Shown here: one piece after another, positions 1 through 64,000 of the stretch
Position numbering within the stretch: position 1 is the first letter of the stretch
Layout: the number at the start of each line of letters is the position of its first letter
DNA from: Steinernema hermaphroditum
Lineage: Eukaryota > Nematoda > Chromadorea > Rhabditida > Steinernematidae
Assembly (NCBI GenBank): GCA_030435675.1
Contig: CM059625.1
Location: 868,001 to 932,000 of the forward strand
Length of the DNA: 64,000 nucleotides
Reading direction: 5' to 3'
The notes under the pieces: generated by a model
Told to the model about the DNA's origin: nothing
Databases searched by the model: none
What the model saw: only the letters and a program-made list of their open reading frames with translations
Translations under genes and position numbers: made by a program

Positions 1-941
1 TGAGGCTAAGGACGTTTGACGGAGACACAGATGCACTTCATCAGAAGCGTCTTCAAATTGTTTCCTTCCCGCGAGTGCTGTACTGTTCCATTCCGCCCCA
101 ATTGAGGCTCTTAATTTGATTACAGGAAAAGCTGAACTTTCTGGTCTGGTTTTTGGTTCGCAATCGCATTAAGTTATTCACGAGACGGACATTTTTTGTT
201 CGCGTCTATTTAAATGCAAAGCTTTCCGAGACGGACGTGCACTGACCAGTCTGACGTTATTATTTTGCTCATACAATTGTGGCGAGAATACAAGGAATTT
301 CGAGTCTTACTTTTTAGTGATTCTTTTGCCACAAAAGGACGCCAACGAACCATTTCACATAAATCTAGATACGATTGACATCTCGCCCGTTTGCGGATGC
401 TTCTAGGAAATTGGAATTGCTTGTTTTCACGCTTATTTCATTCCGCTTGCTATGCCGCCAATAAGCAAGGTGGTCCGCTTAGTCGCTGTTTGAACGCCCC
501 TTTTTAGCCCAAGCATAATCGTTCTGGCACTGGTCACCATAAAGGTCCAACAGGTTCTAATTGAAAGACGTTTCCTCTGCGAAAATTACGCATGTTAACG
601 TGAAAGATACTAATGATTACGCTGCAAAACGGTCGGCTAGTAGTAGTGTTTAGTTTATTTTGTTTACCTATTTTATTAAATTATATATTTACGGATCAAC
701 TGTTGTTTGAAAACAGTGTTGAAACACTGTGCCTTCAACCTCATTATTTCTGCATAAACATGAGACTAGCACGAACAGCTGTAAACTCGTAAATGTTACT
801 AAAACAATGTTTGTTTGCCGTCATTTCCGCGGAGCCTCTCCTGCTCTCATCGTGCTCCCACTCACCCTTGCGTCTCCGCCCTCGCGTCACAACAATATTT
901 ATGTTTACTTCGGTCTCATCTCAGTCTTCCGTTCCAGGGTG

Positions 942-3900
942 ATGCCATCGTCGTTCATCCGAAAACGCGTGTATGGCCTTATTCGAACGACATTCACGCC
1001 TTCGCAAAGCTCTGATGACGATGCACTGGGTGGCGGTATAGAGGTTGGCGCCACGGAGCCGCATCCATCGGCACACCGAGTGCACGACCCCAACTCGACG
1101 CCTTCTTCGGACAACTCGTTTATTTCGCAGTGCATCACAGCTGGGCGACATGGACGACAGCCGTTGCCTGAAATCTATGCCGGCAAAACAGGACTCGACT
1201 TGCCGGTCATTCATCTCCAAAAATTGCGTGTCGATGTCAAGGCGACGGACACCGGCCCTGAGGGAGGCCTCACGCAGGTACATACGGCTTTCACTGTTTG
1301 TTGTGTACATATTCCCACTTCGTACAATCACAAAAGCACACCTTGGCAATGCGAAAACAATCTTTGGTAAACAATGGAAATGGCCATTTTTGAATACGTT
1401 TATGATGATGGTGAAAAAAAACTGATGAAAGATGAAAACAGCGAAAGGTACTTTCACTGTCCCGATAACACCTTTTCGTGGAGGTCATGCTCTTAGAAGC
1501 CATATTTTACAAAGAAGTGATGATAAACAACCCGAAGTGGTCACTGATGAACGCGTTTGTAAGGGGATTCGTCGTGGTTCAACGACAATAAAGGGAAATG
1601 AAATTTAAACGAATGCAATTTTTGCTGCCGGAGAGTCGCCCCATGTGGCACTATTGAACTCTTTTGCAAGATTGTCAGCTCTGCGAAGATCGCATCAAAG
1701 AGCCACACTTGGAAATACCACTTACAAAGATCGAGTTGGCCCAAATTGAACATAACTTGAAATTCAACAGAGCAGTGATTTTTGCGGAATGGTCGTACAC
1801 GTGTTCGAGCCTCCTAACAGTTCGTTCGCAAAAAGTGCAATAAATTAGCCCAACTTGCCTCTCGTGCAGTGCAACAGCTTCATTGTTTTGCGACCCTTCC
1901 GCGCACGCTCAGACGACACACGTTGTCCTCACTCTTTTGAAAACATGACGATTAAGCCGGAACCGGTCCTGAGTGGAACTGGAAAGAAGTAGAAATTATC
2001 TGACCTTTCATCAATCAGACAGACTCAGTCGATGATGCTGTGGTACAAAGACAAGCGGGAGTTCAAGTTCAAATAAATTTTGAAGAACCTGCTTTCTCTT
2101 TTCAAAAAACATTCACACGTTGAATAATATTTATTAAATCCTTAACGTACATTATTCCAGGATGACTTTCAATGTCGACTTGAAATCTATTATCGTTTCA
2201 ATTGCCACTTAAATTGGACAGTCGATCGACCGATGCTTAAAAGCTTTCAATTAAATTGAAATAGTCACATTCTCAGCCGGCCATTATTGCTTTACATGAC
2301 CCTTGAGCTACGATTGTTTTGCGGCGCAGCTGCACGCAAACAAAAGAAACACAACTGCGCCTCAGCGGGATGACCTCCTTTGAAGTGACAATTGGGCGTG
2401 CAACAAATCTAGACGCTCAAATGAAATTATGCACGATCGACAATCGATGTGAATGAAGAACAGGGGTTGACAAGGCTATGTGTATGACAACTATGAACAG
2501 ACCGATCTTATAACATTGAGCCGAGACTATACCACAAGCACGTTCCGAAAATATTTTATTGGTAGGCATAGATACAAGCAAATATTGTAAACAAAAGAGA
2601 CGCATGCGAGCAAAAATGAGTAAAGTACTCCGAGTAGGCTTGATGTATGCGAAATGTATGACAATGTATCGTGCAATAATTAATCTAAGATGCTAGGTGC
2701 ATTTCTAAGACAGCGCAACATTTCAGGTCGAAGAGGTGCGCCGAAATCCAATTGTCAATATGGCCAACCTCGACGACGAGCTGAATCTGTCGATGGACGG
2801 CGAATTACCCTCAGACGACGATGATGAAGACGAAGAAAACGAGCGCACAAACACGCTGAAGATACAGAAGGCCAAGCTTCTGGGCTCTTGTTCTTCGATC
2901 ATCGGCCCGAACTGTCAAAACCACAATTTTGCTGGACCAAGCAAAAGTGAGTTCAAACCATTTCCAAAGTTGACTTTGTCAATTTAAGAGAAATACACAT
3001 GGGAAGCCAGAGATGAAGAACGTGCAACGGGACTTTCTGTTTCACTTTACGAGAAGAATCCGGTTACCGGAATCCGTGCTGGAACACCTATTGCTGATGT
3101 GTTCGGCGTAATCGCTAGAGAAAACAACGCTGTTTTGGCACTCGCCGACGGAGTCAATTGGGGCGACGGAGCACGTCTGGCGGCACGTTGTGCAGTTCGG
3201 GGAGCGCTTGACCACCTGAATCAGCACATTGAAGACGGGCTTCTTAACACGACTACGGTAATTTGATCGTTTTTCGACTAGTATGTTGTGACAGTTTGAG
3301 CGGAAATCGCTTAGTTTACGTTTTTCCAGACCGGAAATGTTTGTCCCCGACTTTAATTGACGTTGTGGCTAACAACGGCTAGAGAAACAGTGAACAAACA
3401 CAAGAAATTGTCGGGTTTGTTCACAAAAGATCGCATGCTCGCCGATGAGTATATGAAACGTTAGCATTGAGAATGCGGCTTTGATATGATTCTCTCCTTA
3501 TGTGAATCTGCTTTCCAAGTCGAATTGCCTACCCTGGGCAAAACTTATTATCAAAACTTCATCTTCATGACACTTACTTTTAGGACGTCTTCCACTGTCT
3601 ATTGGGTGCGTTCCATGCCGGCCACGCGCTTATTCTGCAAGAAGGCGGCCTCTTGACCACCCTGTGCGTAGCAGTTGCCGTACCGGTGAAGAACAGCGAC
3701 GCCTGGGTGCTTTGCGTATGCAACGTTGGCGACTCGCTCTGCTTCGTTTTCAACGAGTCCTACGGTGTACGCGAGGTGACCCTTGCGTCTCATGACATTG
3801 GTCAAATGCGTGACATGCGAGACGCCGGAGGCGCTCTCGGGCCCGTGGACGGCAGGAATCCTCAGCTTCAGAACCTCACTTGCTCGATGACTTTCATCGA

Positions 3901-5404
3901 GAAAGGCGATGTTGTTTTCATTACGTCCGACGGCGTATCCGACAACTTCGATCCGGTTGTTGGCAAGTTCTGTGTGATCAAGCGGAATGATACCGATAAG
4001 GAGAACACAACTAATATCAGAGGTGATAAGAAAGGAGTGTCAGTGTAAGTAACAATAGTGCTCACTACATAACCTAACATGGATGGTTGTAGAACAGTTA
4101 AAGACAACGGTAACGAAGAGTTTGCTCGAACACGACGATGTAAAGCCACCCTTCCTTGCGTTGACGCACTTCAGAGGCACGAGCTCATGCTACTCCGCAT
4201 GAACGATATAGTGCTGAACGGATGCCAGTCAATTGAAAAGGACGACGACACACCACGGAAGAGGAACATCACTGCTGGATCGCTTTGCCACAATCTTATA
4301 CAGTTTGCGCATCAGCTCTCGATGTATGTCTTAACATTCTTATGTTTATTCGTCACGGCACGCGTTTAGGGCGAAACGTCGAACTCTGGAAGATCCAGAA
4401 CTGTATAAAAACGAGAAGTTGTCCAAATCTGAAGAGCGCGCTCGCAGGAAGATGGTGCGTGGAAAAATCGTTGAAATGTCTGGCAAACTTGATCATGCTT
4501 CCGTAGTGGCGTACAAAGTTGGATGGTGGGATGGAGAGCCCGACGATCTGGAGTATGATGATGGTGAGTACTTGTACATTTCATTAAATAACTTTGCAAA
4601 ATCAGTGAAAACAAGTTTGTTAAGAAAATAAAAGTGTAAAGTGTAAACTCATTTCAGAAATCTTACAAGTAAATGTGATTCGAGAAAATGGCGACACGAA
4701 TGGCAGCAGCTCGACCCTCAACGAGAAGGTCGAAATATCAATGATTACCAAAACAGCAGCAAATAATCATTATGAGGTAACACTGTTTCCAAATTTGTAG
4801 TTGTGTTTAACAGAAAATTTCAGAAAATGACGACTGTTCCAGTGGAAAACGTTCGTATGAACATGAAGCTCGATCTCGATCCGCTGGCTGAATTGCAAAC
4901 AGCGAAAATTCCACTGGAAAGTGGACCACGCAGTCCATATGAGGAGCAGCCGGTCAATTGGCGTCCATCAGCACGACCGAAGAAGAAGCATCCGCGTGGT
5001 TCGACCGCTCGACACACTCTCGGTGTCGATGTGGCCTGGCTGAAGAAGTTCATTCCGACTAAGACTTCGGAAAAAAGCGATGAATCGAAAAATGATTCTA
5101 GGTAAGTCTTGGGCACGGTAATCTAGATAACTATACCAATGAGCCGCATAGCTGCATTTTTTCTGTACAAACTATCACACAACGGATATTTCCGGTTTAC
5201 AGACATTCCCTTGTAAACACTGAGCGCTCCTCCGAACGTCGAGCACCTTCGTCGCTTCGCCAGCGACTCCGCGGGATACTTGGCTCTTCACGCAACCTGA
5301 AAACTCCCATAGATCAAGTGCGCACTGCGCCTGAGCACTGCCGTCAAACGTCTGCGTCCGCGACCACATCGCCTCAACGCGAATTCAATCACGTCCTCGC
5401 CTAA
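942..5404 (+). CDS. PP2C-like domain protein (non-canonical PPM family), nine exons
   Basis: Exons 942-1277, 2727-2946, 2989-3257, 3584-4044, 4093-4323, 4370-4563, 4658-4776, 4824-5101 and 5203-5404 keep phase throughout and give 769 residues. The ATG lies four bases behind a TTCCAG 3' splice site, suggesting trans-splicing. A Ser/Asp-rich N-terminal part is followed by a PP2C-type core at about residues 187-565. It has DGVNWGDG near 239 where active PP2Cs have [14 protein letters not shown] near 391, and LDHASVV near 548 in place of the DN metal site. This pattern resembles the PP2C-like group of Drosophila CG9801. The tail, after about 570, is basic and Pro/Ser/Arg-rich. A poly(A) signal AATAAA lies near 5610. 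Metal-dependent phosphatase activity is possible but uncertain because the first metal motif is changed. The first exon is the least certain part; its join to exon 2 is supported by phase only. Confidence 0.85.
1278..2726 (+). other. long first intron of the PP2C-like gene
   Basis: About 1.45 kb between the first and second exon. Short open frames on both strands show no recognisable domain, and I see no repeat or RNA gene here. The donor is CAG|GTACAT and the acceptor TTTCAG|GTC, in phase 0. Confidence 0.6.
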
Positions 5405-5746
5405 TATGGGTCTTTCACATACTTCTGATGTTCCACTCACTTCTGGGCCATGAAACATTGCCGTCCACATTGATCGAACTTCTGTCTGTTTGCGCCTAAA
5501 AACGTTGTCTTGTCGTGTACAGTTATGCTGTCGTTGTGATTCTCAGTCATCAACATACAAATAAGGAAAAACTCTATCTACGTGCGCTGTAAAATTTCGC
5601 TAAAGTTGAAATAAATGTAAAATCCGTGTTGGTCTAAAGTGTATATAATTGACAAAAGTCGCCACACAAGAAACACACTACAATAACACCGTTTCAATGA
5701 AACAAAGCTAACAACAAAAGACTGCCGGTAATGGAAAAAAATCGTA

Positions 5747-5760
5747 CGCTCCCGGGTGGC

Positions 5761-5809
<49 letters not shown>

Positions 5810-5820
5810 TCCACGGAAGC
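5747..5820 (-). tRNA. tRNA-Asn (anticodon GTT)
   Basis: On the minus strand the acceptor arms GCTTCCG and CGGGAGC pair fully (one G-T), the anticodon loop reads CTGTTAA, and the T-arm contains GGTTCAAGGCC. Length is 74 bases with no intron. It lies about 340 bases downstream of the PP2C-like gene and about 400 from the deacetylase gene; the flanks hold nothing else I recognise. Confidence 0.93.
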
Positions 5821-6016
5821 AGGGAAGTTTTTAGCGTTAATAATGTATATGTTACTGGCATCAACAACTGCCATCATGAGCAAATGATAATAACATTGGG
5901 TGTAACAGTCGACATTGTCATTTCCGCCATTATGTCGCTTATCTACTGACTTGTATTCATCAGCACCATTATCATTAGTGGAGTAGAAGCATTATGCGCG
6001 ACACCGAAAATAGACA

Positions 6017-6051
6017 AACATATTTTCTAGAAATGATGTGGGAAGTTTGCT
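6017..6051. repeat. short duplicate of sequence at 6437-6471
   Basis: A stretch starting ACATATTTTCTAGAAAT and ending GGGAAGTTTGCT occurs here, behind the deacetylase stop codon, and again at 6437-6471 within the last intron. The copies differ at one base over about 34. The direct orientation suggests a local duplication. Confidence 0.7.
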
Positions 6052-6226
6052 AGACGGCGCACTTCACGGGGCATCTGGGAATCGGCAAAATTACTTAGTA
6101 TTTTGTTTATACTTGGATGATGAACATATGCAATGTATTCGCGAGAGTTGAGTATTATGAACCCTTTAATACTATTAACGCACTTTGTAATAATTAGACA
6201 AATATAAAACTTGTGTCCACTGTTAA

Positions 6227-8136
6227 CTACTTTGTTGCCTTGTTCTTCTTGTTCAAAATAAACATGCATCCATTATCATCCTGCAAGTAGTCCATCCACT
6301 CGTTGTAGAATTTCATGCAAATGACATTGCGAACATGACAATCGGCTTGCGTTTTCTCATCCCAAACAATCTGTTGGACGAGTTCTTCTGCAGACAATTC
6401 GACTGTCGGGCTATAAAAGTTATATTCCTGAAGAGCATACATATTTTCTAGAAATAATGTGGGAAGTTTGCTTTCACCTTGATGTACGCTTCTATCATGG
6501 TATTAGCGCGGATTACTTGATCATCTGTGAGAACGGGAATCCAGTTACGAGTGTTAAGACGGCCTTCATCACGTGCTTCATTGATGTGTTCGCGGAAGCT
6601 GTCTCCAAGGAAAAGTTTGGTGGGCCGAGGAGCGTATTTAGCAAGTCCAAGCAGTTCCTGAAAATAATTTCATCCACTACACGTTTTCCTGAATCCATAA
6701 TCAATCTTAAGTTCACGCTATTACCTCCTCTCAGGAAATTGTTTACTTCTTTCGAATTTTAAACAAGTAACGATTAAATATCTGATTTAATACCTGCTGC
6801 TTTTGAGCTTTCTCCAATGCCTCTGCAATAACCGTCCACCGCTTGGCATGATGAGAGAGACAATCCCAGATAACTTCGCACATCGATCCATTAACTTTTT
6901 TGGGATATACGATCTTCGGCAGACTCATGTGCCTCAGCCCTCGGGTCATCATGTATGCCGACTCCACATAGTTCTTTGGAAAATAGCCACCTTCGAAAAT
7001 AGCTATGACTCGATCCGGACAAAGATCGTTGAGAAGACGGATCAAATGTCCATACCCGGGCGCTTTGATTCCCTGTCCATCTTCCAGCATCACATCAAAG
7101 TAACCAGCGTCGAAACCAGCCGAGCAAATTACCATTTCTGGCTTAAATTGTCGGGCAATTGGCAGTACTACATGATGGTAGGCGGCGAGGTAGTCGCCCT
7201 CGGAGTTCATGGCTCCGTTGAATGGAATGAAGATGTTGTTTCCTGTAAACGAAAACTGTCCCGTCAGGTATATGTCATTTTTAGATAATAGGACGTTCTA
7301 CACATTACGCGTTAGACTTACCAGTAACATCGCAGTCGAATTCTCTTTCATGTGGCCAGAAAGCGCCGTAGTGATGGAGATGGGATGAAACGAAAAGAAT
7401 CCTATCATCATCTTTGAGAACATTGAACGATCCATTTCCGGCATGTACATCGAAGTCGACGACCATAAGCTATGGACATCGATCAATTTGATAGTTCATA
7501 ACTACGCTACCCTTTTAACACCAAGAACCTCCACGGCATATTTTGCTGCAATAGCAACGTTATTGTAGACGCAGTATCCCTGCGGGAGGTCGTCATAAGA
7601 ATGATGTCCCGGTGGGCGAACAATCGCAAAGCCGTTACCGATCCTATAATTTCGAGCGCTACAGATACAAAACAACGGAGAAGTATTACTTCTTCTCCAC
7701 ATTCGCTTTTACAATATCGACTGCGCTCCCCACAGCTAAACGAGCAACTTCGGCACTTTTCGGATTAAGCCATAGGATCTCCTTGCTCCTGCAGAAGTCT
7801 TCGCATTCGTCAAGGCTTTTGAGGCTGTCCAACTCTTCAATGATGCTCTTTGGGTGAGCCAGGGTAATTTCATCATCGGTAGCCCTACGAGCTGAAATCT
7901 AAACACAGCATGCATAAGTCTGCTCCAACATAATAACATCTACTAGCTGTGAATTTAAGTCCAGCATATATCGTTCAGCATCATCCTACCTTCACAGCAT
8001 CATCCAAAAGACCTTCGTCCCTCAGTCGTTCATAGATAAGCCTGGCTCTCTCAGGACGCTCATAAACGAAATCATCATAAAGGCACTCATGAGCAAGCAT
8101 GCGCTCATCATAAACAAATCCGAACTTCTTCGACAT
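6227..8136 (-). CDS. class II histone deacetylase (HDAC6/HDA-type catalytic domain)
   Basis: Seven minus-strand exons, 8136-7990, 7898-7690, 7658-7511, 7469-7322, 7242-6794, 6657-6478 and 6427-6227, keep phase and give 493 residues. The ATG lies just behind a TTTTTTTCAG splice site. The family's zinc-dependent lysine-deacetylase residues are visible: RPPGHH near 138, the metal ligands in DFDVH near 173-177, SAGFD near 262 and EGGY near 304. The deacetylase domain takes about residues 1-330, and a roughly 150-residue C-terminal extension has no motif I know. One oddity is HAGNG where class II enzymes usually read HHGNG. Substrate and cell compartment cannot be read from sequence; no zinc finger or second domain is present. 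Class II assignment is secure, the exact orthologue is not. Confidence 0.9.
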
Positions 8137-8835
8137 TCTGAAAAAAAGGTACGACTTTAATCAAAACACGATAGTCAGGTATATATGGGTATCGTATCGT
8201 TCCTGTTTATACGCGTAAAAGGGTTGTTCACAACAAAACGATAAGGATCATGTTCGAAAAGGCATCAAGTGTGACAAGAAGTGACGGAAGCCATCTGTTA
8301 GTAGTTGATAAGAGTTTAAATAATAACCCTGGAGAGGCCTGTGGACCGGTTTAGGCACTTTAACCAATTAAAAAGCATTTAGGCGTTGCACATAATGGAA
8401 ATGGGTCGATATTGTATACCAACACGGACATGAACATAAACACTTTATTGAACGATACGTGGAAAAAGGATGAATCGACTGAATTTTGCTCTAATGCAGT
8501 GGGCATTGCTGATAATGGACTCTATAATCCATTATATTGATCAGTTTTTTGAATGGGTATGAAATCAATTTACGGAGTATGTGGTATGGCACGATTGATC
8601 TCATACGACGTTACGATTTTTTGGAATAACAATCAAATTGGAATAACAATCAAACTGTTTTTTCAATTTCGATAGACTCTTTTCAATCATCCCATCACAT
8701 TTTATTACCTTCTTAATTAACAACCAGAAAAATATAATTTTTTTTACATGATCGAACGGTGTAGCTACGCTCTTGCATCTTCCAGCGGTGTCACAACACA
8801 AAGCGATTGGAGTGTTCGTAATTACAATGATTGTA
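8137..8835. other. intergenic, no gene recognised
   Basis: AT-rich sequence upstream of the deacetylase gene and up to the mariner copy. Short open frames on both strands have no recognisable motif. It may contain the deacetylase promoter; no clear TATA box or repeat was seen. Confidence 0.5.
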
Positions 8836-10159
8836 CAGGGTGGCGCATAAATACTGTAAGTGGAAAAACTGCTCATAACTTTTCATTTACGACAAGGAAA
8901 CAAAATGAATTCATAACTGTAAGATTGGCGAGGAAATTCTGTACAACATACTTGAACTCTGTTCGAAATGCCCTCCTTGACAGTTTGATTAAGGCGTTCA
9001 GACGATTCTAGAAATTCTTCAGGATTCCCGCGGTGACTTTTGGCATGATTTCCTTCCAAGCGGTCTTCAGAGAGCGCTTCAGGGAATTCACACTATCGTG
9101 GCTTGTAGCGCATACGTTTGTCTCTAGGACTCACCAAACAGCGAAGTCGAGAGGGTTGAGGACCGGAGAGTTCCGCAGCCAAACATCTTTCCTCTTGACC
9201 CAACATCCTTCCTTCACATGGTTGGCTGTGACAAGACATGGGTATCCTTGGCTCCATGGCCAGGCGTCCAGTCCTGCTGAAACGTCCGTGCGGTGTCGAG
9301 GGACAGATCTAGGGCCCAGAATTTCACCACGCCGTTCAGAACCAGGTTTCGGCAGTTCTCGCCATGGCAGGTCACCTTTTTTTTCATTGGCGTCGAAGAA
9401 AACGAGCTCTACGTTCCCAAGTCCAGAAACCCCGGCCCAAACCATGATGGACTTTGGGAAATGGCTCTTTTCGATGGTGACGTTGCGGGGAGAGCCTTTC
9501 GGAAGACGTTCACAGTGATCCCGGGTGCTTCGCACCGGATCAACGATGAAAATCTTCTCATCCGAGAACAGGATTTTCTGGATGCTCCCTCCGCGGACTT
9601 CGACCTTTATCTTCCGACACTTCTCCTGTCTTACGGCTTTCATTTTGATCGTTCAAGAGCTAGCTGTATGCCATCTTGTAGGAGTCGAGTCCGCGATTTT
9701 CTTTCACAAATTTTCTCTGCGATCCCTCAATGACTCCCTGTTATTCGACCAGTTTTCTTATGGATATGACCAGATTCTGCTTGATCTTGTTCCAAATGGC
9801 TTCTGTGGTCCTTGCTGTTTTGGACTGTTCTCGGTCTTCCACTTATTTGGCAAACAGTGATTCCTCCTGTCTCTTGAAAGTGTTTGACAAAACTCTGGAT
9901 TTGAAAAAAATGGAATTTCATTAACTTTTTAATTTCCGGAATCGGCATTCCACACTTTTAATCAGCGATGGTAACAAAACGGTCATTTTGGGACACCATT
10001 TTGTCGAAGGGGCAAGGAGAAAAATAACAGGGGAAACAGTAATCCTAGATCAAAAAAGGACGAGGAACACGAATATAACAACAGAAGTGGTATAAAAAGT
10101 CGAAAAAGCAGGACAAATTGAAAAGTTTGACCCACTTACAGTATTTATGCGCCACCCTG
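8836..10159 (-). mobile_element. decayed mariner element, DD37D (maT-like) group
   Basis: A 1324-base element with terminal inverted repeats starting CAGGGTGGCGCATAAATACT at both ends, flanked by TA on each side as expected for Tc1/mariner target duplication. The minus strand carries transposase remains. A helix-turn-helix-like start lies around 9948-9730, with QETGG and SGRPRTVQ. The middle part at 9643-9131 has FSDEKIF, MVWAGVSG and LNPLDFAVW. Frames change between pieces, so the transposase is broken. The final D in a LNPxD motif rather than Tc1's LNPIE fits the D37D group. No intact open frame covers the domain, so this copy should not be autonomous. Confidence 0.85.
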
Positions 10160-13100
10160 TATATTGGCATGCTGCGTAAGGGAGCTTTTCCTGTTGGTAG
10201 CTTCGACAAGACTCGGATTTTTTTTGCCATATTACAGAACCACCGGCTGATTCTGCGGTTGCCGACTACAGTAATAAAATTTAGTAACATTTAAGACCAT
10301 TTGAGTCCGAAAGTAAATAATCGCAAAGTACAAGAAGCTGCGTTGGAGAAGAATATTCAAATGTATGTAGAACTTTAACGAAGCTAGAAAACATGCCGCT
10401 CGTCGATCAGCAATTATTGAACAATGTCGACATTTTGGTTTTCTATTAACTTTCGTTGATACATTATGAAAGTACTACAGATTCGCTGAAAGTTATTATG
10501 TTCGCAAAATTAACGAACTTTACGATGGTACTAAAATAAAAAATTTGTACCATGCTGTGCTGTAAGTGATTTTATTGCTTGCGTAGTATGCTTATTCGAT
10601 GGCTGAGTGCTTATAGCCAACTAGTATAGAAAGGATGCAATGTTGCAACACTGCCATGTCGTGATTTGTGTGATAGCAACACAAGACTTATCAAGTAGTT
10701 TCCAGTTACAGACAGACTGTCACACTAAACAGTGTAACGTATCTCGACAGCGATTTTGTGTAGCGTTTGCCCAGGTTTCATACCAGCACATATTATTACT
10801 TTTGGTTGCCAAAACAATCCATTTTTGAGGATGTCGGAAGTGAATTCGTGATAAAATGTTTATTAGATCAAGCAGGTATTGCTCAGTTGATTTCTGGTTT
10901 CTAATCACCGGACTCAAGCACGTGTCTCTCTTTTATGCGCCACTCGGAGAAGATCTGTTTGCCCTTCCCGGGACGAAGTGTCCGTTCGTGCGCCCGCTAT
11001 CGTCATCAGCTGCCTCTAACGCGTGATTTTCGTGTTGTTGTCGATATGCAACGTCCGCCTGATGACGCTTTCTTGGCAGAAGACTGCCATGTCTGTCACA
11101 AATTGTGGATATAGTTGAGCGCATCTCCGCTTCAGTCACGGTCGACGAATGTATAAATTCATCATCGATCGTCGTCGTTGTCGCGTTTAGGTGCTCCGAG
11201 CCGCTCTAGTGTTCACGTTGTCATGGTCGCTCGACGATCCAGTCGTTGGTTACACATCAGTTATGCACTTTTGCAGCAACACCTTCGGCGGCGTTCCGTT
11301 TGGGCTTGTTTTGATCGAGGTGGGTGGCCTTCGCCTAATCTACCACTGTGGGCTCTTTTGATGTTCTTCTGAAGTGTGATATTTGATTTTACGACGTCTG
11401 CTTGTGACGTGCTAACGTTCAAATGAATTTTTGTTTCAGGGGGTATCCACAATGCCCTCAGTTTATAATTTTCGGACCTCTTGTACCGACGTCTGACAGT
11501 TCGATTTTGAAGGGATTTTAAGGGGAACTGCTACAACTGGGACAAAGCAGCTCACAAACATCCTTTTCTTCACAGATAATCTGGATTAATCTTAAGCATC
11601 CTGTCAAACGCATTTTTGATAGATTTTAAAAATCTTCTCCTTCGAACTAGAACGCTTACGATGAAAACACTCAACATAGGTTCAACTTATCGAAAGTAGT
11701 CACTGTGTGCTAGCGCTCGACATAATGCCTATGCTTCCCGTTTGTGCATAGTTTGCAACCGAATGTGACTTTTTGGCGCAAGTATGATTTTCACCATCGA
11801 ATTTTTTCAAAATGCCATCCTTATCATTGCTCTCTTTCGCCCGTCCCGTAATTTGCGGTTTGATTTTATATTTTTAGTTTGCTATTGGAATGAGACCCGC
11901 TAGCAAACCGTTCGACAAATACGTCCACGAGTTTAATTAGGTTATGTTCGCTACTTCAGACGTTTGAAATTTATGTTTGGGCGCATTAATTAACCGATAC
12001 AGTTTGAATATTGACAGTCGGAGATGTTGAAAGTTGCAAAAATTTGTAAAAATTCCTTTGCAACACAGATTCTTTCGGAGTTGTTCTGTTAAAATGTTTT
12101 CGAATATCTCGAAAGGTCACTTCAAATTGTTAAATATTCCACGCATGTGGTTTTGCAGCTTCATTTTTCATGCACAGCAAACATCGCGGTCCCCTATAGC
12201 CAAAGTGCATTCACTGTGGTCCCTTATCAGCTTCTATGTTTTTGATTTTCGAACTGGTTGTTTGTTTCTGCAAACTGCACGCAGTTTCAACAGTTTGTTC
12301 ACTCATATACGTTACTGGATCTCACCCGTTGAGGGTACTTTCATTGCTTCATTGCTTGATCGAGTGCCGTATCTGCTGAGTGTTTCGAAGTGATGATAAA
12401 AATATTAAGTTCCGTGATGCTCAAACTACTGAAATTATCCGTTCCCAGGTGAGTCACAGAACTGTGTGTCATAGACCGTCGCAGAGAACGTCGCCTGATC
12501 GGCGGCCGTATTATGAAATGGGAGACGCGTGTTGCCCTGTTGTGAATCAGAGGACGTGTGTCATTTGCATCTCATCTGCATCGTTCACTTTATCCTTGTG
12601 CGGCCGGAGATGTGGCTGTGTCCAGACGGTCCATCACCTCAGCATCCTTTCTATCATCACTATCATTTCTTCCTAATATGACTTCACGTTTTACTCGTTA
12701 CAAGGTGCACATCTCCCACAGTGAACAGATTACAAAACGAGCTCATTTTCATGCTAAACCGTCTTGCACTTTTACGAAAACAAAGTTTTAAACGTTTACG
12801 AACACTACATCATAATTTTACAGACCTCAACCGCCATTTGACATTTCTGTTCAAGGCTCCATTGGCCATTAATATGTGCGTATGTAATTATATTGTAACA
12901 AAGAATTTCGTTGAGCACATTACGGGGAACAATTTAGTGTTATCGTAATATCAGATTTGCATTGACAAAAACATCCCCTTACAAATTCAATAGAAGAGTT
13001 AGTCCTTTCTTCCGCGCCGGATCTTTTTTGTCATTGGTTGCTAAAGATACGGCTCCATGTCTACAAGGTTTCTGTGAAACGTATTCAACTCCAAAATCGA

Positions 13101-13604
13101 CCGTGACCTTAAAGTCATGGCACGACTTAAGACCTTCAGTCTTTCATTGCACTCGTACAATAAAAGTGCGTTCCCATCTGTGGAGCCCAGCAAAGGCTGA
13201 CCTCTCTCCAATTCCAATTCGCAGCTGGTCATTCGAACAAAACGGCGATGGCTGCCTATGTTCATTGTTACTTTTTCTCTTCGACGGCAATTGAACTCCC
13301 TTGAAAAGGTAGTTTTTTACCTCTCGCTGCGCGCCTTCGCCGGCCGTGCTAATTAGGCCCCGCCGACACGACGCCGTGTTTGCGCAGGGTGTGCTGAGTA
13401 CATAACTGCGCGATGTTCTCGACCCCCCGTTGCGGCTCCAAGTGGTTCGACTTTGCGTTGTTTGGTTTCAGCAGGCCTTTTGGCCAGCCGCGTGCCAATA
13501 CACCTGGAAACATGTTGGTGTTTGGCAGTGCTACTACTTTTGCTTGAATGGATTCGTTGCTGCACGTGTCGCCTTATGTTAATCATCCTCGTTTTGCAGG
13601 CGCG
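10160..13604. other. intergenic, mostly without recognised genes
   Basis: About 3.4 kb between the mariner copy and the SEC14-type gene. Open frames here are short and unrecognised. The stretch just before 13605 probably contains promoter and 5' leader of the SEC14-type gene. One uncertain coding-like stretch at 10933-11205 is listed separately. Confidence 0.45.
10933..11205 (-). other. coding-like open stretch, function unknown
   Basis: A minus-strand frame stays open over about 270 bases and ends at a TAA just before 10933. It is rich in Thr, Ser, His and acidic residues, with TTTTIDDEF near the start and RANRSSPSGA at the end. No domain, signal peptide or splice partner could be identified. 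It may be a terminal exon of an unknown gene or chance. Confidence 0.2.
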
Positions 13605-15647
13605 ATGACGGTTGGAAAGGAGACTCTTGCCAACGAAGTTAGTCCTTTCACCGATGAAGATCGACTGTTGATTGAAGAGCTGCGAAAGCGCGTGGTTGAA
13701 GAGTTGAAGTTGGTCCCGTGCTACGACCACGATTTTAGCATTTTCCGGTGGATCGTTGGGTATGACAGGAATTTGGGTATGTGAATTGTTCTTACACACA
13801 GACGTTCAATTTAACAAGTTTATACACAAGTGTGCACATCTAAAAAACGCGACAGAAACGGCAAAGAACTGTTAAAAATTTATCTTGGTGACCCAGAGTG
13901 TCCTAATGAGCTATCTTTTCGCTGGGCACTCTGTTTGCCTTTCAGTATTCAGTAGCGTTTTGTTTGCTTTTCTATTGACACCTGTTGAAATATTGCCTCT
14001 GTTGTTTCATGATGGTGGACATTCGTCCAACACTGAAAATATTGTTCTTTTCGTTCGGCCGAATGTTGCGATGAAGAGATTGGCAAATATACTATATACC
14101 TTCCATAGGTGTTCACGAAAATATTTTTAGATGAAGCCGAAAAGGCCATGAGGAAGGCCCTGAACGAGTTTGGTGCGCTGAAATTGCACAAACATGATTT
14201 TTCATCGATTGACAAAATCCACAGTTACTGTGACAGCATCAGTGCTCCACTTCAGTACTTCCCAGGTTTTTGTTCATTTTGCTAAAGCAATGTAAACACA
14301 GCCCTATAGGATCCTTGATTGGTTATGATAAAGCGGGCAACGTAATCAGCCTCCAGCCATTTGGCGGATTCGATGTCCTCGGACTCTACGAGTCGCTCAA
14401 GATTTCCGATTTGTATCTCATGAGAATTGCCGAAAGCGAAGGAGTCATGCAGCTCTTACGGTAAGTTAAAAAACGTACAAAACGCGATGTACAAAGCCGA
14501 TTTTAGCGAACGTGAGAACAAGTTCAATCGACAGCTCGGAACAACCGTCATCATCGATCTCGAAGGGTGCAGTATGGACATGCTATACACGAAACCTCTG
14601 AAGATTATGGGTCAGATGTTGGGAAAGTTACAAGTGCGTATTTTTCCATTTTTAAGATTTGATCTTTGTTCATTGATGCCGTGGATGAGGACTCAAAGTG
14701 CGCGGATTACACTTTGAGCAAACACAAACAGTGAAAAGCGCGTCAAAACCCAAACGATTCTTGGAAGCCAGTTTCTGTCTGAGATTGAAAGGCAGCAAAC
14801 ATTGAGGTGCGCATTTCTGTCGCATTTTAAACATAAACAAGCGCGTTTTTGTGGAATTGCGGAGCTCTTGGTACGATTAGATGTGCACTGAGAGCAAACT
14901 AAATACTTTCAAGAACATGTATCATCAACTTTCTTTTAGGATATGTTTCCCGATGTGCTGCGACACCTTTTCATTATTAACGCTCCGTATTTTATGCACA
15001 TCATCTGGAAGTGCATATCTCCTATCCTCAGTAAGCAAACGAAGCAAAAGGTGCAGATCCTTGGTAGCGACTGGAAGGAGTGTCTTAAAGTAAGCTATCT
15101 TATTAGAACACGTCAATATGTCTAATTACTATAGGAGCACATTGATGAAGAAGTGCTTTACAAGAATTGGGGTGGAACTAAGGAATCGGATACTCCGTAC
15201 GGTGATGTCCGCCGTGGTGGAAAAGTGCCTGATGACCTAAAGACGGGAAAGGAAAATGATCTTCCCGAGAGTCAGCTAACGACTTTGAGCATCGCGGCTC
15301 GCTCTATTGGAACCGTTGACGTAGAGGTTGAAGATGAGAAGCCTGGACGAACTTTGAAGTGGTGGTGGAAGGGAGCGACCTCGGACGATCTCATTTTCTG
15401 GGTTACGCGCCAAGACGATAAAAATTCGAAGGAATCGATGGTTTGGCCTCCCATGCGCCTTTGCACTGAGCACGTTGCTGAATCTCGTGAGGTACAGTGC
15501 GAAGATATTCGCTCTGCAATCTCCTTAACTGCAATGATTTAGGTCCCGATCCCCACTAGTGGATTGTACAAACTTCATTTTGACAATACGGCAAGCCGTT
15601 TCTTCTCAAAGTCCGTCAACTACAGTGTCGTTGTTGAGGACAACTAA
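13605..15647 (+). CDS. SEC14-like lipid-transfer protein, CRAL-TRIO plus GOLD domains
   Basis: Exons 13605-13776, 14131-14265, 14310-14460, 14507-14633, 14940-15089, 15135-15491 and 15543-15647 keep phase and give 398 residues. The ATG stands four bases behind TTTTGCAG, a likely trans-splice site. An N-terminal helical part (residues 10-75) precedes the CRAL-TRIO lipid-binding fold (about 85-260), seen in GTTVIIDLEG, the LRHLFIINAP strand and KVQILGSDW. A GOLD-type beta domain (about 290-398) contains TLKWWWKGATSDDLIFWV and ends VNYSVVVEDN. This order is that of animal SEC14L proteins and nematode CRAL-TRIO/GOLD proteins, which bind phospholipids or other hydrophobic ligands and work at membranes or in the cytosol. 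The ligand cannot be told. AATAAA lies shortly after the stop codon, near 15688. Length fits the family. Confidence 0.92.
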
Positions 15648-15865
15648 ATTATGGGTCACTTACATGAAGAGAATAATGAAGAGTGTAAATAAATTTTATT
15701 TATACCCAGATATAACTACCCAGAGACTCCGCTTTATGAACAATTGAAAGAGCACTTTTCACAATCTGAGACAGTTGTATCGTTCTGTTGAACCGATACA
15801 TGCATCAGTAATGAATACCCGGGCGTCTTTTATTAAAAAACGTTATTACCGTATGCACAAAAAAC

Positions 15866-17501
15866 TCATTCGTCGTCCGTTTCTGTCTCAGTTTCGCCCA
15901 CAATTTGAAGAGCTCTCGCCGCGTCCCGGACATTCGCAAAAAATTGTTGTCCACGGTCTGCCATCATCTGTCGAAATGCGATGCATACGTAGATCAACAC
16001 GACGAACGCGATGAAAAGGTCATCAACAATTCCGATGACGCCAAAAACGGATTCCGGAATGAAGTCCACCGGGCAGAGGATGTAGATGACGACGCCAACG
16101 ATGCAAAGAAGCATTCGCATGCGGAACATTAAGACGAGACCGTCAACGGTGATCATTTGCCGAGCGAGATACGGCACTAGCACGGGCAGATCTCGAACGT
16201 AGTCCATGAACTGTAACATGAGGAAATTAATAGCTGTGAACATAGACATTTTAATCATGTATGTTGATGTTGATGGTATTGACGGTGTTGATGGTATTGA
16301 TTTTAAGTTGAAAGTTGAAAACAGGTCACCATTGCAACGACTGTTTATTCAAGCACACAAAGATTTCTTCAGGTATCCAACCAGTAATATCAGTTCACCT
16401 TGTGGGAAGCATTTGGATATCTCCATCTTAGCACATGTGGAATTATAGTGTAGGGCAAGACTGAACGGTGCTCAAAAATAAGCTAATCCGCTTCACTCAG
16501 GGAGTAAGCATGACGAAAATGAAAGACCTTTACCGAGTGACTCGTTATCAACTCAGCAACCCAATATTAAAAAGAAAACACTAAAATTTTCTCGGTTGTT
16601 ACTTATGGAGTCCTTTACTTTAATGGTTTACTATCCTTTGTAATATTAGTGGAAACTTACTGGTCGCGTTCCCCTCGAGAACCTCATGTTGTAATCATTG
16701 AGGTCCGTGCTCCACTGCGCCGCTTCCGAGCCTTCCTCAACAACATCTGCACTCCATTTTATGGGCAGGAGTACGGTAACGGTTGCGCGGCAGACGGCAC
16801 AACGAACCGGATTGATGAGATGACCACCTGCTGCATGTTTCCAGTAGCCTATCAGGCAGCTACCTAAAGTGTTCGCATGAGGCGCATACAAGAACAAAAC
16901 TGGGGATTACAGCAAAATAGATGTCCGCAGTTGGTCATTACAGGGTGCGATGCCTCTCCGAAACATATTGGGCACTCTCGGTCGATATTGAAAGGCTGGT
17001 TCGGAATCTGAAAACGTTGCAGGACTAACGAAGGTAATAAAAGTGCGACGTACGCTTTTTGGATCGCCGTTCGTGGCGCTATTTCTTCTTCGCGGTAGGA
17101 AGACGTTCCGGAAATCTTCGACTAGTTGAATGAACGCTGGGTGGATCGTCTGCGAGAAGGAGAATCTAAACGTTTTCGGCATAAAAGATTTCTTACATCG
17201 ACAATTAAAGTAATCATTTAAGGATTTCCTTTAAACGTGCGAGCTGCGCTCTCATCATCCTCACCAATTTCTTAATCGAATAAACGTTCTATGAAACTTG
17301 CTCTCACCTGTTGTTTACCACGTAGCTGTAGCCAATAAACCCGACAATGAGTACCAGAACAAGAATTCCATCAAAACCAATCTCTAAATATAGCTGTGAG
17401 AATGCCAAGTACGCTTTTAACCACATGCCTTCGTTTAATTTCCAAATAACGTCGAATAACCACGTGGCCAGCTGCCAGAAACACTCAACAAGGGTGGCCA
17501 T
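15866..17501 (-). CDS. RNF170: RNF170-like RING E3 ubiquitin ligase
   Basis: Exons 17501-17308, 17165-17054, 17007-16911, 16863-16661 and 16210-15866 keep phase and give 316 residues. A membrane segment (VLVLIVGFIGYSYV, about residues 48-61) is followed by a C3HC4 RING at about 114-180 with CPIC, TNCGHLFC, CLIGYW and CAVC. Near the end are two hydrophobic segments of the DUF1232 type (about 215-285) with CPVDFIPESVFGVIG, matching the C-terminal part of animal RNF170. In vertebrates RNF170 sits in the ER membrane and ubiquitinates IP3 receptors; the same role here is inference. The tail is acidic (ETETETDDE). The RING crosses an intron at HLFC, with consistent phase. Confidence 0.92.
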
Positions 17502-17990
17502 TGCGGAGGCGGGTCTTCCAAGTCAGTCTAGTTGAGTAAAAGAAACAAAGTTCGACGGCAAAAACGGCGCAAGTGGAATTTTCATCATGTGCAGTGCGCG
17601 ACGTCACCACGACCGATGCAGCTGTTGCTGTTGACCGGGAGAGATGACGCCTAGACGACGACAACGAATCGCGCGTCTTTTCTCCACGCTTGAGATGATG
17701 GTGATGGCCGCCAGTAAGTGCGTTATTATGAGGCGGATTAACCCATTGAATATGCGCATGTGTCTACAGGCACATCCACACTAACAGTTGACGACGGTCT
17801 CTATCATCGATAGAGAGCCAGAATCATGGAAGTCGTGGCGAGAGTCTATGTTAGAGTCAGTGCGGTCATGTAGTCGCCTGATATCACTTATTGACGCCTC
17901 GCGTACACATTCAAGTTGATGACTCAAAAAAAGGTGGCCCTATGATTATGCAGGAGGCTATATTTATATTACACACAAGTCACAGGTACA
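17502..17990. other. intergenic, no gene recognised
   Basis: About 490 bases between the RNF170-like and methyltransferase genes. It must hold the RNF170-like promoter. I see no further coding segment or repeat. Confidence 0.5.
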
Positions 17991-19222
17991 TTAAAATCGG
18001 TCTTTAACATACAGACGAACACAGTCCTCGTCGGCGGTATTCAGCAAAAAGAGGCGCAAGTGGGTGCCTTGGTATGGCTTGAATGGGACATAGCGTCCTT
18101 CACTCAACATCGTCCGAACAAACCGTGCGAATATTAACCTGTGACCCTCTTCAGGATGGTGAAATTCAGTATTAATTTGACAGATCGTGTATCCCGCGGA
18201 ATCCAACGGACCGCCAACAGTTAAGTACGGAGCCAACTCGTACTCAGCTCCTTCAGGATCGAGAAGGAGCTGATCTATCCTTCTTGTGGATATCCTTGCG
18301 TGATCTTTGAGAAACGTGATAAATTCGACATGAGTGAAGTTGACACTTGTGTACGTGTTGCTGTTTTGATCTACGTTCAGCTCTTATGCAAGTAAAACGA
18401 TAGATGATAACGCACCTAACTTGACACTTGCTCGTTGAATTTTGTTGTCACTGCCAACAGCAAATGGGAAGAATTTTCCAATTGGTAGGAAGAGATCTTT
18501 GTTAACGGCTTCAATGGGATCAGCTGCATAGAAATGGCAATTTTTGTACACCTCCTTTAAAGCCGTCTCAACAGCTACATCATGACCAACACCCAGGGTA
18601 ACGATCGTACAGTCGGGAAGCTAAATAGAGTGTCATTCATAATATCGTCGCTAACAGCATTGATGGTAGACGATTTCTTTGGACTGGCACACGATCTCAA
18701 CGAATTCCCAGTGGATAGGGGACAATGACCCGCACTTTTTTTTTTTGGTTCTTGCCGCAAAAATCGTGTGCTACATCTTTTTCAAATCAGTACTTTGCTA
18801 AAAGACGCTTACGTTATCCGAGGATGGTTTAATGTGGTACTTGGTTTCATCCTTGTTGCGATAAGCTTCCAGTGCAGATTCTTTAAGCTTTGCCTGTTTC
18901 ACACAGTAGCCCATGCTTTTCAACATCATGTCAAACACCTATAACACAACGTTTTTAGCATGTATCCCCGAAATCTTAAATCTTCGGTTACGTTTCTGTC
19001 CGGCACATTGTAAAGTTGGACGAAAAGGCATTGCCTGTAAAAGTCCAGAACGGTGCTCTTCACGGACGGTGCGTGCGGAGCTACTTTCTCGTTGTTTTGC
19101 ACATTCACAGAAACTGCAGCCGCTTGTTCGTAGTGCTTGTGCGTATTGCAAAGCAGTTCAACGTTGAGAAAAACGATCAAAGCTATGGTACCGAGAAAAA
19201 ACAGAAATACAACGGTCTTCAT
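17991..19222 (-). CDS. membrane-anchored FkbM-type methyltransferase-like protein
   Basis: Exons 19222-18992, 18938-18813, 18620-18416 and 18370-17991 keep phase and give 313 residues. The protein starts with a signal anchor (VVFLFFLGTIALIVFL), so the rest probably faces the Golgi or ER lumen. The later part has an SAM-methyltransferase pattern of the FkbM/Methyltransf_21 kind: CTIVTLGVGHDVAVE near 122, FYAADPIEAV near 145, and DQLLLDPEGAEYELAPYL near 226, where the family usually reads DIEG. Nematodes have many such secretory-pathway FkbM-like genes, mostly of unknown substrate. A methionine 48 bases upstream (19270) could also be the start, but the one chosen gives a cleaner signal anchor. 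Substrate is not predictable. Confidence 0.8.
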
Positions 19223-19572
19223 AATCAAAAACCGTTGAATGTGGCAGAAAAAATAACATTTTACCACCATCAGACCTGTTCACCGTCATTTACATATTAA
19301 CGGACGATTTGGAGAATGTTATCGCAATCGAAAATCGACACAACAGCACGGCGACGACGTTTGACATCGACGAACTAGTAGACATGTGAAGATTTAATGA
19401 TTTGATTCTCTGATAAACCCGTGGGAAAAATGACACAAAACACAATCAGAAACATTTCTAACCATAAAGACGTTTCCGCATAAGTTGAGTTGGAACTCAT
19501 ATACCAGACTCCATCTTATAAACCAAAGCTGAAACTACCCTTGTCCGTCACATTTCTTTTATAAAGCGAGCA

Positions 19573-19891
19573 TTAGTACGTAGCCCATGACGGTGAAGAC
19601 GATAGCACTAAGAACCACAGCAAGAAGATGAACTACGAGCGGTGAAGAGCTGGTTCTGATGGTATCGAGACGGTGCTGGGAACGTAGGAGACGCGGAGTT
19701 CCGAATTAGAGCTTCGACTTGATTGGGTGATGCGGTAGGCCATTAGAGTCATCTTGGCCAGACGGTGTAACAATGCTCCCTGGTGTTTCATGCTGCCTAG
19801 GAGCTGAGATGATCGTTGCGCTAACAATGACGACCTCGAGCGACCGTTCACTGAACTCATTTAACCAATTTCCGTGAGAGCGAATGAACAA
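19573..19891 (-). other. possible small membrane protein gene, frames unresolved
   Basis: Between the methyltransferase and Di-Ras genes, the minus strand holds an amphipathic segment (QRSSQLLGSMKHQGALLHRL, about 19820-19750). In a different frame it holds a strongly hydrophobic C-terminal stretch (VVHLLAVVLSAIVFTVMGYV) ending in TAA near 19573. A tail-anchored protein spliced from both pieces is possible, but I found no donor and acceptor that join them in phase. In the frame of the hydrophobic stretch there is a stop just upstream. It may be a real small gene, a pseudogene or chance. Confidence 0.3.
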
Positions 19892-19990
19892 CTTGATCTA
19901 TTGCCACCGTCATAAACGAAAGACCCATCATCTTTACCGAAAACTAATTAATGTCGTAAAATATGGAATTTACAGACAACAATGTTATAG

Positions 19991-21521
19991 TTAAGATATT
20001 GTACATTTCTTCTTGCTGTTGTTCTTGGTGCTATCCTCTTCTATGCTCAACGCTAACTGCCGCTTCTTTTCCATCGAGAGTAGATCGCGGAAGAGTTCCG
20101 TTATGTTCTCGTTGTTCTTCGCACTAGTCTCGATGAATCCGGTACCCCATTTGCTCGCCAGGAGCTCTCCATAGTCGCGAGCCACTTCACGACGCGAGTC
20201 TTCGTCCCTTTTATTACCCACTAACATAATGGGCACCTCGGCAAGCGCTTCACCTTTCACCTCTTTCAGCATTAAAAGGATGGGCCGAAGTTCTTCGAGG
20301 CTTTGTTTGCTGTAACAGATTGAGATTAGCTTTGTGAACACAAGCGAGTAATTACCTTGTTACTGAGTAGATGAGGACGAAAGCATTTCCTTTGTTAATA
20401 GAAAGCCGCTGCATAGCAGGGAACTGATGACTGCCGGTAGTATCAGTGATTTGCAACGTACACACATTCTTTTGATTGCAGCTGATTACCTGAAGGAAAA
20501 AGCCAGGTTCATTAATGTTTCACACTGAATTTACTATGTTCCTTAAAAGCAACTGCAAAACGTTTACAAAAGCCGTATTTACCAACTAAAGTATTTCATT
20601 CCTTTCGTACACTTAACAATGCCAGAGATGTCCTCCAATTAACGAAAGAGGAAAAGCGGAAACATTCCAACCAATGAATTATTTGCGGAATGCAGAAACA
20701 CGTTCCGTTCCGTGCTTGTTCATCAAAGAACCGTTTATTTTAGTCATAACCTCGACCGCTTCATCAAGTATGCTTCGCATGAATTATTTTCTAACGCCCT
20801 TTTTTGGTCTTGATAGATGATGACGACGGCACAATGGCACTTTACTGCCCACATTCAATTGTAAACAGTTCGAATGTGCATTCAGTAAATTCCAGAAACA
20901 AGGTACATCTCCAAACAACAATAATTTAAGATGTTTATGGGTTTGTGGTTTCGGAGGGTGCGGAAGAAATTATGGAAATTTGCCGTAGAACTGCGTTTCT
21001 AACAGATTTATAATAAATCAAATGACGACCTGCTTTACTAAGCTATTGCGCAAATCGGGTTTGATGGGTTGGCACTTAGTCGTATTACGCTATATGACGC
21101 CATCTCTAAATTAACAAAGCACAGCTTACGTATTTCAGGCTGTAGCAGCAAGAAAGGTAACGATTTTACATCAACGAATAAAACTACTAGATATTATAGA
21201 TGCTTAGTTGTTATTGTGACAGCTCAGCCTTAAATCAGCTGTTCTTATAACCGTGGATACTTTCAGTGGTGGCTGTGACATTGATTTGTTATGTTTACTA
21301 AGAATTTCGCTGTTGTTATCACATCTTTGAGCGTTCTTGGGCAACCTTAAGTGAATTGGATTTTCCCTTACCTGGCGGTAAGTGTCCTCAATCGTAGGAA
21401 CATAGTTCTCGCTGAATGTCCCCTTTACGAAGCGGAGGACAATCGACGATTTGCCGACTCCTCCGGCTCCAAACACAGCAACCCGGTAGTCGTTTGACTG
21501 CTCCGACGTGACGCGACCGCC
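19991..21521 (-). CDS. drn-1: Di-Ras family small GTPase
   Basis: Core exons 21521-21372, 20489-20356 and 20309-19991 join in phase. P-loop GAGGVGKSS, switch [23 protein letters not shown] in place of Ras DTAGQE, VGNKRDE and ETSAK are all present. The C-terminus CTIS is a CaaX prenylation signal after a Lys-rich stretch. DTTGSHQ is diagnostic for the Di-Ras/Rig group (C. elegans drn-1), which lacks the Gln of the Ras DTAGQE motif and so has weak intrinsic GTPase activity. A further in-phase exon lies upstream, at about 21715-21628 (donor CCC|GTAAGT), coding a Ser/Thr/Glu-rich piece, but I found no ATG in it. The true start is therefore in an upstream exon I cannot place, and the 5' end is incomplete. 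The intron after the P-loop exon is nearly 0.9 kb. Confidence 0.92.
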
Positions 21522-24500
21522 CTAAACACGGCGTTGACAATTAAATCGATGATTAACGAGCGGCGTTTTCACAAGCACCATCAAAAATGGCGAAATGCGG
21601 CAAGCGGTCGTTGTAGGAGTTACTTACGGGTGCAGTTAAGCCGGATGACGAGGATTCCGCCTCAATACTGGCTGTATGTTTGACTGTTATGGTTGACGCC
21701 GGGAATACTAGGTCTGTGCTTCAAATAAGTGGTTAATAAAACACCGGCGAACGAATTCGCTGGAAGCCTGAAACTTGATAGAATCTAGCAGAGGAACGTG
21801 CGCACGGGAGAGGACCGGTCAAAAGAATTCGGGACGCGGTCGTCCCCAAAACGAAATCAGTCCAAATGAAATTACAGCTTTATTTATGCCGTCAATATGT
21901 GTGTATGTGCGCGCTCGTACGCGCTGATGTATAAGGGAAACGAATAAGAGAAGAACCAGAATGGACTCAATTTTGGAAGATCCAAAAGGGAGAACTGCGC
22001 AGTGACTCCCAAACAAGGTTTGCGATTTTGCCAGATTTGCAGCCTGAAGGCCTGGGGTTCATCGACTCCAGAGTACGAGCGTGTCCGCACGTCTCCCAAT
22101 GGAACGGACATGAATAAGCGAGCAGCGGACATGCATCGTATTCTGACGTGCATCTGTCCACACGAGCTTCATTGAAAAAGATAACGAATGAAGGATTTTT
22201 CAGTGGTGGCATGCAAGAGTGCACGAACTGAAAGATGGCATCGCGTCGGCCAGTTGTCATAATTTATTCACATTTTTAGAAGGAAATATCTCGTAAACTC
22301 GAGATGGCATTGGCAGCGACACAATAAGAAATTTCTCTTCTAGAACGGCGTTTTATGAAAATCGTACCATACCTATATATCATCCTCAATATCTTAAATC
22401 TTAATCATCTTAAAAAAATGTCTCTCAAAATGGGTCTGCATCTGAACGATACTAGTGGTTCATTTTTTTATGTCAATCTGAGAGTTTAGCATAGATCACG
22501 TACTTATTTAGTTGCTTTGTAACGCGAGGCTCACCGAATCAAATCGTGGTAAAATGGATGGCGAAACCCTGGAAAGACGCATGCGAGGTAAACGCCAGTC
22601 AGAACTCTGTGGGTGTAGAAGTCAGTCATTTAAATACTCCGTTGTCATAATTATCTGTCCGCCCATCCATCGTCGACGCCGCCCATAGAGATTTTTTGAA
22701 TTCCACATGCCAGCAAAACCGCCCACTTTTATGCAAGGTACCGTAACCTGGCGCAAAAAAAAACCACAGAAACCGACCAGTTAACACATCTTCAACATAA
22801 GAACCAAAACATGAAACACCTATGTTCCAGTAGTATACAGCTGTTTAAAACATCTCCTCTAGATGGTATTGGTTGCTCGTAACATTGTAGTTGTCATTGC
22901 CATCCGGAATACACGACATACTGTCGATCTGTCAAATGATTTCCTAGGTTTGTTTGCGTTTTCAAGGTAGCAAGCCGAGGTTGCTTAGAGTACCTCTGAA
23001 CACGACTACCTAACTCAGGCTCATCATTGTTTAAAAATCTATGATTAAATAACAGTATACGAGATTTTCTCATTTGTAGGATCTGCACCATTTGGGACCA
23101 TTTTTCAACTTCTTTCGGTGTACAACAAATTCATCAATTTCATGAAACCGGCAGATCAAAATTCTAGGCACTGATTTTTTACCTGGATCGTTCCTTTATT
23201 CAAAGTTTTCAATCATTAAGCGTATCCTCACTCAAGCATTCCAGGTGGGTGTTAATCGCAATGGTTTGACTCATTGGAATGTTTGTTGTTCAATAACATT
23301 TTTCTTTGTGTGGCATATTTTATGAAGGTATAGCAAATTTTTTTCACCCGTTCTCAAAATGTCGAACAGTTCTCATTGGGCTCCATGTCGAAGAACAAGA
23401 AATTGGCCTTTCAAGTGCCTAACTCTAAAGAGCGGTGCATACAGCACACCACTGACATACCCTACTCGCAACGAACAATAACTAATGTAAGAGACATCAG
23501 TAACGACATTTCCTCTCCCAAATCCAAGTCAGTTTATGGTTCAAACAAAGAAATGCCGGTGAAAAAAAGATGAAAACAGCGAAGAAAATGACATTCTGCA
23601 CTTTTAACGATGTGTTTTATATGCCTCTGTCGACAAAATACCACAAATTTCAATTGGTGAGTAGTAAACGACATCTTCTCTGCCAAAGAAGCTCGGTGAG
23701 CATAAGATCGTTGGTGGTTGGAAGAAAGAACAAAACATTGATCTAAATATTCCGGGTGGTCTACATTTATCTTTGAAGTCGATCACTAGCGTTAAATTTA
23801 TTTTGAAATTTAAGTTCAGACTACTTCTAAAAGGAGCCAGAGATAACATAACACTAACCCTCAGTTATAATTGCATCAGCCAGAAGCATTGAGTGGCCTC
23901 CAGTTAAGCCCAAGCCGTAAGTACTCACGGCCGTCGAAAACCGAAGACTTTAAAGTTTAAGACTCATTTAATTCATGCAAATCGCGACGCGGAGCAGTAA
24001 AGTGAGCACCCGCGGCAAAAGACGAGGGGTGCCTACTTCAAATAATAACCACGGCCCGCTTAGGGTGACCGCCGAACCAGGCCACATAATTGATGTCCAA
24101 ATTGTTTGCTTGTTAGGTGTGACGTATCACCCGCTGCAGTTTAGGTTGATGCCCGCCTCCGTCTTTTTGCCAATCCGCAGCGGGTATCGAATAAACGCAT
24201 TCGTCATTTCGGAGTCCAAATAGAGCCAAAAAGTGATTGTAAAATATCTGTTGCAATTCATGGTTAATGAGCGTCGCGTTGCTGTTTACACAAACGGCCC
24301 ACAACTCCATAACCGTGCCTGTGACCTCATGAAACTTTTAGCTGCTTTATTAAAAGAATTCTCACCAAGTGGGAATTGGATGAGAACAAATTGATGAGAA
24401 AAATTCCTGGCGTTAACGAGTCGGTGACACAGGATAAACCAACTGCGGACGCTCTGAACGGCCTGGCGCGAGAACGGGCGATTCGGCGCGTTTAGGCATG

Positions 24501-25007
24501 CGTTGTCTTAACAAAGAACGATTACTTATTAATAGCCTCTTCGTAACTGAGTCCGTGCGACGGGAAAGCACAGCTGTCAGCGTCGATCTGATTACGCGCG
24601 CCTGCACGGGACTCCGATGCATACCAAATGAGTTGCGAGAATGTGACGGAAGTCGCGACCGGTAAGAGAGTTTGCTGTCTGTGAGGTGAACCTTATGATT
24701 TTTCCACGACTCAATAGCGATGCCTGAGAATAGTGTACCACAAGACTCCAACGCCCTGAGAGCAAAATGGATTTGATGGAAAGAACTTCATGATAACTCT
24801 GGCTATAAAAATTAGCACAGCGAAATACTATTGAAAACACGATTCCGTCACCTTAAGCTCGTCCATAGTCGTATAAATCATTGAACTAAATCGAGCTGTA
24901 CGACATGATACTGAGTTACCCGTTCAGCTTACATAAACTGTGGACTTGAAGGGTTAAGTAATGGTTAAGACACGTCGTAGTAGGACACTGCCCGCGCACG
25001 GACACTA
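21522..25007. other. upstream part of Di-Ras gene and gene-poor region
   Basis: The first 200 bases hold one likely Di-Ras exon (about 21715-21628, minus). From 21.8 to 25.0 kb I recognise no protein family, tRNA or transposon end. Open frames are short, on both strands, and lack matching splice partners. The missing 5' exon of the Di-Ras gene may lie here. Confidence 0.45.
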
Positions 25008-26307
25008 CAGGGTTATCGGAAAGTTCTGCAACATTTTTTGCAATGCTAATTTTCGCAATTTTTCGGAGTTTTTGCGCGTGTTTCTCGTTATATTCGTGTT
25101 GCGCGACTCTTTTTACCCCTATATTCGCTGTCAATAATGCTGTATTAGCTGTTATTCAGGGTAAAAATGGTTTCCGAAAGTGTGCGTTGCGCGATCGTTG
25201 AGCTCCATTGCGGCGGAAGCTCAAATCCCGAGATTTGCAAAACCCTCAAACTTCGCCGAGATGCCGTCAAACGCGTGGTGGATCGATTTAGGGAAACTGG
25301 CGACGTCCAGGACCGTCCCCGAAGCGGAAGAAAAAAGACTGCAAGAACTCCACAAGTCCGAGAGGCCGTTCGGAAGATGATCAAGCGCAATCCCGACCGA
25401 TCCATCATGAAGCTGGCCAAGAAGTACAAAATCGGCTACGCATCGATGCACAAGCTTGTCACCGAGGATCTCCATCTCAAGAGCTACAAAATAAGCCGCG
25501 GACACCTGCTAACCGATGCGAAAAAGGCCGAACGTCTTCAGAAGTGCAAGAAGCTGAGAGCCGAGAGCCGCGGGTCCGGATTCGCCAATGTGGTCTTCTC
25601 CGATGAGAAGATTTTTACCATCTAAGCGGTCCACAACTCCCAGAATCACTGTTACCTGCTGCAGAAAGGCTCCTCGCGTACGAAGCACGTTAAAACAAGC
25701 CATTTCCCCAATTCTGTGATGGTTTGGGGCGAAATCTGCGCAATTAGAAAAATTTTCCCGGTTTTCGTTGAAAAAGGTGTGAAAATGGACTCTCAGGTGT
25801 AGCAATAAGAGATCTTGGTGAAGCATCTGATTCCCTGGACCGAAAAACACTTATAGGACCACGGACGGGTGTTCCAGCATGACTGGGCACACGCCCATGG
25901 ATCCAAATCAACGATGAGCTTCTTGGAAGACCAAATCCCATGGTTTTGGGACAAGTCAGTTTGGCCCTCAAACTCGCCGGATTTAAACCCGATGGACTAC
26001 GCAATTTGGTCCATTCTGGAGGAAAAAGCCTGCCGAAGAAGACACGCCACCTTGGACGACTTGAAGCGCGATGTCCTGGCCGCTTGGGAAGAAATCAGCG
26101 TGGAAACACCCGCGGCGATCGTCGAAAATTTCAAGAAGCGAGTGAAGGCCTTCTATCGACGCTAGAGGAGGCCATTTTGAATGAAATTCACGTTTTATGT
26201 GTAATTCAGCGTGCTGAATAACGTAGTATTGTTCGTTTTTGGAATTAAAATGGTTCTGTTTGAGAAAAATTGTGTTTTTCATGTTGCAGAACTTTCCGAT
26301 AACCCTG
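25008..26307 (+). mobile_element. full-length mariner element, DD37D (maT-like) group
   Basis: A 1300-base element whose ends are inverted copies starting CAGGGTTATCGGAAAGTTCT, flanked by TA on both sides. It encloses one transposase reading frame of 333 codons. Length, ends and target site are those of a complete Tc1/mariner element. The inner arm sequences are nearly perfect, about 29 bases long, which suggests a fairly recent insertion. Confidence 0.92.
25167..26165 (+). pseudogene. maT-like mariner transposase with in-frame stops
   Basis: One frame runs from ATG 25167 to the stop at 26165, 333 codons, with no shift. It is interrupted by TAA at codon 153, TAG at 212, TAA at 214 and TAG at 230. 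An N-terminal paired-type DNA-binding part (residues 1-115) has GGSSNPEICKTL and DRPRSGRKKTAR. The catalytic residues are seen in FSDEK, FQHDWAHAHGS and SPDLNPMDYAIW. There are 37 residues between the last two Asp, which defines the D37D group. It is inactive as read. Confidence 0.9.
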
Positions 26308-29257
26308 TACTCAAGACAATGGGTCTCTGTTGTGGAACTACGTCATCTGCCATCAGTTTCACAGTCAGTTCTCATCTAATTGGCGTCGTCACGGGGAAAG
26401 TGAAGGTTGTAATTAGGACAAGAGATCGAGAGAGGATGTCAAAAATGCATTTATGTCCCAGCAGCATTCAAAGGGATTAGATTAGGCTTTTGCACTACAA
26501 ATCTACGGGGAATACTGGTGCTAACAGTTTAAACCTAACAATAACAGAATTTTTTCCAAGAAAGGTTCCCAGGAGATGATGAGCTGAACGAGTAAAAAAT
26601 TATTATAGGGGAGATGAAGACTCAGATCAGCGACGGCTGCTAAAATCAAACCACTAAGGAGGCATTGAATTCGTCGTCAGCCATACATCATTCATTTGAC
26701 TCCGCCCATTGTTGTCCTCTTCATTTGCCCTTTTATGCAATCAGAATGTGACATATTTTAGTAGAGAATGCTAAGTGACGAAGTTAGCAATTAATATCTC
26801 ACATTTGGCAGCGAACGGTCTCTTTGGTAAAAGAGCTAAGAGAAATGCCAAATTCGGCGGTTCCCATTTAGCTTAACGTCAAAAAAGAACCCACGTCATT
26901 CTAGTGTTGAACCTAAATGGCACTCAAGTATCGGGGTGGGAAGGCTCCCTTAGCGATTAACAAAACCACTGTACTTCCTAAAAGTTGAGGTTTACCGAAT
27001 CATTCACTGACAGATGTAATCAGCAAATGTTGGTTGCGCGGTAGGAATATATTTTTCGATTGAGCTATCATAAATACACCAAGTTTCACGATATTACCGA
27101 AGGTCATTTTTTGGAGCAGTGGTCTTAGTTGAACACAAAAATGATCACATTAGCCAACCGCAGCGTTAGTTTCTCCAAATAAAAAAGAAGGTGCCCTGCA
27201 TGTTTGAATTTTAGATATCCAATTTCGTTAAATGTTTTAACGCTCTAAGTTGGGCAGGTGCTTTCATTTTTAAGGTTTTTTTGAAGAACGTACGCCACAG
27301 ATTCGCTGACGAAGCTTGTCAACAATTAAGTGGCTCAACAACGGATACGATCTACGCATAACTAATTAAGAACCTAATTCGATATTGGCGGCAAGGAAGT
27401 ACATATTGTATGTATTTGTGCTGCGGTTAGCCCTGTTTAATAAACAAAACCGCTGCGTCAATTTCAGCTGAGTAAGCTTCTTTAGTTGGAAGTTCAGCTT
27501 CAATTACGAAGCTAGCTCGTGAGCTACACTAATCACGAACTCACCGAAGTCCAAGAATGGAATCGTGGTGCGTGTGAGCGAAACTAAGCATGGCTTATCG
27601 TCACGGAACACGTCTCGGCACAAAACTGACAAACACCTTATTTTGCCGAACTAATCAAATTCACTGTCATTGGGAAAACGGGTCAATCTAAATTAGATAA
27701 ATAGATTAGCTCCGCCGACGCCGAAAAGACAACGTGCCCAAATGGCCTTGGCTGTTGTAAACAAAGGAATATGATCCGGATGGGGAAATGGCGAACATTG
27801 GCCAAGGAAAATCTCTCGGATACTGGAAACGCATTCTTTTCAAGATGATTGAATGAGACGGGAATAAATTAATTAGGTCCACTGGCATAGGGTTCTCTTA
27901 GTTTGGGCTTATACGAAAATTCAATTTTCGGCATTCATTTCACTCCAAATATGAGGCATCTGTAGTGCACGGGCCACACAGCTCTTCTTAGAAAAGGCAT
28001 GTCTTTCGCAACAGAAAATGGAATGTTTCGCCGTCTCTGTTATGCATCGTGTCCTGGCAACAAGGCGAGATGGAACCTCAAACCTCAAAGTTGAAAACTA
28101 ACTCGTAACGTGGTAATAAAAAAGAAGCACTAACTCTCAGAAGGCTAAAATCATTATAATGTTTGGCATGCGAAGTCAACGCAATCAAGTGCGAACACCC
28201 GCGCGGGCTAAATTGGACTGTTGGACTGAGAAAAGTTTTGAGGTGTGCTACTGTTTTGAAATACAGTCTTAAAAAGTTGAAAAAGTTGAAAATTCGCATG
28301 TCCTGTTATGCATACTGCTAACTTTTGATTATGGTGCGTTGCAATGTGAATAGATTTGATTCTGGTCAAATTCTTTTACGACGTTTTCAAAGACCGTTCG
28401 ACATCTGCAATTGTCATGTCGAAGAGGAAGCGAACGATAGAGGAAAGATCAGCTAGAATAAATCCAATTATCTCCGCTGCGAACCTACCACAGCGAATGT
28501 TTTTCCAAATAATTAACAGGCACGCTCGAATTTTAATTGCTGATTTCCAATTTAATTAGCTTTCGAATTCGAAGTCGAAGCGAAAGTGCTTCGGCTTCAG
28601 ATGTTAGAAAAATACGGTAGCTACATCAATTTGTATGGCTAACCTATTAACCGTAAGATTTACCGGTTTTTTTCCACCGTACACCGGAAGGGATATTTGC
28701 GAAAAGGTCTCGTTTCAACGAAATACCGCTACGAGGTCACGCAGATCTATTTAGAGCTTACTATAGCTGTTATCGAGAGTGTCGGATATATGCGAGAAAC
28801 CAAGAAACGGTCAGTAAAATAGGATACATAACATACTTAGCCTTTAAGATGTAACGCAAGTTGGCCGCTAATAACAAACAAATCGGTGATTTCACCCTCT
28901 TTCCAATCGATCACAAGAGCAACAGTTAGAAATAAACAACATCAACACTATCGCCCACAATGAAATATTCGTTGTTGGAGTGATGGCAACATGCGTCGCA
29001 ACTGAATATGCGAAAGCAAATGCTTTGCGCTCCAAGTGATGTATATTTCTAATTGGAGCGAAGTTCCTCAACGGTTCCGCATTTAAACATCGACATTTAG
29101 TTCCTGGTCTTTCCGCCTTTCATTTCTGATCTGCTCAAACAAGCCAATTTTCTTCACATCAACCCGATTACGGTCAGCATTTGCAAAATTGACTTCAAAA
29201 TAGCACAACAACGTTACGGTAACCTTGATATACCATTTTTATCACTACAATGTCGGT
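26308..29257. other. gene-poor region
   Basis: About 2.9 kb with only short, unrecognised open frames. I see no tRNA, transposon ends or tandem repeat. The last 70 bases (from about 29190) resemble the end of the type-A spacer of the following tRNA array, so they belong to a partial repeat unit. Confidence 0.5.
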
Positions 29258-29342
29258 GCTCCATTGGCGCAGTCGGTTAGCGCGTGGTACTTATAAGTGA
29301 TGAGATATGCCAAGGTCATGGGTTCGAGCCCCATATGGAGCA
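29258..29342 (+). tRNA. tRNA-Ile (anticodon UAU), copy 1, with intron
   Basis: Acceptor arms GCTCCAT and ATGGAGC pair perfectly. The anticodon stem TGGTA/TGCCA encloses loop CTTATAA with an 11-base insertion just after the anticodon, the usual eukaryotic tRNA intron position. A run of T follows, the polymerase III stop. Decodes AUA. Confidence 0.95.
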
Positions 29343-29811
29343 TTAATTTTTTTTTTCACTCTTTTTGAATTATGATAACTTTCTTGGCATTTTTTTCCTG
29401 TAATCAGTGTACAAAATTTTTTTAACCAAAACAACAATGGCTTCGAAATAGCATGGCAACGCTACAGTACTATAACAGAGGCTCGGCTCGTCTGGTTCTG
29501 TCACTACCAAACGGCCACGCGGAACTTGGCCAATTGACGTCAAACTTGGCCAATCTATATCAACCAAACACGTTAACGTGACACGGCAACAACTAACAAC
29601 TATGATAAGTGATAACGAAACCCTAAACGGCTCAATCGCAGCGGCGCGCAGCCCATCTGCTAAGGTCGTCTGCAAGGATCGCGGCGGGAGCCAACCATTC
29701 AACCAACCTGACACATCAGATGTTCGTACAGAACGCCCGTTCGGGTCGATTTGGAATCGCGTTCGGCGATAATTACCCGTGATATACCATTTTTATCACT
29801 TAAATGTTGGT

Positions 29812-29896
29812 GCTCCATTGGCGCAGTCGGTTAGCGCGTGGTACTTATAAGTGATGAGATATGCCAAGGTCATGGGTTCGAGCCCCATATGGAGCA
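29812..29896 (+). tRNA. tRNA-Ile (anticodon UAU), copy 2, with intron
   Basis: Identical to copy 1 over all 85 bases, including the intron, and followed by a T run. It is 554 bases downstream of copy 1, separated by a type-A spacer. Confidence 0.95.
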
Positions 29897-30364
29897 TTAA
29901 TTTTTTTTTCACTCTTTTTGAATCATGATAACTTTCTTGGCATTTTTTTCCTGTAATCAGTGTACAAAATTTTTTTAACCAAAACAACAATGGCTTCGAA
30001 ATAGCATGGCAACGCTACGGTACTATAACAGAGGCTCGGCTCGTCTGGTTCTGTCACCACCAAACGGCCACGCGGAACTTGGCCAAATGACCTCAAACTT
30101 GACCAATCTACATCAACCAAACACGTTAACGTGACACGGCAACAACTAACAACTATGATAAGTGATAACGAAACCCTAAACGGCTCAATCGCAGCGGCGC
30201 GCAGCCCATCTGCTAAGGTCGTCTGCAAGGATCGCGGCGGGAGCCAACCATTCAACCAACCTGACACATCAGATGTTCGTACAGAACGCCCGTTCGGGTC
30301 GATTTGGAATCGCGTTCGGCGATAATTACCCGTGATATACCATTTTTATCACTTAAATGTTGGT

Positions 30365-30449
30365 GCTCCATTGGCGCAGTCGGTTAGCGCGTGGTACTTA
30401 TAAGTGATGAGATATGCCAAGGTCATGGGTTCGAGCCCCATATGGAGCA
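30365..30449 (+). tRNA. tRNA-Ile (anticodon UAU), copy 3, with intron
   Basis: Identical 85-base gene with T-run terminator, 553 bases after copy 2 behind a type-A spacer; the spacer that follows is of type B. Confidence 0.95.
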
Positions 30450-30989
30450 TTAATTTTTTTTTTCACTCTTCTTGAATTATGATAACTTTCTTGCCACTTT
30501 TTTCCTTTAATCAGTGTATAAATATGTTTTGAACCGAAACAGCAATGTTATATTTGGCTATTGTGCAAGTGTCCCCAAAACAGTCAATGCCATTTCGCCC
30601 AAATGGGCGCTCTTTTGTTAATGATTTCTGCGTGTTATAACCTAAAAATAGCTTATCTATCGAATGTCAACGAACCGTTACTGGACAGTAAACAGAATTG
30701 CCAAGGTCTAAAACATTACTAAAGTCTTGTTTTTTGTAAACTTTCCATATTAAGACCATATTTACAATCGTTCTTGCTATTTGAAATCGCATAAAAACGT
30801 GCATGGCAGCCTTTTGATAAGGAACTCGGTAAGCTTTGTGCATTTCAGTGATCAACTAAGAGAGCGCAAACAAGCTGTGATCACTCTGTACAACGTCTGC
30901 TCTTCACAAGTAACAGTTCGGATCGATTTGGAATCGCGTTCGGCGATAATTACCCCTTGATATACCATTTTTATCACTTGGACAGCGAT

Positions 30990-31074
30990 GCTCCATTGGC
31001 GCAGTCGGTTAGCGCGTGGTACTTATAAGTGATGAGATATGCCAAGGTCATGGGTTCGAGCCCCATATGGAGCA
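30990..31074 (+). tRNA. tRNA-Ile (anticodon UAU), copy 4, with intron
   Basis: Identical 85-base gene and terminator, between two type-B spacers, 625 bases after copy 3. Confidence 0.95.
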
Positions 31075-31605
31075 TTAATTTTTTTTTCACTCTTTTTGAA
31101 TTATGATAACTTTCTTTTTCCTGTAATCAGTGTATAAATATGTTTTGAACCGAAACAGCAATGTTATATTTGGCTATTGTGCAAGTGTCCCCAAAACAGT
31201 CAATGCCATTTCGCCCAAATGGGCGCTCTTTTGTTAATGATTTCTGCGTGTTATAACCTAAAAATAGCTTATCTATCGAATGTCAACGAACCGTTACTGG
31301 ACAGTAAACAGAATTGCCAAGGTCTAAAACATTACTAAAGTCTTGTTTTTTGTAGACTTTCCATATTAAGACCATATTTACAATCGTTCTTGCTATTTGA
31401 AATCGCATAAAAACGTGCATGGCAGCCTTTTGATAAGGAACTCGGTAAGCTTTGTGCATTTCAGTGATCAACTAAGAGAGCGCAAACAAGCTGTGATCAC
31501 TCTGTACAACGTCTGCTCTTCACAAGTAACAGTTCGGATCAATTTGGAATCGCGTTCGGCGATAATTACCCCGTGATATATCATTTTTATCACTAGGATG
31601 TCGGT

Positions 31606-31690
31606 GCTCCATTGGCGCAGTCGGTTAGCGCGTGGTACTTATAAGTGATGAGATATGCCAAGGTCATGGGTTCGAGCCCCATATGGAGCA
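31606..31690 (+). tRNA. tRNA-Ile (anticodon UAU), copy 5, with intron
   Basis: Identical 85-base gene and terminator, 616 bases after copy 4. The spacer that follows reverts to type A. Confidence 0.95.
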
Positions 31691-32158
31691 TTAATTTTTT
31701 TTTCACTCTTTTTGAATTATGATAACTTTCTTGGCATTTTTTTCCTGTAATCAGTGTACAAAATTTTTTTAACCAAAACAACAATGGCTTCGAAATAGCA
31801 TGGCAACGCTACGGTACTATAACAGAGGCTCGGCTCGTCTGGTTCTGTCACTACCAAACGGCCACGCGGAACTTGGCCAAATGACCTCAAACTTGACCAA
31901 TCTACATCAACCAAACACGTTAACGTGACACGGCAACAACTAACAACTATGATAAGTGATAACGAAACCCTAAACGGCTCAATCGCAGCGGCGCGCAGCC
32001 CATCTGCTAAGGTCGTCTGCAAGGATCGCGGCGGGAGCCAACCATTCAACCAACCTGACACATCAGATGTTCGTACAGAACGCCCGTTCGGGTCGATTTG
32101 GAATCGCGTTCGGCGATAATTACCCGTGATATACCATTTTTATCACTTAAATGTTGGT

Positions 32159-32243
32159 GCTCCATTGGCGCAGTCGGTTAGCGCGTGGTACTTATAAGTG
32201 ATGAGATATGCCAAGGTCATGGGTTCGAGCCCCATATGGAGCA
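32159..32243 (+). tRNA. tRNA-Ile (anticodon UAU), copy 6, with intron
   Basis: Last identical copy of the array, 553 bases after copy 5, followed by a type-B spacer that ends near 32697 where the repeat stops. Confidence 0.95.
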
Positions 32244-32697
32244 TTAATTTTTTTTTCACTCTTTTTGAATTATGATAACTTTCTTTTTCCTGTAATCAGT
32301 GTATAAATATGTTTTGAACCGAAACAGCAATGTTATATTTGGCTATTGTGCAAGTGTCCCCAAAACAGTCAATGCCATTTCGCCCAAATGGGCGCTCTTT
32401 TGTTAATGATTTCTGCGTGTTATAACCTAAAAATAGCTTATCTATCGAATGTCAACGAACCGTTACTGGACAGTAAACAGAATTGCCAAGGTCTAAAACA
32501 TTACTAAAGTCTTGTTTTTTGTAAACTTTCCATATTAAGACCATATTTACAATCGTCCTTGCTATTTGAAATCGCATAAAAACGTGCATGGCAGCCTTTT
32601 GATAAGGAACTCGGTAACATTTGTGCATTTCAGTGATCAACTAAGAGAGCGCAAACAAGCTGTGATCACTCTGTACAACGTCTGCTCTTCACAAGTG

Positions 32698-35600
32698 TCA
32701 GTACTGGATCAGCAAATTATATATACGCATACGTAATTAGCGAGTGTGCTGCTAACTAGTTCACCACTTGAGCGTTCTGTGCTCAATGCGATCACTGAAG
32801 CATAACAACTGCCGTAAACAACGATGGTCTGGATTAAAACATTCGAAATGTTTTGATCCCCCTAGGGGGATTTGGGCGTCTTACGAAAACGTGCAACGTC
32901 GTATGCTACAGTATTCCTCATTGTTGACGTTGTCGCAATGTCTGGCAGATGGAAAGCATAAATAAGGCTATTTTTAGTTCTATTCGTGTCTGTTTAAGAA
33001 GATTGGAGAGTGGATCTGCAGAATAGCAAAGTTGTGTAAGAGGTCATATATCGAAAATGTTATCGATCATTACTGATTGCATGCGCCTGATTTTTCATAT
33101 TTTTAAGAGCGAAAATTTTGCCCCGGGATTACAGTCTATGTAAATATTCACGCTAATTCCGCCAAAGAAAAAACGAGTTTTACTTGAATATCGGAGCAAA
33201 TTTCGGAATGACTGAAACTTTAAAGTTATCCATTCCAGTGCGTTTTTGCATTTCCGTAAGCATGACCTCTAATTGACAGCGGAATGGAGGCGCAAAGCGA
33301 AAAACTCATCAACGGCAACAGCACGAAATTTGCAACTGAATATCAGCGTTCCGCGACTATTTCATTAGAGTGTCCACTCATCCGCTAATTTGTCATTCAT
33401 AGCCGCTTACGTGGGGAAAAATTTTTACATGAAGCGGTTTGTTGCTTTCATATCTGAATGTTAGATGGTTGGGTGAACCATTTTGTACACTCAATAGGCG
33501 TTTAGAACACTGATTGCAGCCATCCGCCTGCTCTACTTATTTGAAATGAGTTTTGATAGATGAATAAGCATAAAGGAAGAGTGATATGATAACGAAGAAA
33601 GTGAGCACTCTCGCGCCCTAATTCATACAGCAGCGGTGCGTTATGAATTATTCGCAAAAATTTGGATGCCGTTGAAAGGGAAGAAAGAGGGCGTGCGAGC
33701 GCGGCCAAGTGGGGGAAGCGTTTGCGACAAAGTTTGCGATGATGATGCCTTCTCCGAGAGGGATGCACTTTAGGGGAAGCTGAGGAGGGCTGGGAAATCG
33801 CGCCAGTCGGCTTGCAGTGACATGTGCTTTCGGCACCCTCCTCGCTCACGCTGGCATAACACACCCGCAAGCCGCGATTATGCTGTTTAGCGAATAGGGT
33901 TATAGAATACCACACTCAGCTTTTTGACCGAATATTGAAAGGAAAGCAGTATAGCGGAAGCTAAACATGCTCGCCAGTACGCATCGCGTAAATCACTCCA
34001 TGATTCGTACGATGGTTGCCGAATACCGCTGTTCTGATATGAATAGCGAAATTTGCAAAGAGGTCGAATTTAGTATTCGATCGACCGAATATATAACACG
34101 GCCGAATACCCTTCCGCAAACGTTCATATAAGTTTTTAAACTTCGCTATTCTCTTTCATTTTCACTGTTTTAGTCAAAAAGCTGCATAGGGTACTCTTAC
34201 CCCTGTTAGCAAACGCTCTCGAGTCACTGAACAGAACGGGCTGTTGGAAAAAAAGACGATGCTTTGTTTGTTGGGATTTCACGCGTTGTTGCTCTTGTGC
34301 TAAATTGCCGTAGCCGCTTTAAAGATCGCTATTTCTCACTGTTCCATCCATCTTACAAAGGCCTGACATAAATTTAAATGAAATGGGCAAGAGCGGTAAC
34401 CGCGAATTCGAGAGAATCGCTGTGTCCGCTTTACCGGAAAATAAAAATGTTTTGGTATATGGCAAGAAAATGCATAGCTAGTCACCCTTTGGATTGAATT
34501 TTAAAGCATCTTGACCAGCTGTAAAAAGATGTTAAAAGCCAAATTATGGAAGTTAAGCTCAAAGTAATCCCATATAAAATGGCTATTCAAACGACAATAT
34601 AATGCTTAGGGAGAAAAAAAATTCAGTAACATATGATCCAGTGAAAAATATAAAGGATAGACAGCTTCGTGTCGCTTATTCCAATCGCATTTTATCGCTT
34701 TTAAAATCTTGGACGTTACGGCTAAAATATGCGATAGGTTGTCCTTGGGCTTATCTTCCTCAAAACATGTAAATTGTTAAACACAAATTGTAAGCTTTGT
34801 AGATTCTCATTTGGAGTCGAAATAATGGTAATCATTCCTTCAAATGTTCGTCAAATAACACAGCTTAGAAGGTAAATAGGAACAACAAGGCTTAGTGACC
34901 TGATTTTACCATGAACGTTTCAGATGAAGATCAGCTAAAAATGATCTCCGTGCCTTTTCATAAACGTTCTGCAGCTATCCTTTGTCGTCATGCCTCGCAA
35001 GGTCGACCTCCTTTGAAGCGATTTCTGTTGCCTTTCGGAACTCCATGAACGAGCATGAATCACGTTTTGCAACACTGTGCAAGAATACGACCATCTGTTC
35101 CAAATTCAGTTAAAAAAGGAAACAAAAATTGGCAACGAACTTCCTGGAACGTCACGATCGTGACGAAGTGGTCATCATAAGTTTATGAGCTAACAAAGTC
35201 CCGCCATTTGCGTCTTCATCGATTATGAAGGGCCAAGGGGCCCGAAAAACGGCGCAAATATCGCGGCCCTTCATCAGTGCTCCAGTGGAGCAGTGAACAA
35301 TAAAGAAGATAAGAAATAAGCGGAAGAAAAGCATGTGTACGGATCCGCATTTTCCTCGTTCGCTTCGTTTTCCCCAAAAATATGCCCACAGGAGTGGAGA
35401 GCAGGGTGCGGTGCTCAGTTTCGTTTTGGCCTCTTGGGACTATACGGCGTGTGCACAATGAAACTAGTGGGACGAATGGAGCAGCAGCACACAACGAAAA
35501 CAATGCGCCCCGGAAGGAACGAAGAGTCTCGAGTTGAGGGGAAGAACTCATTACGGCCGTCTCGCCCTATGTTGTCTCTCCACGGAGCACCACACACGTT

Positions 35601-38250
35601 CTTGTCTCTTTTGAAGAAGTCAACATGGGGAAGTCGAACACGCCTTCAGCAAAAAGTGGCTAGAGGGACTTTACAAAAAAATAACAAGCACAACACCACA
35701 AGATCACCAGCCAGAGATGGAAAGTTAACGATATTTTCCTGCTAGTTTCAAGCATTCTCTTAGATTCTTCAACAATAAATTTGGAAATCAAGACAAAACG
35801 ATGTACGTGGATACTCAAACTCATTAGTAATCACAGAAATAATACCACAATAACCCTACACTTCGCATCTTGGAATGTCGAGCTGCCAAATCATGGATAG
35901 CCAAGAGAGCCAACAAGTCATTTATACAAAATCCTTGCACTGATAGGTGAACTGCTGCGCGCATAGCATTTGAGACATGGAAGTCGAAAAGCTGAACGTT
36001 CCTGTCTCTAAACTGCCCTTCGTAGTGTAACACAAATATATGTACCACTGTGAAGATGAAAATTCCTTTGAAATAAAAGCCCACGACATGGAAAGTAGTG
36101 GCTCAAAGACGCTCTCTGTGCATATATCTTGCAAATGTAAAAATTAATAGGTAATATTCGATTTCTAGAACGGGAAAGCAATTCACAATTAGAGGGAGAG
36201 CCGAATGGAACCGACAATACTATTAATAAAAAAAATGTTGCGACTTTCGATGAATGGTACAGCGATCGCGATGGGGAATGGTCAGTGGTGTCCGAAATAC
36301 TCCGAAGTCGAGGGTTCAGATTGAATTGCAGTACAGGTTGTGTTGCACGAGTACTCACAAAAAAACGTACTTTTGTGGAAACGGCTTCAATGATGGTCTA
36401 CTGAAACCTGCAGTGTGGAGGCTTCTGAAAGAACTGAAGAAATAGGAATTCAAACAAAATAATCTCAATGCAATAGAATGAAGTGCTAATCACTGTTAAG
36501 CGTTGACATCGTCAAGCAGTCTTACCTGACTATAGAAGATGTGATACAATGTTAGTCACTATTACCATTGGAGGAGATGCCTTTATCGAATTTAGTCCAT
36601 TGGGTTCTCATGAATCCTTACTGAAGCGATGTATTGAATATCCCCAATTTATAACTGGAACGGTTAACCTATCCGTCAATAATTAATTCCCTCGGTGAGA
36701 GTCAACCGATTGCTCGCAGTGGCCACATAAACAGTTGTTCGGCGGCGACCGTCACTCCGACTGCGAGCGCCTCGTGAAGTCCATATGGCCAATGGCGAAA
36801 GGCCGACTGTCATCGTTTATTTTCGCACCATGTCACATTCCAGGCGTTGTTTATTAGCATATATACGCAAAATCAACGATGCTCTGTTCGTGTTTCTCAA
36901 AACCATGTTTCTATCCTTGAAAATCACTTTAGTTCAACTTTTCAGAGAATACTCAATTTACAGTTGTTTTCGCTGTGGCGGCACCAGATCGCACAGAAGA
37001 TCGGATTACCCTAAGGCTTAACGTTCGCGTCTGTTGTTGTAATGAACGCCTGACATAATTACTGGGTTTGGTATTCGGCAATCGCGTTAATGTTTCGTTC
37101 ACTTTCGACCCTATTCTTCAATAACTGTTGTTTTACGCCATGCCGTCACATGTCTTAAACGCGAGTTTGATATGGCTTTCTGACGTATCCTAAGCAAAAC
37201 CATCTACAACTGCCCACAGGACAGGTTATTCGCATCCGATATGATGTAGTCAGTGATCAATCATAGTCAGCCAGATTTGAAGAGGCGAAGATGTGATGCG
37301 CTGGTGACAAGGGCGAGACTAATTCTACCTGTTGTCTGTGTCCGCTTCACTTGCCGCACTAATCAATCTAAATTTACGCCGACTTTCATAAGTCGAGCAC
37401 TGACCTTAAGGCGACTCCTTAATAGGTGACATTTTTGTGATAGTGCTTCATGAGTGTCTGATGACTTTAACATTTATATTTTATTTGCACAATTTTATAC
37501 TCTTTGCAAGTTATCTCAGAGTGTAAGTAAGTACGTACCACTATGCACATCAGATGAATGTGAAAAAAAACGTCGAATCTTTCAAATGCCGTAAATCAAT
37601 TGTTAGGTGCTTCAAACGCAGTAATCACGTGGCAACATCTGTTTCAATCCAGAAAAAGTCCGTGTGGTCGGAAAGGTGTGAAAACTCATTGTTATTTTCT
37701 CCCTTCCCAATTTTTCGCGCCACAAGGAACGACATACATGCCCACAAGGCAACAAAGGGATTTATGGAAGATTCCAGCATTTCTGTTATCCGGCCTTTTT
37801 CTAGGCCTGATATCCATTTCCTAGGTTATCTACCATTTCATTACTGTATCTCGGACACTATACATCTATGGACAAATTGGAACTATAAAGATCAGAAGTG
37901 TGTGCATGTTCACGGCCTTCTTGCATGAAATTGGAAAAAAGTGCACTTTCAGGTCATCCTACACTTTTTAGCGCTCGTTTCGCATAGCCTTTCAGATCGG
38001 TCATTTCACAAGTGTTCTGATCAATAAAATCCAATACAATTTGTGCCTAATTTATACCTATTACACACCAGATATGCATATTTTAGCCTGGGCAGTTTAC
38101 ATTTTGGTCCTTAACTATACCATTGACGTAGAATCGAGTACACAGTCCATATATGCACTCTCGCGCGGCTGCGTAAATCACATCTCGCTGTTTACTTACA
38201 CTTGCAATTTAGCATATGAATAGTATATGATACGCCAAAGAGTAAACAGA
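32698..38250. other. gene-poor region
   Basis: About 5.5 kb in which I can support no gene. Longer open frames (137 codons at 33502-33915 minus, 136 at 35335-35745 plus, 111 at 35216-35551 minus) are in GC-richer pockets, overlap frames on the other strand and have no recognisable domain. No tRNA, transposon ends or tandem repeat was seen. Confidence 0.45.
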
Positions 38251-38590
38251 CTAGCGGTTAAGAGTACCTAATATGAAAGAGGGATTAGTGCGCGACGTGT
38301 TTTGTGTGTGGAAGAAGAAGCGGCGGTCGTGCACATCTTCGTCTCCCTCAAGCACCGCTCGAGCCTGTTGATCCCGGTGGGTTACTCGGCCGGGGGTCGC
38401 CGGCGGCATCAGCGGGCTTTGTTGAAAATCAATTAAGATCAACGCGCAGTGGACTTCTATCAATCACTTGTCGTGTTCTTGGGCTGGTGTGCCCCTGGCG
38501 GTGGTGGTTGGCAAATAGGTGGAGGCGGAGGTCGACGAGTGCGGGCCCAGTGACAACGACCCAGGCGATGACAGGCGAATTCGCATCACA
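38251..38590 (-). other. coding-like Ser/Pro/Thr-rich segment, function unknown
   Basis: On the minus strand a frame starting near 38582 (MRIRLSSPGSLSLGPHSSTS) runs to a possible donor AA|GTGATT. After a possible 51-base intron a second frame, with RVTHRDQQARAVLEGDED, runs to a stop at 38251. The join keeps phase, and the amino-acid content looks like a disordered protein. Frames on the plus strand are also open here, so strand is uncertain. No domain is recognised. Confidence 0.25.
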
Positions 38591-40617
38591 GGTTGCAATC
38601 GCGGCAGTAGCGTTTGTCTTTCTTTTATATCGTTTTTATTCGTACTCGTCCTCGAATTTTTTAAACCGTTATTCATCGTCGCCGAAATTTTCGCCGCACT
38701 CCGCAACTTTGCCCCCTTCTGGCGAGGACCTTTCACGAACAGATGGTTCCGCGCTGCTCTATGAGGGCGTGCCGCCCAGTATTACCGTAAAAAGATCCTC
38801 CGCCAATTTGCATACCACTACACGATCATGTTTCCCCTTTCCGCGGAAAATCGTCTTCAGGGCAGCAAGGATGGCGGTTTTCTTTTCATTTCAGATGCCA
38901 CTAATTTCGGTTTTGAAATTTAGCTTTTTTCCGAATATTGCGATTTTTTCAAAGTTGCGGCCTGGTTTCTATAACTTTAAATTTTACATAACATACCGAA
39001 CACAAACATTTTAAATGACATAAAGATTAAGGAGTGCCATTATGCTTCAGAAATAGAAAGAACCGCCGCCCATTTGCATAGAATTGCGCGATCATGTTTT
39101 TTCCCTTTCCGTGCGACAACGCCGCTAATAGGCCATCGTGAACGTGTCGACAGTGATTTAGTGCTACCCAGCGGAGATTGGGAGAAGTTCGCCGCCTTCT
39201 GTTCTTCTGTTCCTTGCCCCTTAATGGGCCATGCCGACAGAACGCTCTTTTTTGCCTGCTGTTTGCGCGATTCATTAAGCTCTATGCGGCTGTTCAATTG
39301 TCACGCACATTTTTTGTTTAAGGTGCACGACCACTTTTGCTCCGTCGCATTAAGAAGTTTATGGCTGTGCACAAAGCGCAACTTAGCGCGTTTGATTACT
39401 GTATTGTCGGGAACGTATCTGGTTTTCGGCGATTTAATAGCGTTTGTCCAATTTATTCTTAACATTTGGATTGTGCAACGTTCTCTCGTCTTAAAACGAG
39501 GCTGCGAAAGCATAGTCAACAGCATTTTCTAAATGATGCCATGCCTACCTGGACGAACAATTGTCCGCCCTTTTCCTCCTAGTACCGTTGCGTATGTCTG
39601 TGCGCAAAGGATCTAATTCATTTAGTACACGATTAGTTTCCCCGAATCTTAACGCTCTAACGCTCTTAGAATAAAAAACACTTCAAAAACGTGTATCCTC
39701 AAACAAGTACAGCTCTCTTTGCAACGCGAAATTTGAAACCTCCCTTTCTTAATTTTCAGTCTGTGTTTTTCTGCGTTTCTTGAGAAAGAACATTAAGGAG
39801 TCTATGTTTACCCATCCGTCTTCCATGCGCGCAGCTCAGTTCCTAAATGCAGTAAATATGCAAATTTATGAATAAATACGATTATCATCAAGCCACTTGT
39901 GGCGGCGACACCACCACAAAGAGACAGGTAATTGTCTCGATTCGGCCTTGCGCCCTTTCGCGCTATTGTATTTCATCTCGACGCCAAACTGTGTCAGCAG
40001 TGAGCGCGCGAGGGAAACAGACTGGGTGAGTCCATATGTGTGAGAGTGCGACTTTGTTTGCATATAAGTAATTTAATGAGCGTTGTTTTTGATGATAGGG
40101 TGGATGATTCTCGCAGCGCTTCGCGGAAAACGCATAGAATACGGCATCATCTGTTCGCTGTGCGCCTTTACGACGATGGGAAAGTGCGCGTTGCGGTGGT
40201 TCTGAGTGGATGATGAGTGGCGTGCCATACTGTTTGTAACGTAACGGTTGAACTACGCTTGTTATCATAATGTAGACTAGAGAATTACATCAATTATGAT
40301 GTTTAGATCACAATTCGTTTTGCCTTGAATCTATTTCTGTTGGTGCAACGATGAACTAGTCTACTTGACAAAGATGCCCGAGTGTCCTCAGTACCTAGCT
40401 GTTTCCCAGAAATTTGTCGTCAAACACATCTCATATGATTGGGCAAATGTTGTTAACTTTCAGCGTAGATTTGTTATTGCAACATTTGTCCGGAATCCTT
40501 GTTGTTCGTGCACATAAATCTCGCGAAACAACTGTTCCCTAAAAAAGCCACAACAAAGGGACTGTGTTTCAGACAGCCCACAAGTATCCATTCCACACAA
40601 TGTGACAATTTTGAAAT
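38591..40617. other. gene-poor region with a repeated short motif
   Basis: No gene recognised. Two similar stretches, near 38800-38845 and 39060-39110, share a CATTTGCATA-like octamer context followed by CGATCATGTTT and CCCTTTCCG. They may be a small duplicated element. Otherwise only unrelated short open frames are present. Confidence 0.4.
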
Positions 40618-41874
40618 ATGGACCCTATGCGATGTAAAGTTCTCTTAGGCTGTCTGTGTCTCAGCCTTGTTGTCCTCGCTCAGATCTGCCTGATCGGCTT
40701 CGGCACTGTCGGCAGCTACAAAGATCAGGAAACGCCGCTACCAGGACAGTACTACGATTCAGATGGGTGAGCGCGGTCACTCAACGGTGTTATAATCCGG
40801 CGGCTCATTGTTTCAGACTTATCCACTCGCAACAGACATCGGCCGAGCGGGGTCGCTACCAACGAATGCCTGATTGCCTCATCATCGGCGTGCGCAAAGG
40901 TGGTACCCGCGCTCTTCTCGATGCCATGGCCCTGCACCCAATGATTCGCGTTGCTCGCAAAGAGGTTCATTTTTTCGATTACAACGATGCCTACAGGAAA
41001 GGAACCGAGTGGTATCGTGAGCAGATGCCATTTGCCGAGGCACAGCAGGTAAGCGGGGCCACTTATCTCCTGACCAGTTATATTGACTGACTGATTTTTG
41101 TTCCTTAATCCGGCCCCTGAAAAGGGTGATTGTCGTTGCCTAATGTATAACAAAAGCATTACTTTACAGTTGACTGTCGAAAAGACACCTGGTTACTTCA
41201 CGAGCGAACTGGCTCCCGAGCGTGTTTACAAGACCAATCCGAACATAAAGATAATCCTCATTCTCAGGGACCCGGTGGTCAGAACGATTAGCGACTTCAC
41301 ACAGGTAAGCATTTGGCATATCATATTTCAAGCTGACCTCATATGGCCACATTCACTTTCGATTTTTCAGGTCTACTATACTAAGAAAGAACGACACAAG
41401 ACAGTGCCTAAATTTGAAAATGTCGCATTTCTTTCCAACTCAACTGCCATTAATACCCTTTACAAGCCAGTGCGAAATTCGCTCTATGCAGAACATCTCA
41501 AACGATGGCTCAAGTACTTCAATCTCAGTCAAATCCTTATTCTCGATGGAGATAGATTCATTACGGACCCGTTCTCAGAGGTAACAACGTAATCTGTTCT
41601 ATTTATGATTCGTTGATGTTAGCTTCAAAAAGTGGAAACGTTCCTTAACCTGCCGCATCAGATTGATATGTCACAGTTCGTTTTCAACGCTGAAAAAGGA
41701 TTCTTCTGCTTCCGTCGAGATGCCATTCGACAAGCTAGATGTCTGGGGAACACGAAGGGCCGGCAACATGTTCGCATAAGCCGTGAAACGCAAGCACTTT
41801 TGGCAAAGAATTTCCGTCCACACAATCGCAAATTTTTCCGATTAGTGAATCGCTATTGGAAGTGGAACACGTAG
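40618..41874 (+). CDS. heparan sulfate glucosamine 3-O-sulfotransferase
   Basis: Exons 40618-40766, 40817-41048, 41170-41304, 41371-41580 and 41623-41874 keep phase and give 325 residues. It is a type II Golgi protein with a signal anchor at about residues 6-28 ([20 protein letters not shown]). The sulfotransferase domain follows. The PAPS 5'-phosphosulfate loop is [10 protein letters not shown] near 75, [10 protein letters not shown] near 100 includes the Glu taken as catalytic base in this family, [10 protein letters not shown] begins the third exon, and [12 protein letters not shown] near 163 is the 3'-phosphate site. The order matches HS3ST enzymes (C. elegans hst-3.1/hst-3.2), which add sulfate from PAPS to the 3-OH of glucosamine in heparan sulfate. 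Length is close to the short family members. AATAAA lies near 41954. Which of the two nematode paralogues it is cannot be decided here. Confidence 0.93.
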
Positions 41875-42990
41875 CACATGTACATGATTATGATATGTTA
41901 TGTTATGAAGAGCTTAAAGTTGATATATGTTAACGGGTCGTTGAAAAGATTTGAATAAATGTATATATATGTGATGTTTGGAATTCATATAAAAACATAT
42001 ATCCATTCCGGAGTGTGTTGCAGTAAGTAAAAACACGCCTTTCGATTTCAAAGAAAGAATCGTCCGTTCAATTTTTTGTCGGCTTTTGTACCGATTTCAC
42101 AGTTTCTATACGTATAGGCACGATCGTCTCGTCGCATCTAATGGCGCTTGCACTTTGAACGAGAAAGAAAACGTGTGTACTTTGCCCCGACCGCAGCGAC
42201 CCGGTCGCAGACGTCGTTGCGCACACAACGGACACGTGTTGTTTTTTGTGATCGTTCCTAAGAGAACCTTTGGTGATATCTGCCATATCAAATAGCGTTG
42301 AAAGCTTTCTAGATAGGCTTTTCTATCATCGTTCAGCGTCTTCAGGTGTTTTGTTCTAGCATTTCAGGTCGGATTTATGTTTAATCTTTAACCATGTGGA
42401 CTTCGGAATCGGGCGGACTGCATTGTTGATCAATGTACAAAGTCCGGGTCACCGTCGCGATAGGGCAATCACCGGCGAGAGGAAGACCATTCTCAGCACG
42501 TGCGGATCGTCTGTGTTTAGCGGACCTAATCTCTTAGCTTCTACCCATTGTGTCCTAAAATGTGTTACTTTTCACCCTAGCGGATGCATAATCTTCTTAT
42601 TTTAGCTGTCGTTGAATATGTGTCTTTGCGTTGCATCCTATCACAAAATGAATCGGGTTGCAACATGTAAATAGCAGATCATAGCGTTAAAGGATAGCAT
42701 TATCCATGCGATGCTGCTGCACAACGACATTGGCATTTATTCTTGTTTGTCGCCGGTTGATTTTGAGTAGCCAACGTGACGAATATGGGATTGCGCTAAA
42801 CATTGAGAACGAAAGGCAGAGCGCTGGTTTTGTTTGTGTCATTCCGTCGCTCCGTCCCTGGCGCCCAATGCTTGTTTTTCTTGCCGTTGGAAGAAAAAGC
42901 TATTTTGTTATTTAGTCATGTAATAGACGGTAGATTTTCTTAATTTTCGATAGTGTTATTGATTTTTCAGTGTTGAACATCAAGTCCATC
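41875..42990. other. intergenic, no gene recognised
   Basis: About 1.1 kb with the 3' end of the sulfotransferase gene and the upstream region of the acyl-CoA dehydrogenase. Open frames at 42068-42300 on both strands, GC-rich, and at 42706-42915 have no recognisable motif. Confidence 0.45.
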
Positions 42991-45171
42991 ATGTTGTCAC
43001 GATCTTCAGCTGCTCGTATCCTATATCAAGCCCGGTAGGTTATAACGCACTCACAGCTCTAATCAGTAAATATGCAGATCGTTCTCGCTTACTGCTGGAC
43101 GATGCGCGGCGCCAGCAGCCGCAAAGAAGCCCGAAAAGAAAGCTTCGCTTCCGGTAATCCGTTATATCTTCCGAATAGTTGTTGATTGCATTTGTTAATT
43201 GCAGCAAGACACCGATTCATTCTGCATGAACCTGTTCAGAGGAAAGGCGAACCTCAAGCAAGTCTTCCCTTATCCGGTGGACCTTAATGACGAGCGCCGC
43301 GAGACACTGAACATGATCCTGGGAGGGACGGAGAAGTTCCTTGAGGAGGTCAACGATGTCGTGAAGAACGATGAGAATGCTAGCATCCCGAAAGAGGTTC
43401 TTGCTCAATTTGCTGAGTATGGAGCCTTCGGAGCGCTTGTTCCTGAGGAATACGAAGGAGCAGGGCTCAACAACACGCAGATGGCCCGTCTAGCCGAAGT
43501 GGTCGGTAGCCACGACCTCGGCCTAGGCGTTGTTATGGGCGCTCATCAGTCGATTGGATACAAAGGCGTTCTTCTATACGGAAATGAAGAACAGAAGCAG
43601 AAGTATTTGCCGGATCTCGCCACTGGACGTAAATTTGCAGCGTTCTGCCTGACCGAACCCAGCAGCGGCTCCGATGCTAACGTAGGAAATGAATGTTTTT
43701 CTTGTGATTACTTAGTTTCGTTTAGTCAATCCGTTCGCGTGCCGTTTTGTCGCCTGATGGAAAGCACTATATTCTTAACGGAAGCAAGATTTGGATTAGC
43801 AACGGTGGTTTTGCCGAAGTGTTTACTGTGTTCGCGCAGACTCCTGTGGAACTTCCAGACGGAAGCGTTAAAGACAAGGTGTCCGCCTTTGTTGTTGAGC
43901 GCGGTTTCGGTGGAGTCACCAGCGGACCACCAGAAAAGAAGATGGGCATTAAGGGATCGAACACTGCCGAAGTTTACTTTGAGAACGTGAAGATTCCCGT
44001 GGAGAATATGCTTGGAGGTAAGTGTATAGGGCTTTCGAATACTATTGAATCCCAAATGCGTCCTCTGCAGAACATATCCATTAAATTGTGTTTACTTTTC
44101 AGCGAAGGGCGAAGGTTTCAAGGTAGCCATGAACATTCTCAACAACGGACGCTTCGGAATTCCCGCTGCAATGACTGGTGCGATGAAGCACTGCATCCAG
44201 AAGACCATCGAACACATTACTACTCGCACTCAGTTCGGCCGAAAGCTGGAAGAGTTTGGCAATGTCCAGGAGAAGCTTACTGATATGATCGTCCGCCACT
44301 ACGCGACGGAGAGTATTGTGTATATGCTCGCCGCCAACATGGATCGTGGAATTCAGGAGTACCAGTTGGAAGCTGCCATTGGCAAAGTTATGGGATCGGT
44401 TAGTTATATTTCGGAAATGTAATCTGTTAATGGTCGTTCCGTCGGTGCAGGAGAACGCCTGGATCGTCTGCGACAATGCCATCCAACTCCACGGTGGCAT
44501 GGGATTCATGAAGGAATGCGGCTTGGAGCGTGTTCTCCGTGATATCCGTATCTTCCGCATCTTCGAAGGTGCCAATGATGTCATGCGTCTGTTCATCGGT
44601 CTTACCGGAATGCAGCATGCTGGAAAGCATCTCCAACACACTGTGAAGCAAGTCAGCTCTGGAAATGTGTCCGCACTGTTTGGGGAGGTCATGCGCCGTG
44701 CTTCTCGGTGAGTAGCATAAATTTCGCACTAAGTTTATGATTCGCTATTTCAGATCTACTGGCGGAGACTTCAGCAGTGTGGTGCACCCCTCCCTCAAGT
44801 CGAGCGCTGCGCTCGCTGATGCCGCTATCGCTCATTTTGGAAAGACCGTTGAGACCCTCCTTACCAAACACCGCAAGAACATCATTGACCGCCAATACGA
44901 AGTTAGCCGCGTTGCTCAGGCTGCCATCGACATCTACAGCATGATCGCCGTCCTCTCTCGTTGCACCCGTACTCTAAACTCTGCCGGCGGTGATCAGAAT
45001 CATGAGCAGCAGATCGCGGAGCTTTTCGTACGTCAAGCCAGCCGACGTGCCATCGAACAGCTGAAGGAAGCTGACGGTGCTACTCTTGATGATCTCCCCT
45101 ACATTACCAGCATTGCCAAGGACGTATGCAAGAACCACGCACTTAATCAAGTGCACCCCATTGACGTTTAA
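42991..45171 (+). CDS. ACADVL: very-long-chain acyl-CoA dehydrogenase (ACADVL/ACAD9 type)
   Basis: Exons 42991-43034, 43078-43153, 43205-43681, 43726-44017, 44103-44398, 44451-44707 and 44754-45171 keep phase and give 619 residues. The first 40 residues are Arg/Ser/Ala-rich, as for mitochondrial import. The acyl-CoA dehydrogenase core (about 60-450) has [37 protein letters not shown] and [17 protein letters not shown]. The catalytic Glu is in RIFEGAND. A long C-terminal domain after about 480 is that of VLCAD/ACAD9, which bind the inner mitochondrial membrane. The reaction is FAD-dependent 2,3-dehydrogenation of long acyl-CoA, the first step of beta-oxidation. It may be the orthologue of C. 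elegans acdh-12. The next gene, for peroxisomal beta-oxidation, begins about 400 bases downstream on the same strand. Codon use is more biased than in neighbours, suggesting high expression. Confidence 0.95.
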
Positions 45172-45566
45172 TGTTCACGGATTAGTTAATGTGTTGAGAA
45201 TTTCTCCACTTGTAAATAATTAAAGTTTGCGTATGGATGTGTACACACAAACAAGGAGAAGGAAGCTACAATACTACGCTCCATTTGCTGTAGTAACTTT
45301 TGTAGCCTTATCAAGCACATTGTACGGCTATGATAGGCTGTTGTTTACCACAGTGAATCGATAACGGTTCTTCTTGAGGGGCATCGTAGAAGACGGCGAC
45401 GCGTGGTCAGAACACCATTGCTGCCGTGGTCTTCACTTCAGTTGAGCACAACTTTTGTATTCCGATTTTGTCGCGTGTTGATTGCTAGCGCATCGGCGCG
45501 CATTTATTTGGAGTTGTGCGAGGCACCTCTGTTTAGTGTTTGACGCGGAGTTGTTGTGTACTACAG

Positions 45567-47535
45567 ATGGATCCCGCCTTGGCCAAAACCTACAAGCCTG
45601 AAGATGCGTGCTTCAACTACACTCAGAGGGATGCGATCATCTATGCGCTTGGAGGTAAATGCATTCTCTCTTCAATCAGATTATCACACCATCGTGCGGT
45701 GAAGCAAGTCGCTTGCCCAATCGCTTTTCCCTGTATGGATAAATTATTAGAGCTGCGGACCATTGGTATTAAAAGGCCCCAATCTTCTGTAATTACGTGC
45801 AATACAAACACAAAAAAGAAACATATTGCAATACATTTTAATGCTGATGTCATTGGTACGAAATGCGGGTGGCACAGCTATAACAATTCTTATTCCATTA
45901 ATGTCAGTGGTGTGAAATTTTGTCGAAACAAGTCACTCGAAATGTTCTGCTTATTTCAGTTGGAGCCGAACTCAAGGACGACCTCAAGTTTCTGTACGAG
46001 AACCACGATGACTTCCAAGTGCTTCCCACCTACGTTGTCGCCCCCGGCCTCACTGCCAACTGCATCACTTCCTGCCCTGGAATAGAGTTTGATTTGGCTC
46101 GCATTCTTCATGGAGAGCAATATATCGAGGTGTACGAACCTCTTCCGGCCGACGCCGAGCTTCGCACGGAGTGCCGTATTGTCGACGTGCTCGACAAAGG
46201 ATCGGGAGCTCTCATCCTTTCCAATTGTAAGCATTTGTTCAGTTTTTCATTGACAAAGTCTACAGCGAGGACCGGAATATATAAGAGTGCCACGCTTGGG
46301 AGCACTTTTCCATTCCTGAATGTTATTAAAATTGTATTAATATGTTTATAGTAACGACCTACGACAACAACAGCGGAAAGAAGCTGTGCATGCAGCAATT
46401 CGCGACGTTTCAAGTAGGCTCCGGCAAGTTCGGCGGTGATAAAACCTGCCCAGCTGAAAAGAAATGCGTACCCATCCCTGACCGGGCTCCCGATGCCATT
46501 GTGGAGCAGAAAACCAGCGTTGACCAGGTGAGATCACGCATCTTTCGGAGTAGATACTCGATTTTCAGGCGGCTATCTATCGTATGTCTGGTGATCTGAA
46601 CCCTTTGCACGTGGATCCAATGTTCGCGAAGATGTCCGGTTTCAAACAGCCCATACTTCATGGACTCTGCACGATGGGTTTCTCAACTCGCCATGTGCTC
46701 AAGACATTTGCCAACAATGATGTATCCAAGTTCAAGGCGATCAAAGTGCGCTTCTCATCGCCGGTAATTCCCGGACAGACACTGGTCACAGAAATGTGGC
46801 ATGAGGGCACTCGCATACATTTTCAAACAAAGGTTAGTCCATCTCCTAACTATGCACAATCATTGCAAGATGTAAATGTAAATGTATTAGCTCTGAATGT
46901 ATGTGTTAGACTTCAACCATTCATTTGCAGGTGAAGGAAACCGGCAAGGTCGTCATCTCCAACGGTCACATGGACCTCACCGACGCGTCCCAGCAAAATA
47001 CTGAAGTGAGCGTTACTGACCTTACTAACACGCTTGCATCTCTCTAACCGCACTGACATAGTTCTATTTATTGAATAAACACGTAGAGTAAATCATGTCT
47101 CAAGTCGACTTTAGGCAAAAAGCTGCGGAGTTGAACTCAGGTCTCAGGCGATATTCGACACAATCGCCGAGGAACTGCCAAAACAGAAGGGCATCGTGCA
47201 AAGAGTGAAAGGAATCATTGTATATGATATCACTAAGAACGGAAAACACGTGCATCATTTTAGTAAGACAAAGCCGGTCGAAACTGTATATAATTTTCCT
47301 TTCAGCCCTCGATTTGATGAACGGAAATGGAGCTGTCTACAAGGGTGAACCAAAGAATGCCGCCACTGCCAATGCGACCGTTGTCGTTGACGATGATGAC
47401 TTCATGAAACTCTCAGCCGGTGAACTGGATTCCACGAAGGCCTACATGACTGGAAAACTAAAGGTGAAGGGCAATGTTATGATGCTTCAGAAGCTGCAAG
47501 GACTGATGGGTGGTCTTCGGAAGAGCAAATTATAA
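45567..47535 (+). CDS. maoc-1: peroxisomal 2-enoyl-CoA hydratase 2 with alternative SCP2 domain
   Basis: Exons 45567-45654, 45960-46226, 46352-46527, 46569-46832 and 46931-47005 code the double hot-dog hydratase 2 of multifunctional enzyme type 2. The ATG follows a CTACAG splice site. The catalytic region reads [14 protein letters not shown], then [14 protein letters not shown] (about 205-235). Joining donor GAA|GTGAGC at 47005 to acceptor TTTAG at 47114 adds exons 47115-47262 and 47306-47535. These code an SCP2 lipid-binding domain and end KSKL, a PTS1 peroxisome signal; total 415 residues. Reading through the donor gives TAA at 47045-47047 and AATAAA near 47074, a 303-residue form ending in ASL. 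C. elegans MAOC-1 acts in peroxisomal beta-oxidation, including ascaroside side-chain shortening. No dehydrogenase domain is present, unlike mammalian MFE-2. Confidence 0.92.
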
Positions 47536-47759
47536 CTGCATGTGATACCATTAGCTAAAAGCAGATTGAACTCAATATATACATGCATATGTGTATCGCC
47601 GTGAATCGACACTCGTTGTCTACGCTACACACAATAGCATCAAGAAACTCGTTCAAAAAACTCAGTATGTGTTCGTACCAGAAATAATTTCCACAGAATA
47701 CACATAAATGTGCAAATATATGTAATATGAATACGCTGTTGTACCTTAGCTGCTTCCTT

Positions 47760-47864
47760 CTATTCGCAGAAATCAAGGTCACACCTTTTCTTGAGAGGCT
47801 TGGCTGATACATCGATTCCGATCAGAGCTAAGAGAGCGAAGGCAACCGTGATCTTCCCCGTCAT
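47760..47864 (-). CDS. minimal one-unit C-x4-C peptide precursor
   Basis: A 34-residue frame: signal peptide (GKITVAFALLALIGIDVSA), then KPLKKR and a single CDLDFC followed by E and a stop. It has the same leader and order as the first exons of the two larger precursors at 48548-49278 and 52656-53062. Those continue with EEEE and a splice donor. Here a TAG follows the first Glu, but the sequence up to AAG|GTACAA, aligning with the paralogues' donor, is still visible. It may be a real one-peptide gene or a recently shortened one. A TATA-like box lies 64-70 bases before the ATG. If cleaved after KKR, the product would be a seven-residue peptide with one possible disulfide. Function unknown. Confidence 0.6.
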   Translation of the reverse strand: MTGKITVAFALLALIGIDVSAKPLKKRCDLDFCE

Positions 47865-47927
47865 CTCGAAGCACAATTATTCACAAAATATGGTGAATCC
47901 TGGAATCATAGTGATGCTCGACACTAC

Positions 47928-47934
47928 CCTTATA
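47928..47934 (-). promoter_or_regulatory. TATA-like box of the one-unit precursor
   Basis: TATAAGG on the minus strand, 64-70 bases before the ATG at 47864. Spacing matches the boxes of the other peptide genes in this cluster. Confidence 0.5.
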
Positions 47935-48547
47935 CCGTAAAATCCAGCACGAGATATTTAAAAAAGGCCCGCTGCATTGTTTGCCACTTGATATTCTTGA
48001 CGTTTCTATTTTAATCGCGAAATTCTCGGCATTCTATTCGTCGGCGATCCAAATGTTGAACACTGAAGTTACAGACTGTGGATGAATGTCAATAAAACTC
48101 ATAATGAACAAGCATACCTCTCTCTGCTCACTAGGATTAGTTCCCATACCTTTTCATTTAATAACAACGGTTATTCTTGTTACATTTTTGTATCTGCTTT
48201 CGAGCATTCTTAATAGTCCGCGTTATATTTGTAGTGCTTTCGCATCGCAAACCAGTGGTATCTTCGATTATTCCGATTGGCTCTTCTATCTTTGTTAGGG
48301 CTCCGTATTTCCCACGGCTTTTGTTTTACATGATATAAGTTTCGAACGTTTCCGAACGAGAATCTTTAATATTCATTTAGGACGTATTTTTTAGGACACA
48401 TTTTAGGACACATTCACGACAGCTGCTCTGTAGGAATGTAATAATCGAACGTACGTTAAGCTGCACATGTTGCTTCTTAACTTACTTTTATTCATTCAGA
48501 CATGCAAAAATGAGTCTAAGTTTTTAACAGGTTCCGAACATTGTGTT
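47935..48547. other. intergenic, no gene recognised
   Basis: About 600 AT-rich bases between the one-unit and ten-unit precursors. No further peptide cassette or domain was seen on either strand. Confidence 0.5.
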
Positions 48548-49111
48548 CTAGCAGAACTCGATCTGGCAACGCTTGGCGGCGGGTTTCACCTCTTCCTTGA
48601 TCTCTTCTTCCTCCTTGCAAAAGTCTAGGCGGCACCGCTTGGTGATGGGCTTCTCATCTTCTTTTATCTGTTCTTCCTCCTCGCAGAAGTCTAGATGGCA
48701 GCGCTTGGCGATGGGCTTGATCTCCTCCTCGGTCTGCTCTTCGTCTTCACAGAAGTCGAGATGGCAGCGCTTAGCAACAGGCTTCACCTCTTCCTCGATC
48801 TGTTCTTCCTCCTCGCAGAAGTCTAGGTGGCAGCGCTTGGAGATGGGCTTCTCCTCTTCTTTGATCTGTTCTTCCTCCTCGCAGAAGTCTAGGTGGCAGC
48901 GCTTGGCGATGGGCTTCTCCTCTTCTTTGATCTGTTCTTCCTCCTCGCAGAAGTCTAGGTGGCAGCGGTTGGCGATGGGCTTGATCTCCTCCTCGGTCTG
49001 CTCTTCGTCTTCACAGAAGTCGAGACGACACCGCTTGGCGATAGACTTCATCTCTTCCTTGGTCTGTTCTTCCTCCTCGCACAAGTCGAGATGACAGCGC
49101 TTGGCGACAGG
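48548..49111 (-). repeat. tandem peptide-coding repeats, nine units in exon 2
   Basis: About 60-base units, each coding one Cys hexapeptide, an acidic linker and a KR site. Units 48840-48960 and 48900-49010 are nearly identical at DNA level, and two other unit types (with CGAAGA-type EDEEQ linker) alternate, so the array grew by unequal exchange in blocks of more than one unit. Confidence 0.8.
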
Positions 49112-49278
49112 CTAAAAGTATGTAGAAACTCTCACGGAATAAAACTGCGCAAATGTACCTTAATTAGCTCCTCCTCTTCACAGAAATCCAAATGGCATCT
49201 TTTCTGAAGAGGCTTGGCCGAAATGCTGACGGAGATAACGGCAATGAGTGCGAAGGCAATGCAGACTTTTCCCAACAT
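48548..49278 (-). CDS. ten-unit secreted precursor of C-x4-C (CHLDFC) peptides
   Basis: Two exons, 49278-49159 and 49111-48548, in phase, 227 residues. Exon 1 gives a signal peptide (GKVCIAFALIAVISVSISA), KPLQKR and the first CHLDFC. Exon 2 holds nine more units of about 20 residues: CxLDFC, an acidic stretch such as EEEEQIKEEEKPIA, then KR. Hexapeptides are CHLDFC six times, and CRLDFC twice, with CHLDLC and a terminal CQIEFC once each. One cleavage site is NR instead of KR. This is the layout of a neuropeptide-like or other secreted multi-peptide precursor cut by proprotein convertase. Each Cys pair could close a six-residue ring directly at the new N-terminus. No amidation Gly is present. 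I know no named family with this motif; function is unknown. The opposite strand is also open for 173 codons, which is a shadow. Confidence 0.85.
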
Positions 49279-49849
49279 ATCGGAAGCCGTGATCGAAGGA
49301 AGATTTCTAGAACTGTGATTGTTTCATTTGATACGCATGCTTTTATGCAAGAAAATCAGGACCGAAATGGCTTGATGATTCACTGCCCGTCTGGCCATTT
49401 CGTCGGTTGATGCTAAATTTGGAGCACGGCACGTTGTTCAATATTCTGTTTCCGTTTTTGCAATAACTCTGTTTCTTGTTGTCGAAGTTCGAAGCTCGTA
49501 AGAGTTTGCTATTAATTTGATATGTGAATCTTCATGGAAGGTGATGTGGAGAAGGAAACGGCGCCAAAATGATGGTCTTGTTAAGATCTTTGTTCTGTGA
49601 TCAGTAGCGTTCTCTAAATTAGGAACAATTCCGAATTTGGAATTGCGAAAATATCTCTTTGACTCATGGGATCATTTTCGCCGTATGCAGTATCCAATCT
49701 GGGACTACAGCAAAAATAGCGTACGCTATTTCTGATTGTGTTAGCGCACCGTGTGGCTAAAAGTGAGACATTCTGCCTTTGTGGGAGGAATCTGGATGCA
49801 AGATGGACGAAGACTGCTAGTGTTTTCTCTTTATCGCCTGTAATTTCAG
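49279..49849. other. shared upstream region of two divergent peptide genes
   Basis: The 571 bases separate the ten-unit gene on the minus strand from the broken KLCN-type copy on the plus strand. It should contain the ten-unit gene's promoter; no other gene is seen. Confidence 0.5.
49339..49348 (-). promoter_or_regulatory. TATA-like box of the ten-unit precursor
   Basis: GCATAAAAGC on the minus strand, 61-70 bases before the ATG at 49278. Confidence 0.5.
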
Positions 49850-50077
49850 ATGTGCGGAAAAGTTTTCGTTCTTTTCACTTTTGTTGCTCTCTTCATTGTT
49901 GGCGTGTTTTCGGAATCTATTGAAAAGTCACAAGAAGTGGAAATATTTACCTATGTAAACAGCGATGGAGATAAGCAGTACTCCAACGGCATTCATCCAG
50001 AAGAGAGATTCGTGTGGCAAAGCGGAAACTATGTAATGCTCATAATCTCATTTATAATCTGTGGTGTACTGTTTTGA
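49850..50077 (+). pseudogene. broken copy of the KLCN-type secreted peptide gene
   Basis: The ATG follows GTAATTTCAG directly, as in the three intact paralogues. Signal peptide and propeptide (FSESIEKSQEVEIFTYVNSD) match the copy at 62575. Near 50010 an extra base shifts the frame. In the other frame the end reads VAKRKLCNAHNLIYNLWC, so the second ring Cys is Tyr and the final Arg is Cys. Both changes would abolish the ring peptide. Confidence 0.75.
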
Positions 50078-50689
50078 TGATATTTCGGTTGCGTTCTCAT
50101 CGAGGTGTGTTTTTAAGGTTGCTGCTTTGTGAACAACAATGTTCGTTAGCGTACCTTCTATGCTTAATATTGTTAAGACAGTCAAGGAATGCTCCCTGTT
50201 CTTTGACCGCTGTTGAAAAAAGCAGTAAATAGCAAATGAGACGTCCCGAAATAAAATCAGTGACACATCGTCTACAGATTGCAGCTACATGCGCATTCAA
50301 TATGGTACCGTCTTACGGTGGCTTCTATTGTCTGATATGCGTTCATGTCAACACAAATCTACATTCGAATTCGCCTTTGCCACCAGAGCAAGTTCAACGA
50401 AGTTACACATCCCGGGTCCCATTGTCGACTGTTTGTACTCTTTGATTGTCTAGTAGTACGGAAAGAAATTTTAGAAAATAAAATTCAATTTTTCATCACT
50501 AGTTTTTCTGAGTTTCAATTTAGTGGGGCGGCTGTTCTATGTCTGAACCCGAGTTTACATGGATTTAGACCGATCGATTGGCTATCAGATGCTACAGTGC
50601 AAAGTCCCCATTCGAATGTGCTCTTTTTGTTGGTGCTACAACGTCCGCTCTGAAGCCTGAAGTCTGAAGCCAGCACCAGCTTTTAACCA

Positions 50690-52140
50690 GTGCAAGGAAA
50701 GCTTCCGCGACGTTTACAACTACAAATCACTAGTTTGGCGGACACGGATCTCATTCTAGCAGACAAGTTGCCTCTAGACCGCTGCAACAAGATCGTTGTT
50801 GAGGACATGGTGATGGCTGCCGATGGGCATATAAGATTCGCGGATCAAAGGGCGACACGTTACATGCGGAAGCTTGTAAGTTGTTTGGGTTTATGATGTT
50901 CAACAGTTATAAGTTTTTCTCATTGTCAGTCGACGTATGTCATGTAGACTCTTCTTGACTAAACCTCTAAAATGTCATTAAGTAGGCGAAACTTTAGCTT
51001 CTAGCAAGACAGTGCTTCTATGGAAAACAGTATGTTCTTCTATGTTTCTTAGATTCTGCACTATTCACATTTTAATACGTGGATAAATCATGCCAAAGCC
51101 AAAAGATATAGCACGGAAAGAGCCGGAAAACATAAAAATTTAGGACGAAGCTCGCAAGAACTTCATACAGCGCAACATCTCCATCATCGCATCCGTCTTC
51201 TGCACCATGAGTGTAAGAGAATTTGCCGGAATGATCGACATGTTCGACTGCTATCGTTGTTCCTGAAATAGCACTTACAGATTCCGAAATTTAGCGCACC
51301 AGGATTGCCAGGAACACCATGAGATCAATGCTTTTCTTTCTCATTACATGGCATTCAGAGCTTACTCCAAGCACGAAGAAGAACTTTGCCAAACTGCTCG
51401 AGGAGATCAATAGGCTCTCACAAGCACCCGACGACCAGAGAAGCCCGTACACGCTGAATGTGCGGTATGGGAAGAATCTCATCTAGAAATATTTTATTGA
51501 TGTTGTCTAGGATCCCGGGATCGGAGATGAACGTTGGACGCCTCTACGACGTCAAAGTGCTGAACAGCCTCGACGCGGTTCTCTAGAGTCACTCAAGCGC
51601 CATGACCATAAAACAAAGCTCATCAGCCCGATGATTGCGATGGATGGAGATGAGCGACAATACTCCGTGGACAACACTCTGAAAAGATGGCTCGGCAGTG
51701 GACTCCGCAAATCACAGATCATCGTTCACATCCCCACATACGGAATATCCCATTAGCTGAGGAACCACAGTGAAACGGTGCCAGCCGGTGCACTGACGAC
51801 ATCAACTTCGTGGCTATCTCGCAAGAAAGTTTGTCTTAGCGTATACCTATGGAAACATGAACTGTTCGTTTCAGATCTGAAACCTTCTGAACAAATCGAC
51901 CGATGCGAAGATCCTCTATGATGTGATCGCATCATATTCAACAACTCCTTAAAAGTGGCTCGCTTTCGACAACATCGCGACAATTAAGTACAAGTGCGCT
52001 ATGCGCAGCGTGAAGGCCTCGGAGGTGTCGGTCCTTTCACCATTAACGACGAAGACTTCGACGGAACGTCGTGCTCCGCGGGTGTCTACCCCATTCTTAG
52101 CACCGTTTTGAGCTCCATTTGCCGTGGTCAGTGAACACAT
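50690..52140 (+). pseudogene. degenerate GH18 chitinase-like gene
   Basis: Pieces of a glycoside hydrolase 18 domain lie in order in changing frames. ADKLPLDRCNKIVVEDMVMA near 50760 is the first strand. FAKLLEEINRLSQ at 51390-51420 is followed, after a GTATGG..TAG intron-like gap, by RIPGSEMNVGRLYDVKVLNS. Next come YSVDNTLKRWLGSGLRKSQI and HIPTYGIS near 51660-51750, WLAFDNIATIKYK near 51960 and LGGVGPFTINDEDFDG near 52020. Stops and shifts separate them, and I do not find the catalytic DxxDxDxE motif. Active GH18 enzymes cut chitin; nematodes also have many inactive chitinase-like members. This copy is a relic. Confidence 0.7.
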
Positions 52141-52655
52141 TTTTGTATGAGAATGTGGAATAGAGCAATAAAGCAAAGTTGCACGAAATTGTACATGAAA
52201 AAGATCAGATATACTCATCGGCGCGGATTGTATGGGTCGCTTTTTGAAGGGAACGTTGCTAGCGTTGCCCTCTGGATTGTTCGCATACCCAAGCAGAGAT
52301 CGACAGCCACGCCTGTCCAAATGTGCGCAAGGTCCACACGCACATACTGGAAGTTGATAAAGGAGATGAAGCGGCACAAGAAAGGCGCGCAATAGAAGCA
52401 GTCCGCAAAAGGATAACGCAGAGAGCCACGAAAACGTCATGAAAAGAAGGTCCAACAAGAAGATATCCAGAAACAATCTTCTCCAAACGAGTCTTTTCAC
52501 CTTTTTGGGGTCATAGCAATTTCCGAAATATTATGGCACGTCAACCAGTAATTTATCTCGACTTATCCATCTGGCGTTACAAAATATTCAAATCGGTTAT
52601 GAGCGTTCATACTAGCAGAAGTCGATGTGAGCTTCGCCCCCTTCTTGAACTAGTT

Positions 52656-53062
52656 TTATTCTTCGCAGAAGTCCATAGGGCATCGTTTGGCGACGGGCTT
52701 CATCTCCTCCTTGATTTGCTCTACGTCTTCACAGAAGTCGAAACGACAGTGCTTCGCGATGGGCTTGATCTCCTCCTTGATCTGCTCTTCTTCCTCACAG
52801 AATTCGAAGTGGCAGCGCTTGGCGATGGGCTTGATCACCTCCTTGATGTGCTCTTCTTCCTCACAGAAGTCGATATCGCAACGCTTGACGACTGGCTAAA
52901 AGTATCTAGAAATCCTTACGCAATAAATCGTTGTCAGTTTACCTTGTTTTGCTCTTCCTCTTCACAAAAATCAAAAAGGCATCTTTTCTGAAGAGGATTG
53001 GCCGAAATTCTAACGATGTTTACGGCAAATAGAGCAAAGAGAATGAAGGCTTTTCCGAACAT
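52656..53062 (-). CDS. five-unit secreted precursor of C-x4-C peptides
   Basis: Exons 53062-52943 and 52895-52656 join in phase, 119 residues. Signal peptide GKAFILFALFAVNIVRISA, then NPLQKR and CLFDFC. Exon 2 adds CDIDFC, CHFEFC, CRFDFC and CPMDFC, each after KR except the fourth, which follows KH, with acidic linkers such as EEEEQIKEEIKPIA. Exon 1 has exactly 40 codons, as in the ten-unit gene, and the intron is in the same place and phase. The inner two residues of the hexapeptide vary much more than in the ten-unit gene; the D/E-F-C end is constant. Probably a paralogue producing a different set of ring peptides. Function unknown. Confidence 0.82.
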
Positions 53063-53125
53063 CTTTGAGGTCCTTGTGCGTTCAAAGAATTCGAGGACGA
53101 AATGCTTCTCCCCTTCAATGCGCTT

Positions 53126-53134
53126 GATTTTATA
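53126..53134 (-). promoter_or_regulatory. TATA box of the five-unit precursor
   Basis: TATAAAATC on the minus strand, 64-72 bases before the ATG at 53062. It is the clearest TATA box in the peptide cluster. Confidence 0.6.
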
Positions 53135-53670
53135 CAGAAAAAATGACAGAAATATGGCTTGTTGAATCACTGCCTGTCGGGCCCTTTTTCAACAAAATGT
53201 TAGAGAAGGAAGAAAAAAGATTGCTTTGCAATTTAACGATTGGTTTGTTATTTTTAAATTCATGTTTGTAGCCAAATGCACTCGGGATATTTACTACAGG
53301 CACAGGAACCAAGAACGTTTCAATATAACACAACATGTGCGAAGCTTCAAAAACACTTCATGTGCGAACCTGAAGTATCAGCAGATTTGGAATATTTGCC
53401 ATTTGAGTGCTGTTTTCGAATTAACCGACTTGATTTTCGATTTGTGATTTGATTTTCGTTCACGTTGAAATCGGAATTCAGAGTTTTGAGAAAATTCTGC
53501 TGTTTTCTTTTCGCGGAGCACCGCTTGTTGATGATACACCCGCGCCCGTTTTCCTCAGGAATTTGACCTGTTCTCTGGATCGTGATCTTTTTTGAAGATA
53601 GGCAGAAACACGCAAATAGAATTACAAAATGCGTTGACTCATATAATAACATTTGCTCCGTCTGTAATGG
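53135..53670. other. intergenic, no gene recognised
   Basis: AT-rich sequence between the five-unit precursor and the fold-back element; open frames carry no motif. Confidence 0.5.
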
Positions 53671-55112
53671 ACACTGCTGGACAAAAGTATAGGCCACCCC
53701 CTTATTCGGCAGTTTGGAGGGCTAGCGGCAAGTTTTGAAAATACCGACTACCCCACGTGAAAAAGCGTCGCGAAAAACATAGGTTCCATGGGGAAAGGCG
53801 AAATCCTTGGAAGAGAAACAAATGTAAAAACGTTCAAATAAATCTGAGACACATTTTCAGCTGGACAAAAGTATAGGCCACCCTAGACATTTGCTTCGCA
53901 TTTAATTCGTATTTAATTGGTAACAAGCCCTGTTTTCACTGTTATTTACTGGAACTGTGTTTCAAGGCTATTATGCTGCAATGGGTCGAAGTGCGCGTCT
54001 TACAGAGGTCGGAAAGGACAAAATTTAAGAGCTCCATTCTGGACACATGTCCAAATGGAAACATGATAGGCAGATGGCCACACATTCTTCGCTAACAGAC
54101 TCCAAACCACGCAAAACACCGTATTCGGCGCCGCAGATTACATGAGAGTAAAAATTATACCATTTCAGTGCTTATAGGCATCATTCCCCCTTCAAAACTT
54201 AGAACCCCAACATGACCTGCATTCTAGTTCGGGTCCCAGAACGATCTGGAAGATGGAATTTTCAGCTTATTCCATCACTACCACGTTGTAGAGCGTATGC
54301 GAAAACCCCTGCTTCGGTTTTATCCGATGAAAAATGGAGTAAATGCGAATTCTGGGCGTGGACATCTCGTAACATGGAATTTACAATGGAAAAAGGTCGT
54401 TTTTCAAAAGATTTTGGAAAACCCGGCTGTCTTTTATCCGTAATGTTAGACAATTAGCAGAAGATGACCGAAAGGGGTTTTCGCATACGCTCTACAACGT
54501 GGTAGTTATGGAATAAGCCGAAAATTCCATCTTCCAGATCGTTCTGGGACCCGACCAAGAATGCAGGTCATGTTGGGGTTCTAAGTTTTGAAGGGGGAGT
54601 GATGCCTATAAGCACTGAAATGGTATAATTTTTACTCTTTTGTAATCTGCGACGCTGAAAACGGTGTTTTGCGTGGTTTGTAGTCTGTTAGCGAAGAAGG
54701 TGTGGCCATCTGCCTATCATGTTTCCATTTGGACATGTGTCCAGAATGGAGCTCTTAAATTTTGTCCTTTCCGACCTATGTAAGACGCGCACTTCGACCC
54801 ATTGCAGCATAATAGCCTTGAAACACAGTTCCAGTAAATAACAGTGAAAACAGGGCTTGTTACCAATTAAATACGAATTAAATGCGAAGCAAATGTCTAG
54901 GGTGGCCTATACTTTTGTCCAGCTGAAAATGGGCCTCAGATTTATTTGAACGTTTTTACATTTGTTTCTCTTCCAGGGATTTCGTCTTTCCCCATGGAAT
55001 CTATGTTTTTCGCGACGCTTTTTCACGTGGGGTAGTCGGTATTTTCAAAAGTTGCCGCTAGCCCTCCAAACTGCCGAATAAGGGGGGTGGCCTATACTTT
55101 TGTCCAGCAGTG
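53671..55112. mobile_element. fold-back derivative of a Tc1-type transposon
   Basis: Two inverted arms of about 640 bases (53671-54311 and 54474-55112) surround a 160-base centre. Both ends start CACTGCTGGACAAAAGTATA, a Tc1-type terminus. A second, direct copy of GCTGGACAAAAGTATAGGCC lies 185 bases inside each arm (53860 on the left), so each arm has the two-site IR/DR layout known from Sleeping Beauty-like elements. Each arm then carries a transposase start (MGRSARLTEVGKDKI, ATG at 53981 and mirrored at 54802), soon interrupted by a stop. The centre has a SDEK motif from the catalytic part. TA follows the right end but not the left. No full transposase exists. Confidence 0.85.
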
Positions 55113-56311
55113 TATAATTTCGCACAGCGCGGTTCCTATTGGGTTGGTGCATTGAAAATGTCGGTGACATAAACGTGGCATAATTTCGCAGTATTTACTC
55201 ACAGGGAACAACTGATGGGCGCATTGTGGAGTACAGTGAACTATAACCCTACATTATGATTTTCCCCTTGTCCATTGCATTCTTCCTGATCATGGAGAAG
55301 TATCCCAGTATGACGGTCCTTACTCTGGTACTTCACAATTGCGAAATACGAAGTGATGTACGGGATTCCTATGGTTTTAATTGTGTGATGGACGTTGATT
55401 GCTGCCAATCACGTACACCGTTATGTCTTACCTTCCGAATGCACCTATCGTTGTGTTTGTCATATATCACAACATGAGCTAATCTCAAAAAGACGGCCTT
55501 CCCGGATCACCATGTTCCGTTAACTCTAACGTTTCCAATTGGTTAAGTACTATAACAGACAATGGGGATATGCATCAGGTACCTGTCGCTCGTAGCTACT
55601 ATGCCTACATAGTGACTCCACGAGTTCATTTTTACTTCACAGAAATAGAGGCCAAATGTGGAAAAAATGACCCTTGGATCGACAAAACGTCCGACTGCCC
55701 GAGGCCGTGTATTTCCAAGTCGACCTCCACAAAAGCTCTCTACTTTAAACTCAGAGATTTCTTTTTTGTTGTCTATATAGCACTGTCTTAGCTCTATCTT
55801 ACTCTCACCTGTGCTCATCCATAAGTGACGATATCAAAAGAAACTATCCAAAATAAGGTTAAGAGGTCGAAAATCGGAACAAAAAGGTTTTTCAATTTTT
55901 AACCCCGCGTATTCTACAAACGAGGAATCCGGATGTTGCCTATAAAGTGGACTGAAGTTGTACATAAGAACGATGAATACTTTGTCTGAAATCTTTGTGT
56001 TTTGTTTCTGTAAATAATCACAAAATCATCTGACATTTTCAATGCACCAACCCAATATATTCTGCAACGCTCATATTCATTCTTCAACATAGTGATTTTA
56101 TCAATGCATAATATGGTTACTCCACAATTTGAAAGCACTCAAAAAGCTGATAGTCGATAATGTTGTCTTAGATGTTAGCTGCTGAGAAAGACATATCCTC
56201 TCCTATTGAAGCCAGCAATCAAGGTTTTCACTCCATGTCTGCCTTGGATTACTTTTATGACTTGCTACCCAATGTCAACTTTATTGACAGAAATGTCTGT
56301 ATACAAACTGC
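55113..56311. other. intergenic, no gene recognised
   Basis: About 1.2 kb between the fold-back element and the next peptide gene. Open frames of 73-91 codons on both strands overlap each other and show no family motif. Confidence 0.45.
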
Positions 56312-56539
56312 TCAGCGCCACAGGTTACAACTCAAGTTATGGGCATTGCACAGTTTTCTCTTCGCAATATGCACTTCTTGGTCTGGCAGAGCCCCGATAG
56401 GCTGCTGCTTGTATTTATCGGTTTCAATAGGGTTGTACAGTGCCGCTTCGCTTTGGCTTTCAATTACGTTGACCGTTGACGAGATGCTGACGGCGAGAAG
56501 AGCAAGGAGGGCAAAGAGAGCGATCAGTTTTCCACACAT
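56312..56539 (-). CDS. KLCN-type secreted ring-peptide precursor, copy 2
   Basis: A single-exon frame of 75 residues, with TTTCAG directly before ATG. Signal peptide GKLIALFALLALLAVSISS, a variable propeptide, then HIAKR and the C-terminal KLCNAHNLSCNLWR. A convertase cut after KR would release 14 residues with Cys at positions 3 and 10 (C-x6-C). It differs from the other intact copies in the mature part only by Ser for Ile before the second Cys. The propeptides share almost no sequence. No known nematode neuropeptide that I remember has this sequence; allatostatin C-like peptides also have C-x6-C rings, but no other likeness is seen. It could be a hormone, neuropeptide or defence peptide. 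Confidence 0.8.
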   Translation of the reverse strand: MCGKLIALFALLALLAVSISSTVNVIESQSEAALYNPIETDKYKQQPIGALPDQEVHIAKRKLCNAHNLSCNLWR

Positions 56540-56603
56540 CTGAAATCGTTGAGCATAGAAGTAAGGAACGGAGCTGAACTGACGAAGCTTCTCCTAAGCC
56601 TGT

Positions 56604-56613
56604 CTTATAAAAA
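56604..56613 (-). promoter_or_regulatory. TATA box of KLCN copy 2
   Basis: TTTTTATAAG on the minus strand, 65-74 bases before the ATG at 56539. Confidence 0.5.
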
Positions 56614-57126
56614 CAAGAACATGCCTCAATTAGCAACAGCTACAAAACAGCTTTTCACAGAACCAGAATCTAATTTTGTCCTCAATTCTACTTCAATGTG
56701 TTCGTACAAAGATCGTTTCTGCTCGTGCGACCGATCAAACTTCTACTAAAAAGAGGATTCTCATTTTTCTCCGGACAATTTAAGAGATTCTGCGTTGCAA
56801 GTGCGATACGAACACTAATTTTGGAGAAACGCTTTCAAAATTTATCCCTTGCATATCCGACATGTGGAAGGATTCAAGAAACAGGCGATCCGTGAAAGGT
56901 TGTTCTATGTATAAAACATAAATAACATCTTAGCATAGAGCAAAAGAGCAAAAGTGAGCCAAAAGCCATTTCCATAAAAATAGACGTCGATGTACACACT
57001 GCGTCTGAGGCTTGTACAAATATAGCATATCTGTAAAATTAGAATATTTTGCAATCGTAAAAAGCCGTTATCGAAAACTAGTGGCAACCAGTCTTCCTTT
57101 TCCACTCTTACAGTAGCTGATTTTAG

Positions 57127-57348
57127 ATGTCTGGAAAACTCGTCGTTGTCCTCGGGCTTGCTACTCTCTTTGCTACCGTCATCGCGACCAAATCTATGGA
57201 AAATCCAGTCGAATCAGAAATCTTCATCGCCGCAAACAGTGATGTTGACAGAAACGAATCTGTTCGAGTTCAGGCCGACAGCGAAGTATACGTTGCCAAG
57301 CGGAAACTTTGCAATGCTCATAATCTGATTTGTAATCTATGGCGCTAA
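57127..57348 (+). CDS. KLCN-type secreted ring-peptide precursor, copy 3
   Basis: A 73-residue single-exon frame behind GATTTTAG. Signal peptide GKLVVVLGLATLFATVIAT, propeptide with ENPVESEIFIAANSDVDRNE, then YVAKR and KLCNAHNLICNLWR at the very C-terminus. The mature part is identical to copy 4 (62575-62793). It is divergent from copy 2, with 587 bases between the two start codons. The expected TATA position (about 57056-57063) has only CGTAAAAA. Its 3' end faces the eight-exon gene on the other strand, whose stop codon is 140 bases away. Confidence 0.8.
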   Translation: MSGKLVVVLGLATLFATVIATKSMENPVESEIFIAANSDVDRNESVRVQADSEVYVAKRKLCNAHNLICNLWR

Positions 57349-57487
57349 GCATTCGCCGCCCACCACAATTATCGATAAACAAATTGTTCAATACCGAGTC
57401 AAAAAGCGGTCCCATTTAGAACTCACGCGCACATATGGAAATTATCAAATATATACAAGCAGAAATGAGATCAAAATATCGGGTTAT

Positions 57488-60101
57488 TCACGCGAGGTTT
57501 CCTGACCACAGCAAAGGATAGTAGTTAAGTATGTCGTCGATTTTCAATGAAGAGTCGGCGAGAAAATTCTCACTGATCAGTCGCATTATCTTTAAGTAGT
57601 CTTCAACAAGTACCTGAGCGGCATGCACACCCTATATTTCAGCGGTTTTTGTACTATAATACCTGCATACTCGATAGGAAGAAAATCATATTCCCCCACA
57701 ACGAAGGGTCGCGGTCGCTGTTTCGGTAAAAGCGGTCCATTGAAACCCAGGTCCTCTTCATCTGCTTGAGTGTCTCTTCCCATTCTGCACAGTCGATGTG
57801 GTTATCGTCTGTAAAGGGGTTCGCAGTCCAAGTTATTAGTTGTGTATCAACGATATCAGAGATGTCTAATCCACGGCATATTGATGGTTACCCTGGTAAC
57901 CCCCCGAGAGAAAGGGCAACCCGACAAAATCGTCATTCAAAAATCGTCATTGCAAAAATCGTCACTCAAAAATCGTCATTTTACAAAAATCGTCATTGCA
58001 AAAATCGTCATTACAAAAATCGTCATTTTGCAAAAATCGCCATTTTCAAAAATCGTCATTTTCAAAAATCGTCATTTTTCAAAAATCGTCATTTTCAAAA
58101 ATCGTCATTTTTAGCTTCGTTGGGAACCCGAAGGGCGAGCCTTGTTGTCGTGGTGGCTTCGGCAAACCCCGGCTTGGCTTAGGCTTAGGCTTAGGACAAT
58201 GCCTGTTGATTTAATGCGAGCCCGAAGGGCGAGCCCTGTAGTCTTAACTGGTCGGGTACAACTGATCCCAGGACAACTGATACCACGGATAAGTGATCCG
58301 ATGGACAACTGATGCCACGATGCCCAAATAGTTTTCGATGGTGTGCCTGTTTCGATGGTGTGTTTGTAAAAATGACGATTTTTGTAAAATGACGTTTTTT
58401 GAAAATGACGATTTTTGAAAATGACGATTTTTGAAAATGACGATTTTTGTAATGACGATTTTTGTAAAATGACGATTTTTGTAAAATGACGATTTTTGTA
58501 ATGACGATTTTTGAGTGACGATTTTTGAAAATGACGATTTTTGAAAATGACGATTTTTGTAATGACGATTTTTGTAATGACGATTTTTGTAAAATGACGA
58601 TTTTTGTAAAATGACGATTTTTGTAATGACGATTTTTGAGTGACGATTTTTGCAATGACGATTTTTTAATGACGATTATGTCATGTAGCCGAGAGAAAGA
58701 TATATCACCTAACAAACTTACTTCTGTGTATAATTAGAATGATGATGAATACAACGAAGTCTTCGTTGGTCTTGAAGAGATCTTGAGCTGCATAAACGAG
58801 GATCCCCCTCGCCGTTCGTAGAAAGTCTCTATACGCACTAAAACGATCGCCTTATCATGTGTTTACGTTTAGAAGCATACGTTTCAATTTTTTCGTATTG
58901 TGGATGATTACCTAAAACGACAGAAAATTCATAAACTTAGAACGGTTCTGTTCAACTTGCTATTGTAGTTATGGAGATCGTGGAGATTGAAATCAAGGGA
59001 TTCATCAAAAACATGGTTAGAGTAAGCTATTATGTGCATGAAGGTTGTCTAAATTTGGAAATAGCTCGAGCCCCAACATACACACTCACAAAGTGATTAA
59101 GGGTGTTAAAGTACATCTTGTTTTTTATGTCCATGTATGCGCTTTCGACGATCGGAAGGTGACCGTACAGCTCATACAAAAGAGTTGATTCGGTGAAAAA
59201 GCAAGCCTTGTATGTTTCGAAGCAGAACAGTTTGCGTTGTTCCGGTATCGTGTGAGATATCTGCAAATAAGGAAAAAAAAATAGAAAAAGCCAAATAAAG
59301 CCGATGGTTATCATTTTAATGTTTTTATGTTATCTCTTAGGGGCGTAGGCCTAGGCTTAGACTTGCCGGCTAAAGAAATTGCAGATTCTTTGGAACAGCC
59401 GTCTCAGTCATTCAAAACCTACACTCAGAAGGCTTCTCGTCTGGGACAGTGATAAGGTCATATGACAAATTCTTGTCTAGACATGTCTCAGTTTCAGTCT
59501 GAGTAGTGATCGGGCTCATGAAGGCCAACCGTCCTTTCATATTTACTTTCCACTATCTTTAGCTTTTGGCGTCTGAAGTTCAAAACGGATGTGAGCCATT
59601 CATTCTTCAATGACAAGAAACAGATGTTTTGAGATATTTCGCAATATCTGCTAACGGTCTTTGGTTTTTAATGGAAACGACCATGTTTGCGTCTTTCATT
59701 TCTGTTATCAGAGGAAGTAGGCAGACTCTTACTTCCGCTCGGGTTCAAAAAACAAAGAATTACATTGAAAACATCATAAGAAACTCACATGTCTGCGAGA
59801 ATAGGACGTTTGCAGATGGTTGAACTTGGCTTCTAGAAGATTGTACATCCCAGCGATCACAATTTGAAGATCTTGGGCATCTTGTTTTGGTACTACTGGA
59901 ACGGGTTTCGGCAGAAGGACTAATCCGTCGGTGTGATGCCGCACAGTTTTGCGTCCTTAAAAGTGCCACCGATCCAAATAGCTGGAGAAACTGGCGAAAC
60001 GAACCTCTGGTCTCATTGTCCTCACCCTCATCCGGGCCGAACAACAACGATCGTAGGGATTGTGGCGCCCGAGGTTTGTAAGGTGCCGAATCAAGGGACA
60101 T
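57488..60101 (-). CDS. eight-exon gene of unknown function with hydrophobic segments
   Basis: Exons 60101-60026, 59919-59789, 59260-59090, 59026-58957, 58911-58881, 58837-58722, 57865-57663 and 57631-57488 keep phase and give 313 residues. I do not recognise the family. A Pro-rich start (LLPKPVPVVPKQDAQDLQIV) is followed by a helical part with FCFETYKACFF. Next is a hydrophobic stretch near 130-150 (LTMFLMNPLISISTISITTI), then a second near 185-197 (FVVFIIILIIH). A soluble-looking C-terminal part contains WEETLKQMKRTWVSMDRFYR and LWSGNLA at the end. No signal peptide is evident. One donor (A|GTTGAA, end of exon 4) is weak, but only this choice keeps exons 5 and 6 in phase. The 0.86-kb intron between exons 6 and 7 holds the inverted minisatellite. 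Confidence 0.65.
57930..58113. repeat. minisatellite, left arm, about 12 units
   Basis: About twelve units of CAAAAATCGTCATT, 14-17 bases each, varying mainly in the run after CATT. It is the inverted partner of the array at 58368-58678 and lies in an intron of the eight-exon gene. Confidence 0.9.
58172..58197. repeat. interstitial telomere-like run of TTAGGC
   Basis: GGCTTAGGCTTAGGCTTAGG, three to four copies of TTAGGC, the telomere unit known from nematodes. It lies in the spacer between the two minisatellite arms. Confidence 0.8.
58368..58678. repeat. minisatellite, right arm, about 20 units, inverted
   Basis: About twenty units of AATGACGATTTTTG, the reverse complement of the left-arm unit. 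Variant units (TAATGACG, AGTGACG, AAAATGACG) recur in the same order in two blocks, so the array expanded by duplicating groups of units. Confidence 0.9.
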
Positions 60102-60317
60102 GTTGTTCCTACTCGCTAGGGTTGTCGGTGTTTGGGAGATCGACTCGTAAGAAATGAAATAATCTGTAAGAACAGATGAATGTTATCGATTAGGAGATGG
60201 TTCAATTCACTGATGTAAGATAATTACAGTTGACAAAATAAGGGTGACTCAGCAAAAATATAAAGAAGTGGCAAGAGGAAGTGTATTGAACATAAATAAT
60301 GTAAAAGGTAAAAAGAA

Positions 60318-60390
60318 TGATCCTGGCCGGGTTCGAACCGACGACCTTCTGCGTGTAAAGCAGACGTGATAACCACTACACCACAGGACC
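60318..60390 (-). tRNA. tRNA-Val (anticodon UAC)
   Basis: On the minus strand GGTCCTG pairs with CAGGATC (one G-T), the anticodon stem TCTGC/GCAGA closes loop TTTACAC, and the T-arm has GGTTCGAACCC. Length is 73 bases, no intron. Confidence 0.93.
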
Positions 60391-61261
60391 ACACATCCAA
60401 GAGGCGACAGGAATAGACTACAGCAGCAACTCGTGTTTCCCTGTTTTACACTGCACTCTGAAAAAAATGATCTACAATACAAGAGCAGTCATATCTATGT
60501 ACTCGTAGAAGACTACTTAGAAAGTGCTAAAGTTAGTGAGAGCAATGGTTACAGATCTTCGTCGTAGGGTTGGAGATGAAGAAAACATCACTAAGTGTTC
60601 TTATCGGGGCTTTGTGATCTGCGTGCGTTTTTTGGCATGATTTCTAAGAAAAAAAATTGAAATTAAAAGGAACCGTTGGAAGGTGAGTGCACACATGCGG
60701 GTAAAATTTCACAATTTTCAACGGTGTATCAAAAAATTACGTACCCAAGTAAAGGAGATACCCTGTGTCTCAGGACCTTAGAGGAACATCTAAACTGAGA
60801 ATTTGTGACTGACGCCTCATACAATTTCTGTCACATTAAATTTAGCTGTCATAGAAGTCGACTTATCAAGTACTTTCTCACGTGAATTGTTTCTCAACTA
60901 TCGGACTGGAAACGAACTCTATGTTGAACAGCAACGAAACTATCCGCGTACTCAATAGCTTTCGAAACCAAAACATAAAAAACTAGGAAAACGACGAAAC
61001 CAAAGAAAAATTATTTGTTACCCTCCTTAATCGTTCAGAGAAGCAAATACTGATGCAGCGCTGCGTTGGCCGCACGTGAGAGTCTCTGGTAATCGTTGTC
61101 AGTAAAAGCCGAGTTGCCGATAGCAAAGCCGATAGCGAGGCTTGTGATACCTGCGTTTCGATGAAATGCTGGGTTTCCCTACGCAGTAAGCTAAATTTTT
61201 ATTTGGTTGCGTTCGGTGTTTCAAACATCAGGAAAGCAGAATACATAAGGCATCAAATATA
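60391..61261. other. intergenic, no gene recognised
   Basis: About 870 bases between tRNA-Val and the short mariner derivative. No coding frame or repeat that I can support. Confidence 0.5.
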
Positions 61262-62182
61262 CAGAGTGTTCCATAAGTTCTGTAACGCCTCAAAATGAGC
61301 ATATCTCGCCAAAAATTCAACGGATTCGCGCGAAAATAGGTGTACCTATAAAAGAGGACCAGATGAACAATCATCTAGAACGATTCTTCGAAATCACCAC
61401 TTTAAGTGGAAAAAAGGCTTGAAGAAGTTTCTTAAAAATTTTCGTCGTGGCCACGAGTAGTCTGTTGCCCATGCTCGCTCCAGAGATCGCTTCAGACTGT
61501 CCAAGCGAGTGTGCCAGATTCGCGAGTCTTCATTCTCCAAGAATCCATAGATGGGATAGTCTTGAGGGTTCAGGTCGGGGATATTGGGGGGCCACATATC
61601 CTTGCTCCACTAACTTGGGCAGATCTGTTTCGAGACCTCCATGGGTAATTTCGATCCATGTGCCTGGGCCCGGTCCTGCTGGAGCATCTAGTTCTTGTTT
61701 ATGAAGTGCTCCTGAGTGAATCTTGCCACTTATGCCTTCAGATTCCGTTCTCGATAGATTTCCGAGTTAATCCTGACACCTTTTTCAATAAAAACGGGTT
61801 TCGTTCGGCCCATCCCTTCTATTTTGGCCCTTATCTTGACGGACTTCTGTGGGAAGCGGCTTTTTTTTAACTTAACAGATCGAGGAGAACCTGTTTCACG
61901 GAGAGGTCGCTCGTTATGCTGATTTGAGAATGGTTTGATCGGAAAAATCTGCTCATTCGTGAAAAACGGTAGGCGGATTCCTCAGCTTGTGGCCACGGCG
62001 AAGAATTTTAAGAAACTTCTCGAAGTCTTTTTTTCCGGTGAAAGTGGTGATTTCGAACAATCGTTCTAGATTATGGTTCTCCTGGTTCTCTTTTATAGAT
62101 ATACCAATTTCCGCGCGAATCCATTCAATTTTCGGCGAGATATGCTCATTTTGAGGCGTTACAGAACTTATGGAACACCCTG
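61262..62182 (-). mobile_element. shortened mariner derivative with long terminal inverted repeats
   Basis: A 921-base element between TA dinucleotides. Both ends begin CAG-GTGTTCCATAAGTTCTG (left CAGA, right CAGG), and the match continues inward for about 190 bases with few differences, far longer than in the two other mariner copies here. The minus strand has transposase remains: RAQAHGSK near 61670 and WPPNIPDLNPQDYPIY at 61597-61550, the D37D-type C-terminal part, then the coding region runs into the left repeat. The N-terminal half is absent and stops occur. It is a non-autonomous, internally deleted copy. Confidence 0.8.
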
Positions 62183-62574
62183 TAGGTGATTTTTTGTAAA
62201 TTTAGAGTAAGAATAACATTGCTTAAATCGGACTGCACTTCGGCATATTTGAAAAGGTTCTATTTGCCCGAACCTCTATTACCTGTACTTATCGAAAAAA
62301 TGAGTGGATACTGTAAGACACTATAATAAATTATAATAACAGTGTCAAAATTTGTGAAGAATTGCAATGCTCAATTACAAATATAAAATGTCTACTGAAC
62401 AAATCAAAAAGGAACCTATAATTAGACTTGATCGTCGCTATTAGATCAGTGATATTTTGAGACTGCGCAAATGTGGCGTTGCTAAAAGTAGAGAATTTGC
62501 TATCATAAAAGCTAAGCGGAGCGGATGTTTGGCCAGTTAGCGTTTGCATCCAACATTATTTTAAATGGTTTCAG
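62183..62574. other. intergenic and upstream region of KLCN copy 4
   Basis: About 390 bases. No gene is recognised; contains the probable TATA box of the peptide gene. Confidence 0.5.
62504..62510 (+). promoter_or_regulatory. TATA-like box of KLCN copy 4
   Basis: CATAAAA, 65-71 bases before the ATG at 62575, the same distance as in four other peptide genes of the cluster. Confidence 0.5.
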
Positions 62575-62793
62575 ATGTGCGGAAAACTCCTCGTTCTCTT
62601 CGCTATTTTTGCCTTCTTCGCCACTGTCGTCTCTTCGGAATCCATTGAAAACTCAAGCGCATCGGAAATCGTCATCCCTGTGAACATCGATGGAGACGGA
62701 ACGCAATCGGTTATTCAGACTGAAGACGAAGTCCATGTCGCCAAGCGGAAATTGTGCAACGCCCATAATCTGATTTGCAATCTGTGGCGCTAA
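62575..62793 (+). CDS. KLCN-type secreted ring-peptide precursor, copy 4
   Basis: A 72-residue single-exon frame directly behind GGTTTCAG. Signal peptide GKLLVLFAIFAFFATVVSS, propeptide with ESIENSSASEIVIPVNIDGD, then HVAKR and KLCNAHNLICNLWR. It is closest to the broken copy at 49850 in the propeptide (ESIE-S and NxDGD) and identical to copy 3 in the mature part. AATAAA lies within 30 bases of the stop codon. The TTTCAG before the ATG fits trans-splicing, with a short outron between the TATA-like box and the ATG. Confidence 0.82.
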   Translation: MCGKLLVLFAIFAFFATVVSSESIENSSASEIVIPVNIDGDGTQSVIQTEDEVHVAKRKLCNAHNLICNLWR

Positions 62794-63022
62794 ACAGTCG
62801 CTCTATAACTACTTTCAATAAAGAACGCATACCATATTCTTAGCATTCTTCTAACCACTTCATGACAAACGAGATAGGCAGCAATGTGAAAAAGTGAACA
62901 GCTATATAAAAGAACAAAAAAGGGAGGGCTAGTTAACCAGAGCAAGTCTATGTTCTAGGAAGCCAATCGAGCTTATAAATGATTTTTCGATTGGTTTACA
63001 TCGCAGTACTTAAATAACTTAC

Positions 63023-63085
63023 CCGTCGCCTTTGTAGTGGCTTTGCGACAGCGCTTCTTCTTTGGAGTATGGGGCAATCGCACAA
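63023..63085 (-). other. possible hinge exon of the nuclear receptor gene
   Basis: Behind GTTTCAG on the minus strand a 63-base stretch ends at donor GG|GTAAGT. It codes RLPHTPKKKRCRKATTKAT in the phase left by the exon at 63608-63537. The Lys/Arg-rich content fits a receptor hinge or nuclear signal, but the assignment rests on phase alone. Confidence 0.35.
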
Positions 63086-63536
63086 CTGAAACGAAGCGCA
63101 CTTGTCAGTAAAGGACAAAAGAAGTGGAGTGATCACGATGTTTACTTATGATTAGGTTGAAAAGCACTCGTCAAATGTTTGAGTACGCACATACTCCATT
63201 AACTGCTATATCAGCAATCAATTGATACATTCAACGAACGAACTACTAATGTACTTGACTACACGTGTGCATGCAAAGACAATAAAAACGACACAAACGA
63301 AGTTGGGTTCTGTGATGGGTATGTGGACATAGAGGTGGCCGCTCTTCGAAATGTTCAAACATTGTGGTGGTTCCTTAATAATTGTAGCATTTCGTGCCAA
63401 TCTGCGTGCTGCCTACGAATGAGGTTGCTTCTATCGTACTACAAATTTTGCAAAGGTAGGAAATTTCTGCTACATTTGCGAAAAAGGAAACCGTTCGTTA
63501 CCAAGGACTTCATATGCGACAGCCAAGCAAACTTAC

Positions 63537-63826
63537 ATTCCCTATTCATTCCCTCCTTCAAGCACCTCTCGTAGCGGCACCTCTTGCAAGCGTGGTTTGC
63601 GGTGACGTCTGAAGATGCTCAACGTTAATTCTGCATTACTGACGACACCGAATACATACCTGCAACTGCAGTCGCCTTGCAAGCGCTTTCTCGTCTTACG
63701 CATTCCGGAATTTTATCCAGTCGAACGACTCTACGGAAAAACGCCGCACAGCCCATGCACGCCAGGGCGCCGAAGTTGTGTCGCGATATTGGCGAATTGT
63801 GACAAATTCTACAACCGCCGAACTGT
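63537..63826 (-). CDS. nuclear hormone receptor, DNA-binding domain (partial gene)
   Basis: Exons 63826-63660 and 63608-63537 join in phase and code a C4-type nuclear-receptor DNA-binding domain. Finger 1 is CRICHNSPISRHNFG with CMGCAAFFRRVV, where CMGC takes the place of the P-box CEGC. Finger 2 runs from CVRRESACKA to HACKRCRYERCLKEGM. HNFG and GCAAFFRR are typical of the expanded nematode NR family. The reading frame is open at the 5' side, with a GTTTTTAG acceptor before it, so at least one earlier exon, with the start codon, is upstream, perhaps beyond the window. I could not find a ligand-binding domain downstream. The receptor would bind DNA as a transcription factor; ligand and targets are unknown. 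Confidence 0.85.
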
Positions 63827-64000
63827 CTAAAAACCGGTAAGTACGAAGCATGCTTCATAAGCCTACGAATCTGACGGTCTTTCGTAAAATCTGGTCCGAG
63901 TATACGGGTCGATTGTCCACATGAATCTCTGAACGTACGTGTTCAAGGGTATAGAACTGCTTAACACGATGAACTAAACTTTTGAACGACACTATGCTCT
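63827..64000. other. upstream intron or flank of the nuclear receptor gene
   Basis: The last 174 bases show no identifiable exon. The missing start of the receptor gene probably lies beyond the window. Confidence 0.4.

Follow-up and report, generated by a model that had tools for sequence, protein, structure and literature searches.

Steinernema hermaphroditum is a nematode that kills insects and is studied together with its bacterial symbiont. A 64,000-nucleotide stretch of its genome holds two candidate ring-peptide gene families, A (C-x4-C, three loci) and B (C-x6-C, four loci). With a probability of slightly under 0.6, we propose that the A and B loci in this stretch (the window) are real genes for small, putatively secreted prepropeptides, which would be processed to rings that are candidate ligands of the worm's own receptors; the own receptor as target is the least certain part of this explanation. 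The proposal builds on the gene structure, on the selection pattern in family B and on two unlike types of precursor for the hexapeptide CHLDFC, all three shown below.

Seven precursor loci in the window

The sequence-only reading had counted seven short secreted-precursor genes or relics within 15 kb, and all seven were found, at or inside the positions it gave:

47760..47864, minus strand: A3; MxGK leader, KKR and 1 cassette, CDLDFC; stop one codon past the second Cys
48548-49278, minus strand: A1; two exons, 10 cassettes
49159..49278, minus strand: A1 exon 1; MxGK leader, QKR, first CHLDFC cassette; ends at GT donor
49112..49158, minus strand: A1 intron; 47 bases, GTACAT...TTTTAG; length and place as in A2
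48548..49111, minus strand: A1 exon 2; nine more C-x4-C cassettes in a 66-base unit (tandem array), the last CQIEFC-stop
52656-53062, minus strand: A2; two exons, 5 cassettes
52943..53062, minus strand: A2 exon 1; MxGK leader, QKR, CLFDFC cassette
52896-52942, minus strand: A2 intron; 47 bases, GT...TTTTAG
52656..52895, minus strand: A2 exon 2; CDIDFC, CHFEFC, CRFDFC, CPMDFC; terminates CPMDFCEE-stop
49850..50077, plus strand: B1 relic; leader readable, frame broken ahead of the peptide
56312..56539, minus strand: B2; precursor ends AKR-KLCNAHNLSCNLWR-stop
57127..57348, plus strand: B3; precursor ends AKR-KLCNAHNLICNLWR-stop
62575..62793, plus strand: B4; precursor ends AKR-KLCNAHNLICNLWR-stop

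A fifth family B gene (B5) lies 560 kb from this cluster. Chance open frames were rejected as an explanation of the loci. In the 90.6 Mb genome the pattern KR-C-x-[LF]-D-F-C gave 15 matches versus 1 for the reversed control, nine of them in the window cluster and the other six together on contig C2, in a second cluster. The general pattern KR-C-x4-C-stop was not enriched in the genome (72 matches versus 100 for the control), and the CHLDFC type thus forms a particular family rather than a class spread over the genome. Nineteen of these 72 matches were inspected for a hydrophobic, ATG-started stretch at most 900 bases upstream; three (L038, L048 and L053) had one, in no case demonstrably joined to the peptide. 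On contig C5, KRCSVEFC closes a 92-residue open frame without an upstream stretch of this kind.

Structure of the A and B precursors

The A2 splice as read here matches the database model P0002; for A3, no exon-2 part was seen in the 260 bases beyond the gene. Placement of the peptides after AKR, QKR or KKR, as claimed from the sequence, held in large part: KR precedes 14 of the 16 family A cassettes, the exceptions being NR once in A1 and KH once in A2, and all four intact B genes. The C-x4-C ring, by which the cassettes were located, is N-terminal in 22/22 A and C2 cassettes, and all of them have D or E at ring position 4, as the search pattern itself requires. Exactly CHLDFC is found in 12 of the 22 (6/16 in family A, 6/6 on C2). 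Within family A, the hexapeptide is followed immediately by a stop only in the last unit of A1; in internal units the second Cys leads straight into an acidic 14-residue spacer and no cleavage site separates the two, which would leave an acidic product of 20 residues (CHLDFCEEEEQIKEEEKPIA) unless it is trimmed. Free hexapeptides are at most a putative product of the internal cassettes.

Family B is simpler. In all four intact genes the MxGK ATG opens a frame that is uninterrupted up to the stop, lacks an N-terminal phase-0 intron and encodes a single C-terminal peptide behind a dibasic site, with six residues (NAHNLI or NAHNLS) between the cysteines. Of the four copies of KLCNAHNLICNLWR that had been claimed, B3 and B4 are exact, B2 carries S for I, and B1 is a relic in which the peptide matches are split over two frames and the second ring Cys, read by eye, is Tyr. 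Neither family A nor family B has an amidation signal, for which a Gly would have to precede a basic site or stop.

CHLDFC behind a second leader

The strongest fact of this analysis comes from beyond the window. Contig C2 has six short genes, arranged as three head-to-head pairs, that each end exactly in KR-CHLDFC-stop, with a single copy of KR and ring and without the A-type repeat. Their leaders differ from those of A and B, starting MVRF instead of MxGK; CHLDFC is therefore encoded in two precursor types. A decayed beta copy lies at C2:1390458.

These genes bear on whether family A encodes a structural acidic repeat protein that is kept whole, with B a separate matter. A1 and A2 have 22-residue periodic units, with 20 cysteines in the A1 repeats; a post-ring cleavage site is absent, and core and spacer are similarly constrained (pN/pS 0.19 and 0.23). 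However, KR is retained before nearly all A units, and single-copy KR and ring, without any repeat, are found in A3 and in all six C2 genes. We regard a structural protein as very unlikely and keep to the peptide-precursor reading.

Relationship between the A and B leaders

According to the sequence-only reading, a common leader precedes mature peptides of two unrelated kinds. All eight family leaders do start with MxGK, versus 0/172 background hydrophobic N-termini, and 9 of 10 family leaders pass a hydropathy rule for a hydrophobic N-terminus. With a cross-family profile, seven of the eight leaders (scores 14-25) exceed all 172 background N-termini, B3 (0.08) being equalled or beaten by one; when the first four residues are left out, A1 and A3 are each beaten by 1/172 and B3 by 19/172. 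In codon-order permutation, the A-B likeness was reached in 0/5000 trials, lay 4.6 SD above expectation and gave 14/15 pairs below 0.05. These data suggest that the A and B leaders quite probably share descent.

Part of the likeness is nevertheless generic to signal peptides. Convergence of ordinary signal peptides, with accidental clustering, would account for (i) the C2 MVRF leaders also exceeding permutation (0.0098 versus A, 0.0096 versus B), (ii) the C2 beta leader topping all 172 background N-termini under both profiles, and (iii) the results of leader-only genome searches, which matched only themselves, and of 300-base upstream alignments, in which no A-B homology was seen and A1-A2 alone stood out. 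Raw mean leader likeness (of 51) is also close: 27.4 for A-B, 25.0 for C2-A and 26.5 for C2-B. However, the C2 leaders reach only about 2.4 SD, with 4/6 single pairs versus A and 4/10 versus B below 0.05, and their profile scores, at most 5.2, are far below those of the seven. Together with MxGK, these differences make convergence unlikely and shared descent the better account.

Upstream elements were also compared:

49342..49347, minus strand: putative TATA-like CATAAA, 69 bases before the A1 ATG
53129..53134, minus strand: putative TATA-like TATAAA, 72 bases before the A2 ATG
47929..47934, minus strand: putative TATA-like TATAAG, 70 bases before the A3 ATG
56604..56609, minus strand: putative TATA-like TATAAG, 70 bases before the B2 ATG
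62504..62509, plus strand: putative TATA-like CATAAA, 71 bases before the B4 ATG; further TATAAA at -193
62570..62574, plus strand: TTCAG acceptor-like site adjoining the B4 ATG; same kind at B1, B2, B3 and B5

An ATAA element at -69 to -72 is present at 6/8 loci versus 28/2459 ATGs, which argues against convergence, with the reserve that the element was picked after looking. TTYAG adjoins the ATG at 5/5 B loci and at 12/2461 window ATGs, the four window B loci among these. In the B genes the -70 element possibly does not act as promoter; for this reason, and because of the beta-leader control and the C2 raw means, we put the odds of shared descent no higher. In the database model of B5, the TTCAG ahead of the MxGK ATG is the junction to an additional upstream exon that codes for ML.

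Selection on the mature peptides

Summed over the six pairs of the four intact B genes, pN/pS was 0.04 in AKR plus the mature part (pS 0.68), 0.53 in the leader and 0.75 in the pro-region, these being uncorrected proportions from non-independent pairs and 17 codons. Recent gene conversion is not the cause, since the mature part shows no less synonymous change than the other parts of the gene. A fixed mature part in a varying precursor is the pattern that would be expected of a ligand for a conserved receptor. Conotoxin-like superfamilies join one leader to different cysteine cassettes, and such a diversified plan had been proposed for these loci. It was rejected: selection in B is the reverse of that in a toxin-style superfamily, the mature part being nearly fixed while leader and pro-region drift, and the A core is itself constrained.

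The rings might instead leave the worm and find their targets in the insect host, for example by imitating one of its ring hormones or by blocking an adhesion receptor. C-x-L-D-F-C resembles disulfide-ring LDV-type integrin ligands; the acidic residue at ring position 4 fits, with the search-pattern reserve given above, and gene amplification on two contigs is consistent with selection for dose. S. hermaphroditum, a parasite of insects, is also reported to kill fly larvae with no activation of certain immune readout genes (PMC10562934, in excerpt). However, protein-database searches matched no host protein, the string CWLDVC was not found among the open-paper matches listed, and host-directed peptides often vary, which mature B does not. 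Action on the host thus has a minority chance, below that of a receptor in the worm.

Innate-immune peptide clusters, like the nematode nlp/cnc clusters, also consist of small, clustered secreted-peptide genes, and elevated numbers of putative AMPs are reported in Steinernema species (PMC10506718, in excerpt). The A product is, however, strongly acidic, mature B is nearly fixed with two cysteines only, and the precursors scanned gave no Pfam match above cut-off. Cationic antimicrobial peptides were therefore rejected, and an antimicrobial role of any kind is highly improbable beside that of a ligand.

Homologue searches

Protein-database searches gave matches in S. hermaphroditum only, the Pfam scan of seven precursors or models gave nothing above the curated cut-off, and a PDB sequence search gave no match. 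A search of open papers for the two mature motifs was likewise without a match; the claim that neither had been described before thus stands within the protein-database and open-paper searches made. Among database models for the A and B genes, B5 was returned on its own and B2 fused with A2, and A1, A3, B3 and B4 were not returned. Absent homologues weigh less because such small genes are poorly annotated even in S. hermaphroditum; annotators should be warned that database models miss or fuse them.

Proposed processing and function

A signal peptide would bring the A, B or C2 precursor chain into the secretory pathway, where a protease of the kexin/prohormone-convertase type would cleave after KR, a carboxypeptidase would possibly trim basic ends and the two cysteines would form a disulfide ring. 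Each family B precursor would give a single C-x6-C ring peptide, (K)LCNAHNLICNLW(R). From family A and the C2 genes would come C-x4-C rings that fit C-x-[LFIM]-[DE]-F-C and are CHLDFC in most cases. Outside the cell, the ring peptides would most likely act as ligands on receptors of the nematode itself, in the manner of a hormone, neuropeptide or pheromone.

The intact frames, the same-place 47-base GT-AG introns of A1 and A2 and the TTYAG at all B ATGs support this explanation. The ligand role is favoured by the near fixation of mature B, by the recurrence of CHLDFC, including behind the other leader on C2, and by the layout of a C-terminal peptide after a dibasic site, which is of the somatostatin/ASTC type (PMC7536072, in excerpt). 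It is weakened by the failure to find a homologue in another species, unusual for conserved hormones, and by the absent amidation signal in both families; processing to a free hexapeptide is weakened by the missing post-ring cleavage site and by a spacer about as constrained as the core.

Less likely than not is a further reading, in which the genome mixes leaders and cassettes: the MxGK leader would occur with either ring and CHLDFC behind either leader, one contig carrying it as a multi-copy array and another in head-to-head pairs. If these readings are true, the nematode would have a hormone or pheromone of a new class, a hexapeptide that consists of the ring alone, comparable to the oxytocin ring without its tail, and its dose would be raised through two independent amplifications. 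One hexapeptide with two leaders suggests that a mature peptide can outlive its precursor. Both candidate ligands are short enough to synthesise and would offer a direct target for receptor screens and gene removals.

Comparison with known peptide systems

Neither peptide fits the known ring-peptide families compared. Urotensin II has a C-x4-C ring near the C-terminal end of its precursor; its ring residues are presumably unlike those of family A. Nematocin, CFLNSCPYRRY-NH2, is a peptide of the vasopressin/oxytocin type (PMC7181382, in excerpt), with which family A shares a C-x4-C ring and a Cys at the peptide N-terminus. However, A and C2 lack the proline-led amidated tail and have a stop or charged residues after the second Cys, and the A cassettes are KR-linked, multi-copy in A1 and A2, and not directly behind the signal peptide (same excerpt). 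No Pfam match to a neurophysin domain was found in the three sequences scanned for it, P0002, P0003 and spliced A2.

Protostome ASTC has six residues between its cysteines, and family B resembles allatostatin-C/somatostatin in its short precursor, C-terminal peptide, dibasic site and C-x6-C ring (PMC7536072, in excerpt). It differs in that its ring, NAHNLI or NAHNLS, lacks the FxP motif, in the four-residue tail NLWR after the ring, and in the phase-0 N-terminal intron, which is absent from the B frames, the B5 model having its upstream ML exon.

A further likeness is to nematode nlp genes, which combine a signal peptide with dibasic-flanked short peptides and are in some cases known from Steinernema alone: 19 of them, nlp-100 to nlp-118, are S. 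carpocapsae-only (PMC9881375, in excerpt), the comparison with A and B being by description and not by sequence. The same combination of signal peptide, judged here by the hydropathy rule only, and dibasic-flanked peptide is found in the present genes.

Results

The cluster, in a window spanning C5:868001-932000 of the 90.6 Mb assembly, holds genes for putative precursors of two ring peptides, one with a C-x4-C ring of the CHLDFC type (family A) and one with a C-x6-C ring (family B). This confirms the observation of the sequence-only reading; the extent is greater than it noted, with one B gene far from the cluster and six CHLDFC genes on a second contig (C2).

Members of the two families and CHLDFC genes on C2 (a cassette is one ring unit)
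A1, minus strand: 120-base exon 1 (leader, KR, first cassette), 47-base intron, exon 2 of 66-base units; 10 cassettes
A2, minus strand: 120-base exon 1 (leader, KR, first cassette), 47-base intron, exon 2 of 66-base units; 5 cassettes
A3, minus strand: one cassette; stop one codon past the second Cys
B1, in the window: family B relic
B2, B3 and B4, in the window: intact family B genes
B5, C5:1492040, 560 kb from the cluster: family B gene, database protein QR680_000261
C2 cluster, C2:1457403-1462366: six short genes arranged as three head-to-head alpha/beta pairs, of which the third is inverted
Decayed beta copy, C2:1390458: first ring Cys changed to Ser

The A1 and A2 introns end in TTTTAG at the 3' side. 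No second-exon part was found in the stretch read beyond the A3 stop; as its leader and KKR are intact, A3 may function as a single-copy gene, or it may be truncated. Among the proteins matched in our searches, A1, A3, B3 and B4 have no database model. The model QR680_000164 (window 52656-56539) joins most of B2 to A2 over 3.3 kb, with loss of the second ring cysteine of B2, and this fusion is probably a prediction artefact.

Several other features were observed in the window. A fold-back element with 31-base perfect ends (53671-55113; 614-base arms, 97% complementary, 162 bases apart) lies between A2 and B2, 15-16-base repeat arrays of the AAAATCGTCATTTT type and then its reverse complement lie between B3 and B4 (57926-58677), and a second inverted-repeat element (61260-62184; 156-base arms, 89% complementary) lies upstream of B4. 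At 63628-63858, a minus-strand frame matches PF00105, the C4 zinc finger of nuclear receptors (E 7.1e-07). The stretch 29257-32244 carries a tandem row of six tRNA-like genes, each 87 bases long, with identical Rfam scores and a spacing of about 0.55-0.63 kb; their anticodon looks like TAT, their type was left open by ARAGORN, and they resemble nematode-specific long-arm tRNAs.

Among the best candidates scored in whole-genome protein searches, all seven matches of the A2 query fell in the three A loci, and the B2 query retrieved the five B loci. Two further B2 matches on contig C1 were weak (E 0.53 and 2.7) and were not counted as family members. The A1 query, scored in the same way, missed the C2 genes; the pattern KR-C-x-[LF]-D-F-C occurs at 15 places in the genome, 9 in the window cluster and 6 at C2:1457406-1462363. 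All six C2 genes end exactly in KR-CHLDFC-stop and so encode CHLDFC, its C-terminus free, as their last residues; the hexapeptide is also present in 6 of the 10 A1 cassettes. Start codons within each C2 pair are 365 bases apart, and the triplication looks recent, as the three pair-containing cassettes agree at 843/891, 868/881 and 839/890 aligned columns. The C2 leaders start with MVRF, not MxGK, and are followed by a short intron; the alpha splice is found in QR680_007624, the model of which starts 19 codons further upstream.

The sequence-only reading also held that the two unrelated rings share one leader. Position-specific leader profiles were tested on a background of 172 hydrophobic 21-mers that start at an ATG, drawn from 160,521 bases of genomic sequence. 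Against this mostly non-genic background, which flatters the result, 7 of the 8 A/B leaders beat all 172 (3/3 A leaders with the B profile, 4/5 B leaders with the A profile), B3 being equalled or beaten by one. MxGK occurs in none of the 172; with the first four residues removed, A1 and A3 were each beaten by one 21-mer and B3 by 19. As controls, the C2 alpha leader was beaten by 1 (B profile) and 11 (A profile), whereas no 21-mer beat the beta leader with either profile; C2 leaders scored at most 5.2, and the seven A/B leaders that scored well reached 14-25. When codons 5-21 were permuted (18.5 +/- 1.95), the mean A-B identity of 27.4/51 was reached in 0/5000 permutations, and 14 of 15 single A-B pairs were below 0.05. 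C2 leaders also exceeded permutation, both against A (25.0, 0.0098, 4/6 pairs below 0.05) and against B (26.5, 0.0096, 4/10 pairs). Some of the A-B likeness is therefore shared by signal peptides at large, and A and B are more alike than that. Leader-only genome searches gave no matches beyond the leaders themselves; a hybrid leader query, the A-derived tail of which favours A matches, found six places, all family members. The upstream DNA of A and B did not align. Taken together, the evidence suggests common descent of the A and B leaders, with a probability of about 0.75.

The motif [TCG]ATAA[AG], widened after looking, begins at -69 to -72 relative to the ATG in 6/8 A/B loci (A1, A2, A3, B2, B4 and B5; 5/8 with [TC]ATAA[AG]) and in 28 of 2459 window ATGs, the family's own included. 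CGTAAA takes this place in B3, and relic B1 has no such element there. Its role in B genes is doubtful, because TATAAA is found further upstream in B3 (-217), B4 (-193) and B5 (-256) and because the B5 model has an upstream exon. This model starts with ML, apparently by way of ATGTTG before GTATGT, joined at TTCAG preceding the MxGK ATG. The exon lies 213 bases before that ATG, with TATAAA 43 bases before the exon (C5 about 1491.8 kb); the -71 element would then fall inside an intron. A comparable 5' exon may exist in the remaining B genes.

The proposed plan of a diversified secreted-peptide superfamily is not supported by family B, which has the reverse of the pattern in diversified toxin superfamilies: in the four intact genes, leader and pro-region have pN/pS values of 0.53 and 0.75, against 0.04 for AKR together with the mature peptide, a large contrast even though these are uncorrected proportions summed over six non-independent pairs. 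Recent copying does not account for the nearly fixed mature peptide, since the synonymous sites of this last part (pS 0.68) have diverged as much as those of the other parts. Between A1 and A2, constraint is seen in the core units (0.19) and, to almost the same degree, in the spacer (0.23). Across 22 cassettes (16 A and 6 near-identical, non-independent C2), D occupies ring position 4 in 20 cassettes and E in the other 2, and position 5 has F in 21 with a single L; L, F, I or M stands at position 3, and position 2 is free. A1/A2 units were selected by a pattern demanding those ring letters, and no array unit was missed, since the units follow one another regularly every 22 residues throughout the two arrays.

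Discussion

The earlier interpretation was thus half right. The A, B and C2 genes most likely encode precursors of ligands, of a general kind already known and with sequences that are new. A signal peptide would direct the precursors into the secretory pathway, cleavage would follow KR, and basic ends may be trimmed (the B peptide ends in Arg); the two cysteines would form a disulfide ring, which would be released to bind a putative receptor. An internal A cassette would yield CHLDFCEEEEQIKEEEKPIA, unless its acidic tail is removed; the bare hexapeptide is encoded only by the last A1 cassette and the C2 genes. The sharing of parts is unusual in that one ring stands behind two different leaders, and probably also in that one leader serves two rings.

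The view that neither motif belongs to a described family held within the scope of the searches: CNAHNL, CHLDFC, CRLDFC and KLCNAHN do not occur in the 5.39 million open-access papers searched, and the best candidates scored among 5.8 billion proteins, up to 8000 for A1, gave a single match per query, each from S. hermaphroditum, in searches that need shared exact words and would therefore miss distant or unannotated relatives. Nineteen precursors that lack known nematode homologues are named in a mass-spectrometry study of S. carpocapsae (PMC9881375); A or B may be identical to some of them. Family B matches allatostatin-C-type peptides in ring size and layout, but lacks the FxP motif and, counted from the MxGK ATG onward, the conserved intron (PMC7536072). 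Family A matches the vasopressin/oxytocin-type ring size, but is without amidated tail or neurophysin (PMC7181382). Both families fit the broad nlp description.
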